From positions 1 to 45,960 of the forward strand of contig JAEEVG010000015.1 in the NCBI GenBank assembly GCA_016290835.1: DNA of 45,960 nt, given 5' to 3'. Each line of letters opens with the position of its first letter. Position 1 is the stretch's first letter. The notes beneath the pieces were generated by a model. That model had not been told where the DNA came from, did not search any database, and saw nothing but the letters and a program-made list of their open reading frames with translations. Made by a program: the position numbers and the translations under genes. Of this stretch, positions 1 through 45,960 are shown piece after piece. Origin of the DNA: Bacteroidales bacterium (GTDB lineage: Bacteria; Bacteroidota; Bacteroidia; Bacteroidales; UBA932).

Positions 1-512
1 ATCAGCCTGTTCCAGGCATTGACCGGGAAATGTCGCCCTTTGTCATAGACCCAGGAGCGGATTGCCCGGTTCGTGGTCAGTTGCACAGGAAGTTTCATTC
101 CACGAAGTTCCCAGGGATAGGGTCGGGATGCCGGAACCGTCCGGGCACGGCCCTGGACCATCTGTACCCCGGGATCGGAAAGGGCCGCCTGCATCAAGGA
201 CCCGATGGCATCAGGCGGAAGTTCATCGTCCCCGTCCAGATAGAAGACGTATTCGCTGGAAGACTGCTGCGTCCCGGTGTTCCGGGCCGCAGAAAGGCCC
301 CGGTTAACGGGATGGCGGAGCAGCAAAAAAGAAATTGGCCCGCCATACGGGCGGACCAGGGATTCGCAAAGATCAAAACTGCCGTCGGTCGAACCGTCAT
401 CGACGATGATGCACTCGAGATCCGTCCAGTTCTGGACCATGACAGAACGGAGGCAGGCTTCTACATAGGGCGCGACCTGATAAACCGGGACGATAATGGA
501 AACTTTCGGCAT
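1..512 (-). CDS. Family 2 glycosyltransferase, 3' end outside the window
   Basis: This is an inverting GT-A fold glycosyltransferase that would add a sugar from a nucleotide donor to the growing repeat unit at the inner membrane. The 170 visible residues start MPKVSIIVPVY, carry the DDGSTDG nucleotide-binding motif at about residues 38-44 and a DGD metal-binding triad at 93-95, and include the usual N-R-G-L-S-x-A-R-N-x-G stretch at 70-80. The C-terminal half lies beyond base 1. The ATG at 512 is 3 bp after the stop of the upstream gene, so it is translated as part of the same operon. Sugar specificity cannot be told. Confidence 0.9.
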   Translation of the reverse strand, partial: MPKVSIIVPVYQVAPYVEACLRSVMVQNWTDLECIIVDDGSTDGSFDLCESLVRPYGGPISFLLLRHPVNRGLSAARNTGTQQSSSEYVFYLDGDDELPPDAIGSLMQAALSDPGVQMVQGRARTVPASRPYPWELRGMKLPVQLTTNRAIRSWVYDKGRHFPVNAWNRL

Positions 513-515
513 AAC

Positions 516-1718
516 TTACTTGTCCGGCTGCTGAACGGCTTGCAAATAGTGGCAGGCCGCCAGCCGCTCCGTCATTCCGGCGGCCGTACGCCGGGCATTC
601 CGGGAGATACTGCTCAGTTCTTCCGGCGTCATATTCCTGATTCTGCGGATGATACCCGCCAACTCGTCCGTATCGCCGGCCTTGCACAAGAAGCCGTTTT
701 CGCCGTCGGTGATAATCCCGTCGAAGCCCTCGTCCCGCGAAGCGACCGTGATACAACCCCGGGCCATGGCCTCCAGATAAACCATCCCGAATGTCTCCCG
801 GCTCGAAATCATCACGAAAACCTGACTCTCATCCAGGGCCTGCACCACTTCGTCGCGAGGGAGCCAGCCAGTGAAGAATACCCGGTCCAGGATGCCAGCC
901 CGTTTTGCTTCACGCCGGATAGAAGGCAGTTGATAACCGGTACCCACATAAGTTAAACTGAAATCCTCCGCCCCGAAGACCTTCCCCAGCGCCCGTACCA
1001 AGCTGACAGAGTGTTTTCGTTCGATCAGCGTCCCGACATACACAAAGCGCGACACCCGGTCGAACGATTTATCGCCGGCGCTGTCCACATATCCGTCCGG
1101 CACCCCGGAATAACAAATAAACGAAGGCCTGTCTGTCCGGACCTTGTTCTCGAAATGCCGGCGGATGGCTTCGGATCTGAAGCCGACTACATCGACACCC
1201 TTGAGGACGCTCTGTCCCTTTTTCCGGATCGATGACGGTCCGAATACATCCACACCGTGGACGACATAAGTGCATCGGGCCGGGAAGACCTCCCGCACAC
1301 CCTGCATCACCCGAACGCAAGGATCCAGCCAATGAGCCATTATATAGTCCGGGGCAAATCCCTCGCGTTTCAGGTAATCCACGATACCCTCGACAAGCTC
1401 CGCGATCGTCCGGGTCGATGGTAATGAACGCGGTATCAGGCGTCTGTACGGAAGGCGGAGCACCCGCACCCCTTCCAGCTCATATTCCAAACCCGGATAG
1501 GAACGCGTCCGGACGTTCGCCCCCATACAAAAGGAGACAGCTGTTGAAAACCGTTTCGCCACTTTCAGATAGAGTTCGGGAGGATTCGCTGCCAGATGGG
1601 CCACCCGCACCTCGTGGCCCATTTTAACCCATTCGCGGGTAAAATAATGAACCACGGAAGTACCCGTCAACAGGGTGTCCGCTGCGGGATAGATGGCTGA
1701 AAGGACCAGAATCTTCAT
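516..1718 (-). CDS. GT4-type glycosyltransferase
   Basis: A 400-residue retaining GT-B glycosyltransferase for polysaccharide repeat-unit assembly. The N-terminus (MKILVLSAIYP, then a TGTSVVH stretch) resembles the acceptor-side Rossmann domain. The C-terminal half has the GT4 pattern: VGTLIERKHSVSLVRAL near residue 230, a FTGWLPRDEV segment near 285, and an E-x7-E-like site (SRETFGMVYLEAMARG) near 310 that contacts the nucleotide-sugar phosphate. It lies 9 bp after the aminotransferase gene and 3 bp before the next glycosyltransferase. Donor and acceptor are unknown. Confidence 0.9.
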   Translation of the reverse strand: MKILVLSAIYPAADTLLTGTSVVHYFTREWVKMGHEVRVAHLAANPPELYLKVAKRFSTAVSFCMGANVRTRSYPGLEYELEGVRVLRLPYRRLIPRSLPSTRTIAELVEGIVDYLKREGFAPDYIMAHWLDPCVRVMQGVREVFPARCTYVVHGVDVFGPSSIRKKGQSVLKGVDVVGFRSEAIRRHFENKVRTDRPSFICYSGVPDGYVDSAGDKSFDRVSRFVYVGTLIERKHSVSLVRALGKVFGAEDFSLTYVGTGYQLPSIRREAKRAGILDRVFFTGWLPRDEVVQALDESQVFVMISSRETFGMVYLEAMARGCITVASRDEGFDGIITDGENGFLCKAGDTDELAGIIRRIRNMTPEELSSISRNARRTAAGMTERLAACHYLQAVQQPDK

Positions 1719-1727
1719 TCGCCCTGC

Positions 1728-2975
1728 TCAGAGAATCGCCCCCTTGATCGTATCTACGATGTACCTCGCCTCTTCATCCGAGACGCAGGGGCCTGAGGGC
1801 AAGCACATACCCTGTTTGAACAGAAGCTCGCTGATGCCGTTGACATAAGCCGGAGCATCCTTGTAAACCGGCTGCTTGTGCATCGGTTTCCAAAGCGGCC
1901 GGGCCTCGACCTGGGCTTGGTCCAGGATGACGCGCAGCGCTTCGACATTGTCATTGGGCTCACAATCGGTGTGGGCGTTATCCACGGCATGTACCACGCC
2001 GGCCGCCCCGCCGACCGCTCCGGTCACAACGGTCTTGTAGGCGTTTTCCTGTCCCCGGATGCGCAGGTCCGGGTCGAGGGTGATGGTGTTCAGCCAGAAA
2101 TTGCTGTCGCAGCGTTCGTCCGGATTGCCGTGCAGATGGATGCCAGGTACGTCCGCAAGGAGCTGCCTGTACAGTTCATACATATGCTTGTGGTGTGCGA
2201 TGTGCGCATCCAGGACCGTCATCTGCCCGCGGCCGATGCCAGCGCAGATGTTCGAGAGGCGGTAGTTGTAGCCGACGGCTTCGTGGTGGTAATAGGGATA
2301 AGCCTCGCGGGCCTGGGTGGCATACCACATGATTCTCTGTTTCGATTCGGCGTCCGGGCAAATGAGTGCCCCGCCGCCGGAGGTCGTGATCATCTTGTTG
2401 CCGTTGAACGACAGGACGCCCCATTCTCCGAACGTGCCGAGCACCCGGCCGTCGAAGCGGCTGCCGAAACCCTCCGCAGCATCCTCGATTACAGGAATGT
2501 CGTAGCGTACACCGATTTGGAGAATCTCATCAATCTGATAGGGCATACCGTAGAGAGCCACGGGCACGATCGCTTTCGGCTTACGGCCGGTCCGGGCGAT
2601 ACGGTCACGGATAGCCTCTTCCAGCAAAGCGGGGTCCATGTTCCAACTACCCGGTTCGCTATCTACGAATACGGGTGTGGCTCCCAGGTAGGTCACGGGG
2701 TGAGAGCTTGCGCAGAAGGTAAAACTCTGCACCACCACCTCATCGCCCGGCCCCACACCGCATGCAAGCAGCGCAAGATGCACCGCCGCCGTCCCGGAAC
2801 ATAACGCCACCACATCCTTCCCTTCGCCGACGAAGGCTTCCAAATCCGCCTCGAACGCATTCACATTCGGTCCCAAGGGCACGACCCAGTTGGTATCGAA
2901 AGCCTCCTGAATATACTTTTGCTCCAGTCCTGCCTCGCTCATATGTGCCAAGCAAAGATAAATCCGTTTTCTCAT
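1728..2975 (-). CDS. DegT/DnrJ/EryC1/StrS-family sugar aminotransferase
   Basis: A PLP-dependent enzyme that transaminates a nucleotide-linked keto-sugar, typically from glutamate. At 415 residues it is within family range. The Schiff-base lysine is K194 in FNGNKMITT, the aspartate that contacts the pyridine nitrogen is in IEDAAEGFG (about 165), and SGTAAVHLAL near 60 binds the phosphate. A segment near 315-335, rich in G, A and D, looks like a loop insertion ahead of the conserved ARPLWKPMH motif. The product amino sugar would be the natural acceptor for the acyl group built by the ACP/KAS III cassette upstream in the operon. The start overlaps the stop of the upstream MBL gene by 4 bp. Confidence 0.92.
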   Translation of the reverse strand: MRKRIYLCLAHMSEAGLEQKYIQEAFDTNWVVPLGPNVNAFEADLEAFVGEGKDVVALCSGTAAVHLALLACGVGPGDEVVVQSFTFCASSHPVTYLGATPVFVDSEPGSWNMDPALLEEAIRDRIARTGRKPKAIVPVALYGMPYQIDEILQIGVRYDIPVIEDAAEGFGSRFDGRVLGTFGEWGVLSFNGNKMITTSGGGALICPDAESKQRIMWYATQAREAYPYYHHEAVGYNYRLSNICAGIGRGQMTVLDAHIAHHKHMYELYRQLLADVPGIHLHGNPDERCDSNFWLNTITLDPDLRIRGQENAYKTVVTGAVGGAAGVVHAVDNAHTDCEPNDNVEALRVILDQAQVEARPLWKPMHKQPVYKDAPAYVNGISELLFKQGMCLPSGPCVSDEEARYIVDTIKGAIL

Positions 2976-3565
2976 ATCGTGCTTTTCGTTTTTCTCAGTT
3001 CATGGCCGGGGTAAAGTTCCCGGCCTTCCGCCATTTTCAGAATGCGTGACAGGGAGTCGGCCGCCAACACCTTGTCGCCCCCCGGCAGGGTCGTAACGAC
3101 TTTCTCTCCAGGGATAAAGGCATCACCTGTAAAGAGACGCTCCCCCACCCGGAAAGTCAGGCAGGAAGGATGGTGGCCCGGTGTCTCGAACACTTCGGCC
3201 TCCACTCCGGGAAACAGGGGAATCCGCCCACCTTCTCCCACCACGACGAGATTCTCTCCCGTGATGGTAATGGGATCTTCGTGGTAGCGGGACATGTTAC
3301 TCTTCGGGGAAGCGAGCGCCGCCACACCGGCTATATTGGTAAAAATCCGGCAGTCCGGCCAGCGCGCCAGCAGGGTGGGAAGCCCGTAAATATGGTCGTA
3401 ATGCGCGTGGGTCAGCAGGACACCCTGCACGGCAACGTCCCGTCCGGTCTGAGCAAGCAAGCGTTCCCAGCAGCCGCAATCGACCAGCCAGGCAGCCTCA
3501 CCAGGCAGCCCGAGCAGATAGGTCCGGGACGAGAACACCCGGTTTTCCACCCAGGAAAGCGTCAT
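2972..3565 (-). CDS. MBL-fold metallo-hydrolase (glyoxalase II-like)
   Basis: A 197-residue metallo-beta-lactamase-fold protein. It shows the metal-binding motif THAHYDH (H53, H55, D57, H58), a second histidine in ETPGHHPSCL and the metal-bridging aspartate in FTGDAFIPG. No signal peptide is seen, so it is probably cytoplasmic. The family includes thioesterases and lactonases; the sequence does not choose between them. It overlaps both neighbours by 4 bp (ATGA), so it is firmly embedded in the polysaccharide operon. Thioester hydrolysis linked to the ACP genes upstream is conceivable but unproven. Confidence 0.85.
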   Translation of the reverse strand: MTLSWVENRVFSSRTYLLGLPGEAAWLVDCGCWERLLAQTGRDVAVQGVLLTHAHYDHIYGLPTLLARWPDCRIFTNIAGVAALASPKSNMSRYHEDPITITGENLVVVGEGGRIPLFPGVEAEVFETPGHHPSCLTFRVGERLFTGDAFIPGEKVVTTLPGGDKVLAADSLSRILKMAEGRELYPGHELRKTKSTI

Positions 3566-4647
3566 CTGCCCAATTTCAGTTTAAGCCACAACATCCTCAG
3601 CACCAGCGCGGCGAAGGATTCACCGGGATAGACCAATTTATATTTCCAGCGGTTCCGCAATAACACCTGCGCTTCCCGCAGGTAATAGCGCAGCGACCCT
3701 TTGCGGAAAGGATCCGCGCTGTGGCCCGAGAACAGATCCTCCCAGACCTTTTCGGCAAGCGGCCCGCCGGCGGGCTCCAGGGGAAGGGGCAGGTCCAGCC
3801 CCAGTTTCTCCCGGATGATCCAGCAGACGATACGGGCGAATGACATCATCCCGGAGGCTTCGTAAAGCCTTGTCACCTCCTCCCAGTCGATCTTGTCCCC
3901 ATCGTCCCGGAGCAACAGGACCCAGTCGTAGAGCTGGCGAAGTTCCGTCTCCGAGGCGGCGAAATGCGCGGACATATGCCGCATCAAGAAGACCGCCTCC
4001 ATCGTGGGAGACATCCGATACACATTCGGCAGCGGCTCCTTTCCGGGAATCGTGAACGGGATGCGCGCAGCGGGGGCCATCGCCGTGAGGGCGTCATTCA
4101 GGACCCGGTTGGACTGATGGTTCTCCAGGTCCACGAAATCATAGTGGTTCTCCAGCAGCACCCCGCCGAGGCTGGCCTGGGTGTGATGGTGATAATACTC
4201 CTTGCTCGCAATCCCCTTGGCGGCCAACAATTCCGCTCCGCGGGCGGATTCCCCGAAAAGATAAAAATCGATGTCCCCGAAGAAACGCAATTCCGGCGCG
4301 GGATAGCGGACCGACAAAGTCGCGCCCTTGAGCAGCATCAAATCGAGCCCGCCTTCTCCCACCAGCCTCGCCAGGCGTTCCAGCACATCGAAGCGATGAC
4401 GCACATCCTCGCGCGTATGCTCCGTGACCAGATAGGCGCGGACCACATCCGGTCCCGTCGGGATCTGCGCCTCGGGAAGAGCATCCATCCAGGATACGAC
4501 CAACGGAATCATCCGTTGTTTAATGGACAGCTTCAGCACCGCTGCCCAGGCAGCATCATCCACCGGCAGTTCGGCCTCCCGGACCACCGGAAGGCCGAAT
4601 GCGCGATTCAACACGCCGACGAGACAATCAATAACGCCCGGAGTCAT
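3562..4647 (-). CDS. Nucleotidyltransferase-fold protein (PF14907-like)
   Basis: A 361-residue protein resembling the uncharacterised nucleotidyltransferase family PF14907. The diagnostic stretch is LLKGATLSVRYP (about 105-117) followed by RFFGDIDFYL (121-130), where K107 and the G-D-I-D aspartates D125/D127 match the nucleotidyltransferase metal site. The C-terminus is basic and aromatic. The biochemical role of this family is not established; members occur beside peptide-modification and surface-polysaccharide genes. It overlaps the beta-helix gene and the MBL gene by 4 bp each, suggesting the three are co-translated. Confidence 0.75.
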   Translation of the reverse strand: MTPGVIDCLVGVLNRAFGLPVVREAELPVDDAAWAAVLKLSIKQRMIPLVVSWMDALPEAQIPTGPDVVRAYLVTEHTREDVRHRFDVLERLARLVGEGGLDLMLLKGATLSVRYPAPELRFFGDIDFYLFGESARGAELLAAKGIASKEYYHHHTQASLGGVLLENHYDFVDLENHQSNRVLNDALTAMAPAARIPFTIPGKEPLPNVYRMSPTMEAVFLMRHMSAHFAASETELRQLYDWVLLLRDDGDKIDWEEVTRLYEASGMMSFARIVCWIIREKLGLDLPLPLEPAGGPLAEKVWEDLFSGHSADPFRKGSLRYYLREAQVLLRNRWKYKLVYPGESFAALVLRMLWLKLKLGR

Positions 4648-6068
4648 TTCTTCTTTGCAGGAACCGCCGTGTTGAATTTGCAGTTGACGAACTTGTTGGA
4701 GGCTTTCTTCGCTCCATTGACAGTCGACTGTTCAAGTTTGCCGAATTCGCAGTTATAGAACTCCATGTGCGTAGAATTCAGAATCCTGGACTTCTCCACT
4801 TGATCGTTCAAGAAAGGAATGTAGCAATTCTCGAAGCGCATCCAGCGCGTTGTCGTGAATTTCAGCGGAGCGGTGAAAACGCAGTTCCGAACGGTCGTGG
4901 CTATTTTCCCGTATCTCGATTTGTTATTGTTGTAAGAAGCGATGTCAAAATAATTGTCCTTGAACGTACAATTCTCCATCAACACATTTTCATTGCCTAT
5001 CTCCGGATAATTATCCAGCCCGTCGGGTTCGAAGTCTATTCCACAGCGGGGCTTCGTCCCTTTGACCGCTTTGGTTCCGCAGCCCTCGAAATGGCAGTTC
5101 CGGATCACGACATTCCGGGCGCCGACAGCAACGCCGTTACGGCGGGCCCGCAAGATTTTGACATTGTCAAGCAAAAGATCCGAAGCCACCCGTGTACCGG
5201 ACTCACCGGGGAGATATGATCCCATATAAATAATGGCATCTCCGAAGGCATCCGTCAATGTCACATCCTTGAATGTGAAGTTTTTACATTTGAAGCATCG
5301 GAAGATGAAACCCCATTCTCCATAATAAGACTTCCCGGCATAAGGAGCGTTATAAAGATGTCTGTCGTTATCTCCCGATATGGTGCCCGATCCATCTACG
5401 ATGATATTTTCCTTCCCGTTCTCCCAGAAAATGAAATAGGCGCCCAGATTGGTCGGAAGCATTTTGAGGGTATTGTTCACTGTCAAATGTGTATTTGACG
5501 GGATCGTAAATATCCTGAGACTCTTGTATTTATCTTGATAAACCTCAGCATAGTTGCGTTTTTCCTTGCCGTTCTTCTTCGAGATGGAGAATAGATTCCC
5601 GATATCCGGACGCCCCTTGTACGGCAGCTCAAAATAATAGATCCGATCCTCTTCGAAGATGATGTGGCAGGGGGTCTGGTCGTCCGAAAAGGCGAGCAGA
5701 TTGGCGATGATCTTGTTGGACACGAACTCCGGGGAAGGATCGAACGCGAACCAACCGTCGTGTACTTCCGGCACGTCCCAACGACCGGAAATGGTCAGCT
5801 CCGTCCCGAAAGCAGGTTTCGTTTGTCTGATCTGTATACCGGAATGATTCCCGACGATCGTGCCCTTGTCCAGGGAACCGCCGGCAAACACCAGAGTCTT
5901 GCCCGCGGGAAGCGTCAGGGTCTTGTCCTCCAAGGTATAATCCCGCCTGACAACGAAAGAATTACCGCCCCTGTCCAGCATCTCCTGGGTCAATACATCC
6001 GGGAGGGGTCCAGCGGACATGGCGAGGACGGATAAAAAAGGGATTAAAGAGAAAAACAGTCGTCTCAT
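4644..6068 (-). CDS. Secreted right-handed beta-helix protein
   Basis: A 474-residue exported protein with a signal peptide (MRRLFFSLIPFLSVLAMSAG). From about residue 200 on it shows repeated beta-helix turns with N/C ladders, such as KNFTFKDVTLTD, DLLLDNVKI, NVVIRNCHFEGC, NVLMENCTF and TVRNCVF, as in pectate-lyase-like and parallel-beta-helix proteins. Such folds act as polysaccharide lyases, hydrolases or epimerases; I see no decisive catalytic signature. Within this operon it could trim or modify the exported polysaccharide. Its base composition is visibly more AT-rich than that of the housekeeping genes, consistent with horizontal origin of this part of the locus. Confidence 0.82.
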   Translation of the reverse strand: MRRLFFSLIPFLSVLAMSAGPLPDVLTQEMLDRGGNSFVVRRDYTLEDKTLTLPAGKTLVFAGGSLDKGTIVGNHSGIQIRQTKPAFGTELTISGRWDVPEVHDGWFAFDPSPEFVSNKIIANLLAFSDDQTPCHIIFEEDRIYYFELPYKGRPDIGNLFSISKKNGKEKRNYAEVYQDKYKSLRIFTIPSNTHLTVNNTLKMLPTNLGAYFIFWENGKENIIVDGSGTISGDNDRHLYNAPYAGKSYYGEWGFIFRCFKCKNFTFKDVTLTDAFGDAIIYMGSYLPGESGTRVASDLLLDNVKILRARRNGVAVGARNVVIRNCHFEGCGTKAVKGTKPRCGIDFEPDGLDNYPEIGNENVLMENCTFKDNYFDIASYNNNKSRYGKIATTVRNCVFTAPLKFTTTRWMRFENCYIPFLNDQVEKSRILNSTHMEFYNCEFGKLEQSTVNGAKKASNKFVNCKFNTAVPAKKK

Positions 6069-6082
6069 ATTGATTCCGGGCG

Positions 6083-6691
6083 TTAATTGTATCCATTAAA
6101 TGGTTCCGTTGTCGCCTGCCCCTCCTCGGAGATGCCTTCCCGCTTGAAGACTTTCAAAATCGTCATGCAGAAAATCTTCACATCAAGCCAGAAAGTCAAG
6201 TGATCCACATAATAAATATCATATTCCAGGCGCTTGGTGAAAGAGATCGCATTGCGCCCGTGCACCTGTGCCCAGCCGGAGATGCCGGGGCGGACCTCGT
6301 GGCGGCGCATCTGCTCGGGCGAGTAAAGAGGCAGATACTCCACCTTCCAAGGCCTGGGGCCGATGAAAGCCATATCACCCTTCAGGATATTGATCAGCTG
6401 GGGCAGTTCGTCGATCGACAAGCTGCGGACGACTTTGCCCACCCGCGTCAGGCGCTGTGCGTCAGGGAGCAGGTTTCCCTCGGCATCCCGCTCGTCGGTC
6501 ATCGTCTTGAATTTGATAACCTTGTAAATCTTCGCATCCTTGCCGGGCCTTTCCTGGGTAAAAAAGGCGCCCGCTCCCTTGTTGGCGAAATGCAGGAACA
6601 CCATCACAATCAAGATCAGCCAACCCAGGAGAAGAAGCCCCAGGAATGCTCCGAGAAAACTAAGTACGCGCTTGAAGAAATGTTTATACAT
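6083..6691 (-). CDS. Initiating polyprenyl-phosphate phosphoglycosyl transferase (sugar transferase)
   Basis: This enzyme starts repeat-unit synthesis by moving a sugar-1-phosphate from a UDP-sugar to undecaprenyl phosphate. It is the small, monotopic type (202 residues, PglC-like): one hydrophobic re-entrant segment at 10-35, the FTQERPGKD motif near 44-52, the catalytic Asp-Glu pair D94-E95 in SIDELPQL, and GPRP at 111-114 followed by PGISGWAQV. It lacks the large N-terminal membrane domain of WbaP/WcaJ. GPRPW replaces the more usual GPRPL. It sits in the operon between an acetyltransferase and the beta-helix gene. Confidence 0.93.
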   Translation of the reverse strand: MYKHFFKRVLSFLGAFLGLLLLGWLILIVMVFLHFANKGAGAFFTQERPGKDAKIYKVIKFKTMTDERDAEGNLLPDAQRLTRVGKVVRSLSIDELPQLINILKGDMAFIGPRPWKVEYLPLYSPEQMRRHEVRPGISGWAQVHGRNAISFTKRLEYDIYYVDHLTFWLDVKIFCMTILKVFKREGISEEGQATTEPFNGYN

Positions 6692-6703
6692 ACGCCTTTT
6701 CCC

Positions 6704-7168
6704 TTACTTGACGGGGGTTCCGCGTTCTACAAGCTGCCCCTTGTCGCTGATGATGGTGCCGGTGCGGACGATGCGCGCCGGGTTACCGGCCACGATGCAA
6801 TGGTCCGGAATCGACTTCGTCACAACGCTACCCCCGCCCACATACACGTGATTACCGATCGTCACCCCGGGCATGATCATCGCCCGGCCGCCGATCACGC
6901 AATTGCTGCCGATGCGGGTATCGCACCACATCGAACAACCCTCCAGCGCCCCGCGGGAATAGTCATGGGCGATGATAAGCGCTTCCAACAGCACGCGGGT
7001 ATTGTCGCCGATATGCACACCTTTCGGATGGGCACGGTCCAGGATGGCGGATCTGGATATATTGCAGTTCTTGCCGATTTCGCAACCCCTCATCCGATGA
7101 TAGGCGGAAACCATCCCCTTGGTTATGTGCGACAGCCACTGCCGCAAAGAGCGTTTTTCCATATACAT
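6704..7168 (-). CDS. Hexapeptide-repeat acyltransferase
   Basis: A 154-residue left-handed beta-helix transferase of the serine acetyltransferase/maltose acetyltransferase type, expected to O- or N-acetylate a sugar from acetyl-CoA. Hexapeptide turns are visible at IGKNCNISRSAILD, HIGDNTRVL, IGSNCVIGGRAMIMPGVTIGNHVYVGGGS, and the family ending SIPDHCIVAGNPARIV is present. It lies 11 bp after the PglD-like gene and 12 bp before the phosphoglycosyl transferase, so it probably modifies an early sugar of the repeat unit. Confidence 0.85.
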   Translation of the reverse strand: MYMEKRSLRQWLSHITKGMVSAYHRMRGCEIGKNCNISRSAILDRAHPKGVHIGDNTRVLLEALIIAHDYSRGALEGCSMWCDTRIGSNCVIGGRAMIMPGVTIGNHVYVGGGSVVTKSIPDHCIVAGNPARIVRTGTIISDKGQLVERGTPVK

Positions 7169-7179
7169 TTATTATCTTT

Positions 7180-7812
7180 TTAAACTTCTATTACCCTGGC
7201 TGGGTTACCATATACGGTTGTATGCGGCTTCACTTTCCGGATGACGAAACTCAGGGCGCCCACCCGGGCGCCTGTACCCACAGTCACGCCGTGGTTTATT
7301 ACCGCAGAAGTATGGATGTCTACATCATCCTCCAGTACGATGCCGCCCACACAGGTCACATGCGTGTCAATCCGGTTCCAACTGCCGATCCGAGCGTCGT
7401 GTCCGATGACCGTATAGGCCTGGATCATATTGTAGTCCCCGATGACGGCGTCATTGCCGATCACCGTGCAGGCGCCGATGAAATTACCCTTGCCCAGCCG
7501 GGCATTCTGATAGATGCGGGCCGTCTTGTGGATGAGTTCGATAAAAACTCCTCCCCTGGCGATGATTCCTTCCATGCAAGTCCGCCGCGCCGTCCCGCCG
7601 ATCGAGGACACGAACACATCGTCCGGCTGCGGCCGGTAGTCCCGGATGGTCCCGAGTATGGGCGGATAGCCTGCGAACCCATCCAAGGCCTGCAGATTGT
7701 CGTCGATAAAGCCTTTGACGACAAATTCCTCACCAAATCCCCGGCTCTCCAGGGCATTGCTGTAGAAAGTGCGGCCCATTCCGCCAGCACCGATGATGAT
7801 GAGCTGTTTCAT
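7180..7812 (-). CDS. PglD/NeuD-type sugar N- or O-acetyltransferase
   Basis: A 210-residue two-domain acetyltransferase. The N-terminal Rossmann-like domain starts MKQLIIIGAGGMGRTFYS and binds the nucleotide-sugar; the C-terminal left-handed beta-helix (about 95-205) has turns such as LGKGNFIGACTVIGNDAVIGDYNMI and ends GNPARVIEV. Characterised relatives (PglD, NeuD) acetylate UDP-4-amino sugars or sialic acid. With the DegT aminotransferase in the same operon, acylation of an amino sugar is the natural reading. Its start overlaps the stop of the upstream glycosyltransferase by 4 bp. Confidence 0.88.
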   Translation of the reverse strand: MKQLIIIGAGGMGRTFYSNALESRGFGEEFVVKGFIDDNLQALDGFAGYPPILGTIRDYRPQPDDVFVSSIGGTARRTCMEGIIARGGVFIELIHKTARIYQNARLGKGNFIGACTVIGNDAVIGDYNMIQAYTVIGHDARIGSWNRIDTHVTCVGGIVLEDDVDIHTSAVINHGVTVGTGARVGALSFVIRKVKPHTTVYGNPARVIEV

Positions 7813-8957
7813 CTTTTCTTCGCTTTTATCGCTTCTTCGAAAACCTTCTCAAGCTGTTTGGCAATGACCTCTCCGGAGAAGCGGGAGTAGATATAATCGC
7901 GGATCTCTTCCGGATTGAATGCTAGAATTCCCTGCTCCATCCGGTTCATGGCGGCAGTGAGTCCATCGACATCGTCCACATCCACCATCAGCCCGCACTT
8001 TTCATTCATAAACGATTCCGGCCCTCCGCACCTGGTAGCAATGACAGGCAGTCCCATCGCCATGGCCTCGACATAGGAAACGCCAAAGGTCTCCGAACGA
8101 GAAGGCAGCACATAGGCATTCGCCCAAACCATGATTTCAACTATTTCCGGGCGGGACAACAATCCCTTCCATTCCACGCGATGCCGGATGCCAAGCTCCC
8201 CGCAAAGCATTTCCAACTGCTCCCGGAGGGGGCCTGCCCCGACAATGACCAGTTCGGCTTCCGGATCCGCCGTCCGCGCGAAAGCTTTGAGCAGGACATC
8301 AAAACCTTTTACCTCCAGCAGGCTCCCGACCGCAAGGAAACGGAACGGCCCTACCGGCTTTTCTTTCTTGAGCGGAGCCTGGAAGAATACCTCATCGACC
8401 ATATCGTGAAGGACCTGCGAGTTCATCCCGAAATTCTGCCGTATCAAGGCTTGCAGGCTTGCAGAGACAGACAAAAGCACATCGACCTGTCCATAGGCCC
8501 GCAAGCCCCGTTGCCGCATCTCCCCGGCAGAACCCGACTCCGAGACACGACTCCAATGCTCAATTCCGACGACCGGAATGCCGGGATGCTTTTTCCGGAT
8601 ACGCCGGAGCGAATCCATGGAGAAAAGGTAATGGGCGACGATGATATCCGGAAGTCCCTGTTCCGACACAATCCGGTGGAAGAGTTTCTCCATCATCCGT
8701 GCGCGGACTGCGGAAATCAAACGCCAGGTGCCCAGCAATTTGAGCGGGAACAGATAAAAGAGGTATGTCTGGATGGGGCCGGCCGCCTCATGCGTAATCC
8801 CCCGTTTCCGCCGATAGTGACGGAAACGGCCGTCCAGGGCGGCCACGGTCACCCGATGGTCCCGTCGGGACAGGGCCCGGGCCTGGTCGAGTTCGAAGCA
8901 GCCCCATTGCGGATCCTCACATGAAGGTATCCCGTGTGAAATGATCAAGATATTCAT
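7809..8957 (-). CDS. GT4-type glycosyltransferase
   Basis: A 382-residue GT-B glycosyltransferase. The N-terminus MNILIISHGIPS and the C-terminal donor domain (FLAVGSLLEVKGFDVLLKAF, VIVGAGPLREQLE, EWKGLLSRPEIVEIM, SRSETFGVSYVEAMAMGLPVIATRCGGPE) are textbook GT4. The E-x7-E pair lies in the SRSETFGVSYVEAMA segment. It overlaps the Wzy-like gene by 4 bp upstream and the PglD-like gene by 4 bp downstream. It is a second GT4 beside the one at 516-1718, so the repeat unit needs at least three sugar additions after the first sugar. Confidence 0.9.
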   Translation of the reverse strand: MNILIISHGIPSCEDPQWGCFELDQARALSRRDHRVTVAALDGRFRHYRRKRGITHEAAGPIQTYLFYLFPLKLLGTWRLISAVRARMMEKLFHRIVSEQGLPDIIVAHYLFSMDSLRRIRKKHPGIPVVGIEHWSRVSESGSAGEMRQRGLRAYGQVDVLLSVSASLQALIRQNFGMNSQVLHDMVDEVFFQAPLKKEKPVGPFRFLAVGSLLEVKGFDVLLKAFARTADPEAELVIVGAGPLREQLEMLCGELGIRHRVEWKGLLSRPEIVEIMVWANAYVLPSRSETFGVSYVEAMAMGLPVIATRCGGPESFMNEKCGLMVDVDDVDGLTAAMNRMEQGILAFNPEEIRDYIYSRFSGEVIAKQLEKVFEEAIKAKKR

Positions 8958-10174
8958 ACAAATGCGGTCTTGAGACGCGGTGTCGATGCAAACACGCCCA
9001 GACAGGCAAAGAAGAGCCAGATGAATGTCGGGGAAGTATAGACGCTGTTAATGATCGAATACAAGGGGAAGGCGAACAAGGAGGCGAATAATACCATTCT
9101 ACGCGGGACATCCTTCTCCTTACGGGCCGCCCGGAACAAGATCAACAACAACGCTACAAAGCAAAAGAAAAAGATGACTCCCCCCTCCAGCAACAACTCG
9201 AACAGCAGATTATGCGAATAGGTCAAATCCGTCGTATTGCCCGGGAACGTCGTCAGCACGGGTATCATGCTTCCGAAGCCCTGCCCGAATCCCCAGGACT
9301 GCGCAAATAGTTGCAACGAACTTCCCCACAACACCATCCGGGTACTGTCCCTGAAAACATCTTTTCCCGCTGTCCTGGTGATGATGGCTTCCAGCAGGAA
9401 TCCGCCCAGAACCACCATCATGATGGCTAGCAGTATGATGAGCAGAAGCACATTGCGCTTCATACGCTTGTTCTTCCCCTTGGATGCACAGAGCATGAAG
9501 ACGCCCACCATGACAACCATGCTCAAAATGGCTCCGCGGGAAGCGTTCAACAAGACAATCGAGACCATCAGCAAGAGAATGCCCCACAAAGCCAGGCGCC
9601 GCCTCTTCCTGCCCTCCATCAATAACCGATACAACAGAAACGGCAGGCAGAAGACGATGAATAGGCTATAGGTGTTGTAATTGTGGAAAGTGACCGCTGC
9701 GCGGTGACCACCGGCAGATTCAATCAGGTCTTCATGTGCCATTACGGCCAGGTGATGATCCGTCGTCATCTCAAAAACCGCGACTGCCGCTGTCAACAAG
9801 AAGGCTCCCACCCAACCCTTCGCAATGGAATCGAAAGGCAGGTTCGCTTTCTGGGAGAAGACAATGATCTCCAGGCACATGACCATGTGTATGAGTGCGC
9901 GCACCAGTAACATAAAACAGTGCTTGAAATCCGGCACCCAGAGCATGGACAGGGAGGCATACGCAAACAGGAAAACAAAAACGACCAGAACATTCTGATT
10001 GCGGGCCTGACGGAAACAAGAAGCGGCCTGAAGCAGCCACGGGAGAAACAGAATCGTAAGGAGAATGATCGGCTGGACAAAGTAAGGCAGAATGTATCCG
10101 AAGACAGAACTCAGTATCAACAGTACGATCATATAATCGTACATATTTGCTCTTCTTCCAATTTCTGCTTTCAT
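8954..10174 (-). CDS. O-antigen polymerase/ligase-like integral membrane protein (Wzy family)
   Basis: A 406-residue polytopic membrane protein with roughly ten to twelve hydrophobic segments and a large periplasmic loop near 290-335 (DSTRMVLWGSSLQLF, GFGQGFGSMIPV, TYSHNLLFELLLEGG). This matches the Wzy_C/O-antigen ligase family: the R-x3-W and G-x-G-x-G plus H-N pattern is typical. In a Wzy-dependent locus it would polymerise lipid-linked repeat units in the periplasm. It is the only such gene in the window, and no Wzx flippase is visible. The start follows the glycerophosphotransferase-like gene by 15 bp. Confidence 0.87.
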   Translation of the reverse strand: MKAEIGRRANMYDYMIVLLILSSVFGYILPYFVQPIILLTILFLPWLLQAASCFRQARNQNVLVVFVFLFAYASLSMLWVPDFKHCFMLLVRALIHMVMCLEIIVFSQKANLPFDSIAKGWVGAFLLTAAVAVFEMTTDHHLAVMAHEDLIESAGGHRAAVTFHNYNTYSLFIVFCLPFLLYRLLMEGRKRRRLALWGILLLMVSIVLLNASRGAILSMVVMVGVFMLCASKGKNKRMKRNVLLLIILLAIMMVVLGGFLLEAIITRTAGKDVFRDSTRMVLWGSSLQLFAQSWGFGQGFGSMIPVLTTFPGNTTDLTYSHNLLFELLLEGGVIFFFCFVALLLILFRAARKEKDVPRRMVLFASLFAFPLYSIINSVYTSPTFIWLFFACLGVFASTPRLKTAFV

Positions 10175-10189
10175 ACGTCCGTATCGTAC

Positions 10190-11419
10190 TCAAGATTCTC
10201 CCAGAATGGCCCGGATGACATTCTCGCAGGCGGAGCAACCGCCGGGCGGGATCAGGTGGGACCGAAAATAGGCTTCCCGTGCCTCCGCCTTCGGGTCCTC
10301 ACCCGCGATGACGCGCCGGATGAATGCCTCGATCTCTTCGCCCGTCCGGCCCAACTCATGCATTTCGAGGGCCTGACGTGTCTGCAAATTGGCGTCTGGA
10401 CCCAGGACCTCTCCCGAGGCGAGATACATGACCGGCTTGTGCGTATAGAGATATTCCAGCATAAAAGAGCCGCTGTCATGGATCATCGCATCGGAGTACT
10501 GGAACAAGCCCATATACTCGCCATTCTCGCACTGGCCGTTCTCCAGATCGCTCCACGCTTCATAATAGGCGGCGGTCCGCTCCGATCCCCACATTTTTTC
10601 CAACTTCGGTCTCAGGAGCGGATGGGGTTTGAAGACCCACTGCGTCCGGTCGTAATATTTCCGGGCCATCTCCAACATGAAATCGCCGAACTGCAAAAAC
10701 GTCGACCGATGGACCATTTCGTGACCGATTGTATGGTGCGGGGCATAAATAATCCGCTTCCGGGAAGGAAGCGGTTTCCAAGGATCGCGATAGCAGCTTT
10801 TATCCTTCATCAAGTCATCCATCACCGTCAACCCGGTCACGATCGTATTCCTGCCGCCATTGTCCATGATGGCTTTCATCTCCTCCTGCTCGGTCTCATT
10901 CTCCACGTAAACCTGCCAGGCATAGTTATGGAAAAAGGTATTCTGATTGAAATCCCGGGTCGTGTTCCGGAAGCAATAACTCATATAGCAGAACAACGAT
11001 TTCAGATTCCTGCGGAAGAACAGGGATTTGTCTATGCACCAACTATAGGGCTTCTGATAGAATATGATATCCGGGTGGAAGCGTGCCGCGATGGTCTCGC
11101 CTTCTTTCAAGCAGCAGAAAGCATAGCCTTTCTGCTCCAGATAACGTACAACATTATGGATCTCCTCTTGGTTCTCTTTCGAAGGGACGGCCAGTAATTC
11201 AGGGAGGAAACGCGGGTGCTCCCTCATCCGATTATACAGCCCTTCCGTCTTCCAGGAAGCCAGTTCGAAAACCACGAACAACACCTGGATTTGCTCTTTC
11301 TGACGCATCTGCCGAACCAATCGCGGTATCGTGCGACGCGTGTAGAACAAGCGCTCCGGGGTGAGGACGACTTTCTTGCCCTCATGCAAAAAACGGATGA
11401 TGGCCTGCCGGTTTGTCAT
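10190..11419 (-). CDS. CDP-glycerol glycerophosphotransferase family protein
   Basis: A 409-residue GT-B protein like TagB/TagF (PF04464), which transfer glycerol-phosphate or ribitol-phosphate from a CDP-alditol to a glycan. The family signature is in the C-terminal half: IIYAPHHTIGHEM near 225, WVFKPHPLLRPKLEKMWG near 265 and AMIHDSGSFMLEYLYTHKP near 315-335, with the two histidine sites (PHH and PHP) that contact the CDP-alditol phosphates. No signal or transmembrane segment is seen, so it probably acts on the cytoplasmic face. It is encoded near a TagD-like cytidylyltransferase (12,624-13,025), supporting a phosphoalditol decoration. The acceptor is unknown. Confidence 0.85.
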   Translation of the reverse strand: MTNRQAIIRFLHEGKKVVLTPERLFYTRRTIPRLVRQMRQKEQIQVLFVVFELASWKTEGLYNRMREHPRFLPELLAVPSKENQEEIHNVVRYLEQKGYAFCCLKEGETIAARFHPDIIFYQKPYSWCIDKSLFFRRNLKSLFCYMSYCFRNTTRDFNQNTFFHNYAWQVYVENETEQEEMKAIMDNGGRNTIVTGLTVMDDLMKDKSCYRDPWKPLPSRKRIIYAPHHTIGHEMVHRSTFLQFGDFMLEMARKYYDRTQWVFKPHPLLRPKLEKMWGSERTAAYYEAWSDLENGQCENGEYMGLFQYSDAMIHDSGSFMLEYLYTHKPVMYLASGEVLGPDANLQTRQALEMHELGRTGEEIEAFIRRVIAGEDPKAEAREAYFRSHLIPPGGCSACENVIRAILGES

Positions 11420-12618
11420 TTTACGATCCTTCTCAAGAAACGCTTGAGTATCAAGCTCCTCCAGATTCTTTCCAACGCATGCTCCGGCTCCGGGTCCTTT
11501 TCATCGCGCACGAAATGGATATCCGAAGATGCCAGCAATTGACGACATTCCTTGGTGGACAGGAATCCCTGATACCAGTCATCCTGGCAAACCCGTTCAT
11601 TGACAAAAACGGCTTTGGATCCCTCCGGAATATCCGTTCGCAAATCCTGGCTGTCCTCCCCGATAAGATAATTCACCATCAAAGCGGGAAGATTGACACC
11701 CATCCGGGTGACCGCATAACCGGATCCACCGAAACGGAGATTCATCTCGCTGAAATAATAATAACCCTCGCTCAAGAAAAAATCGATGTCGAAAACGCCC
11801 ACGTAACCGACGGCCAGGACAAATGCCCTGAATTGGTCAATCAGCGCCTCGAAACCCTCGGGAGAACTGACCTGTCCCTGCATGGCCAGGCCGAAATGGC
11901 TCTCAGACGGTCTCAGGAAGCGGATAATGCCGGGAATGACGACCGTCTGCCCGTCCGAAAATCCCAACACAGCAAATTCTTCTTCAATCTGTTTGAAGTC
12001 CTCCACCAGCACCTTGCTCGCCCCCATACTCCCCAAGTGCTCGATGACCGAGCGGAGTTCAGCCTCCTTGTCGCATCGGCGCATATATTTGTCCCCTTTA
12101 AGGGTGATCAGCGGCTTCGGGAAACAAGGGTAGCGGACATCGGAGGGCAGCGTGTACGCCCCTTCGGAAATCGTCACGATCCGGGACCTCGCGACATTCA
12201 TCCCCAGCGACCTGGCCAGATCTTTCTGCAAGCCCTTGTCCATCCAGCGATAGACTTCGCCTTGCTTATTGCGGATATTCGGGAAGACAAAAGAATCCTT
12301 CAGGATGTCTTGATTCCGGTCGATAACCGAAGCGGAGAAATCGCTGTCCGGGAAAATGACCGTCTTCTGCGTTTCGTGGACACATCGCTCGAGCAGCAGA
12401 CGAATCAGGCCTTTCTCATCTTTTTTGGGGCAGTAATAGAACTCATCGACATATTTGCTATAGCAATCGACCGGTCTGGTCATGTCCATCTTACCCGCCC
12501 GCTTCCGGCCCGTCAATACGATCACGATGACATAACAGCCGATTTCTGCGACAGAACGGATCACGCCCAGCCGGGACGTATACCCGTGACCGATGACAAC
12601 TACACGCTTTTGCATCAT
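11416..12618 (-). CDS. ATP-grasp enzyme (carbamoyl-phosphate-synthase-like fold)
   Basis: A 400-residue ATP-grasp ligase. It opens with a Rossmann-like nucleotide motif (RVVVIGHGYTSRLGVIRSV) and has a central ATP-grasp core: YPCFPKPL near 165, KVLVEDFKQIEEEFAVLGF near 200 and DIDFFLSEGYYYFSEMNLRFGGSG near 290-315, which supplies the magnesium-binding E/N pair. The family couples a carboxylate to an amine or thiol at the cost of ATP. Here the substrate is unknown: amide linkage of an amino acid or hydroxy acid to a sugar is plausible. It overlaps the glycerophosphotransferase gene by 4 bp. Confidence 0.82.
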   Translation of the reverse strand: MMQKRVVVIGHGYTSRLGVIRSVAEIGCYVIVIVLTGRKRAGKMDMTRPVDCYSKYVDEFYYCPKKDEKGLIRLLLERCVHETQKTVIFPDSDFSASVIDRNQDILKDSFVFPNIRNKQGEVYRWMDKGLQKDLARSLGMNVARSRIVTISEGAYTLPSDVRYPCFPKPLITLKGDKYMRRCDKEAELRSVIEHLGSMGASKVLVEDFKQIEEEFAVLGFSDGQTVVIPGIIRFLRPSESHFGLAMQGQVSSPEGFEALIDQFRAFVLAVGYVGVFDIDFFLSEGYYYFSEMNLRFGGSGYAVTRMGVNLPALMVNYLIGEDSQDLRTDIPEGSKAVFVNERVCQDDWYQGFLSTKECRQLLASSDIHFVRDEKDPEPEHALERIWRSLILKRFLRRIVK

Positions 12619-12623
12619 AAGTT

Positions 12624-13025
12624 CTAATGCTTTTTGTATTCCCGGAGCATCGTCGAGGAGATGCCCTCCGTCCTGGGGAGGACGACGACCTCTTTACCCG
12701 CCTGCTCAGACCACGCCACGGCCCTTTGGAAACCGGCATGTACCTGGTCGGGGCCCTTGGCGAAGACATCGAAGTCGATGTTCCGGATGTCGTCATCGAC
12801 ATCCTTATAGACCACGACTTCATCCACATACTTGATCGCGCCGACCATAAAGACACGCTCCTGGGTATTGTACACCATTCGGGTATCCGGCTTATACTTC
12901 AGGATGAAATCGCTGTCCTGAACGGCGACGATCAGATAATCACCTAGTTCCTTGGCCCGTTTAAATAACAGGATATGTCCGATATGAAGCATGTCGAACA
13001 CGCCGAAAGTCACAATTTTCTTCAT
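12624..13025 (-). CDS. tagD: Glycerol-3-phosphate cytidylyltransferase-like protein
   Basis: A 133-residue cytidylyltransferase making CDP-glycerol from CTP and glycerol-3-phosphate (or a related CDP-alditol). It shows the HIGH motif in FDMLHIGHILLFKRA (about 13-27), the VAVQDSDF segment and the family motif RTEGISSTMLRE near 118-129. Length and motifs match TagD closely. It lies 5 bp upstream of the ATP-grasp gene and in the same operon as a CDP-glycerol glycerophosphotransferase, giving donor synthesis and donor use side by side. Ribitol-phosphate or another alditol cannot be excluded. Confidence 0.88.
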   Translation of the reverse strand: MKKIVTFGVFDMLHIGHILLFKRAKELGDYLIVAVQDSDFILKYKPDTRMVYNTQERVFMVGAIKYVDEVVVYKDVDDDIRNIDFDVFAKGPDQVHAGFQRAVAWSEQAGKEVVVLPRTEGISSTMLREYKKH

Positions 13026-13037
13026 GGGCGCACCTTT

Positions 13038-14063
13038 TTATTTCTTTCTCTCGAAAATGGTCCTTTTCTCAATTTTCCGGAATTGTTCGCGTATCCCTTG
13101 CCGAGATGCTATCTGCCAGATAATCAACGGGGTATGATTGCCTTCTACCAGCACCCAGCCATCTTTGGTCAAAGCCAGATCCCAGCCGACGAAGGTAGCC
13201 TCCGGCAAGGCCGATGCCGCTTGCCGGGCCATCTCGCAAGCTTTCTTCCACTGAGGGATGCAATAGCCGGACAACGCCTTGTGCGAATCAGGATGCTCCG
13301 TGAATATATGCCGCTTTTCATCTGCCGCACCGATAATGTCACCGGTGAGAGGGTCGATGGCAGCGAAAATTCCGCCGGACCCGGCATTATCGACAAAGCT
13401 GCCGGCGTGTCCCATCCGTAAGCAAGGCCACAACACTTCCACTTCGCCATCGCCAAAATTCACCGTGTTGATGCGCAAGGTATTCACCGATGAGGTATTG
13501 AATGCGGCCAGCGCTTCATCCTGCACGATCAAGGCTTCAAGTACGCCACCGCCACTGCTGGTCAGCAACTCCTTGATTGCATCCAAATCCTCATACACAC
13601 CGACGCCCCGGCCACGATTCATCCGCTGTGGCTTTACGACGATTTGCTTGTGGCCGAGCGCGGCGAAATCCGAGATCTTTTCCATCACTCCGCCCGAGGC
13701 GATATCCGCTGCCGAAATATATGCGACATCTCGCTGGTAGAGGTCTGAGAAACGCTGATAAGCGCGGTACTTGTCTCCCAATATTCTACCCGCAGCGGGG
13801 CTATTGACGGTCTCGTAATACAAAGAACATTCATGAAAGGATACCCGGGAGCGTATTTCTTTGAAACTCATCTTGTCGCACTGGAGACGATAGAAGTCTT
13901 TGGCCCCCATCCCAAACAGGAGCCAAGCCACCAACGACCGCCGCCGAGCAACAGGATCGGAGGGGAACATAGCACGGAAAGACCGGCGCCTCTTGGGATT
14001 CTTTATATAATGAAAAAGCCGGAAGGCGATTGTCTTCTTCAGTCTATATGTAAGCCTTTTCAT
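13038..14063 (-). CDS. Sugar-transfer-associated ATP-grasp protein
   Basis: An ATP-grasp protein of the polysaccharide-linked family PF14397 (about 341 residues from the chosen start). Motifs include VVKPQRMNRGRGVGVYED (ATP-binding lysine and glycine-rich loop), a VEVLWPCLRMG stretch, GGIFAAIDPLTGDIIG and VGWDLALTKDGWVLVEGNHTP, which carries the metal-binding E/N pair. I place the start at ATG 14,063 (MKRLTYRLKK), 1 bp beyond the stop of the upstream gene; a longer frame to 14,108 would overlap that gene by 44 bp. Family members are found beside glycosyltransferases, but their reaction is not established. Confidence 0.85.
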   Translation of the reverse strand: MKRLTYRLKKTIAFRLFHYIKNPKRRRSFRAMFPSDPVARRRSLVAWLLFGMGAKDFYRLQCDKMSFKEIRSRVSFHECSLYYETVNSPAAGRILGDKYRAYQRFSDLYQRDVAYISAADIASGGVMEKISDFAALGHKQIVVKPQRMNRGRGVGVYEDLDAIKELLTSSGGGVLEALIVQDEALAAFNTSSVNTLRINTVNFGDGEVEVLWPCLRMGHAGSFVDNAGSGGIFAAIDPLTGDIIGAADEKRHIFTEHPDSHKALSGYCIPQWKKACEMARQAASALPEATFVGWDLALTKDGWVLVEGNHTPLIIWQIASRQGIREQFRKIEKRTIFERKK

Positions 14064-14064
14064 T

Positions 14065-14661
14065 TCAGATTCCGAATCGTTTCTTTCCCTGGATATTGAA
14101 ACGGACAAGCGTGTAGTATTTAGAGAACAGGAAACGCAGACGGCAGTACCACATCGGGAACGGATTCCCGCCCAGCCACTTGACGAATATGACGGAGTAG
14201 TGTCCCGGGAAAGAACGATAGGCCACTTCTACAAAGCCGTTGCGGAGCGCATTCTCCCGGACGATCGTATTCCCGAGCGGGGTATCTGCCTGCATCATCT
14301 CTGCACCGACCTCCCGGACATATTCATCCCGGAGCTGGTTCATCTCTTCCCGGATGCCGATTCCCTGGTATCGGGGCAGCAAAGCGGAGAACATGCTATG
14401 AGCGACCAGTTTGCCTTTGTCATACCAATGGCGGCCGCGATAAAAACCCACGGACGTCGTACCGATCAGTTTTCCCGAAGCCAGCGCGACGAAACACCGC
14501 CCATCCGGTCCGACCCTGCGTTCCAACTCATCAGCGGGAAGTTGGGTGGACTTCATCACGATGTTCCGGGCGATATTTTTCTGATGCGCATCCACCAACA
14601 AGTTATGAATCTCCTCCCACGTAACTTGTTCCGGCTTTTGCATCACCTCGATTCTCTCCAT
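14065..14661 (-). CDS. GNAT-family N-acyltransferase
   Basis: A 198-residue protein of the GNAT fold. GKLIGTTSVGFYRGRHW forms the beta-4 region, LLPRYQGIGIREEMNQLRDEYV is the acyl-donor-binding loop and helix (Q/R-x-x-G-x-G/A variant), and DTPLGNTIVRENALRNGFVEVAYRSF is the usual N-A-L-x-x-G-F end. The C-terminus has an extra hydrophobic/basic tail (about 160-198), which could contact the membrane. GNAT enzymes use acyl-CoA or acyl-ACP; with an acyl-ACP cassette just upstream in the operon, this is a good candidate for the transferase that moves the acyl group to an amino sugar. Confidence 0.82.
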   Translation of the reverse strand: MERIEVMQKPEQVTWEEIHNLLVDAHQKNIARNIVMKSTQLPADELERRVGPDGRCFVALASGKLIGTTSVGFYRGRHWYDKGKLVAHSMFSALLPRYQGIGIREEMNQLRDEYVREVGAEMMQADTPLGNTIVRENALRNGFVEVAYRSFPGHYSVIFVKWLGGNPFPMWYCRLRFLFSKYYTLVRFNIQGKKRFGI

Positions 14662-14677
14662 ACCCTAACACTAAGTT

Positions 14678-15547
14678 TCACTCCTTACCTTCCTTATTAT
14701 GACCCTCGACTTCAGTTTTTCCTTGCAAATTGATCTGAATAGAAAATGCATCATCATAGAACCGCTGTGAATCAACACGAAGCGACTTGGGGAATTTGCT
14801 GATCACCGCGGCCGGATTTCCGGCAACGATACAATTGGCAGGTACCGGATGTGTAACCACCGAACCTGCGGAAATGATGGAATTCTCTCCGATGCTCTTC
14901 ACGTTGGGCATGATGATAGCATGAGAACCGATCACAACATTATCGGCAATGGTCAACGGCGTGTTATGAGCCCGATTGGAGAAAGGGATCAGATCTCCAT
15001 CCGCATAAGTTCCGAACGAGTCATGGTTATGGGTCAGTATCTTGACACCCTCTGATATTTTCACCAGGTTCCCGATGGTCAAATCTCCCGTGATATCGAC
15101 ATCCACATTCCGGGCAAAAAGGCAGTCACTGCCGATGGATAATTTCCCGATCCTTCGATGCTCAAATATAAACATCACACCATACTGCACATGGCAGCGA
15201 TCTCCCATATGATAACGTTTGGTATAGGCGCGTCTCCGTCTACTTTTCCACTTGGCATTCTTTTGATAGCGAATATCAGCATATTTGATGAGGAACTGCC
15301 AATTCTTATCCCGTTTCTTGACATAATCAACCTTATCCTGGAGCAGTTTCTTCACCATTTCTTTATTATCCCCAGTCAGGGCATAAACGCCGTACTTGAC
15401 ATAGTCAGGACCCGTCAGATTGTAGCGGATACATAATCCTATCATCTCCCCGTAGAGTGAGAAAAAAGAACGGTCCGTCTTGTCTTTAACTCTGTTGACC
15501 AATTCCGGTCCTCGGACAATGGCCTGTAAAATGTTGTGGATATTCAT
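14678..15547 (-). CDS. Hexapeptide-repeat acyltransferase with N-terminal extension
   Basis: A 289-residue acyltransferase. About 110 residues of charged helical sequence precede a left-handed beta-helix domain (about 120-240) with turns LSIGSDCLFARNVDVDITGDLTIG, ITHNHDSFG-like active-site histidines (LTHNHDS), a DNVVIGSHAIIMPNV segment and the GNPAAV ending. The ATG at 15,547 (MNIHNILQ) is chosen because upstream in-frame codons are antisense-like read-through of the KAS III end; the stop of KAS III lies 8 bp away. The helical N-terminus is unusual for simple sugar O-acetyltransferases and may bind a carrier protein. Confidence 0.82.
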   Translation of the reverse strand: MNIHNILQAIVRGPELVNRVKDKTDRSFFSLYGEMIGLCIRYNLTGPDYVKYGVYALTGDNKEMVKKLLQDKVDYVKKRDKNWQFLIKYADIRYQKNAKWKSRRRRAYTKRYHMGDRCHVQYGVMFIFEHRRIGKLSIGSDCLFARNVDVDITGDLTIGNLVKISEGVKILTHNHDSFGTYADGDLIPFSNRAHNTPLTIADNVVIGSHAIIMPNVKSIGENSIISAGSVVTHPVPANCIVAGNPAAVISKFPKSLRVDSQRFYDDAFSIQINLQGKTEVEGHNKEGKE

Positions 15548-15555
15548 AAAAGGGT

Positions 15556-16611
15556 TTAAAGTTTTGAGACCGGGAGGACTGTCATCGTCTGCGTCCGCAG
15601 CACCATCGTCCCCCAGGTCAGACCGAGGCCGAAGGAGGAGCAAAGCAGGGTCAGCGGACGGCTCCGGAGTTCCTCCGCAAGGTTCCAACTCATCAGCATC
15701 GGGATGGACGCACCGCCCAGGTTACCGAACTCCTGCAAGTCATAGGGTACCTTCTCCAGCGGAAGCTTGAGTTTCTTGACAATCCGGTCCACAATCAGCT
15801 TATTCGCCTGGTGGATCAGAAAATAATCCACATTATCCGGAGTCAGTTCATAGGTCTCCATCAGTTTCTTAATACTGATGGGCGGTCGGGAGATGGCAAA
15901 GGAAAAGACATCCATCCCATTGATCAGGGTATCCTTCGGCGCACGGATGATGCCGTTACCGAAGTCCTCCTCGACGAAGGATTCGGCCGTAATCGGATGT
16001 CGGAAGCCCCCGTGGGGCGTGATCAGGGCCTCGTAGCCGGAGCCAAGGGTATTGAACTCGATTACGATGGGATCGGCGGCGGGGTCATACTCCAGAGCCA
16101 TCGCCGTGCCGCTGTCGCCGAAGAGTGGCACGCGGCTCTTGTCCTTCATTGAACCCATCCGGAGCGCGGTGTCCCCTACCAGCAGCAGAGCACGCCTTAC
16201 GCTCCCGGCGCTGAGCAGATTGCCCGCCACATTGATGGCATACATACTGCCGCAACAGCCCATCGGGATGTCCAGCACAAAAGTGCTGGTCGGAAGTCCG
16301 AGCCGGTGCTGGAGGATGCCGGCGGTAGGCGGGGTCTTGTAGTCCCCCGTCACAGAACCGAACACCAGCACGTCAATACTCTCCCGCTCCCAGCCCAGGG
16401 CGGCGAGGAGCCGCTCGGCGGCATCGAAGCACAGGTCGGAAGTACAAAGCTCCTCCGGACCGATATAACGGTTCTTGATACCGACGGTCCTGTCAAAAGT
16501 CTCAGCTTCTTCCGGCGTGAAGATATCGAAATCCGCCGTCTTGACAGCGTGGGCGGGAACGGTCCCCGTAACGCCCCGGACGGCCACGTTCTTGATTTCC
16601 CAGAGCGCCAT
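15556..16611 (-). CDS. Beta-ketoacyl-ACP synthase III (FabH-like)
   Basis: A 351-residue thiolase-fold condensing enzyme that would join an acyl starter to malonyl-ACP. The Cys-His-Asn triad is readable: C119 in DIPMGCCGSM, H267 in FLIHQANKL and N297 in GNLGGASIP. It differs from housekeeping FabH by the double cysteine and by GC in place of the usual AAC-A-G context. Its start overlaps the last base of the ACP stop (16,611), so translation is coupled with its likely carrier. In this operon it probably builds a short, modified acyl chain for the polysaccharide, not membrane lipid. Confidence 0.9.
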   Translation of the reverse strand: MALWEIKNVAVRGVTGTVPAHAVKTADFDIFTPEEAETFDRTVGIKNRYIGPEELCTSDLCFDAAERLLAALGWERESIDVLVFGSVTGDYKTPPTAGILQHRLGLPTSTFVLDIPMGCCGSMYAINVAGNLLSAGSVRRALLLVGDTALRMGSMKDKSRVPLFGDSGTAMALEYDPAADPIVIEFNTLGSGYEALITPHGGFRHPITAESFVEEDFGNGIIRAPKDTLINGMDVFSFAISRPPISIKKLMETYELTPDNVDYFLIHQANKLIVDRIVKKLKLPLEKVPYDLQEFGNLGGASIPMLMSWNLAEELRSRPLTLLCSSFGLGLTWGTMVLRTQTMTVLPVSKL

Positions 16612-16850
16612 TACAGTTCGATATCGTATTTGGCCAGGATCGCCTTGGCGTTTTCGTAAGAGGTAAACTCGAGGATGTCTTCCGGATCGAGCATGATGTC
16701 GAATGTGTCTTCAACGCTGCTGGTCAGACTCAACTGGCGGACACTGTCCCAGCCGGACACGCTTTTATTGTCAAAACCGGCCCCGAGGGCCTCTGCATCC
16801 ACGGAGAAAACTTCGCAGAAGATGCTGTTCAATTGTTCAAGATTGCTCAT
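16611..16850 (-). CDS. Acyl carrier protein (first of two in the locus)
   Basis: A 79-residue acidic acyl carrier protein. The 4'-phosphopantetheine serine is S36 in SGWDSVRQLSL, the W-D-S form seen in dedicated pathway carriers, unlike the GADSLDTVEL of fatty-acid AcpP. Helical pattern and length fit the family. It lies 2 bp downstream of the AMP-dependent ligase stop and overlaps KAS III, so it is likely loaded by that ligase and elongated by KAS III. Confidence 0.92.
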   Translation of the reverse strand: MSNLEQLNSIFCEVFSVDAEALGAGFDNKSVSGWDSVRQLSLTSSVEDTFDIMLDPEDILEFTSYENAKAILAKYDIEL

Positions 16851-16852
16851 TC

Positions 16853-18226
16853 TTATTGGTTGATTACTTTGCCGGCCTCGTTGCGCAGGATGGCATCCAC
16901 AAGCCGGACTTCGATATTTTTGTGAAAAAGATGGGTCTTGTCTTCGATGAAAGCAGGGAGCACTTCCACCAGGGCAGGGTCCGTGACCAGCACGACCAGA
17001 CGCTCGTCATCCCCCTTGCAATAGCAATCGGCCTTATACTCCTGCCGGATCAAGTTCTCCACCTCGTCCAGCCCGATACGCAGACCGAAAATCTTCAGGA
17101 ACCTCCCCAAGCGCCCGATGATGAAATAGCAGCCGTCGGCGTCGCGGCGGGCCAGGTCGCCCGTGTAGCGGACACCGTGGTTCTCGTCGCCCTTGAGCAG
17201 GTCCTCCGGACCATAGGCATAGCCCAGGGTCACATTCTCGCCGCGATAGACCATCTCGCCGCTCGCTTCTCCTTCAAAGGTCTCGACGCCGTCGGCGTCC
17301 ACGATGGAGAGCTGCCCACCGGGCTCGGCGAAGCCGATGCTGCAGGTCTTCTCCAAAGCGAGTTCCGCCGGCAGATAGGCCATGCGGGCCGTGCACTCCG
17401 ACTGCCCGTAAGTCGCGACAAACTGCTTGCCCTTGTCGCGGGCATACTCCGCCAGCGTACGGAACATCTCAGGAGTCAGTTTGCCTCCGCCCTGCGTGAT
17501 GATACGCAGCTTCGGAAGATCCATCCGCGTAAAGCGCATTTTCATCAGCAGTTCGTAGCTGTACGGCACGCCCGTGAAACTGGTCGCCTCTTTGAGCATG
17601 GCCCAGAAGCCGCGGTCGAGCAGCGAGCGGCCCGAGAGCAGAATGGTCGCACCGGCAAGCAGGTGGGAAGAGATTACCGACAAGCCCATCGTGTAGTGCA
17701 TCGGGAGGACCGCCATTGCGCGCTCGTCTGCGGTCAGACCGAACATGCGGCGCACATTGTCGGCGTTGGCCTCGATGTTGCGATAGCTGTGACGCACCAG
17801 TTTCGGACTCCCGGTCGAGCCGGAAGTCGGCAACAACATCGAGAGATCCCCGTACAGGGGCGCGCTCCCGAAACCGGTTTTGCGCAGCACATAACCGTGG
17901 GCACGGAAAACGATTTCGTAGGGAAAATCCATCCCCTCCGGCGCCCAGAGATAGGCCGGCCGATAAAGGTCGCGCAAATGCTCATACAACCCGGCTTCCG
18001 TCTTCGCACTCAGAATCAACGGCACGATCCGGTTCGACAGCGAGGCGGTGTAGCCCAGCAGCGAGCCGATCCGGTTTTCAGCCAGCAAGAAGATCAGCGA
18101 ACGGGTGGGAAGCTGCGTGCCGAATTCCGCAGAGAAATCACAGATCTCCCCGTAACTCAACTGCTCTCCGCTGTCGTCAATGACAGCAAGAGCAGTACGG
18201 TCTTTTTTATCAAGGTCCAGGAACAT
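16853..18226 (-). CDS. AMP-dependent acyl ligase (ANL superfamily)
   Basis: A 457-residue adenylate-forming enzyme that would activate a carboxylic acid and load it on an acyl carrier protein. Motifs: P-loop TSGSTGSPK (134-142), ATYGQSECTARM near 280, YTGDLARRDADGCYFIIGR with the hinge aspartate near 370, IFGLRIGLDEVE, and the C-terminal catalytic lysine K453 in GKVINQ. The protein is shorter than acetyl-CoA synthetases and resembles stand-alone acyl-ACP or D-alanine-carrier ligases. It lies 2 bp upstream of the first ACP and 6 bp downstream of an SDR gene. The acid it uses cannot be read from sequence. Confidence 0.9.
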   Translation of the reverse strand: MFLDLDKKDRTALAVIDDSGEQLSYGEICDFSAEFGTQLPTRSLIFLLAENRIGSLLGYTASLSNRIVPLILSAKTEAGLYEHLRDLYRPAYLWAPEGMDFPYEIVFRAHGYVLRKTGFGSAPLYGDLSMLLPTSGSTGSPKLVRHSYRNIEANADNVRRMFGLTADERAMAVLPMHYTMGLSVISSHLLAGATILLSGRSLLDRGFWAMLKEATSFTGVPYSYELLMKMRFTRMDLPKLRIITQGGGKLTPEMFRTLAEYARDKGKQFVATYGQSECTARMAYLPAELALEKTCSIGFAEPGGQLSIVDADGVETFEGEASGEMVYRGENVTLGYAYGPEDLLKGDENHGVRYTGDLARRDADGCYFIIGRLGRFLKIFGLRIGLDEVENLIRQEYKADCYCKGDDERLVVLVTDPALVEVLPAFIEDKTHLFHKNIEVRLVDAILRNEAGKVINQ

Positions 18227-18232
18227 ACAGAC

Positions 18233-18988
18233 TTAGATAGAAGCGCAGCCATCCACCCCGAGGATGTGGCCGCTGATATAGGAAGCCCGGTCGGAGGCCA
18301 GGAAGGACACGGCATTGGCAACATCCTGCGGCGTGCCGAGCCGTCCCAGGGCGATGCGGCTGATCCGCTGGTCGATCTTGTCGCCGGAGGCCTCGTAGAG
18401 TTCTTCGAAACGCTCGGTCTTGATGATGCCGGGCGCGACGGCGTTCACGCGGATCTGCTGCGGGGAGAGTTCCTTGGCCGCCGATTTGGTAAGGGCGATC
18501 ACGGCGCCCTTGGTGGACGAATAGGCCACCTGTCCGGGCGAACCGACCACGCCAGTGATGGAGGCGATGTTGACGATGCTCCCCCCGCCCGTGCGGGCCA
18601 TCAGGCGCGCGGCGAGCTGGATCATATCGATCACGGCGAACACGTTGACACTGAACATCTTTTCCAGCAGGGGCTTGGTCACCATCCCGAGTTTCTGGTT
18701 CTGGATGATGGCCGCATTGTTGACCACCACGTCGATGCGGCCCTCGGCCTTGTAGATACCCATCAGGCCCGCTTTCAGCGCTGCCGTATCCGTCACGTCG
18801 AAACACACGGGGACGACCCGGGTGCCATTGCGCCGGGCGCATTCTTCGGCCCATCCGGGCATATCCCCCGGCTGGAGGTCGTTGACATAGACGATGGCAC
18901 CGTCTGCGGCGAATTGCTCGGCAATCACCCGCCCGATCCCCCGGCCCGCGCCGGTGATCAAGGCTATTTTGTTCTCAAGGAGTTTCAT
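18233..18988 (-). CDS. SDR-family reductase (FabG-like)
   Basis: A 251-residue classical short-chain dehydrogenase/reductase. It has the cofactor motif TGAGRGIG (12-19), NNAA near 90-93, the catalytic serine in IASITG and Y156-x3-K160 in AYSSTKGA. Overall it most resembles 3-oxoacyl-ACP reductase FabG. In context it would reduce a keto group on the acyl-ACP intermediate made by the KAS III of the same operon. The start is 3 bp after the stop of the next SDR gene. Confidence 0.9.
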   Translation of the reverse strand: MKLLENKIALITGAGRGIGRVIAEQFAADGAIVYVNDLQPGDMPGWAEECARRNGTRVVPVCFDVTDTAALKAGLMGIYKAEGRIDVVVNNAAIIQNQKLGMVTKPLLEKMFSVNVFAVIDMIQLAARLMARTGGGSIVNIASITGVVGSPGQVAYSSTKGAVIALTKSAAKELSPQQIRVNAVAPGIIKTERFEELYEASGDKIDQRISRIALGRLGTPQDVANAVSFLASDRASYISGHILGVDGCASI

Positions 18989-18991
18989 AGG

Positions 18992-19741
18992 CTAACTCAA
19001 TGTCATTCCGCCGTCGATCTTCAGCGCCGTACCCGTCACGAAAGAAGAGGCATCCGAAAGAAGATAGGCGATCCCCAAAGCGATATCTTGCGGTTGAGCG
19101 AAACGCCCCAGGGGATAGTTGCGCATCTCCTGCTGCTTTTCCTCTTCGGTAAAGCCTCCGATCAGGCCCGTTTCAACCATCCCGGGATTAACCGTATTGC
19201 ACCGGATTCCCTTTGGGCCCAACTCCAGCGCAACCGTTCGCATAAAAGCATCAATTCCGCACTTGGTCGTCGCGTAGATTGCATTTCCGAGGGAGACCCG
19301 ATATACACCGGCAGCGGATGCGGTCAGCACAATGGATCCGCCCTTATTGATTTTTTTCTTACGCAAGAGCGATTTGGTCAGCAGGATGGGGGCATTCAGA
19401 TTGATCTGCTGGACGCGAAGGAGTTCCTCTTCTTTGATGAAAGGAACGGGAGTCAGTCTCATCACACCTGCATTACAGACAAGTCCATCCAGTTGCGGTG
19501 AAGTCTCGACCAGGGCCGAGAGGCCGGCAGGATCCGTCAAGTCGGCTAGCACCGTCTGATGAGAGCGACCTGTCTGCTCCAGAAGAGCAGCCGTTTCCCG
19601 GAGGGCATCCTCCCGGATATCCGTCAAGATCAGCGTCGCGCCCAATTTGGCACACTCAATCGAGGTGGCGCGGCCGATACCACCGGCTGCCCCCGTCACC
19701 AAGATGGTCTTCCCCTCCAGGGAGAAAGGATTGTATCCCAT
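18992..19741 (-). CDS. SDR-family reductase (second in cassette)
   Basis: A 249-residue classical SDR with TGAAGGIG (16-23), CNAGV near 89-93, the serine in LTASAAGV and Y156-x3-K160 in IYATTKCG. It is clearly different in sequence from its neighbour at 18,233-18,988, so the two are probably not redundant; two reductions at different positions of an acyl chain, or one on the acyl chain and one on a sugar, are both possible. Its start codon overlaps the last base of the upstream ACP stop (19,741). Confidence 0.9.
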   Translation of the reverse strand: MGYNPFSLEGKTILVTGAAGGIGRATSIECAKLGATLILTDIREDALRETAALLEQTGRSHQTVLADLTDPAGLSALVETSPQLDGLVCNAGVMRLTPVPFIKEEELLRVQQINLNAPILLTKSLLRKKKINKGGSIVLTASAAGVYRVSLGNAIYATTKCGIDAFMRTVALELGPKGIRCNTVNPGMVETGLIGGFTEEEKQQEMRNYPLGRFAQPQDIALGIAYLLSDASSFVTGTALKIDGGMTLS

Positions 19742-19974
19742 CAGGCCAGTTTAGCTTGGACGATATTGAAAAGATCCTGGATGGTCTCGGCTTCCCGCAT
19801 ATCCGCGCCCTTCAAGGCAATGCCATACTCCTCATCCACCATAGCGATAACGGACAGGCTGATCAGGGAGGACCATTCATCCAGATCCCGGAAAATGGTC
19901 TCCGGGGTGAAGGCAGCTGCTTCAGTCTCCTCGAATTGTTCCGCAAAATGATTGACAAATTCTTGCAGTTCCAT
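19741..19974 (-). CDS. Acyl carrier protein (second in the locus)
   Basis: A 77-residue acidic protein with the carrier-protein helix pattern. The phosphopantetheine serine is S36 in LDEWSSLISLSV, with SSL in place of DSL; the preceding Trp is shared with the other ACP in this locus. Two different ACPs in one cassette suggest separate starter and extender carriers. It begins 49 bp downstream of the YjbH-like gene and overlaps the SDR by one base. Confidence 0.88.
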   Translation of the reverse strand: MELQEFVNHFAEQFEETEAAAFTPETIFRDLDEWSSLISLSVIAMVDEEYGIALKGADMREAETIQDLFNIVQAKLA

Positions 19975-20023
19975 AATAATTTTGAATTAATTAGTTAAGT
20001 ATTGATTGATATTCTGTCATCGA

Positions 20024-20812
20024 TTATTTCAGCAACCCCACCTTGAAGCGGAGACCGAAGTTGATCCACTTGAAGTTCTGCCACTCGAACATCCCCTCGA
20101 AGCGGTTGTCCCAGATGGAGATGATGCAACCTACGTTGGGTGTGCGGGAGTCATATTCGGCGATCAGGTCGATGTGGTCCAGAATCCAGCGGTCCTGAAG
20201 CCAGACCGGACGCCAGGTCAAGCCGGCACAGGGGCCGTTGATCGGATAGTCCTTGCGCCAGTTGAACTGGTAGCCGGCGTGCAGGCCCACCCGGCCCCAG
20301 CCGGTGGACAGATGCTTGGACATCACCGCAAAATTGCGGTTGAAGAAAGCGTTTCCACCTTTGGAAACGTCCGCAGTGATGTAGTTCCCTCCCCGCGCGC
20401 CGGTGGTGGGGTCGCTGATACCCACGACCAGGGCGGGCATCCATTTCAGGCCGAATTCCCCTTCTTTCAACAGTTGGAATCGCCCCGTGAAATGCCGGTC
20501 CTGGTTGAACATTACCTTGTCCCGCCAGGAGGGATTCGGCTTGCGTTTGCCATCGAAAATCGTGCAGACATAGCCGAGTTCCAGCCGGCTCCAAAAGGTG
20601 ATGGCGAAGCCGTACTGGAAGGTGTCGTAGCCCCAGCCGGAGGAGGACAGGGAATGCTTGTTCAGATAGTTGTTGGTGATCATGAACGTCCCGTCCGGCT
20701 GCATCTCGGCCGTGGGCATCTGCAGAAGCCCGGTGCTGCTGTCGGCGAACTGCGCGCGGGCGACCCAACCTGACAGACAGGTGAGCAGGAAGATCAAAAC
20801 GGCTCTTTTCAC
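20024..20812 (-). CDS. YjbH-like outer-membrane exopolysaccharide protein
   Basis: A 262-residue exported protein with a signal peptide (cleavage likely after WVARA, before QFAD). The start of the mature part, SSTGLLQMPTAEMQPDGTF, resembles the YjbH domain (PF06082), and alternating aromatic strands (GFAITFWSRLELGYV, HAGYQFNW, NFGLRFKVGLL) suggest a beta-barrel ending in the outer membrane. YjbH proteins accompany exopolysaccharide production, probably in export or surface retention; the exact role is unknown. It starts directly after the upxY stop codon with no spacer. Confidence 0.8.
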   Translation of the reverse strand: MKRAVLIFLLTCLSGWVARAQFADSSTGLLQMPTAEMQPDGTFMITNNYLNKHSLSSSGWGYDTFQYGFAITFWSRLELGYVCTIFDGKRKPNPSWRDKVMFNQDRHFTGRFQLLKEGEFGLKWMPALVVGISDPTTGARGGNYITADVSKGGNAFFNRNFAVMSKHLSTGWGRVGLHAGYQFNWRKDYPINGPCAGLTWRPVWLQDRWILDHIDLIAEYDSRTPNVGCIISIWDNRFEGMFEWQNFKWINFGLRFKVGLLK

Positions 20813-21385
20813 TTAATCAATCTTTTCCAGGTAACTGGGGTGGATGTAACTGACCGCCACCACGGCGATTCCGGTCACGGAAACGACAAGTTTGCGGTCT
20901 TTTTTGATGCGTTTGATATAGCCTTCGGCACCTTTGTAGATGCCGCCGGTCACGCGGACGCGGTCGCCCGTGTGATATTCGGGAGCGTCCGCCCCGAAAT
21001 ACTTGACATTGCGTCCCGCATCAGCGGAGGTGACGAGGATGAAAGAACGCATCTCTTCGTCCCGGATAGGTCCCGGCTTGCGGGTATCGGGATCGGTGTA
21101 ATACATGAAATCCTCATTGTGATCCCGCTTGAAATCGATCAGCCACTGCTCGGGACAGCGCACGAACATCAACGAGGGGATCAGCTGCTTCTCGACATAG
21201 ATCAGCTGCCCCTTGTCGAATTGCTCCACGGTGTGGAGCGGGACATAGGTTTCATAACCCGCCGGAGCAAGCAGGGATTGCAGGTAAATCACCCGGTTGA
21301 AAAAAACCTTGAGGGCGTACCAGTGCAGGCCTTCCGGAGACGGTTCTAAAAGATTTGGTGACACGATTGAGGAAATATCTTCCAC
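20813..21385 (-). CDS. upxY: UpxY-family transcription antiterminator (NusG paralogue)
   Basis: A 190-residue specialised NusG paralogue that in Bacteroides binds the polymerase at its own operon's leader and prevents premature termination. The NGN domain covers LHWYALKVFFNRVIYLQ to about residue 115; the KOW domain includes YHTGDRVRVTGGIYKGAEGYI (about 133-153). It is the first gene of the polysaccharide operon, as for other UpxY genes. The start used is GTG at 21,385, since no in-frame ATG is available; a second GTG seven codons on is possible. The start lies 2 bp from a strong leader hairpin (21,388-21,414), suggesting translational control. No UpxZ gene is seen nearby. Confidence 0.9.
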   Translation of the reverse strand: MEDISSIVSPNLLEPSPEGLHWYALKVFFNRVIYLQSLLAPAGYETYVPLHTVEQFDKGQLIYVEKQLIPSLMFVRCPEQWLIDFKRDHNEDFMYYTDPDTRKPGPIRDEEMRSFILVTSADAGRNVKYFGADAPEYHTGDRVRVTGGIYKGAEGYIKRIKKDRKLVVSVTGIAVVAVSYIHPSYLEKID

Positions 21386-21387
21386 TC

Positions 21388-21414
21388 CCCGGCCTTCCGG
21401 GACGGAATGCCGGG
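21388..21414 (-). promoter_or_regulatory. Leader hairpin 3, next to the upxY start
   Basis: On the transcribed strand the arms are CCCGGC and GCCGGG (6 bp), then one a/g mismatch, then TTCC and GGAA (4 bp) around a GTCCC loop. The hairpin ends 2 bases before the GTG start of upxY, so it would block ribosome access. There is no U-tract, so it is not an intrinsic terminator. Confidence 0.6.
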
Positions 21415-21453
21415 CTGAATTCGGATTTGCGGGGACCTCCCGGCGACAACTGT

Positions 21454-21469
21454 GCTCCTATCCAAGAGC
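21454..21469 (-). promoter_or_regulatory. Leader hairpin 2 with GGAT loop
   Basis: Transcribed-strand sequence GCTCTT[GGAT]AGGAGC: six pairs including one G-U wobble, closed by T-A, with a GGAT tetraloop. The loop and its closing T-A pair are the same as in hairpin 1, which is unlikely to be chance in a 130-nt leader. Confidence 0.55.
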
Positions 21470-21492
21470 CGATGTTGTAAATCCTGATGCAC

Positions 21493-21510
21493 CCGTCCTA
21501 TCCAGGACGG
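21493..21510 (-). promoter_or_regulatory. Leader hairpin 1 with GGAT loop
   Basis: Transcribed-strand sequence CCGTCCT[GGAT]AGGACGG, a perfect 7-bp stem with a GGAT tetraloop, starting about six bases from the predicted transcription start. Position and structure fit an RNA element read by the UpxY-modified polymerase. Confidence 0.65.
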
Positions 21511-21520
21511 AATGCCAGCA

Positions 21521-21552
21521 CAAAGATACGCACAAAAAGGGAATTTGCCAAA
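21521..21552 (-). promoter_or_regulatory. Promoter of the polysaccharide operon
   Basis: A -33 TTTG (21,552-21,549) and a -7 TATCTTTG (21,528-21,521) are 20 nt apart, an exact match to the Bacteroidota vegetative promoter. Start of transcription would be about 21,516. It lies just downstream of the clostripain stop codon. I found no inverted repeats flanking it, so it does not look invertible like most capsule promoters of Bacteroides fragilis. Confidence 0.8.
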
Positions 21553-21558
21553 AAGAAA

Positions 21559-22788
21559 TTATGGCAGCAGCCGGACCCTGTCGTTCCAATCGAACTGCTT
21601 ATAGAACGCATTGAGGCGGGGTCGGACAGTCTCCGGGATATAGACCGACAGACCGCAGCAGCGCTCCAGCGGAAGGTCGAAGAAAGTGGGGGTCTCGGCG
21701 TGGTAGAGCACACAGCGGGAGAGGGCCTCATCCAGGGTTGCGAGTTCGCTCTGCGAAGCGCCTAACTGCACGCAGAGATCCCGCAAGTCATAGAAGCATC
21801 GATACGGACTGGAATTGTAATAATATCGCTGAACCGTCTTGATCAGACCGGGCACTAGCGCGTTGCGATGGGCGGAGAGAATCCGGGCGAAAGCATCTGC
21901 CAGATCACCCAATGCCGAGCAGTCCACCAGGGCGATGGTGGCGGAGCGATAACTGCCGCTCTGGGAGTCATAGAAATCGAAATACTCCTGGCAATAGGTC
22001 CGCAGGTCCGCCTCCGGGCCGCTGAGCATATCCCAGGACAAAGTCTTGTAAATCATCCCGGTATCCATCACCTCGGTCGGCGATACCACCAGGTAGTCGC
22101 AGATATCCTTGAACATCCAGGCCACCTCGACCGCCCCCATCAGGCAGGCATCGAGGATCAGATAATCCAGTTTCATCGGGATGGCCTGGGCGAAATCGGA
22201 AACATCCATCCAATTGACCCGGATGCGCGAACCCGTACCGGAATACTGGTTGGCGAGCGCCTTGGTCGGCGGCCATTGCCGCTCCGGCTCCACGGCCCGG
22301 GAACGGAGGTATGAAGACTCGGTATAGGACTCGTAATCAGCCGGGAGCCAGCCTGTTCCGTGGGAGGAAACCAGCATCCCGTAATGCTCTGAAGGATACA
22401 TCTGCTGAATATCCTCCAACGCAGAACGGACCGCCTCTTTGGAGGCCGGCCGGGCAATGCCCTCATAGACTTTCACGGTGTCCATGACCGTCTGGCCGCG
22501 GGCGCCGCGATAAATCCGGACCAAGACCGGGTCGTTGGGAGTGACGTAATCGGCTCCGTCGGAGAGGTGGCAGTAGGCGACGATGGCCTTGTCGGAGGAC
22601 AGGGAGGGGAGGATCCCTTCGCCGATCTCTTCATAATCCAGCCCCAGCTGGTAATAGAGGTTGTTATAGCCCAGGGCGTAATAAATGAGGACCTGCTTGA
22701 AAGGCCCTTTGTGGGGGATGTCGAAACCGTTGCAGGCCGACAGAAGCACTGCGGCGAGCACGAGGATGTATGCCTTGATCCGTCTCAT
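21559..22788 (-). CDS. Clostripain-related (C11) cysteine peptidase lipoprotein
   Basis: A lipoprotein peptidase of family C11 (about 409 residues). The N-terminus [19 protein letters not shown] ends in a lipobox with lipidated C19. The His-Cys dyad is H143 in [12 protein letters not shown] and C215 in [12 protein letters not shown], both in typical context; C11 enzymes cleave after Arg or Lys. ATG at 22,788 is preferred over TTG at 22,797. The gene is divergent from rmlA and ends just before the operon promoter of the polysaccharide locus, so its terminal codons lie next to that promoter. Substrate unknown. Confidence 0.88.
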
Positions 22789-22844
22789 CGACGGCAAAAT
22801 TAAACAAACTGCGCGAAATAACTACCCAAGCGGAAAAGTTTTTG

Positions 22845-22852
22845 TAATTTTG
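22845..22852 (+). promoter_or_regulatory. Probable -7 element for rmlACD
   Basis: TAATTTTG matches TAnnTTTG 24 bp before the rmlA ATG. I see no good TTTG at the expected -33 position, so the call rests on one box only. Confidence 0.5.
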
Positions 22853-22876
22853 TGCGAAAACATCACGTTTACCCAT

Positions 22877-23770
22877 ATGAAAGGCATCGTCCTTGCCGGC
22901 GGCTCCGGCACCCGGCTCTACCCGATCACGAAAGGAGTCAGCAAACAGTTGCTGCCCATCTACGACAAGCCGATGGTCTATTATCCCATCAGCGTGCTGA
23001 TGCTCGCGGGCATACGCGACATCCTGGTCATCAGCACCCCGCAGGACCTCCCGGGCTTCAAACGTCTGCTGGGCGACGGCTCCGACTATGGCGTACATTT
23101 CTCCTATGCGGAGCAACCCTCTCCGGACGGCCTCGCCCAGGCCTTCCTCATCGGCGAGGAGTTCATCGGCGATGACTGCGTGTGCCTGGTCCTGGGGGAC
23201 AACATCTTCCACGGCAACAATTTCACCCCGCTCCTCAAGGAGGCGGTCCGCGCCGCCGAGCAGGATGCCAAGGCCACGGTCTTCGGCTACTGGGTGGACG
23301 ATCCGGAGCGCTACGGCGTGGCGGAAATCGACGCGGAGGGCAACTGTCTGTCCATCGAAGAGAAGCCGAAGGAGCCCAAGAGCAACTACGCCGTGGTCGG
23401 CCTGTATTTCTATCCCAACAAAGTGGTGGACGTGGCCAAGCAGATCAAACCCTCCCCGCGCGGCGAACTGGAGATCACGAGCGTGAACCAGCAGTTCCTC
23501 TCCGACCGGGAATTGAAGGTCCAGACCCTGGGCCGCGGCTTCGCCTGGCTGGACACCGGCACCCACGACAGCCTCGCCGAGGCCTCCATCTTCGTGGAGG
23601 TCATCGAGAAGCGCCAGGGGCTCAAGATCGCCTGCCTGGAAGGCATCGCCTACCACCGCGGCTGGATCGACGAAGCGCGGATGCGCGAACTTGCACGTCC
23701 GATGCTCAAGAACCAATATGGGCAGTACCTGCTCAAATGCATCGAGGACGAAAAACAACGCCGCAGGTAA
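22877..23770 (+). CDS. rmlA: Glucose-1-phosphate thymidylyltransferase
   Basis: Makes dTDP-glucose from dTTP and glucose-1-phosphate, the first step to dTDP-L-rhamnose. The 297-residue protein starts [18 protein letters not shown], with the pyrophosphorylase signature G-G-S-G-T-R-L, then [26 protein letters not shown] and [14 protein letters not shown]. Length and motifs match RmlA fully. The ATG at 22,877 is chosen because the glycine-rich loop must be N-terminal. The stop shares a base with the rmlC start. Confidence 0.96.
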
Positions 23771-24342
23771 TGGAAGTCATCAAAACCGATATCAAAGGCG
23801 TGCTCATCATTGAGCCGCGCGTCTTCCGGGATGCCCGGGGCTACTTCTTCGAGAGTTTCTCCCGCCGGGAGTTCGAGCAGCAGGTGGCCCCCGTCCTGGG
23901 TTACGATGTACGTTTCGTGCAGGACAACGAATCGATGTCCTGCTACGGTGTGGTCCGCGGCCTGCATTTCCAGCGGCCGCCCTTCGCGCAGAGCAAACTG
24001 GTGCGCTGCGTCCGGGGGAAGGTGCTCGACGTCGCGGTCGACCTGCGCAAGGGCTCACCCACCTTCGGGAAGCACGTGGCCACCGAACTCTCGGAGGACA
24101 ACCACCGGCAGTTCTTCATCCCGAAGGGCTTTGCCCACGGCTTCGCCGTCCTCAGTGAGGTGGCTGTCTTCCAATACAAATGCGATGAATTCTACCACCC
24201 CGAGGCGGATGCCGGCATCCAGTTGCTGGACCCCGCCCTCGGCATCGACTGGCAGGTCCCGGCGGAGCGGATGATCCTCAGCGAAAAGGATCGCATCCGC
24301 GCCTGCCTGGCGGACACCCCGATCGAGTTTGAATATACCTGA
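23770..24342 (+). CDS. rmlC: dTDP-4-dehydrorhamnose 3,5-epimerase
   Basis: Epimerises C3 and C5 of dTDP-4-keto-6-deoxyglucose. The 190-residue cupin starts [16 protein letters not shown], with FRDARGYFFESF near 17-28, the catalytic histidine in VVRGLHFQRPP (about 63), GKVLDVAVDLRKGSPTFG and IPKGFAHGFAVLS. ATG at 23,770 overlaps the rmlA stop by one base, so the two are translationally coupled. Confidence 0.96.
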   Translation: MEVIKTDIKGVLIIEPRVFRDARGYFFESFSRREFEQQVAPVLGYDVRFVQDNESMSCYGVVRGLHFQRPPFAQSKLVRCVRGKVLDVAVDLRKGSPTFGKHVATELSEDNHRQFFIPKGFAHGFAVLSEVAVFQYKCDEFYHPEADAGIQLLDPALGIDWQVPAERMILSEKDRIRACLADTPIEFEYT

Positions 24343-24345
24343 TTT

Positions 24346-25311
24346 ATGAATATCCTGGTCACCGGCGCCAACGGGCAGCTCGGCAACGAAATGCGGCTGC
24401 TCGCCGCCACGGGTTCCTGCCCGGGGCCGGACGCCCGTTTCATCTTCACCGATATCAACCAGGCTTCGGAGGAAGCCGTGGCGATGCTCCGGCGGCTCGC
24501 CGGCGGAGCGGCGGTGGATACTTCCACCCGCGCCCTCGATATCACGGATCCCGACGCCGTGCACGCGATGGTCGTGGAAGAGGCGGTGGACATCATCGTC
24601 AACTGCGCGGCCTTCACCAACGTGGATGCCGCCGAGACGCAGGCGGAGCTCGCCGAACGCCTCAACGCCCGCGCCCCGGAAATCCTCGCCTGCGAGATGC
24701 GCCGCTCCGGCGGCCTGCTGGTCCACATCAGCACAGACTACGTCTTCGGCGGCGAACGGTTCAATACGCCCTGCGGAGAAGACCTTCCTCTCTCCCCCAC
24801 GGGTGTCTATGGACTGACTAAACTCCACGGCGAGCAGGCCGTTCTGGCTTCGGGCTGCCGGAGCGTAATTCTGCGCACCGCCTGGCTCTATAGCGAGTTC
24901 GGCAAGAATTTCGTGCGCACGATGTTGAACCTGACGGCTTCCAGGCCGCAACTCAACGTGGTCTTCGACCAGTGTGGCACCCCCACCTATGCCGGCGACC
25001 TGGCGGCGGCCATCCTCGGGATCCTGTCCGATTTCCGTGAGCGGACAGGCATCTATCACTTCAGCAACGAAGGCGTCTGCAGCTGGTTCGATTTCGCCAA
25101 GAGCATCGCCCGGGAAGCCGACGCGATCCGTCCCGAAGACCGGCGCCTCGGCTGCGAGATCCGCCCCTGCCACAGCGACGAGTTCCCCAGTCCGGTCCGG
25201 CGCCCCGCCTATTCCGTCCTCGACAAGACCAGGATCAAGCAGACTTTCCCCTCCCTGACGATCCCCTACTGGACGGACAGCCTGCGTAAGTGTTTGAAAA
25301 ACATTTTGTAG
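24346..25311 (+). CDS. rmlD: dTDP-4-dehydrorhamnose reductase
   Basis: Reduces dTDP-4-keto-L-rhamnose to dTDP-L-rhamnose with NAD(P)H. The 321-residue SDR-fold protein has VTGANGQLGN at its N-terminus, HISTDYVFGG near 125 and the catalytic Y-x3-K in VYGLTKLHGE near 153. It is 3 bp after rmlC. A rather long loop follows the nucleotide site (EEAVAMLRRLAGG). rmlB, the dehydratase needed between RmlA and RmlC, is not in this window. Confidence 0.95.
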   Translation: MNILVTGANGQLGNEMRLLAATGSCPGPDARFIFTDINQASEEAVAMLRRLAGGAAVDTSTRALDITDPDAVHAMVVEEAVDIIVNCAAFTNVDAAETQAELAERLNARAPEILACEMRRSGGLLVHISTDYVFGGERFNTPCGEDLPLSPTGVYGLTKLHGEQAVLASGCRSVILRTAWLYSEFGKNFVRTMLNLTASRPQLNVVFDQCGTPTYAGDLAAAILGILSDFRERTGIYHFSNEGVCSWFDFAKSIAREADAIRPEDRRLGCEIRPCHSDEFPSPVRRPAYSVLDKTRIKQTFPSLTIPYWTDSLRKCLKNIL

Positions 25312-25335
25312 ATTTCGGAAATCTGCTTATCTTTG
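25305..25335 (+). promoter_or_regulatory. Promoter of rplY-pth
   Basis: TTTG at 25,305-25,308 and TATCTTTG at 25,328-25,335 are 19 nt apart, an exact Bacteroidota promoter. The -33 box lies in the last codons of rmlD. Predicted transcription start is near 25,341, giving a leader of about 83 nt before rplY. Confidence 0.8.
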
Positions 25336-25346
25336 CGCGCATTTTT

Positions 25347-25395
25347 AAAACCGGTCAGCGGTTTTGGTGCAATGGGATTTGGGTTCGTCCCAAAT
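25347..25395 (+). promoter_or_regulatory. Two-hairpin leader upstream of rplY
   Basis: Hairpin A: AAAACCG (25,347-25,353) pairs with CGGTTTT (25,359-25,365) across GTCAG. Hairpin B: ATTTGGG (25,377-25,383) pairs with CCCAAAT (25,389-25,395) across TTCGT. Both stems are perfect 7-bp pairs within a leader of about 83 nt, as expected of an autoregulatory ribosomal-protein leader. No U-tract follows, so a translational or RNA-binding mechanism is more likely than attenuation. Confidence 0.55.
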
Positions 25396-25423
25396 TGAGT
25401 AACACATTTTAACAAACAAAACA

Positions 25424-25999
25424 ATGCAACATTTTGAACTGAAAGGCCAGACCCGCAAGGTTGGCAACAAAGCGGTCATCAAAGCATTCCGCCGCGAAGG
25501 CCTCGTGCCCTGCAACCTCTACGGCCCGGGCATGGAGAACATCCTCTTCACCGTGAACGCCAAGGAGCTGAAAGCCCTTACCGACACGCCGAAGTCGTAC
25601 ATCGTGGACCTCGTCCTTGATGGTGGCAAGGCGCAGACCGCCATCCTCCACGAACTCCAGTGGCATCCTGTCACGGACGTCTGCCTGCACGTCGATTTCC
25701 TCGCCGTCAATGAGCAGAAGCCCATCGCCATCAGCGTTCCCCTCGTGATCACCGGCCACGCCAAGGGTGTGCAGCAGGGTGGTAAGTTCTATCAGAACGC
25801 CCGCGCCATCCGCGTGTGCGCCCTGATGAAGGACCTCCCCGACGAGGTGACCGTGGACATCACTCCGCTCGGTCTGGACAAGCGCATCAAGGCCGGCGAC
25901 ATCCAGCTGGACAATGTTGCCGTCGTCTCCGACAAGGATATGATCATCTGCGGCGTCAAGACCACGCGCAATGTTACTGCGGCTGCTTCGGAGGAGTAA
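25424..25999 (+). CDS. rplY: 50S ribosomal protein bL25 (Ctc type)
   Basis: Large-subunit protein that binds 5S rRNA. At 191 residues it is the long, two-domain Ctc form: an N-terminal 5S-binding domain (MQHFELKGQTRKVGNKAVIKAFRREGLVPCNLYG, in two parts) and a C-terminal beta domain that ends TTRNVTAAASEE. The start follows the two leader hairpins by 28 bp. pth follows 13 bp after the stop, a common pairing in bacteria. Confidence 0.95.
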   Translation: MQHFELKGQTRKVGNKAVIKAFRREGLVPCNLYGPGMENILFTVNAKELKALTDTPKSYIVDLVLDGGKAQTAILHELQWHPVTDVCLHVDFLAVNEQKPIAISVPLVITGHAKGVQQGGKFYQNARAIRVCALMKDLPDEVTVDITPLGLDKRIKAGDIQLDNVAVVSDKDMIICGVKTTRNVTAAASEE

Positions 26000-26012
26000 A
26001 CCCGACCCGGCC

Positions 26013-26597
26013 GTGACGGACAAGTGTTTTCTCGTGGTCGGCCTCGGCAACATCGGTGCCGAGTACGCCGCAAGCAGACACAACATCGGCTTTATGATAT
26101 TGGATGCCTGGGCTCAGGCATCCAATGTCGTTTTCGAGCCCGGCCGCTACGGCGACCAGGCCGTCGTCCACGACAAAGGACGCGAAATCCATCTGCTCAA
26201 GCCCTCGACCTATATGAACCTCAGCGGAAATGCCGTCCGCTACTGGTTGCAGAAACTGGACCTCCCGAAGGACCGGCTGCTGGTCATCTGCGACGACATC
26301 AACCTCCCGTTCGGCAGTTTGAGGCTGCGCCGCTCCGGCAGCGACGGCGGCCACAACGGCCTGTCGAACATCCAGGAAATGCTTGAGAGCCAGGACTGGG
26401 CGCGACTGCGGGTAGGCATCGGACACGATTTCGCACAAGGGCAACAAATTGACTATGTCCTGGGTAATTTTCCCGAAGAAGAGCAAAGCTTGATCCCCGA
26501 AATCGCCAAAACCATCATCTCGGGGGTCAGAACGTGGTGTTTCGTCGGTATCGACAAGGCTATGAACCAGTTGAATACAAAGCAGAAAAGTGAATAA
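26013..26597 (+). CDS. pth: Peptidyl-tRNA hydrolase
   Basis: Recycles tRNA from stalled peptidyl-tRNA. The start is GTG at 26,013 (about 194 residues); the protein then reads CFLVVGLGNIGAEYAASRHN, holding the conserved N and the catalytic histidine, followed by KPSTYMNLSG and DDINLPFGSLRLR, then GGHNGLSNI. Longer in-frame starts would run back into the rplY coding end. It is the second gene of the rplY operon. Confidence 0.95.
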   Translation: MTDKCFLVVGLGNIGAEYAASRHNIGFMILDAWAQASNVVFEPGRYGDQAVVHDKGREIHLLKPSTYMNLSGNAVRYWLQKLDLPKDRLLVICDDINLPFGSLRLRRSGSDGGHNGLSNIQEMLESQDWARLRVGIGHDFAQGQQIDYVLGNFPEEEQSLIPEIAKTIISGVRTWCFVGIDKAMNQLNTKQKSE

Positions 26598-26600
26598 AAA

Positions 26601-26631
26601 TTTGCTTTTGTATCATTTCTTTTTTATCTTG
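26601..26631 (+). promoter_or_regulatory. Probable promoter of the H1-like gene
   Basis: TTTG at 26,601-26,604 and TATCTTG at 26,625-26,631 are 20 nt apart; the -7 box deviates from TAnnTTTG at its end. The start codon lies 45 bp further on. The same TATCTTGC variant appears before the rubrerythrin gene. Confidence 0.55.
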
Positions 26632-26676
26632 CCGAAAATTAAGCAGTTATCCTTTTAACATTAAAATAACAACACC

Positions 26677-26853
26677 ATGAAAGATCTTGTAAAGAAAATC
26701 GAGGAGAAAATGGAGTTCTTCAAAGTCAACGCGGATGCCCAGGTTGCCAAGGGCAACAAGGCCGCCGGCGCCCGCGCCCGCAAAGCAGCCCTCGACCTGA
26801 TGAAGGACCTGAAGGAATTCCGCAAAGTTTCCGTGGAAGCAGCCAAGGAATAA
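26677..26853 (+). CDS. Histone-H1-like small basic protein (Hc1-like)
   Basis: A 58-residue lysine- and alanine-rich protein, MKDLVKKIEEKMEFFKVN to EFRKVSVEAAKE, with the repeated K-A-A-G-A-R-A-R-K-A stretch typical of the histone-H1/Hc1-like family of Bacteroidota. It probably binds DNA and influences nucleoid structure. It is too short for common length cut-offs. It has its own promoter-like element and is followed by a hairpin terminator. Confidence 0.85.
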   Translation: MKDLVKKIEEKMEFFKVNADAQVAKGNKAAGARARKAALDLMKDLKEFRKVSVEAAKE

Positions 26854-26928
26854 TTTTTTTATTTTTCTTGCAACGTTATTGCCCCCCCCTGCATCTATGT
26901 TGTAGGTTTAGGTTTTAGTACACGTCTA

Positions 26929-26970
26929 AGAGTCGGCGAGCCGAGAGGTTGCCGGCTCTTTGCTTTTTTG
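26929..26970 (+). terminator. Terminator after the H1-like gene
   Basis: Stem arms AGAGTCGGC (26,929-26,937) and GCCGGCTCT (26,951-26,959), nine pairs with one G-U, followed by a T-rich tail (TTTGCTTTTTTG). It lies 75 bp after the H1-like stop. The 75 bp between contain a run of eight C and no gene that I can recognise. Confidence 0.7.
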
Positions 26971-26996
26971 CGTATTTCTGCGTACCTTTATCTTTG
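26967..26996 (+). promoter_or_regulatory. Promoter-like element before the M6 peptidase
   Basis: TTTG at 26,967-26,970 (within the terminator tail) and TATCTTTG at 26,989-26,996 are 18 nt apart. The box ends 2 bp before the ATG at 26,999, so transcription would start at or inside the first codons; either the mRNA is leaderless or translation starts later. Confidence 0.6.
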
Positions 26997-26998
26997 CT

Positions 26999-28627
26999 AT
27001 GCTGAGCCTGAGCCTATTGTTGTCCGTGTTCCGGATGATCGTCCTGCCCGTCGAATTCCAGGACAGGGCTTTCAGCGCCACGCCTGCACAACTCTCTGAA
27101 GCCGTCCGGCAAGCGGAAGCCTATTTCAACCGGCAGTACGGCGGGCAGACCACTTTCGAATTCACCCTCGCCGAGATCACCACCCTCTCCCACGAAACGG
27201 CCTGGTACGGCGCCAACCTCCCCGACCGCAAAGATATCCACCTGGCGGATGCCGTCCGCGAAGCCTGCACCCAGCAGCAGGGAAACATCAATTTCAGCCT
27301 CTACGACAACGATTCCGACGGTTCCGTGGACGTCGTCTATCTGCTGACCGCCGGCCCCGGCGAAAACGACAGCGGAGAGGAATCCGATATCTGGCCGCAA
27401 AACGCCCGTCTGTCCGAGCAGGGCGGCACCCTCGATATCCGGGGCAAGCGCATCGATGTCTTCGCCGCCTGCCCGGAAGGGCTCCCGGGCATCTTCCGGC
27501 ACGAATTCGGCCACGCTCTCGGCCTGCCCGATTTCTATGACCAGGACGGGGAGGACAGCGGCGGCCGCAGCCCGGGCCGCTGGGGCTTCTCGATCATGGA
27601 CGAGGGCTGCCTCAAGAAGATTCCCCCCGAGTTCGGCGCCCTGGAATACGAACTGCTGGGCCTCGGGCGCAGCGAGGATCTTGCCCCGGGCCAATGGCGG
27701 CTCGAACCCCTGGACAAGGGGCGGCGCTACCTCAAGACCGGGAACGAGGATGAGTTCTTCCTTTTCGAATGCCTGGACGGCGCCCTCTACGTCTCCCACA
27801 TCGACCGCTCGGACAACCTGTCCGGCTTTGATGTGCGCCAGGACCGGGAACTGACCGCCCGCGAGCGCTGGAAACTGAATGCCATCAACAACAATCCCGA
27901 CCATCTCTGCGCCCGCCTGGTTCCCGCCGATCCGGAGGCCAGGACGGCGGAAGGAATCCCCTTTGCCCTGGACGGCCGGGACCGCTTCAGTTCCGACACC
28001 CCGGCACCGTTCCGCACCTGGGACGGTCTCCCCGTGGGCCTGGCCCTCACCGACATTTGTTCCGAGGCGGACGGGAGCGTATCGTTCGATGTGATCGAGC
28101 CCCTCCGCTTCGCCGAATTCTCCATCTACCAAGATGCCGCCGTGATCCGCTGGAAGGCTTCGGATGCACTCCTCCGGATCAGCGGCTACACCATCAGCTG
28201 GAGTGACGGCGGGGAGGATGGCGGCACCCTGGAACTAGGCCCTGGGGAGATCAGCGGAACCCTGGAGGGATTGCAGCCCAAGACCGGCTATAACGTGACC
28301 GTGCAGGTGCATACCGCCGATCTCGGCAGTTTTTCGGTCGCCACCCGGATCGTGACCAAGGTCTACCGGGAAGGCACCTACCCCTATATCTACCTCAACA
28401 ACACGCAGCGCAATCTGGACGGCAGTTTCCCCTCCGGGAGCAAAATCCCCCTGCGTGTCTTCAATGCCACCCAGGTACAAGAAATCCAGTGGTCGCTCAA
28501 CGGTGTGCGGATCGCCCCCGAGGCGGACGGCAACTATACCCTGCGCCAAAGCGGCCTGCTCGCCGCCCGGATCCTCCATACCGACGGCAACATCGAAACC
28601 ATCTACAAAGAAATCACCGTCCAATGA
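26999..28627 (+). CDS. M6-family zinc metalloprotease with C-terminal FN3-like domain
   Basis: A 542-residue protein with the M6 (immune inhibitor A-like) catalytic core. The zinc motif H168-E169-x2-H172 in FRHEFGHALGLPDFYD is followed by WGFSIMDEGC, the M6 methionine turn. DNDSDG at 103-108 looks like a calcium loop. About residues 365-450 look like an FN3 domain. Family members are normally exported; the short hydrophobic N-terminus MLSLSLLLSVF is a poor signal peptide, and an internal ATG at 27,035 (MIVLPVEFQD) would remove it, so the start is uncertain. The lipoprotein gene overlaps its stop by 4 bp. Confidence 0.85.
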   Translation: MLSLSLLLSVFRMIVLPVEFQDRAFSATPAQLSEAVRQAEAYFNRQYGGQTTFEFTLAEITTLSHETAWYGANLPDRKDIHLADAVREACTQQQGNINFSLYDNDSDGSVDVVYLLTAGPGENDSGEESDIWPQNARLSEQGGTLDIRGKRIDVFAACPEGLPGIFRHEFGHALGLPDFYDQDGEDSGGRSPGRWGFSIMDEGCLKKIPPEFGALEYELLGLGRSEDLAPGQWRLEPLDKGRRYLKTGNEDEFFLFECLDGALYVSHIDRSDNLSGFDVRQDRELTARERWKLNAINNNPDHLCARLVPADPEARTAEGIPFALDGRDRFSSDTPAPFRTWDGLPVGLALTDICSEADGSVSFDVIEPLRFAEFSIYQDAAVIRWKASDALLRISGYTISWSDGGEDGGTLELGPGEISGTLEGLQPKTGYNVTVQVHTADLGSFSVATRIVTKVYREGTYPYIYLNNTQRNLDGSFPSGSKIPLRVFNATQVQEIQWSLNGVRIAPEADGNYTLRQSGLLAARILHTDGNIETIYKEITVQ

Positions 28628-29037
28628 GCCTCCCCCGTCCCAGCATACTGCCGATCCTGTTCGCCGTCCTGCTGCTGTCCGCCTGTGCCGACCAGCGGAT
28701 GCGGACCGCATTCAGTGAGAACGAGGGCGTACGCCTGATGGTCGGGCGCGACATCCCCTTCATCTATGATCCGGCTACCTGCCAGCTGGCTTTCAGCCGG
28801 GACCTGAGGGAGTTCCGGGCCCATACCGACAACATGTCCGACTTCTTCGTGGCCACCTTTGTCCAACTGCCTTCCGCCCTGGGGCAGACCGTCCTCGCAG
28901 ACCTGGTGTGGACCACGGAACGGGACGTGCTGACACGAAAAAATCTCACCCTCGAGGTGATACGCATCGAGGGTGATCAATTCTGGCTCTGGAGCGACAC
29001 AGGCAAGATCGGCCTGTGTATGCGCATCCTAGAATGA
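28624..29037 (+). CDS. Small lipoprotein of unknown function
   Basis: A 137-residue lipoprotein: MSLPRPSILPILFAVLLLSAC ends in a lipobox with an LSAC motif. The mature part has alternating hydrophobic strands (FFVATFVQLPSAL, LTLEVIRIEG) but no family that I recognise. ATG at 28,624 overlaps the M6 stop (ATGA), so the two are probably co-translated and could work together at the envelope. Its 3' end overlaps convergent tpiA by 9 bp. Confidence 0.7.
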   Translation: MSLPRPSILPILFAVLLLSACADQRMRTAFSENEGVRLMVGRDIPFIYDPATCQLAFSRDLREFRAHTDNMSDFFVATFVQLPSALGQTVLADLVWTTERDVLTRKNLTLEVIRIEGDQFWLWSDTGKIGLCMRILE

Positions 29038-29784
29038 GAGGGCGATCTGGATGAAGTCGCCGGCCTTGAGGGAAGCGCCGCCGATCAGACCGCCGTCGAT
29101 GTCCTTCTGAGCAAAGAGTTCCTTCGCATTGGACGGCTTGCAGGAGCCGCCATAGAGGATCGTCACCTCCTCGGCAAGGGCCGCACCGAAGTGCGCGGCG
29201 AGCACGCTGCGGATGTGGGCGTGGATCTCTTCGGCCTGCTCCGGGGTGGCCGTCTCGCCGGTGCCGATGGCCCAGACGGGCTCGTAGGCAATGACGATCT
29301 TCGCGAGGTCCTCGGCGGTGAAGTTGAAGAGGACGTTCTCGATCTGGGTGGTGCAGACGTCGAAATGCTTGCCGGCCTTGCGCTCGTCGAGGTTTTCGCC
29401 GACGCACAGGATCACGCCGAGTCCGGCGGCAAGGGCGAGCTTGACTTTCTCGACGAGTTTCTCATCGGTCTCGCCGTAGTACTGACGGCGCTCGGAGTGG
29501 CCGAGAATGGTCCACTGGCAGCCGACGGCTTTGAGCATGTCGGCGGAAATCTCGCCGGTGTAGGCACCCTTGGCGTGGTCGGCGCAGTTCTGGGCGGCGA
29601 GTTCTACCTTGGTGCCTGCGAGCTGCTTGCCGCAGCAGCACAGGTGAGTGAAGGGCGGAGCGATAATCAGGCCGACGCCTTCGGGGACTTCCGCGGCGCG
29701 CTCGGCCACGGCCTTTGCCAGTTCGATACCATCAGGTCTGGTCGTATTCATCTTCCAGTTGCCTGCAACGATTTTCTTTCTCAT
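29029..29784 (-). CDS. tpiA: Triosephosphate isomerase
   Basis: Interconverts dihydroxyacetone phosphate and glyceraldehyde-3-phosphate in glycolysis. The protein starts MRKKIVAGNWKMNTTR with catalytic lysine K11; the catalytic histidine lies in WTILGHSERRQYYGE and the catalytic glutamate in VIAYEPVWAIGTGE, followed by the YGGSCKPSNAKE phosphate loop. ATG 29,784 (251 residues) matches family N-termini better than ATG 29,793, which adds MQN. It ends 9 bp inside the convergent lipoprotein gene. Confidence 0.97.
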   Translation of the reverse strand: MRKKIVAGNWKMNTTRPDGIELAKAVAERAAEVPEGVGLIIAPPFTHLCCCGKQLAGTKVELAAQNCADHAKGAYTGEISADMLKAVGCQWTILGHSERRQYYGETDEKLVEKVKLALAAGLGVILCVGENLDERKAGKHFDVCTTQIENVLFNFTAEDLAKIVIAYEPVWAIGTGETATPEQAEEIHAHIRSVLAAHFGAALAEEVTILYGGSCKPSNAKELFAQKDIDGGLIGGASLKAGDFIQIALSF

Positions 29785-29810
29785 ATTCTGCATAGATTGA
29801 TTTCGAATCG

Positions 29811-29838
29811 CAAAATTACTAAATAATAACTAAATTTG
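29811..29838. promoter_or_regulatory. Divergent promoter region of tpiA and tyrS
   Basis: Two -7 boxes point away from each other: TAATTTTG (minus strand, 29,818-29,811) for tpiA and TAAATTTG (plus strand, 29,831-29,838) for tyrS, 12 bp apart. The -33 region of each would fall on the -7 box of the other, so the two promoters may not fire at the same time. Clear TTTG -33 boxes are not visible. Confidence 0.5.
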
Positions 29839-29860
29839 CAGGCTTATAAGATTGTATTCG

Positions 29861-31145
<1,285 letters not shown>

Positions 31146-31153
<8 letters not shown>

Positions 31154-31493
31154 ACCCGCCAGCACCCGTCAGCTCAAGGTCGCCCGCGAACTGCAGCGCG
31201 ACCTCTCCGAGATCATCCGCAGCAAGGGGATGGCCTTCTTCGGCGGCTGTATGGTCACCGTCAGCGAGGTCCGCATCAGTCCCGACCTGAGTATCGCGAA
31301 GGTCTTCGTGAGCATCTTCCCCTCCGCCGGCGCCCCCCAGGCGATGCAGACCCTGGAGGAGAACAAGCGCGCCCTGCGCGGCGAACTCGGCCGCAAGGTT
31401 GCCTCCCAGCTCCGGATCGTGCCGGAGTTGGATTTCTTCCTGGACACGACCCTGGACTACGCCGAACACATCGAGGAACTCCTCAAGAAATAA
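31146..31493 (+). CDS. rbfA: Ribosome-binding factor A
   Basis: Acts in maturation of the 30S subunit and 16S rRNA 5' end. The 115-residue KH-fold protein shows [17 protein letters not shown] near 7-23, [21 protein letters not shown] and [37 protein letters not shown] (in three parts), the usual RbfA layout. ATG at 31,146 overlaps the tyrS stop by 8 bp. The permease gene starts on the base after its stop codon. Confidence 0.93.
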
Positions 31494-32696
31494 TTGAGAC
31501 TGGACCTTTATATCGCGCGCAGGTACCTGGTTGCGAAGAAGTCGCTGGGGATCATCCACGTGATATCGACCATCAGCGCCATCGGAATGGCCATCGGCAC
31601 CGCGGCGCTGATCCTCATCCTGTCCGTTTATAACGGGTTCGACCGCGTCATCCGGGACAATCTCTCCGACCTGGATCCCGATATCCTGATCAGCCCCGCC
31701 CGGGGGAAGTTCTTCGTCCCCGAGGGACCTGCCTTCGAGGCCCTGCTGGACGATGCGCGCATCGCGCAGATCTGCAGCGTGGTGGAAGAAGAAGTCTTCC
31801 TCGGCTACGGCGGCCGGCAGGAACTGGCCCGCGCCAAGGGCGTGGACGAAGTCTATGAGCAGGAGTCCCGGCTCGCCTCCCACGTGGTCGACGGGACGTT
31901 CTCCCTGCACGCAGGCGAACTTCCGCAGGCGGCGGTGGGCCTGACCCTGGCCGCCAACCTGGGCATCCGGACGAATTTCGTGGACCCGCTGGTCCTCTAC
32001 TACCCGCGCCGGGGCGCCCGCATCCCGCTGGCCGGCCCCGCCTCCGCGCTGGGCAGCGTCAAACTCAAAGCCGCCAGCCTGATCAGTGTCAATGCCGACG
32101 AGGACGAACGCCTGGTCATCGTCCCGATCGAACAGATGCGCGCCCTGCTCGGTCTGAAGGACGGGGAGGTCAGTGCACTGGAATTGCGTACCGCCGGCGA
32201 CGCTGACGCCCGACTGGTCCGTTCGCTGCAGGAATCGCTGGGTCCGGATTATCGGGTGCTGGACCGCTATCAGCAGAATCCCGCCCTCTACAAAATGATG
32301 CGCTATGAGAAACTGGCCATCTACCTGATCCTGCTGTTCGTGGTCATCATCATCGCCACCAATATCTTCGGCTCCCTGTCAATGCTCAGCATCGCCAAAC
32401 GCGAAGACATGCAGACCCTGCGCGCCCTCGGCGCCACCGATGCGCTCGTGCGGCGCATCTTCATCTGGGAGGGGGCGCTGACCTCCCTCGCCGGACTGGC
32501 CGCGGGCTTGGTGGTCGGCGCGGGCCTCGCCCTGCTCCAGCAGCGCTTCGGCTTCGTAAAAATGCCCGGAGGATTCTTCCTCCAGGCATATCCTGTGGTC
32601 TTGCAAGTTCGGGATGTGATCTGGACGGTCCTCGGCGTGGGGGCCATCGGTGGGATCATTTCGCTGCTTGCAGCGCCTGCGAGAGATCCCCGATAA
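31494..32696 (+). CDS. FtsX/LolC-type ABC transporter permease
   Basis: A 400-residue permease of the LolC/LolE/MacB type, which would work with an ATPase to move lipoproteins or other substrates out of the inner membrane. Layout: one transmembrane segment near 20-43 (VISTISAIGMAIGTAALILI), a large periplasmic domain to about 275, then three more membrane segments (LILLFVVIIIATNIFG, LTSLAGLAAGLVVGAG, a last one near 380). The start is TTG (31,494), directly after the rbfA stop. The C-terminus ends in LLAAPARDPR where relatives have a longer P-A-R-x-A-A-R-type tail, and the last 41 bp overlap the convergent sulfhydrylase gene. No ATPase partner is adjacent. Confidence 0.85.
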   Translation: MRLDLYIARRYLVAKKSLGIIHVISTISAIGMAIGTAALILILSVYNGFDRVIRDNLSDLDPDILISPARGKFFVPEGPAFEALLDDARIAQICSVVEEEVFLGYGGRQELARAKGVDEVYEQESRLASHVVDGTFSLHAGELPQAAVGLTLAANLGIRTNFVDPLVLYYPRRGARIPLAGPASALGSVKLKAASLISVNADEDERLVIVPIEQMRALLGLKDGEVSALELRTAGDADARLVRSLQESLGPDYRVLDRYQQNPALYKMMRYEKLAIYLILLFVVIIIATNIFGSLSMLSIAKREDMQTLRALGATDALVRRIFIWEGALTSLAGLAAGLVVGAGLALLQQRFGFVKMPGGFFLQAYPVVLQVRDVIWTVLGVGAIGGIISLLAAPARDPR

Positions 32697-33942
32697 TATC
32701 CCGGACATCCTCCAATCCGATACTCAGGCGCATCAGTTCCGGATCCACGCCTGCCTCCCGCAGCTGCTCGTCGCTGAGTTGCCGGTGGGTGTGTGAAGCG
32801 GGGTGCAGGATGCAACTGTAGCAGTCCGCCACGTGGGTTTCAATCGTGACCAGCCGCAGACTGTCCATAAAACGTTCGGCCGCGGCGCGGTCGCCCTTGA
32901 TGGCGAAGGCCATCACCCCGCAGGAACCCTCGGGCAGATATTTTTGCGCCAGGGCGTGGTCGGGATCATCGGGCAGGTCGGGATAGCAAATCCATTTCAC
33001 GGCCGGATGGTCGTGCAGGAAGCGGGCCACCTGGCGGGCGGATTCGCAGATATGCTTCACCCGGACGGCGAGGGTCTGGATGCCGAGATTGAGGTAGAAG
33101 GCATTCTGGGGCGCCTGGATGGAGCCCAGGTCACGCATCAGTTGGCTGGTGGCCTTGGTGATGTAGGCGAGTTTCCCGAATTTCCGGGTATAGGTAAGGC
33201 CGTGGTAGGACGCGTCCGGCGTGCACAGGCCGGGGAACTTCTCGGCATGGGCCTCCCAGTCGAAGTTGCCGCTGTCGATGATGGCGCCACCCACGGTGGT
33301 GCCGTGACCGTCGAGATATTTGGTGGTGGAATGCGTGACGATGTCGGCCCCGAATTCGATGGGGCGGCAGTTCACGGGCGTCGGGAAGGTGTTGTCCACG
33401 ATGAGGGGCACGCCGTGGGCGTGGGCGATGCGGGCGAGGCGCTCGATATCGAGTACGCGCACCCCCGGATTGGTCAGGGTCTCCCCGAAGACCAACTTGG
33501 TATTGGGCCGGAAGGCCGCCTCGATCTCCTCGTCGGAAGCGTTCTGGTCGATGAAAGTCACCTCGATGCCCATCTTGGGGAAGGTGACTCCGAAGAGGTT
33601 GAAGGTGCCGCCGTAGATGGCCGCGGTGCTGATCATATGGTCCCCCGCCTCACAGATATTGAAGCAGGCGAAGAAGTTGGCGGCCTGTCCGGAGGAAGTC
33701 AACATTGCCGCCACACCCCCTTCCAGAGCCGCCAGCCGGGCTGCCACGCGGTCGTTGGTCGGGTTCTGGAGCCGCGTATAGAAATATCCGGCCTCCTCGA
33801 GGTCGAACAGGCGGCCCATCTGCTCGCTGGTCGTGTATTTGAAGGTCGTGCTCTGGATGATCGGCATCTGCCGGGGCTCCCCGTTGGCCGGATCATAGCC
33901 TGCCTGGACACAAAGGGTACCTGGATGGAGTTTCTGTTTCAT
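32656..33942 (-). CDS. metY: O-acetylhomoserine sulfhydrylase / cysteine synthase
   Basis: A PLP enzyme forming homocysteine from O-acetylhomoserine and sulfide. The 428-residue protein starts MKQKLHPGTLCVQAGYDP; the PLP lysine is in VTHSTTKYLDGHGT near 207, and YTRLQNPTNDRVAARLAALE and SSGQAANFFA are classic for the family. ATG at 33,942 is chosen: the 45 residues upstream in frame lie over the manA start region and have no family similarity. A -7 box is 22 bp upstream. Its 3' end overlaps the permease by 41 bp. Confidence 0.94.
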   Translation of the reverse strand: MKQKLHPGTLCVQAGYDPANGEPRQMPIIQSTTFKYTTSEQMGRLFDLEEAGYFYTRLQNPTNDRVAARLAALEGGVAAMLTSSGQAANFFACFNICEAGDHMISTAAIYGGTFNLFGVTFPKMGIEVTFIDQNASDEEIEAAFRPNTKLVFGETLTNPGVRVLDIERLARIAHAHGVPLIVDNTFPTPVNCRPIEFGADIVTHSTTKYLDGHGTTVGGAIIDSGNFDWEAHAEKFPGLCTPDASYHGLTYTRKFGKLAYITKATSQLMRDLGSIQAPQNAFYLNLGIQTLAVRVKHICESARQVARFLHDHPAVKWICYPDLPDDPDHALAQKYLPEGSCGVMAFAIKGDRAAAERFMDSLRLVTIETHVADCYSCILHPASHTHRQLSDEQLREAGVDPELMRLSIGLEDVRDIIGDLSQALQAAK

Positions 33943-33964
33943 GGGAATCGTTCTAACCGTAGGG

Positions 33965-33992
33965 CAAAGATAAGGCTTTTTTGTTATTTTTG
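33965..33992. promoter_or_regulatory. Divergent promoters of metY and manA
   Basis: A -7 box TATCTTTG on the minus strand (33,972-33,965) serves metY, and TATTTTTG on the plus strand (33,985-33,992) serves manA. The manA box ends 5 bp before its ATG, which implies a leaderless or near-leaderless mRNA. No clear TTTG -33 box is visible for either. Confidence 0.5.
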
Positions 33993-33997
33993 CAGTC

Positions 33998-34993
33998 ATG
34001 GAAGAAGAGAAGAAATTGTATCCATTCACCTTCTGTTCCCTGCAGGACGAGTATCCCTGGGGAACGGAGGAGTTCAAATTGGCAGACCTGGGCTATCGCG
34101 ACTCGCTGGTTCGCTCGGGCTGGCTCGGAGGCAACAGCCTTTCCGAAGTGATGGACACCTACCTCGACCGCGTGGTCGGAGAAGATCTGTACAACTGGTA
34201 CGGACGTCAGTTCCCCTTGTGTGTCAGACATTTGCACATACACGGCCGGATGCCGCTCCGGGTGCATCCCGATGACGAGACGGCCGAACAGCGCTACGAT
34301 TTCCTCGGCAAGGAGAAACTCTGGTATGTCCTGCGCGCCGGCAAGAACGCACGCCTGATGGCCGGCTTCCGGCGCGACACCGACGCCTCCGAATGCTATG
34401 CGCGCTGCCTGGACGGCAGCGTAGAGCAGGTCCTGGGCATCATCGCTCCCCACGCCGGACAGTGCCTGTACATCCCCGCCGGCACCCCGCACGCCGCGGA
34501 GGGCGATCTGGAGATCCTCGAGATCGCGGAATCTTCCCCGATGGATTTCTGCCTCTGCGACTGGGGCGAGGGAATCCACCCGGACGAATTCGATCCGGCA
34601 CTCACGCTTGCGGATGCGCTCGACTTCATCAACTATCGCCACTTCGTCGCTCCCCTGCCCTCCGGAGAGCGGCTGATCGACACGGCGCGGATGCGGGTGG
34701 AGCGGCTGCACCTGTCCGCCCCGCTGGCCATCTCCCACGAGGAGGGAGCTGCCTTTGTGTTGTACTGCTGCGTACACGGAGCGGCCACCGCCCAACTTCC
34801 TCTGGAGGGTGGAGGACAGCTCGACTTCCCCCTGCGCGAGGGCGAGGTGATGCTCGTGCCCGCCGAGTGCGCTTCCTACCGCCTGCTGCCCACCGGGCGG
34901 GACACCCTGCTGCTCGAAGCGAGCGCCCGCTATACAGAAACGGACCCCTACATCAATCCCGATGCGGAGCCCGTTCTGCCGGAAGACCTCTGA
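33998..34993 (+). CDS. manA: Mannose-6-phosphate isomerase, class I-like
   Basis: Interconverts mannose-6-phosphate and fructose-6-phosphate, feeding GDP-mannose and related nucleotide sugars. The 331-residue cupin has HIHGRMPLRVHPDDE, with zinc-binding histidine and glutamate, at about 69-83, GKEKLWYVLRAG, and the second metal site near YIPAGTPHAAEGD. The ATG at 33,998 gives the family N-terminus. It is divergent from metY and convergent with the outer-membrane protein gene, with 9 bp between stops and no terminator visible. Confidence 0.92.
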   Translation: MEEEKKLYPFTFCSLQDEYPWGTEEFKLADLGYRDSLVRSGWLGGNSLSEVMDTYLDRVVGEDLYNWYGRQFPLCVRHLHIHGRMPLRVHPDDETAEQRYDFLGKEKLWYVLRAGKNARLMAGFRRDTDASECYARCLDGSVEQVLGIIAPHAGQCLYIPAGTPHAAEGDLEILEIAESSPMDFCLCDWGEGIHPDEFDPALTLADALDFINYRHFVAPLPSGERLIDTARMRVERLHLSAPLAISHEEGAAFVLYCCVHGAATAQLPLEGGGQLDFPLREGEVMLVPAECASYRLLPTGRDTLLLEASARYTETDPYINPDAEPVLPEDL

Positions 34994-35002
34994 GCCAGGC
35001 GC

Positions 35003-35770
35003 CTAGAAAAGACGGACATAGAGGTGGAAGTTGATGATGGGCAGGAAGTTCATATACTTGCCGTACTCATCCACCACCTCCTTGATATCGATCTCCTTAT
35101 TGTTTGACACGTCCACATAGGCTTCCTTGCCATCGGACTTGCGGCCGAGCGCCCAGAGGGAAGGCAAGCCCTGATAGGCGGCGCCCAGGTCGAAAGAGAA
35201 GGTCACCCGGCGGTCCGTCCGGACGGGGCGGCCGAAGCCGAGTCCGGCATAGGGTTGGACGGCGAAGCCCGGGGAGCCCACACCGAAAGCGCGGAGTTCG
35301 GTGCGGATCTTATTGTTCTTCGCCTTGATGATGTAGTCCCCCATTTCCAGGCCGACATTGTTGTAGTCGCTGGGGAGATTGAGAATCTCGCCTTTGAAGA
35401 AACTGCCGGCGCCCAGATAGGTTCCGAAAGTAAAGTGGAAGGCCGCCCGCCTGGAGGGATAGATATTGAACAGGATGCGGGCATCGTTGCGCGCGAGGCT
35501 GAGCTTCAGCGGCACGTTGACCTCCGGGCTGTCATCCATATCGGGATGCTCCGGGAGCCGGATGCCATCGTTCCCGGACAGGGTGTAGCCCAGGCCGAAG
35601 GCCGTGCCATAACCGGCGCGGAGTTGGACGTGGCCGCCCAGCGGGACGCCCAATTCGAAACTGGTTCCGTCCAGACCGGCACCGATACCCAGGGAAAGAT
35701 GGTTGAAGACCTGGGCGTTGGCGCTCAAGGCGAGTGCCACGCCGGTCAGAAGGAGAATCATTCTTTTCAT
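35003..35770 (-). CDS. Outer-membrane beta-barrel protein of unknown function
   Basis: A 255-residue exported protein. The signal peptide (MKRMILLLTGVALALSANA, cleaved before QVFNH) is followed by alternating amphipathic strands (HLSLGIGAGLDGTSFELGV, VQLRAGYGTAFGLGYTL, FHFTFGTYLGAG, VQPYAGLGFG) and ends in FHLYVRLF with a terminal aromatic residue, the mark of an outer-membrane barrel. ATG at 35,770 is chosen because the 17 residues upstream do not form a signal peptide. A -7 box TATATTTG lies 20 bp upstream. Function not recognised. Confidence 0.8.
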   Translation of the reverse strand: MKRMILLLTGVALALSANAQVFNHLSLGIGAGLDGTSFELGVPLGGHVQLRAGYGTAFGLGYTLSGNDGIRLPEHPDMDDSPEVNVPLKLSLARNDARILFNIYPSRRAAFHFTFGTYLGAGSFFKGEILNLPSDYNNVGLEMGDYIIKAKNNKIRTELRAFGVGSPGFAVQPYAGLGFGRPVRTDRRVTFSFDLGAAYQGLPSLWALGRKSDGKEAYVDVSNNKEIDIKEVVDEYGKYMNFLPIINFHLYVRLF

Positions 35771-35789
35771 AAGGAGTTGTGTGTTTGAA

Positions 35790-35797
35790 CAAATATA
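35790..35797 (-). promoter_or_regulatory. Probable -7 element for the outer-membrane protein gene
   Basis: TATATTTG on the minus strand matches TAnnTTTG, 20 bp before the ATG. I see no clear -33 TTTG. Confidence 0.5.
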
Positions 35798-35805
35798 GGA
35801 ATTAT

Positions 35806-35836
35806 TTTGCATTTCTGTCATTTGCGCATATCTTTG
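35806..35836 (+). promoter_or_regulatory. Promoter of the DJ-1/PfpI gene
   Basis: TTTG at 35,806-35,809 and TATCTTTG at 35,829-35,836 are 19 nt apart, an exact match. The ATG follows 5 bp after the box, so the mRNA would start at or next to the start codon. Confidence 0.75.
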
Positions 35837-35841
35837 TGTTT

Positions 35842-36414
35842 ATGAAAGGAGTCTATATCTTCCTGGCAGACGGTTTCGAAGATGTCGAGGCCCTCGCCAC
35901 CAATGACGTCCTCCGCCGCGGCGGCGTCGATACCACCCTGGTCGCCCTGACGGACGATCCCTTCGTCGAATCTTCCCACGGCGTGACCCTCGGCGCCGAG
36001 GCCTTCCTGCCCGAACTGGACACAGACCACGCCGGCACCACGGCCGATGATGTGATGATTTTCCCGGGCGGCATGCCCGGATCCAAGAGCCTCGCGGCCT
36101 GCACGCCCTTGATCAAGTTGATGCGGGAGCACTATGCCGCCGGCGGCACCGTGGCGGCCATCTGCGCCGCCCCGGGGCTGGTCCTCAGCCAGCTGGAAGA
36201 TGTTTCCGGATTGGAGTTCACCTGCTTCGACGGATTCGAGGACGCCCTCATCGCCAAGGGCGCCGTCTTCACGCCCGCGCCCGCCGTACGCTGCGGACGC
36301 ATCGTGACCGGCCGCTCCGCCGGCCATGCCTTCAGTTTTGCACTGGAAATCCTCCGCGGCCTGCGCGGCGAACAAGTCGCCGGGCGGGTGCGGCACGCCC
36401 TCTATCTGGATTAG
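35842..36414 (+). CDS. DJ-1/PfpI-family protein
   Basis: A 190-residue protein of the DJ-1/ThiJ/YajL group, linked to protein deglycation, chaperone or stress functions. It starts MKGVYIFLADGFEDVEALAT with the acid residue in D-G-F-E-D-V-E, and the nucleophilic cysteine is in VAAICAAPGLVLS near 108. ATG at 35,842 is preferred: upstream in-frame residues are over the promoter. It converges on glmS with 6 bp between the stops. Confidence 0.9.
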   Translation: MKGVYIFLADGFEDVEALATNDVLRRGGVDTTLVALTDDPFVESSHGVTLGAEAFLPELDTDHAGTTADDVMIFPGGMPGSKSLAACTPLIKLMREHYAAGGTVAAICAAPGLVLSQLEDVSGLEFTCFDGFEDALIAKGAVFTPAPAVRCGRIVTGRSAGHAFSFALEILRGLRGEQVAGRVRHALYLD

Positions 36415-36420
36415 GGGGGA

Positions 36421-38265
36421 TTATTCTACCGTCACGCTTTTCGCCAGGTTGCGGGGCTGATCCACATCACGCCCCTTGGCAATGGCGATGTGATAGGCCA
36501 GCAACTGCAGCGGGATGATCGACAGCACCGGCTCAAAGCACTCTTCGGTGTCCGGGATCTCGAAGTACCAGTCAGACAGGGCCTTGACGTCCGTGTCCCC
36601 CTCGGTAATCACGCTGATGATGCGGCCGCCCCGGGCCTTGACCTCCTGGATATTGCTCAGGATCTTCTCGTAGTTGCCCCGGCGCGGGGCGATCACCACC
36701 ACCGGCATCTCCTCGTCGATCAGGGCGATCGGCCCGTGCTTCATCTCCGCAGCCGGGTAGCCTTCGGCGTGGATGTAGGAGATCTCCTTGAGCTTGAGCG
36801 CACCCTCCAGGGCCGCCGGGTAGTTGTAACCGCGGCCGAGGTAGAGGAAGTTGCGGGTGTAGGTGAAGACTTTCGCCAGGTCGGCGATCTGGGCGTCGTG
36901 TTCCAGGATCTTGGCGATCTTGTCCGGAATGCGCTGCACCTCCCCGACCAGGGCGAGGCGGCGGGCCTCCGGGACGACGCCGAGCTGCTCGCTCAGGCTC
37001 ATCGCGATCAGGAAAAGGGTCGTGACCTGGGCCGTGAAAGCCTTGGTGGAAGCCACGCCGATCTCCGGGCCGATGTGGGTATAGCAACCGGTATCCGTGG
37101 CGCGGGCGATGGATGAGCCGACCACGTTGCAGATGCCGAAGAGGAAGGCGCCCGCCTTGCGGGCCAGTTCCACGGCTGCAAGCGTATCGGCCGTCTCGCC
37201 CGACTGGGAGATGGCGATCACCACGTCCGAAGGAGAGATGACCGGACGCCGGTAGCGGAACTCGGAGGCATACTCCACCTCGACGGGCTTACGCGTCAGT
37301 TCCTCAATCATATATTTGCCGATCAGGCCGGCGTGCCACGAGGTACCGCAGGCGCAGATGACGATGCGCTGCGCACTGAGCAGGCGCTCGCGGTGGTCGA
37401 TCACGCCGGAGAGTTTGACGGTGCCGAGCTCCGGATGGAGACGGCCCTTCATCGAGGCGCGCAGGGTGCGCGGCTGCTCGAAGATCTCCTTGAGCATGAA
37501 GTGCGGGAAGCCGCCTTTCTCGATCTCGGACAGGCTCATCTCCAGCTCACGCACCTCCGGGACCAGTTCAGTGCTGCTCAAGTCCGTGATCCGCAGATCC
37601 GCTCCGCGTTCGATGAACGCGATCTGTTCTTCGCCCAGATAGACGACCTTGTTGGTGTATTCGATGATCGGGGACGCGTCGGAGCCGACGAAATACTCGT
37701 TCTCGCCCACGCCGATGAGCAGCGGGCTGCCCTTGCGGGCGGCGATCATCTTGTCGGGCTCGTTGCGGTCCATGATCACCAGGGCATAGGCGCCGACCAC
37801 GAGCCGCAGGGCCATCGGGACGGCTTCCTCCCAGCTCACGCCCCGCGAATCCATCATATACTGGATCAACTGGATCACGACCTCCGTGTCGGTCTGGCTC
37901 TGGAAATGGTAGCCGCGGCGCGTCAGTTCGGTCTTGAGCGACTGGTAGTTCTCGATGATGCCGTTGTGGATCAGGGCGAGGTTGTGGTTCTCGGAGTAAT
38001 GCGGGTGGGAATTGACGTCGCTCGGCTCGCCGTGGGTAGCCCAACGGGTGTGCGCGATGCCGATGTTGCCGCTGACATCCTTGTCGGCGGTCAGTTTCTC
38101 AAGATCCCGGACCTTGCCCTTGGTTTTGTAGATGACCAGTTCGCGGCTGTCATTGATGAGCGCCACGCCGGCGCTGTCGTAGCCGCGGTACTCGAGCCGG
38201 GTCAGGCCCTTGATCAGGATGGGATAGGCCTGGCGGCCTCCCACATAACCAACAATTCCACACAT
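36421..38265 (-). CDS. glmS: Glutamine-fructose-6-phosphate aminotransferase (isomerizing)
   Basis: Makes glucosamine-6-phosphate from fructose-6-phosphate and glutamine, the entry to UDP-GlcNAc for peptidoglycan, LPS and capsule. The 614-residue protein has the N-terminal glutaminase nucleophile Cys2 in MCGIVGYVGG, HTRWATHGEPS near 75-85, and two SIS domains (VICACGTSWHAGLIGKYM and VASTKAFTAQVTTLFLIAM regions), ending in DQPRNLAKSVTVE. It follows the S4-protein gene by 20 bp on the same strand; no ribozyme or leader is visible in that gap. Confidence 0.97.
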   Translation of the reverse strand: MCGIVGYVGGRQAYPILIKGLTRLEYRGYDSAGVALINDSRELVIYKTKGKVRDLEKLTADKDVSGNIGIAHTRWATHGEPSDVNSHPHYSENHNLALIHNGIIENYQSLKTELTRRGYHFQSQTDTEVVIQLIQYMMDSRGVSWEEAVPMALRLVVGAYALVIMDRNEPDKMIAARKGSPLLIGVGENEYFVGSDASPIIEYTNKVVYLGEEQIAFIERGADLRITDLSSTELVPEVRELEMSLSEIEKGGFPHFMLKEIFEQPRTLRASMKGRLHPELGTVKLSGVIDHRERLLSAQRIVICACGTSWHAGLIGKYMIEELTRKPVEVEYASEFRYRRPVISPSDVVIAISQSGETADTLAAVELARKAGAFLFGICNVVGSSIARATDTGCYTHIGPEIGVASTKAFTAQVTTLFLIAMSLSEQLGVVPEARRLALVGEVQRIPDKIAKILEHDAQIADLAKVFTYTRNFLYLGRGYNYPAALEGALKLKEISYIHAEGYPAAEMKHGPIALIDEEMPVVVIAPRRGNYEKILSNIQEVKARGGRIISVITEGDTDVKALSDWYFEIPDTEECFEPVLSIIPLQLLAYHIAIAKGRDVDQPRNLAKSVTVE

Positions 38266-38285
38266 ACTATCTAACTGTTAACTAA

Positions 38286-38669
38286 TTAATAATCCATTGA
38301 ATCCAGCATCTCTTCCAACTGGCGGCGGTCCCGCTTGGTGGGCCGTCCGGCGCCGCGGTCACGCTGCAGGACGATGGTCTCGTGGGGGGCGTGCAGTTTG
38401 GCGCGTTCGTGCTCGGGGGTGAGGTCCTCGGCGTACTCGGGAACGAGCGAAGCGCCCATCCGGTTCTCCGCGACCTTGAGGACCTTGTAGGTCATCAGGG
38501 CCGGGCCCTTGCGCACCTCCAGCACGTCGCCGGCCTTGACGGCCTTGGACGGCTTGGCATTGACGCCACCGATCTTGACTTTGTTGCCATTGCAGGCGTC
38601 CGTGGCATCGCTCCGGGTCTTGAACACCCGGATCGCCCACAAATACTTATCAACCCTTATACTATCCAT
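38286..38669 (-). CDS. S4-domain RNA-binding protein (Hsp15/HslR-like)
   Basis: A 127-residue protein with an N-terminal S4 domain (MDSIRVDKYLWAIRVFKTRS, then KVKIGGVNAKPSKAVKAGD) and a basic C-terminal tail (RDRGAGRPTKRDRR). Hsp15 family members bind stalled 50S subunits carrying peptidyl-tRNA. ATG at 38,669 is chosen because the upstream in-frame residues are antisense-like sequence over the end of the zinc peptidase. It is likely co-transcribed with glmS. Confidence 0.85.
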   Translation of the reverse strand: MDSIRVDKYLWAIRVFKTRSDATDACNGNKVKIGGVNAKPSKAVKAGDVLEVRKGPALMTYKVLKVAENRMGASLVPEYAEDLTPEHERAKLHAPHETIVLQRDRGAGRPTKRDRRQLEEMLDSMDY

Positions 38670-38700
38670 ATCAACATCTTTCAAGCAGCCCCGGCAAACA

Positions 38701-39378
38701 TTATGATCTGCGGTTACTTGCCAGGGAAATGTAATAGAAGAGGGTGGCGAGAGAACCGATGGCAGCGATGACATAGGTATAGGCCGCCCACTTGAGCGCA
38801 TCGGAAGCCATCGGCTGCGTCGTGACATCCACGAACCCCGCCGCCGCCAGCCATCGGACCGCCCGCTGGCTGGCATTGATCTCCACGGGCAGGGTCACGA
38901 GGCTGAAGAGCGTCGTGACCGCAAACAGGCCGATCCCGATCCAGAGCAGCTGCGGAAACACATTCACCATCAGCACGCCCGCGAGCAGCACCCACTGCAC
39001 CGTATTATTGGCGAAGTTCACCACCGGAATCAGCGCGGTGCGCAGGCGCAGCGGCGCGTAGCCCTCCGCGTGCTGCAGGGCGTGTCCCGTCTCGTGGGCC
39101 GCCACGGCGCAGGCCGCGATGGACGCCGAACCATAGACATTCTCGCTGAGATTGACCGTCTTGTCCTTGGGATTGTAATGATCCGTCAGTTTGCCGCCCA
39201 CAGACTGGACCGTGACATCGGTGACCCCATTCTGCGCAAGCATCAGGCGCGCCACATCGGCACCGGTGAGCCCCCGCGGAGAAGGGATCCTGGAATATTT
39301 CGCAAACCGGCTGGTAAGTCGCTGCTGGACGAAGAAAGAGGCCAGCATCACCAGAAGCATCAAGAACCAAATGTACAT
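38701..39378 (-). CDS. Membrane zinc peptidase (YugP-like, PF04298)
   Basis: A 225-residue integral membrane metallopeptidase. The zinc motif is H95-E96-x2-H99 in AAHETGHALQH. Hydrophobic segments are at 1-17, about 125-165 and about 190-215. YugP-like proteins are widespread and mostly uncharacterised, perhaps serving envelope protein quality control. The 3' end is followed 31 bp later by the S4-protein start on the same strand. Confidence 0.85.
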   Translation of the reverse strand: MYIWFLMLLVMLASFFVQQRLTSRFAKYSRIPSPRGLTGADVARLMLAQNGVTDVTVQSVGGKLTDHYNPKDKTVNLSENVYGSASIAACAVAAHETGHALQHAEGYAPLRLRTALIPVVNFANNTVQWVLLAGVLMVNVFPQLLWIGIGLFAVTTLFSLVTLPVEINASQRAVRWLAAAGFVDVTTQPMASDALKWAAYTYVIAAIGSLATLFYYISLASNRRS

Positions 39379-39438
39379 TATCTGATCGTTTTATAATTAC
39401 CGCATCCGCGAATATACGAAATAAGTCCGAAAAGACGA

Positions 39439-39468
39439 CCAAAGGCCGGCAAAAATGCCGGCCTTTGG
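39439..39468 (-). terminator. Terminator after the rubrerythrin gene
   Basis: CCAAAGGCCGGC (39,439-39,450) pairs perfectly with GCCGGCCTTTGG (39,457-39,468) across a six-base loop. It is 24 bp past the rubrerythrin stop. The T-tract on the minus side is poor (TCGTCTTTT), while on the plus side AAAAA follows. Confidence 0.75.
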
Positions 39469-39492
39469 AAAAATGGAATCAAACGACAAGCG

Positions 39493-40041
39493 CTACTTCT
39501 CGAAGAAACGCTTGTACAGGCCCTGGAAGCCGGCACCGTGGCGGGCTTCGTCCTTGGCCATTTCGTGGACCGTGTCGTGGATTGCGTCATAGCCCAGCTT
39601 CTTGGCACGCGTGGCGATCGCCAGTTTGCCCTCGCAGGCACCGCACTCGGCCTCAGCGCGCTTCTTGAGGTTGGTCTTGGTATCCCAGACCACTTCGCCG
39701 AGCAGCTCGGCGAACTTGGCGGCATGCTCCGCCTCCTCGAAAGCGTAGCGGCGGAACGCGTCGGCTACCTCGGGGTAGCCCTCACGCTCGGCCTGGCGGC
39801 TCATCGCGAGGTACATGCCCACTTCGGTGCACTCGCCGTTGAAATGATCGTGCAGGCCCTGCATGATCTCGGCGTCCTCGACGACACCGTCTCCGAGGTG
39901 GTGTTCGCAAGCCCACTGGAGACCCTCGGACTTGACTTCCACGAACCTATCGCCCTTGGCGTGGCACTGCGGGCACTCAGCAGGAGGATTCTCCCCCTCA
40001 TAAACATAGCCACAAACGAGACATCTGAATTTCTTCTTCAT
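39493..40041 (-). CDS. rbr: Rubrerythrin with N-terminal rubredoxin domain
   Basis: A peroxide-reducing non-haem iron protein (182 residues) for oxidative stress defence in an anaerobe. The rubredoxin-like Cys4 site comes first: [16 protein letters not shown] (C8, C11) and CPQCHAKG (about 25-28). A ferritin-like diiron domain follows, with E-x2-H pairs in [26 protein letters not shown] and [13 protein letters not shown]. In the classic form the rubredoxin domain is at the C-terminus, so this is the reversed arrangement. Confidence 0.92.
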
Positions 40042-40063
40042 AATTGGATAAAAGATTAGCGAT

Positions 40064-40094
40064 GCAAGATACGAAGAAAAAACAATCCTTCCAA
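40064..40094 (-). promoter_or_regulatory. Probable promoter of the rubrerythrin gene
   Basis: TATCTTGC on the minus strand (40,071-40,064) with TTGG at 40,094-40,091, 19 nt apart. Both boxes deviate from consensus; the -7 form is the same as that of the H1-like gene. Confidence 0.4.
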
Positions 40095-40095
40095 T

Positions 40096-41268
40096 TTAAT
40101 AATACACGCCCGCGGGATTCTTGGGATCGTGTACGCAAACATCCCAGATCTTGCAGCACAAATCCTCGCCCTCGGGACCGGACACATACAGGGTCACGAC
40201 ATAATGGGTGCCGTCCTGCTTGTACTCGTGGACCGGATTCTGCTCGGTGGAGCTCGTACCGTCGCCGAAATCCCATTTCCAGGAAGTGACATTGCCGTAG
40301 CTCTTGTCGGTGAAGACGACGCGACGGGTGTCGGGCACGACATAGTGATCCCACGCAGCCTCGACCGGCCGGCGGAACTGCTTCTCGAGCGGCATCAGGG
40401 TGAATAGGCGCTCCATCGAAGCGTTGCCGAACATACGGTGATGTTTGGACAGGTTCCAGAAGCCATCGTTCCCGCGGCCGCCGTCGTAGTCGATCACCGC
40501 CCAGCACAGGCCGATCTTCTTGCCTTCGTAGAGGCGGCTCTCGGTGGAACGCGCCGGGCCTTCGGGGCTGGCGAAGTCGAACGGGGTGATGTAAAACTCG
40601 AATTTGAGGGTGCCGCTCTCGCCGTGCTTGAAGTCATACTTGTAGGCATAATTCGCGTACGGGAGTTCCTTGAGCCACTGCTGTACGCCCCAGACCATGG
40701 TCCAGGCCTTGCCCGGGGTGGGCGGGGTCATGATGTGGTAGTTCTGGGCGTGGACATTCTGCAGGGCGAAGAAGGCGTCGGTGCGGCTGAGGACCTCGCT
40801 GTTGAGCCGGAACTCGTCGGTATGGGGACCGCCGGACAGGTCTGCGTCCACCACGATCTCGAAGGTGTCGTTGCGCAGCTGGAGCTGGTTGAAGTCCCAG
40901 AAATTATCATAGGCCTCATAGTAGAAATACAGGCGGTTCAGACCCTCGACCCAGCCCACCTTGACCTTGATGTCGAGGGTGGACTTGTCGATGCCCTGGT
41001 GCTTGCCGCTGTCGTCCCACATCTCCTCCATCGGCACGACATAGCTGTCCGGCACGATGTCCCAGTCGGAGAAGTCGCCGTCGATCCGGGGGATCCGGTT
41101 CTTCGGGAACTGGAATACCTGGAAGCCCGGCTCCGTCACCTGGATGGTGAGGTCGAGCGGCTGCGGCGCCGGCTGCGGCGGCGCGGCCGGCCGCTGCCCC
41201 TGCTGCGGGCGCTGTGCCAAGCACAGCACCGGCAGCAGGCACAGCACCCATGTCAGGACTCTGCGCAT
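40096..41268 (-). CDS. Secreted CBM9-like and PKD-domain protein
   Basis: A 390-residue exported protein with a signal peptide (MRRVLTWVLCLLPVLCLAQ) and a short Pro/Gln/Ala linker. Residues about 55-290 resemble a CBM9-like sugar-binding domain (RIPRIDGDFSDWDIVPDS, then YYEAYDNFWDF). About 300-375 is a PKD domain with the diagnostic SWKWDFGDGTSSTEQNPVHEY. It probably binds a carbohydrate at the surface. It begins 1 bp after the stop of the GH35-like gene, so the two form an operon. Confidence 0.85.
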   Translation of the reverse strand: MRRVLTWVLCLLPVLCLAQRPQQGQRPAAPPQPAPQPLDLTIQVTEPGFQVFQFPKNRIPRIDGDFSDWDIVPDSYVVPMEEMWDDSGKHQGIDKSTLDIKVKVGWVEGLNRLYFYYEAYDNFWDFNQLQLRNDTFEIVVDADLSGGPHTDEFRLNSEVLSRTDAFFALQNVHAQNYHIMTPPTPGKAWTMVWGVQQWLKELPYANYAYKYDFKHGESGTLKFEFYITPFDFASPEGPARSTESRLYEGKKIGLCWAVIDYDGGRGNDGFWNLSKHHRMFGNASMERLFTLMPLEKQFRRPVEAAWDHYVVPDTRRVVFTDKSYGNVTSWKWDFGDGTSSTEQNPVHEYKQDGTHYVVTLYVSGPEGEDLCCKIWDVCVHDPKNPAGVYY

Positions 41269-41269
41269 A

Positions 41270-42997
41270 CTAATACTTGTAAAGCTGGACCTTGATGAAT
41301 TCCGGGGAAGGACGGCCGAAGTCGAGGCCCTGGCCGGAATAGTTCTCCTCGATGGCAGGGAGGATGTCGTAGCGGAGCTGGATCTCGTCGCCGTTGAGCC
41401 AGCGGCCCGGCACCCAGTTGCCGTCAGCGTCGAAGTCGCCGTGGACGACCTTGGCCAGACCCACAGTCTGCGCATTGCCCTCCTTGGGCTGGAAGACCAC
41501 GCGGATGTTGGAGCCCAGGAAGGTAAAGTTGTCGGCATCGTCCTGGACCACGATGGCATAGCCCTGTGCGTCAGGAGCATAGGTGCCGCCGGTACGCTGC
41601 GGGGCGCCGCCGTTGCGGCGGCCGCTGGATACGAGCTCGAACTGGATCTTGTAGTCACCCATCACGACCTCGTCCTTGACGCGGGTCGGGTTGAGGGCCT
41701 TGACCCAGGTGCCGTGGATACGGCCCTCGGCCTGGGCCTTGAGGATCTCCTTGGAGAAGCAGCCGGCCTTCTTGTAGAAAGCGGCGAAAGTCTGGTTCTG
41801 CGGGGTCGTGGCGCCGCTCTCCAGGCCGAACGGGCTGTAGCCGATGGCGCCCATCTCGCCGATGGCGAAGGCGGCATTGGCCGCACCGCCCTGTCCGGCG
41901 TGGGACTCGGGGATGAAGACCGGGTTGCCGCTTCGGGAGTACATCCGCAGGATGTTCGGGAAGTCGGCGAGGTAGATGTCCGGGCTGAGGATGTCGATGG
42001 CCGGAGCGCCGGCACGCCAGATGTCGTGGTTCTGGGCCTGCGGGCCGCCGGAGGGATAGTTGCCGGGGCGCTTGTCCTCGGGCTGGACGATCCAGGCGTT
42101 GACGAAGGTCGGCAGGTCATACTCGGCCTTGCCGGCGGCGGAGACAATGTTCATATAGGAAGCGTAGTTCCAGGCCATGAAGATCTCGTCGGTGCGGTCG
42201 CCCTTGCCGAAGACCTCCTCCCAGGTGCCGGAGGTCTTGCAGCCGCTCTTCTTCCATGCGTCCATCGTCTCGGGCAGGAGGTTGTCCTTGTGGGCGACAA
42301 GCCAGTTGATCAGCTCGGCGGGCACCGGGCCGGCGAAAGCGGCATTGGCGGCCGGGCTGTAGTCGCGGGTGTAGCCGTGCAGGCCCACCTCGTTCTCCAT
42401 CTGGATCATGATGACCGTCTGCTCGGCGGCATCGATCTCCTTGATGTGCTTCATCATCGCGGCATAGGCCTTGCCGTCGGCCTTAGCAGTGGCCAGGCCG
42501 AGCGTGCTCAGGATCGGGAGCTTCTTGCCTTCTTTGGTCAGTGCCGGCGGATACTTGGCATTGTCCTTCTTGACCCAGACCGGGTGATAGGAGCTCATGC
42601 CGTTCTTCCAGCTGCCGAACCAGAGGATGGCGAGCTTGAGGTCATTGGCGCGGGCGGCCTTGATCATCTCGTCCACGACGGTGAAGTCGAACTGGTCCTC
42701 GACGGGCTCGACCTGCTCCCAGGTCACGACGGCGAGGACGGTGTTCATCCCGCCCTCCTTGAGGTTGGCCCAGAGCGGCTCCATGTAGGCCGGACTGGAG
42801 GCGGAGGAGTTGCGCAGCTCGCTGGCCAGGGCCAGGAACGGCTCTCCCTTGACGATCAGCTGGGTGACGGGACCGCGCTTCTCGAGATGGGGTTGGGGAA
42901 GGTTGGATGCAGCGGAGGTTTGCTCCTGCGGAGCGGAGGTGCAGGCGGCTGCGGCAAGCGCAAGGACGCCGAGCAGAAGGGTAGATAATCGGTTCAT
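41270..42997 (-). CDS. GH35-like beta-galactosidase lipoprotein (DUF5597 type)
   Basis: A secreted lipoprotein hydrolase of about 575 residues. The lipobox is in LALAAAACTS. The TIM-barrel part shows GEPFLALASELRNSSASSP, NTVLAVVTWEQVEPVEDQFDF, the probable acid/base glutamate in VIMIQMENEVGLHG, and the probable nucleophile in PVFIPESHAGQGG. The C-terminal part resembles the DUF5597 beta-sandwich. GH35 enzymes remove beta-linked galactose. ATG 42,997 is preferred over ATG 43,009, which adds MHKP. The partner gene downstream is a CBM9/PKD protein. Confidence 0.88.
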   Translation of the reverse strand: MNRLSTLLLGVLALAAAACTSAPQEQTSAASNLPQPHLEKRGPVTQLIVKGEPFLALASELRNSSASSPAYMEPLWANLKEGGMNTVLAVVTWEQVEPVEDQFDFTVVDEMIKAARANDLKLAILWFGSWKNGMSSYHPVWVKKDNAKYPPALTKEGKKLPILSTLGLATAKADGKAYAAMMKHIKEIDAAEQTVIMIQMENEVGLHGYTRDYSPAANAAFAGPVPAELINWLVAHKDNLLPETMDAWKKSGCKTSGTWEEVFGKGDRTDEIFMAWNYASYMNIVSAAGKAEYDLPTFVNAWIVQPEDKRPGNYPSGGPQAQNHDIWRAGAPAIDILSPDIYLADFPNILRMYSRSGNPVFIPESHAGQGGAANAAFAIGEMGAIGYSPFGLESGATTPQNQTFAAFYKKAGCFSKEILKAQAEGRIHGTWVKALNPTRVKDEVVMGDYKIQFELVSSGRRNGGAPQRTGGTYAPDAQGYAIVVQDDADNFTFLGSNIRVVFQPKEGNAQTVGLAKVVHGDFDADGNWVPGRWLNGDEIQLRYDILPAIEENYSGQGLDFGRPSPEFIKVQLYKY

Positions 42998-43034
42998 TGG
43001 TTTATGCATAAATAATATGGTTTCTAACAAAATG

Positions 43035-43065
43035 TAAATATAACGATTTCCGACGGGTTTTCAAA
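43035..43065 (-). promoter_or_regulatory. Promoter of the GH35/CBM9 operon
   Basis: TTTG (43,065-43,062) and TATATTTA (43,042-43,035) on the minus strand are 19 nt apart, close to consensus. The ATG lies 38 bp further on. Confidence 0.65.
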
Positions 43066-43130
43066 CCGGCCGCCGTCGGGCGGGTTGGCAAATCCGTCAC
43101 AAATGCGCTGTAAACCGGTCAATGGAACAC

Positions 43131-43161
43131 AAAAAAGAAGGTGCCCTACTCGAGCACCTTC
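43131..43161 (-). terminator. Terminator of rng, overlapping its stop codon
   Basis: On the minus strand GAAGGTGC (43,161-43,154) pairs with GCACCTTC (43,144-43,137) around a nine-base loop that contains the rng TAG (43,148-43,146), followed by TTTTTT (43,136-43,131). The last five codons of rng are part of the upstream arm and loop. Confidence 0.85.
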
Positions 43162-44714
43162 CCATTCTCATCTACGATTTCATACTGCAGGATGCTGTGT
43201 TCGGTCTCTTCGACCAGGTCCAGCTTGCATTTGTATTTGCGTTTCCATTTGCGGAGGAAAGAGTTCCATCCGCGCGTCAGGTAGGCGCCCAGGATGGGGC
43301 TTACCCTGACGGTCATCGTCTTCTGTCCCTTCTCGGCGAGGTCGGCGATCTTGCGCTCGATCTCTTCGTCGATGACCACGGTGGAGGTGATTCGGCCGGT
43401 ACCGTGGCAGAGGGGACATTTCTCGGTGGTGTTGATCTCCGTCACGGGACGGATGCGCTGGCGGGTCAGCTGCATCAGGCCGAACTTCGTCAGGGGCAGC
43501 ACGTTGTGCTTGGCCCTGTCTTCGGCCATCAGGTCCCGCATGTACTTGTAGAGGTCGTTGCGGTGCTCGGGCTTGGCCATGTCGATGAAATCGACGATGA
43601 CAATGCCGCCCATATCGCGCAGCCGCAACTGGCGGGCAATCTCCTCCGCGGCGATCTTGTTGACCTCGAAGGTGTTCTCCTCCTGGTCGTTGGTCTTGGC
43701 CCGGATGCCGCTGTTGACATCGATCACGCCCAGGGCCTCGGTGGTCTCGATCACGAGATACGCACCCTGCTTCATCGGTACCACCTTGCCGAAAGAACTC
43801 TTGATTTGCCGGGTGACCTCGAAATGGTCGAAAATCGGCTCCCGTCCTTCGTAGAGTTTGACGATCTTCTCCTGCTCGGGCGAGATCAAGGAGATGTACT
43901 TGCGCGTCTCTTCGTACACCTTCCGGTCGTTGACGTGGATATTGGTGAACGAGTCGTTGAGCAGATCACGCAGCACGGTGGTGGTCTTGGAGTACTCGGT
44001 GAAGAGGAGTTTCACCCCCTTGGATGCAGCCACTTTCTTCCAGGAACTCTCCCATTTCTCGATGAGCAGGCGGAGTTCGGCCACGAGCACGGCGGCCGTC
44101 TTGCCTTCGGCGGCCGTCCGGATGATAGCGCCGTAGTTTTTGGGGAGGATGCTCCTGACGAGGGTCTCGAGCCTCTTTTTCTCCTCTTTGGAGGAGATTT
44201 TCTGGGAAACGCTTACCTTCTCGGCAAAAGGCAGCAGTACAATATTGCGTCCTGCCAATGAAATCTCCGCAGTCAACCTGGATCCTTTCGTCGAAATCGG
44301 CTCCTTGGTGATCTGGCAGATGATCATCTGTCCGACCTTGAGGTGGTCTTCCACCCGCCCCTCCTTGGCGAGGACGGGTCCGAGTTTCATCCCGGAATAG
44401 AGCTTGCCGAGATCCCGGTTGGGATTGCTCTCGCGTACGAACGTGTCGAACGCCTTGAAATACAAGCCCAGGTCAAGGTAGTGGATGAAAGCCTCCTTGC
44501 TGTCGCCGATGTCCACGAAAGCAGCGTTCAGGGCGGGAAGGATCTTCTTGACCTTGCCAAGGTAGACATCCCCGACCGTGAAGCTCTGACCCTGGTTCGA
44601 TTCCCGGTTCAGCTCGATCAGCCGGTGGTTCTCCAGCAGAGCGATCCGGACCTCGGAGGACGATACGTCCACCACCAGGTCTTTGTCTGTTTTCGCGGTT
44701 TCCATTGTCATCAT
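43146..44714 (-). CDS. rng: Ribonuclease E/G family protein
   Basis: An endoribonuclease for mRNA turnover and rRNA maturation. The 522-residue protein has an N-terminal S1 domain (QSFTVGDVYLGKVKKILPALNAAFVDIG, in two parts), an RNase-H-like core, catalytic aspartates in ALGVIDVNSGI and GIVIVDFIDM, and the zinc-link CPLCHGTGR. Size fits RNase G, without the long RNase E scaffold. Three nearby ATGs (44,714, 44,711, 44,705) are possible; the first is given. The start lies 6 bp past the T-tract of an upstream terminator, and no other promoter fits between them. Confidence 0.94.
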   Translation of the reverse strand: MMTMETAKTDKDLVVDVSSSEVRIALLENHRLIELNRESNQGQSFTVGDVYLGKVKKILPALNAAFVDIGDSKEAFIHYLDLGLYFKAFDTFVRESNPNRDLGKLYSGMKLGPVLAKEGRVEDHLKVGQMIICQITKEPISTKGSRLTAEISLAGRNIVLLPFAEKVSVSQKISSKEEKKRLETLVRSILPKNYGAIIRTAAEGKTAAVLVAELRLLIEKWESSWKKVAASKGVKLLFTEYSKTTTVLRDLLNDSFTNIHVNDRKVYEETRKYISLISPEQEKIVKLYEGREPIFDHFEVTRQIKSSFGKVVPMKQGAYLVIETTEALGVIDVNSGIRAKTNDQEENTFEVNKIAAEEIARQLRLRDMGGIVIVDFIDMAKPEHRNDLYKYMRDLMAEDRAKHNVLPLTKFGLMQLTRQRIRPVTEINTTEKCPLCHGTGRITSTVVIDEEIERKIADLAEKGQKTMTVRVSPILGAYLTRGWNSFLRKWKRKYKCKLDLVEETEHSILQYEIVDENGKVLE

Positions 44715-44720
44715 TATATC

Positions 44721-44753
44721 AAGAAAAAGCCCGCCGGATCTCCCGTCAGGCTT
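44721..44753 (-). terminator. Terminator between the COX24-like gene and rng
   Basis: Minus-strand stem GCCTGaCGG / CCGgCGGGC (44,751-44,729) with one a/g mismatch and a GAGAT loop, followed by TTTTT (44,728-44,724). It ends the HU and COX24-like transcripts and sits directly upstream of the rng start. Confidence 0.75.
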
Positions 44754-44760
44754 CCCTCGA

Positions 44761-44850
44761 CTACTTCTTCTTGTGTCTGTTCATACGCAAGCGCTTCTTG
44801 CGCTTATGCGTGGACATCTTATGTCTCTTATGCTTCTTTCCGTTAGGCAT
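44761..44850 (-). CDS. COX24/AURKAIP1-domain small basic protein (mS38-like)
   Basis: A 29-residue protein, MPNGKKHKRHKMSTHKRKKR followed by LRMNRHKKK. The K-K-H-K-R-H-K-M-x-x-H-K-R-K-K-R-L pattern is that of the COX24/AURKAIP1 domain (PF08213), shared with mitoribosomal protein mS38, and widespread in Bacteroidota. It probably binds ribosomal RNA. It is below usual gene-size cut-offs. It lies 14 bp after the HU stop and is followed by a terminator. Confidence 0.88.
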   Translation of the reverse strand: MPNGKKHKRHKMSTHKRKKRLRMNRHKKK

Positions 44851-44864
44851 AGGGCTGGAATTAA

Positions 44865-45143
44865 TTATTTGCTCTTGACCGCCGCCACGAAAGTCTTGGA
44901 AGGCTTGAAGGCCGGAATGTCGTGGGCCGGAATAGTCATGGTGGTCTGCTTGGTGATGTTGCGGGCTGCCTTCTGGGCGCGGTGCTTGATGATGAAGCTG
45001 CCGAATCCACGGAGATAGACAGGGTTACCCTTGATCAGAGAAGACTTGATGCTCTCCATAGTAGCCTCGACCACGGACTGGACGGCCGCTTTCTCGACGC
45101 CGGTGGCTTTTGCCACTTCGTTCACGATTTCTGCTTTAGTCAT
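44865..45143 (-). CDS. hup: HU-family DNA-binding protein
   Basis: A 92-residue nucleoid protein that bends DNA as a dimer. It reads MTKAEIVNEVAKATGV, then LIKGNPVYLRGFGSFIIKHR (the G-F-G-S-F hinge) and IPAHDIPAFKPSKTF (the beta-arm and proline tip region), all typical of HU. ATG at 45,143 is chosen; the longer frame upstream crosses the promoter. The COX24-like gene follows in the same transcript. Confidence 0.95.
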   Translation of the reverse strand: MTKAEIVNEVAKATGVEKAAVQSVVEATMESIKSSLIKGNPVYLRGFGSFIIKHRAQKAARNITKQTTMTIPAHDIPAFKPSKTFVAAVKSK

Positions 45144-45188
45144 AGCTGTATATATTTTAAATTTGTTATGCTCAGCGGTTTTGGAGTG

Positions 45189-45219
45189 CAAAAATAGGGT
45201 TATTTTTTTATTATTCAAA
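45189..45219 (-). promoter_or_regulatory. Promoter of hup
   Basis: TTTG (45,219-45,216) and TATTTTTG (45,196-45,189) on the minus strand are 19 nt apart, matching the Bacteroidota consensus. The HU start is 45 bp further on, in an AT-rich leader. Confidence 0.75.
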
Positions 45220-45234
45220 ATGATATTTGCAGTT

Positions 45235-45266
45235 TTTGGCAGTGGCACGGAGATTGACTATATTCG
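45235..45266 (+). promoter_or_regulatory. Promoter of lon, with an overlapping RpoN-like motif
   Basis: TTTG at 45,235-45,238 and TATATTCG at 45,259-45,266 are 20 nt apart, a near-consensus vegetative promoter. Overlapping it is TGGCACG-N4-TTGA (45,243-45,257), one base off the sigma-54 pattern TGGCACG-N4-TTGC. I favour the vegetative reading. Confidence 0.55.
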
Positions 45267-45310
45267 CACCCGGGTCATTGCGCCCCGATTACTGACATTT
45301 TGACACGAAT

Positions 45311-45960
45311 ATGAGACAAGATAAAGAATTCAACCTCCCCGCTGGCGCAGAAGTCAGCATCATTCCCGTCATGCAAGGCGAAGGTCTGCTGAAGATCGAC
45401 GAGTCCGAACTCCCCGATATCCTCCCCATCCTCGCCCTGCGTAACGCCGTGCTCTTCCCGGGCGCCGTCTTCCCGATCACGATCGGTCGGGAGAAATCCG
45501 TCCGGCTCATCCAGGACGCCGAGAAGGAAGGCTTCTTCATCGGCGCCGTGCCGCAGAACGACGTGATGGTCGAGGATCCCCAGGAAGAGGACCTCAGCCG
45601 CTACGGCTCCGTATGCCGGGTCCTCAAGACCCTCGAGATGCCGGACGGCACCATCACCGCCATCCTCCAGGCCTTCAAGCGCCTGTCCCTGGATGCGGTG
45701 CTCAGCTACGAGCCCTACATCACCGCCCGCGTGCACTATCTCCCGGAAGTTCTCCAGGAGGATAGCAAGAGCACGGACATCAAGGCCATCAGCGAGTCGC
45801 TCAAGGACAAGGCCATCAACATCCTGCGCGTCAGCAACATCGGCACGCGCGAGACGATCGGGGCCCTCAAGGCCATCGACGACTTCCGTTTCCTGGTGAA
45901 CTTCATCGCCACCACCATCGAGGTGGAGAACTTCGAGTCCAAGATCCAGCTCCTCGAGTA
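45311..45960 (+). CDS. lon: Lon protease, 3' end outside the window
   Basis: ATP-dependent protease for damaged and regulatory proteins. The window holds about 216 N-terminal residues, starting MRQDKEFNLPAGAEVSIIPV, then LPDILPILALRNAVLFPGAVFPITIGR, the hallmark start of the Lon N-terminal (PUA-like) substrate-binding domain, and later GFFIGAVPQND and ILQAFKRLSLD. The AAA+ and Ser-Lys protease domains lie outside. The leader is about 40 nt. Confidence 0.93.
   Translation, partial: MRQDKEFNLPAGAEVSIIPVMQGEGLLKIDESELPDILPILALRNAVLFPGAVFPITIGREKSVRLIQDAEKEGFFIGAVPQNDVMVEDPQEEDLSRYGSVCRVLKTLEMPDGTITAILQAFKRLSLDAVLSYEPYITARVHYLPEVLQEDSKSTDIKAISESLKDKAINILRVSNIGTRETIGALKAIDDFRFLVNFIATTIEVENFESKIQLLE

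Follow-up and report, generated by a model that had tools for sequence, protein, structure and literature searches.

The fatty-acid-like enzymes encoded in a polysaccharide operon of a Bacteroidales bacterium probably make a custom acid of short length, which they then link to an amino sugar. We lean towards reading six of the genes as a dedicated two-module acyl-ACP assembly line that would decorate the polysaccharide of the operon, with a PglD-type enzyme attaching the product to the 4-amine of the sugar. The operon lies in a window of 45,960 nucleotides, the whole stretch of DNA that was analysed, from a 94%-complete genome, and because an UpxY antiterminator opens it we regard it as a Bacteroidales capsule-type locus.

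Gene layout and catalytic residues

The genes concerned are listed here, with domain scores in brackets.

20813..21385, minus strand: UpxY-family antiterminator, first gene of the operon (NF033644 114.4 bits, cut-off 100)
20024..20812, minus strand: YjbH-like exopolysaccharide protein, between UpxY and ACP1 (PF06082 44.0 bits, cut-off 24)
19741..19974, minus strand: ACP1, 77 aa (PF00550 20.0 bits, just below the cut-off of 20.8)
18992..19741, minus strand: SDR1, 249 aa, FabG-like (PF13561 177.9 bits; YATTK and TGAAGGIG motifs)
18233..18988, minus strand: SDR2, 251 aa, FabG-like (PF13561 201.4 bits)
16853..18226, minus strand: AMP-dependent ligase, 457 aa (PF00501, AMP-binding, 127.6 bits)
16611..16850, minus strand: ACP2, 79 aa (PF00550 24.1 bits, cut-off 20.8)
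15556..16611, minus strand: KAS III, 351 aa (PF08541, ACP_syn_III_C, 81.7 bits; ACP_syn_III 44.4 bits)
14678..15547, minus strand: long hexapeptide (left-handed beta-helix) transferase with an N-terminal helical domain (PF00132 28.7 bits)
14065..14661, minus strand: GNAT-family protein, 198 aa (PF00583 22.5 bits, cut-off 20.7)
8954..10174: Wzy_C protein, by domain match
7180..7812, minus strand: PglD/NeuD-family N-acyltransferase, 210 aa (PglD_N 26.5 bits, cut-off 23.4)
6704..7168, minus strand: short hexapeptide transferase, Hex2 (PF00132 51.4 bits)
6083..6691, minus strand: PglC-like initiating sugar-phosphate transferase (PF02397 187.9 bits)
1728..2975, minus strand: DegT/LegC-like sugar aminotransferase (PF01041 297 bits; TIGR04181 LegC 332.7 bits, cut-off 420)

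Among the operon genes scanned no flippase was found, nor was a dehydratase found within the operon; the contig stops at base 1.

Six close-set genes run on the minus strand from 19974 to 15556 in the order ACP1, SDR1, SDR2, AMP-ligase, ACP2 and KAS III, and 3' of them come the long hexapeptide transferase and then the GNAT gene. An earlier note on this DNA had described eight contiguous acyl genes, and all eight are indeed present on a single strand, beginning with ACP1 at 19974 and finishing with GNAT at 14065, with their families assigned by Pfam. The successive gaps are -1 bp (ACP1/SDR1), 3 bp (SDR1/SDR2), 6 bp (SDR2/ligase), 2 bp (ligase/ACP2), -1 bp (ACP2/KAS III), 8 bp (KAS III/hexapeptide, counted from the ATG at 15547 in place of the mechanical ORF's TTG at 15688) and 16 bp (hexapeptide/GNAT), so the spacing of mostly 1-9 bp given in that note holds except for the last gap. 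The helical extension it had ascribed to the hexapeptide protein is borne out by a structure model, in which residues 1-112 are predicted mainly as helices (block pLDDT 77-93); the remainder is poor, and with an overall pLDDT of 64.8 and an alignment of 8 rows, a subset of the homologues, only this helical N-terminus is usable. Foldseek with the same model gave no match at E<=0.001. By phmmer, the protein is galactoside O-acetyltransferase-like (E 5.3e-12).

Catalytic residues of the six-gene set are intact. Both carriers have their serine at Ser36, kept in 36/36 aligned copies of ACP1 and, as the WDS serine, in 40/40 of ACP2, and both reductases have YxxxK at position 156. KAS III shows the two features by which its class was assigned, the ACP_syn_III domains and a C-H-N triad, here C118-H267-N297; this decarboxylating triad is conserved in at least 95% of 36 rows. 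The ligase has an A3 motif at 134 and an NEAGK motif at 449, close to the C-terminus. The alpha-amino-binding Asp of stand-alone amino-acid adenylation enzymes (DltA/NRPS type) is absent from it: at what we take to be that site, placed by eye against the known motif, stands Thr179, which is invariant in a 26-row alignment (the window and 25 of the 40 related loci described below) and disfavours an amino acid as the starter. Oxalate-, malonyl- and feruloyl-CoA ligases and NRPS enzymes are all matched by phmmer with similar E-values, so the acid is not readable from the ligase sequence, and neither is the pocket, because the structure model is too poor (pLDDT 62.5).

Conservation, modules and spread of the set

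We compared the window with 40 homologous loci. A further one, L049 (Bosea), was removed from the original 41 and rejected as a true relative, its similarity being confined to part of the ligase, at 27% identity. L043 stops inside the ligase, and G453 was treated as the same genome as L032 (their KAS III are identical) and not as independent. The six-gene order is conserved in 31/40 loci, so the cassette is not a product of chance. Long hexapeptide matches occur in 8/40 loci (L022 holds one more, below the coverage limit) and GNAT matches by tblastn in 6/40, and both genes were rejected as core parts. Judged by this gene order, the conserved core is six genes and not the eight of the earlier note, with the variable hexapeptide and GNAT genes as neighbours outside the conserved unit. 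Within the core, the dedicated acyl-ACP builder that the note had placed in a polysaccharide operon is supported at the level of sequence by a ligase, one condensing enzyme and two reductases.

The core divides into two modules, starter (SDR2-ligase-ACP2) and extender (ACP1-SDR1-KAS III), each of which is also found without the other. The starter module occurs without KAS III in L039, L044, L045, L046 and G215, and the extender occurs alone in G457, G339 and elsewhere in this genome (G000:C44), with no ligase match near these lone extenders (E<=1e-4; stretches of 14.6-19 kb). ACP1 is present in 35/40 loci, always with SDR1, and an SDR2 match adjoins the ligase or lies at most ~1.1 kb away in 40/40, including the loci without KAS III; around the ligase matches of G176 and G340, which lie at the end of a contig or close to it, SDR2 and ACP2 were not found. 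In a tree of KAS III, from which matches covering <85% or interrupted by an in-frame stop were excluded, the 37/60 rows encoded within the starter module (fused cassettes) form one clade with 100/100 support. A second KAS III is carried by the cassettes of L013, L015, L023, L029, L031, L035, L036 and L042. Some relatives have extra genes, a malonyl-transferase-like one (PF00698) in L022 and a MaoC dehydratase in L016.

The starter module was found in Bacteroidales and in one Lachnospiraceae genome. Across six genomes KAS III is 87-91% identical where RpoB reaches just 62-66%, so the cassette moves horizontally. The comparison shows a cassette of interchangeable parts, shared by rumen and gut bacteria that are only distantly related and spreading between families.

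Proposed route from starter acid to acylated sugar

In the starter module, the ligase would adenylate a small acid, carboxylic and not amino, and load it on ACP2, the putative starter carrier, and SDR2 would act on this acid, free or ACP2-bound, reducing it to a hydroxy acid before or after loading. In the extender module, KAS III would take the starter from ACP2 onto its own cysteine and condense it a single time with a malonyl unit on ACP1, which would carry both the extender and the extended chain; reduction of the new 3-keto group on ACP1 by SDR1 would then give a short 3-hydroxyacyl- or dihydroxyacyl-ACP. The 4-amine would come from a UDP-2-acetamido-4-amino-sugar made by the DegT aminotransferase, which the earlier note had rightly recognized (LegC is its nearest model, with a score under the cut-off), and by a PglF-like dehydratase encoded outside the operon in the same genome (G000:C85; a 643-codon open frame, PF02719 385.5 bits). 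The PglD-type enzyme would put the acyl group on this amine, and the PglC-like enzyme would start the repeat unit with the acylated sugar.

For the transfer step, the earlier note had looked to the cassette itself; the PglD-type gene at 7180-7812, which it had left out, is the likeliest to encode the enzyme that takes the acyl group off its ACP and places it on a UDP-4-amino sugar. The protein scores 144 bits with TIGR03570, below the cut-off of 160.8, and its Pfam domains (PglD_N and hexapeptide) score above theirs; it matches the Acinetobacter VioB structure 7txp at E 2.5e-21. In a search of 393 genomes, an ACP, KAS III or ligase lies alongside close PglD homologues (E<=1e-30) in 6/6 other genomes, vs 6/23 of the weaker homologues examined (Fisher 0.002), a contrast to be read with the criterion having been narrowed post hoc: lone SDRs were dropped only after the first count was seen, and with them counted 12/23 weaker homologues score and significance is lost (p 0.058). 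One of the six scoring weaker loci, L111, is a cassette locus itself. In the 40-locus set, a close PglD and a close PglC occur together in 10 of the 11 loci having each. In L009, whose RpoB is 96% identical, PglD (82%) and Hex2 (80%) directly flank the cassette, with PglC (93%) and DegT (80%) farther along.

In the window, PglD lies ~8 kb from the cassette, and another transferase, the hexapeptide protein, stands directly after KAS III; PglD may be acetylating only. The same acyl builder could feed the hexapeptide transferase at 14678-15547, a candidate alternative acyltransferase, which with or without the GNAT would move the group, perhaps to a hydroxyl, leaving PglD to N-acetylate. We consider this rather unlikely. 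Its gene follows KAS III by 8 bp, and a homologue (26-61% identical) is the same immediate 3' neighbour in L020, L022, L023, L026, L034 and L047; a flippase precedes ACP1 in 6 loci (counted by cluster, one member scanned), 4/6 of which have this long hexapeptide transferase after KAS III; and a close PglD is found in 0/8 loci with a long hexapeptide match vs 11/32 of the others (Fisher 0.08). Long matches are, however, missing from 32/40 loci, the 393 genomes hold only two other near-full-length homologues, one by a cassette (G453) and one with no cassette match in 19 kb (G418), and the window's PglD falls in the acyl-linked subfamily.

KAS III-type acyltransferases occur in antibiotic pathways, and a non-elongating KAS III might itself transfer the ACP2-bound acid to the sugar, as could fit its place directly after ACP2 in 34/60 tree rows and inside the ligase module in 37/60. 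This is very improbable, given that the decarboxylating triad is conserved, that 35/35 loci with KAS III (of the 40) also have ACP1 and SDR1 matches, and that L044, L039 and L046 have no KAS III, yet PglD or GNAT adjoins their ligase module. That these are genes of ordinary fatty acid or free lipid synthesis, placed in the operon by chance, is scarcely credible, even with no other FabH seen and with the only two KAS III genes of the genome both in polysaccharide-type loci: canonical fatty acid synthesis is disfavoured by the KAS III scores under the housekeeping FabH cut-offs (NF006829 195.1 vs 249 bits; TIGR00747 162.8 vs 292.1 bits), by the rarity of the ligase (homologues of >37% identity in 0/149 other relatives, the near relative L009 being outside that set) and by KAS III seeming dispensable in the genus, since PF08541 finds no match in 22/36 genomes of that genus, including 5 that are >90% complete.

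Known systems and biological meaning

The precedent put forward in the earlier note, the N-linked hydroxyacyl group (R-group) of the Flavobacterium psychrophilum O-polysaccharide, is apt in outline and different in architecture. The structure was established by NMR, and for the 3,5-dihydroxyhexanoyl group a fatty-acid-like synthesis was proposed, with ACP wfpD, 3-ketoacyl-ACP synthases wfpC/wfpE, reductase wfpF and, as transferase, the PglD-like wfpG (PMC6519341). By that description, wfpC-wfpG and the window share a dedicated ACP, a ketoacyl synthase, a ketoreductase and a PglD-type transferase; PglE, PglF and PglC functions lie alongside in F. psychrophilum, whereas here PglC and DegT are in the operon and the PglF-like dehydratase is on C85. 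Its passages on the set give two synthases, one ACP and one reductase and name no AMP-ligase or second reductase (PMC6519341), in contrast to the one KAS III (by a KAS III search only), two ACPs, two SDRs and ligase of the window, where the ligase would bring a non-acetyl starter.

In Pseudomonas syringae, vioS, vioR, acp and vioB are described as KAS III, ketoreductase, ACP and VioB for a 3-hydroxybutyryl amide on a 4-amino sugar, a set resembling the window's extender module, and loss of the vioR reductase removes modified viosamine (PMC3927599). This viosamine island, a relative of orfA-orfN of P. aeruginosa PAK, serves a flagellin glycan and is given as seven genes with one ACP, no ligase being named in that account (PMC3927599). 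As far as these sources describe them, both precedents are simpler than the window's cassette. Enterobacterial flagellin glycosylation islands share a ligase (CaiC), ACPs (Acp) and FabG within horizontally assembled glycan loci, but include LuxC/LuxE too, belong to another phylum and, in the description given, have no KAS III named (PMC4875605). Of the Campylobacter PglC/PglD/PglE/PglF bacillosamine pathway, PglD-, PglC- and DegT-type proteins are in the window and a PglF-type one in the genome; Campylobacter PglD acetylates (PMC6519341), whereas the window's PglD is proposed to use acyl-ACP. The Acinetobacter genes qhbA/qhbB-gdr (QuiNAc4N acylation) comprise a dehydratase, an aminotransferase and a transferase predicted to put acetyl or 3-hydroxybutyryl on a 4-amino sugar, with dedicated acyl-building genes not named in the portion describing them (PMC3628348). 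In the open-access literature searched, no description of this gene set in Bacteroides-type capsules was found; publication elsewhere is possible.

Gut Bacteroidales capsules are exposed to phages and to host immunity, and to our knowledge few of their non-sugar groups are known. Tentatively, and with confidence a little short of even, we propose that a modular mini-polyketide system, exchanged horizontally, serves surface glycans: an adenylation-primed starter module would feed none, one or two of the KAS III extender modules, gene content would set chain length and hydroxylation, and an interchangeable transferase (PglD, GNAT or hexapeptide) would set the attachment site. If this is true, strains diversify their capsules by swapping acyl modules besides sugar genes. 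With versions that have no, one or two KAS III genes, a custom-acid cassette spread between families would generate capsule diversity in a predictable way, its gene content telling which acyl group to expect. It would also be a compact two-ACP system that keeps the loading of the starter and its extension on separate carriers.

Operon layout around the acyl cassette

The window is an entire contig (C41, 45,960 bp) of a 2.66-Mb genome. The eight genes of the cassette and their coordinates had been listed correctly in the earlier note, and they lie in a longer operon whose genes are, in order:

20813-21385, minus strand: UpxY-family antiterminator, operon start (114.4 bits, cut-off 100)
second in the operon, minus strand: YjbH-like gene
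19974-14065, minus strand: ACP1, SDR1, SDR2, AMP-ligase, ACP2, KAS III, long hexapeptide transferase (14678-15547), GNAT
after GNAT, minus strand: ATP-grasp, glycerol-3-phosphate cytidylyltransferase-like, second ATP-grasp, CDP-glycerol transferase-like, Wzy_C protein, glycosyltransferase
next, minus strand: PglD-type (7180-7812), hexapeptide-type (Hex2, 6704-7168), PglC-type (6083-6691), beta-helix protein, nucleotidyltransferase
last genes before the contig end, minus strand: metallo-beta-lactamase-fold protein (2972-3565), DegT aminotransferase (1728-2975), glycosyltransferase

The intergenic gaps from ACP1 to GNAT are, in order, -1, 3, 6, 2, -1, 8 and 16 bp. The glycerol-3-phosphate cytidylyltransferase-like and CDP-glycerol transferase-like genes (10190-13025) suggest that the polysaccharide of this operon also bears a phosphoglycerol group. 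The metallo-beta-lactamase-fold gene, which might encode a thioesterase, recurs near PglD-like and SDR genes in four compared loci (L099, L100, L107 and L117). A clostripain-family (C11) peptidase gene (21559-22797) lies directly upstream of UpxY. Antisense to the cassette there is a 932-codon open frame (16703-19501, plus strand), which most probably just shadows the coding strand; G+C is 58% across the window.

A conserved core made of two modules

A ligase search of genome contigs returned 41 loci, 40 of which were kept as true relatives (L049 was dropped). The order ACP1-SDR1-SDR2-ligase-ACP2-KAS III, on a single strand, is found in 31 of the 40; it is rearranged in L017, L021, L024 and L037, and L043 stops within the ligase. 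The two halves of this core also occur separately. SDR2, ligase and ACP2 (the starter module) are present without KAS III in L039, L044, L045 and L046, while ACP1-SDR1-KAS III (the extender module) occurs without a match to the window's ligase in two other genomes (G457 and G339) and on contig C44 of the window's own genome, and with a short partial ligase match in G093. The C44 unit (L057, 8652-10613), a second acyl unit of this genome, adjoins a flippase-like gene, as judged by eye.

Some loci are enlarged, eight by a second KAS III between ACP1 and SDR1 (L013, L015, L023, L029, L031, L035, L036 and L042) and six by additional acyl genes downstream (L011, L020, L022, L026, L034 and L047). 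In a tree of 60 KAS III sequences from cassette loci and fetched stretches (midpoint root; some long branches elsewhere in the tree), the 37 located in the starter module cluster together with 100/100 support, and those placed after ACP1 or SDR1 fall outside this cluster. By this grouping the window's KAS III belongs with the starter module.

Small genes are inserted in a few loci, of PDDEXK_3 type between SDR2 and ligase (L014, L016 and L041; scanned in L041) and of 23S-rRNA-intervening-sequence type between ligase and ACP2 (L011). One contig (ONFF01000002.1) carries two different cassette loci, L014 and L026, about 24 kb apart. In L045 (743-10872) the starter module adjoins a 2276-aa NRPS frame that is open to the contig end, and may also feed peptide synthesis there.

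Against a role of the cassette in ordinary fatty acid synthesis, a match to PF08541, the KAS III C-terminal domain, is absent from 22 of 36 genomes of the window's genus, five of these being more than 90% complete. From these domain searches, fatty acid synthesis in the genus may proceed without FabH.

Candidate transferases and the link to PglD

ACP1 is present in 35 loci. The gene directly preceding it is PglD-type in 15 of them, a flippase in 6, a GNAT in 5, a long hexapeptide gene in 2 and a LicD gene in 2, with no Pfam match in 4 and an unclear type in 1; some types were assigned through cluster membership with one member scanned. Where a flippase precedes ACP1, a long hexapeptide gene follows KAS III in 4 of 6 loci. 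Since the window has YjbH before ACP1 and the hexapeptide gene after KAS III, the latter is a real transferase candidate.

The other candidate is the PglD-type enzyme. It is 75-82% identical to the PglD directly before ACP1 in L009, L016, L017, L019, L021, L027 and L041, and in L009 the cassette occupies precisely the space between PglD and Hex2. In the window, 11 bp separate these two genes, and the cassette lies about 8 kb from them, further upstream in the operon. Of the 40 loci, 11 have a close PglD and 11 a close PglC (at least 55% for each), and 10 have both (Fisher 1.4e-7; the locus stretches are truncated at about 10 kb and are not independent of one another).

Among 393 genomes of the order, PglD matches at E<=1e-30 were found in 7, the window's included, and in all 6 others an ACP, KAS III or ligase of the cassette kinds is encoded no more than about 1 kb from this close PglD. 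Of 43 weaker matches, 23 had loci examined over the same 1.5-kb range, and 6 of these are near an ACP, KAS III or ligase match (L104, L106, L111, L115, L116 and L120), against 6/6 for close PglD (Fisher 0.002). This narrower criterion, which leaves out lone SDRs because SDRs are common, was adopted after the wider count was known; counting lone SDRs, 12 of the 23 score (p 0.058).

The ligase (E<=1e-60) was found in 8 of the 393 genomes, the window's included, and six others remain with G453 taken as the same genome as L032. SDR2 and ACP2 matches lie within about 3 kb of it in G215, G444, G197 and G487; none was found within that distance in G176 and G340, where the ligase is at or near contig ends. 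Near-full-length homologues of the long hexapeptide transferase were found in G453, by a cassette, and in G418, with no cassette matches within 19 kb.

Horizontal spread and a proposed acyl route

RpoB (1094 aa) was compared with the window's for 14 of the 41 locus genomes. KAS III is 90-91% identical at 62-63% RpoB identity (L012 and L019), 87-90% at 66% (L014, L015, L016 and L041), and 79 and 75% at 63-65% (L020 and L047). The near relative L009, a 'Bacteroidia' record, has 96% RpoB and 90% KAS III identity, and together with the UpxY antiterminator it points to the order Bacteroidales for the window's genome; L040 and L044 have 72-76% RpoB identity and less similar cassettes. With L009 excluded, ligase identity does not increase with RpoB identity (Spearman -0.55, p 0.07, n = 12), and no ligase match above 37% identity was found among 149 other relatives. 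One carrier, L046, is titled Lachnospiraceae.

The best solved relative of the ligase is an oxalate-CoA ligase, with NRPS enzymes scoring nearly equally, and by eye its Thr179 sits at what we take to be the Asp position of amino-acid adenylation enzymes. From the Thr179 and the oxalate-CoA ligase match, the ligase likely loads a small carboxylic acid on ACP2. SDR2 should act on the starter, because it accompanies the ligase in 40/40 loci, including those where nothing would be elongated. We propose that KAS III takes the acid from ACP2, as it groups with the starter module; with ACP1, one KAS III plus one additional reductase would give a single extension and a single reduction. A 3-hydroxybutyrate starter would then yield a 3,5-dihydroxyhexanoyl group as in F. 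psychrophilum, by a different route, and lactate or another hydroxy acid would yield a different product. As for the sugar, DegT, PglD and PglC types are encoded in the window and a PglF-like dehydratase elsewhere in the genome (C85).

An ACP, ketosynthase, reductase and PglD/VioB transferase have already been tied to N-linked hydroxyacyl groups, in F. psychrophilum (PMC6519341) and in P. syringae, where the modified sugar disappears when the reductase is lost (PMC3927599). A literature search of one open-access collection found no paper on a ligase-primed two-ACP cassette. Relative to these precedents, what seems new is a two-ACP form primed by a ligase, together with the modularity and spread of this form.
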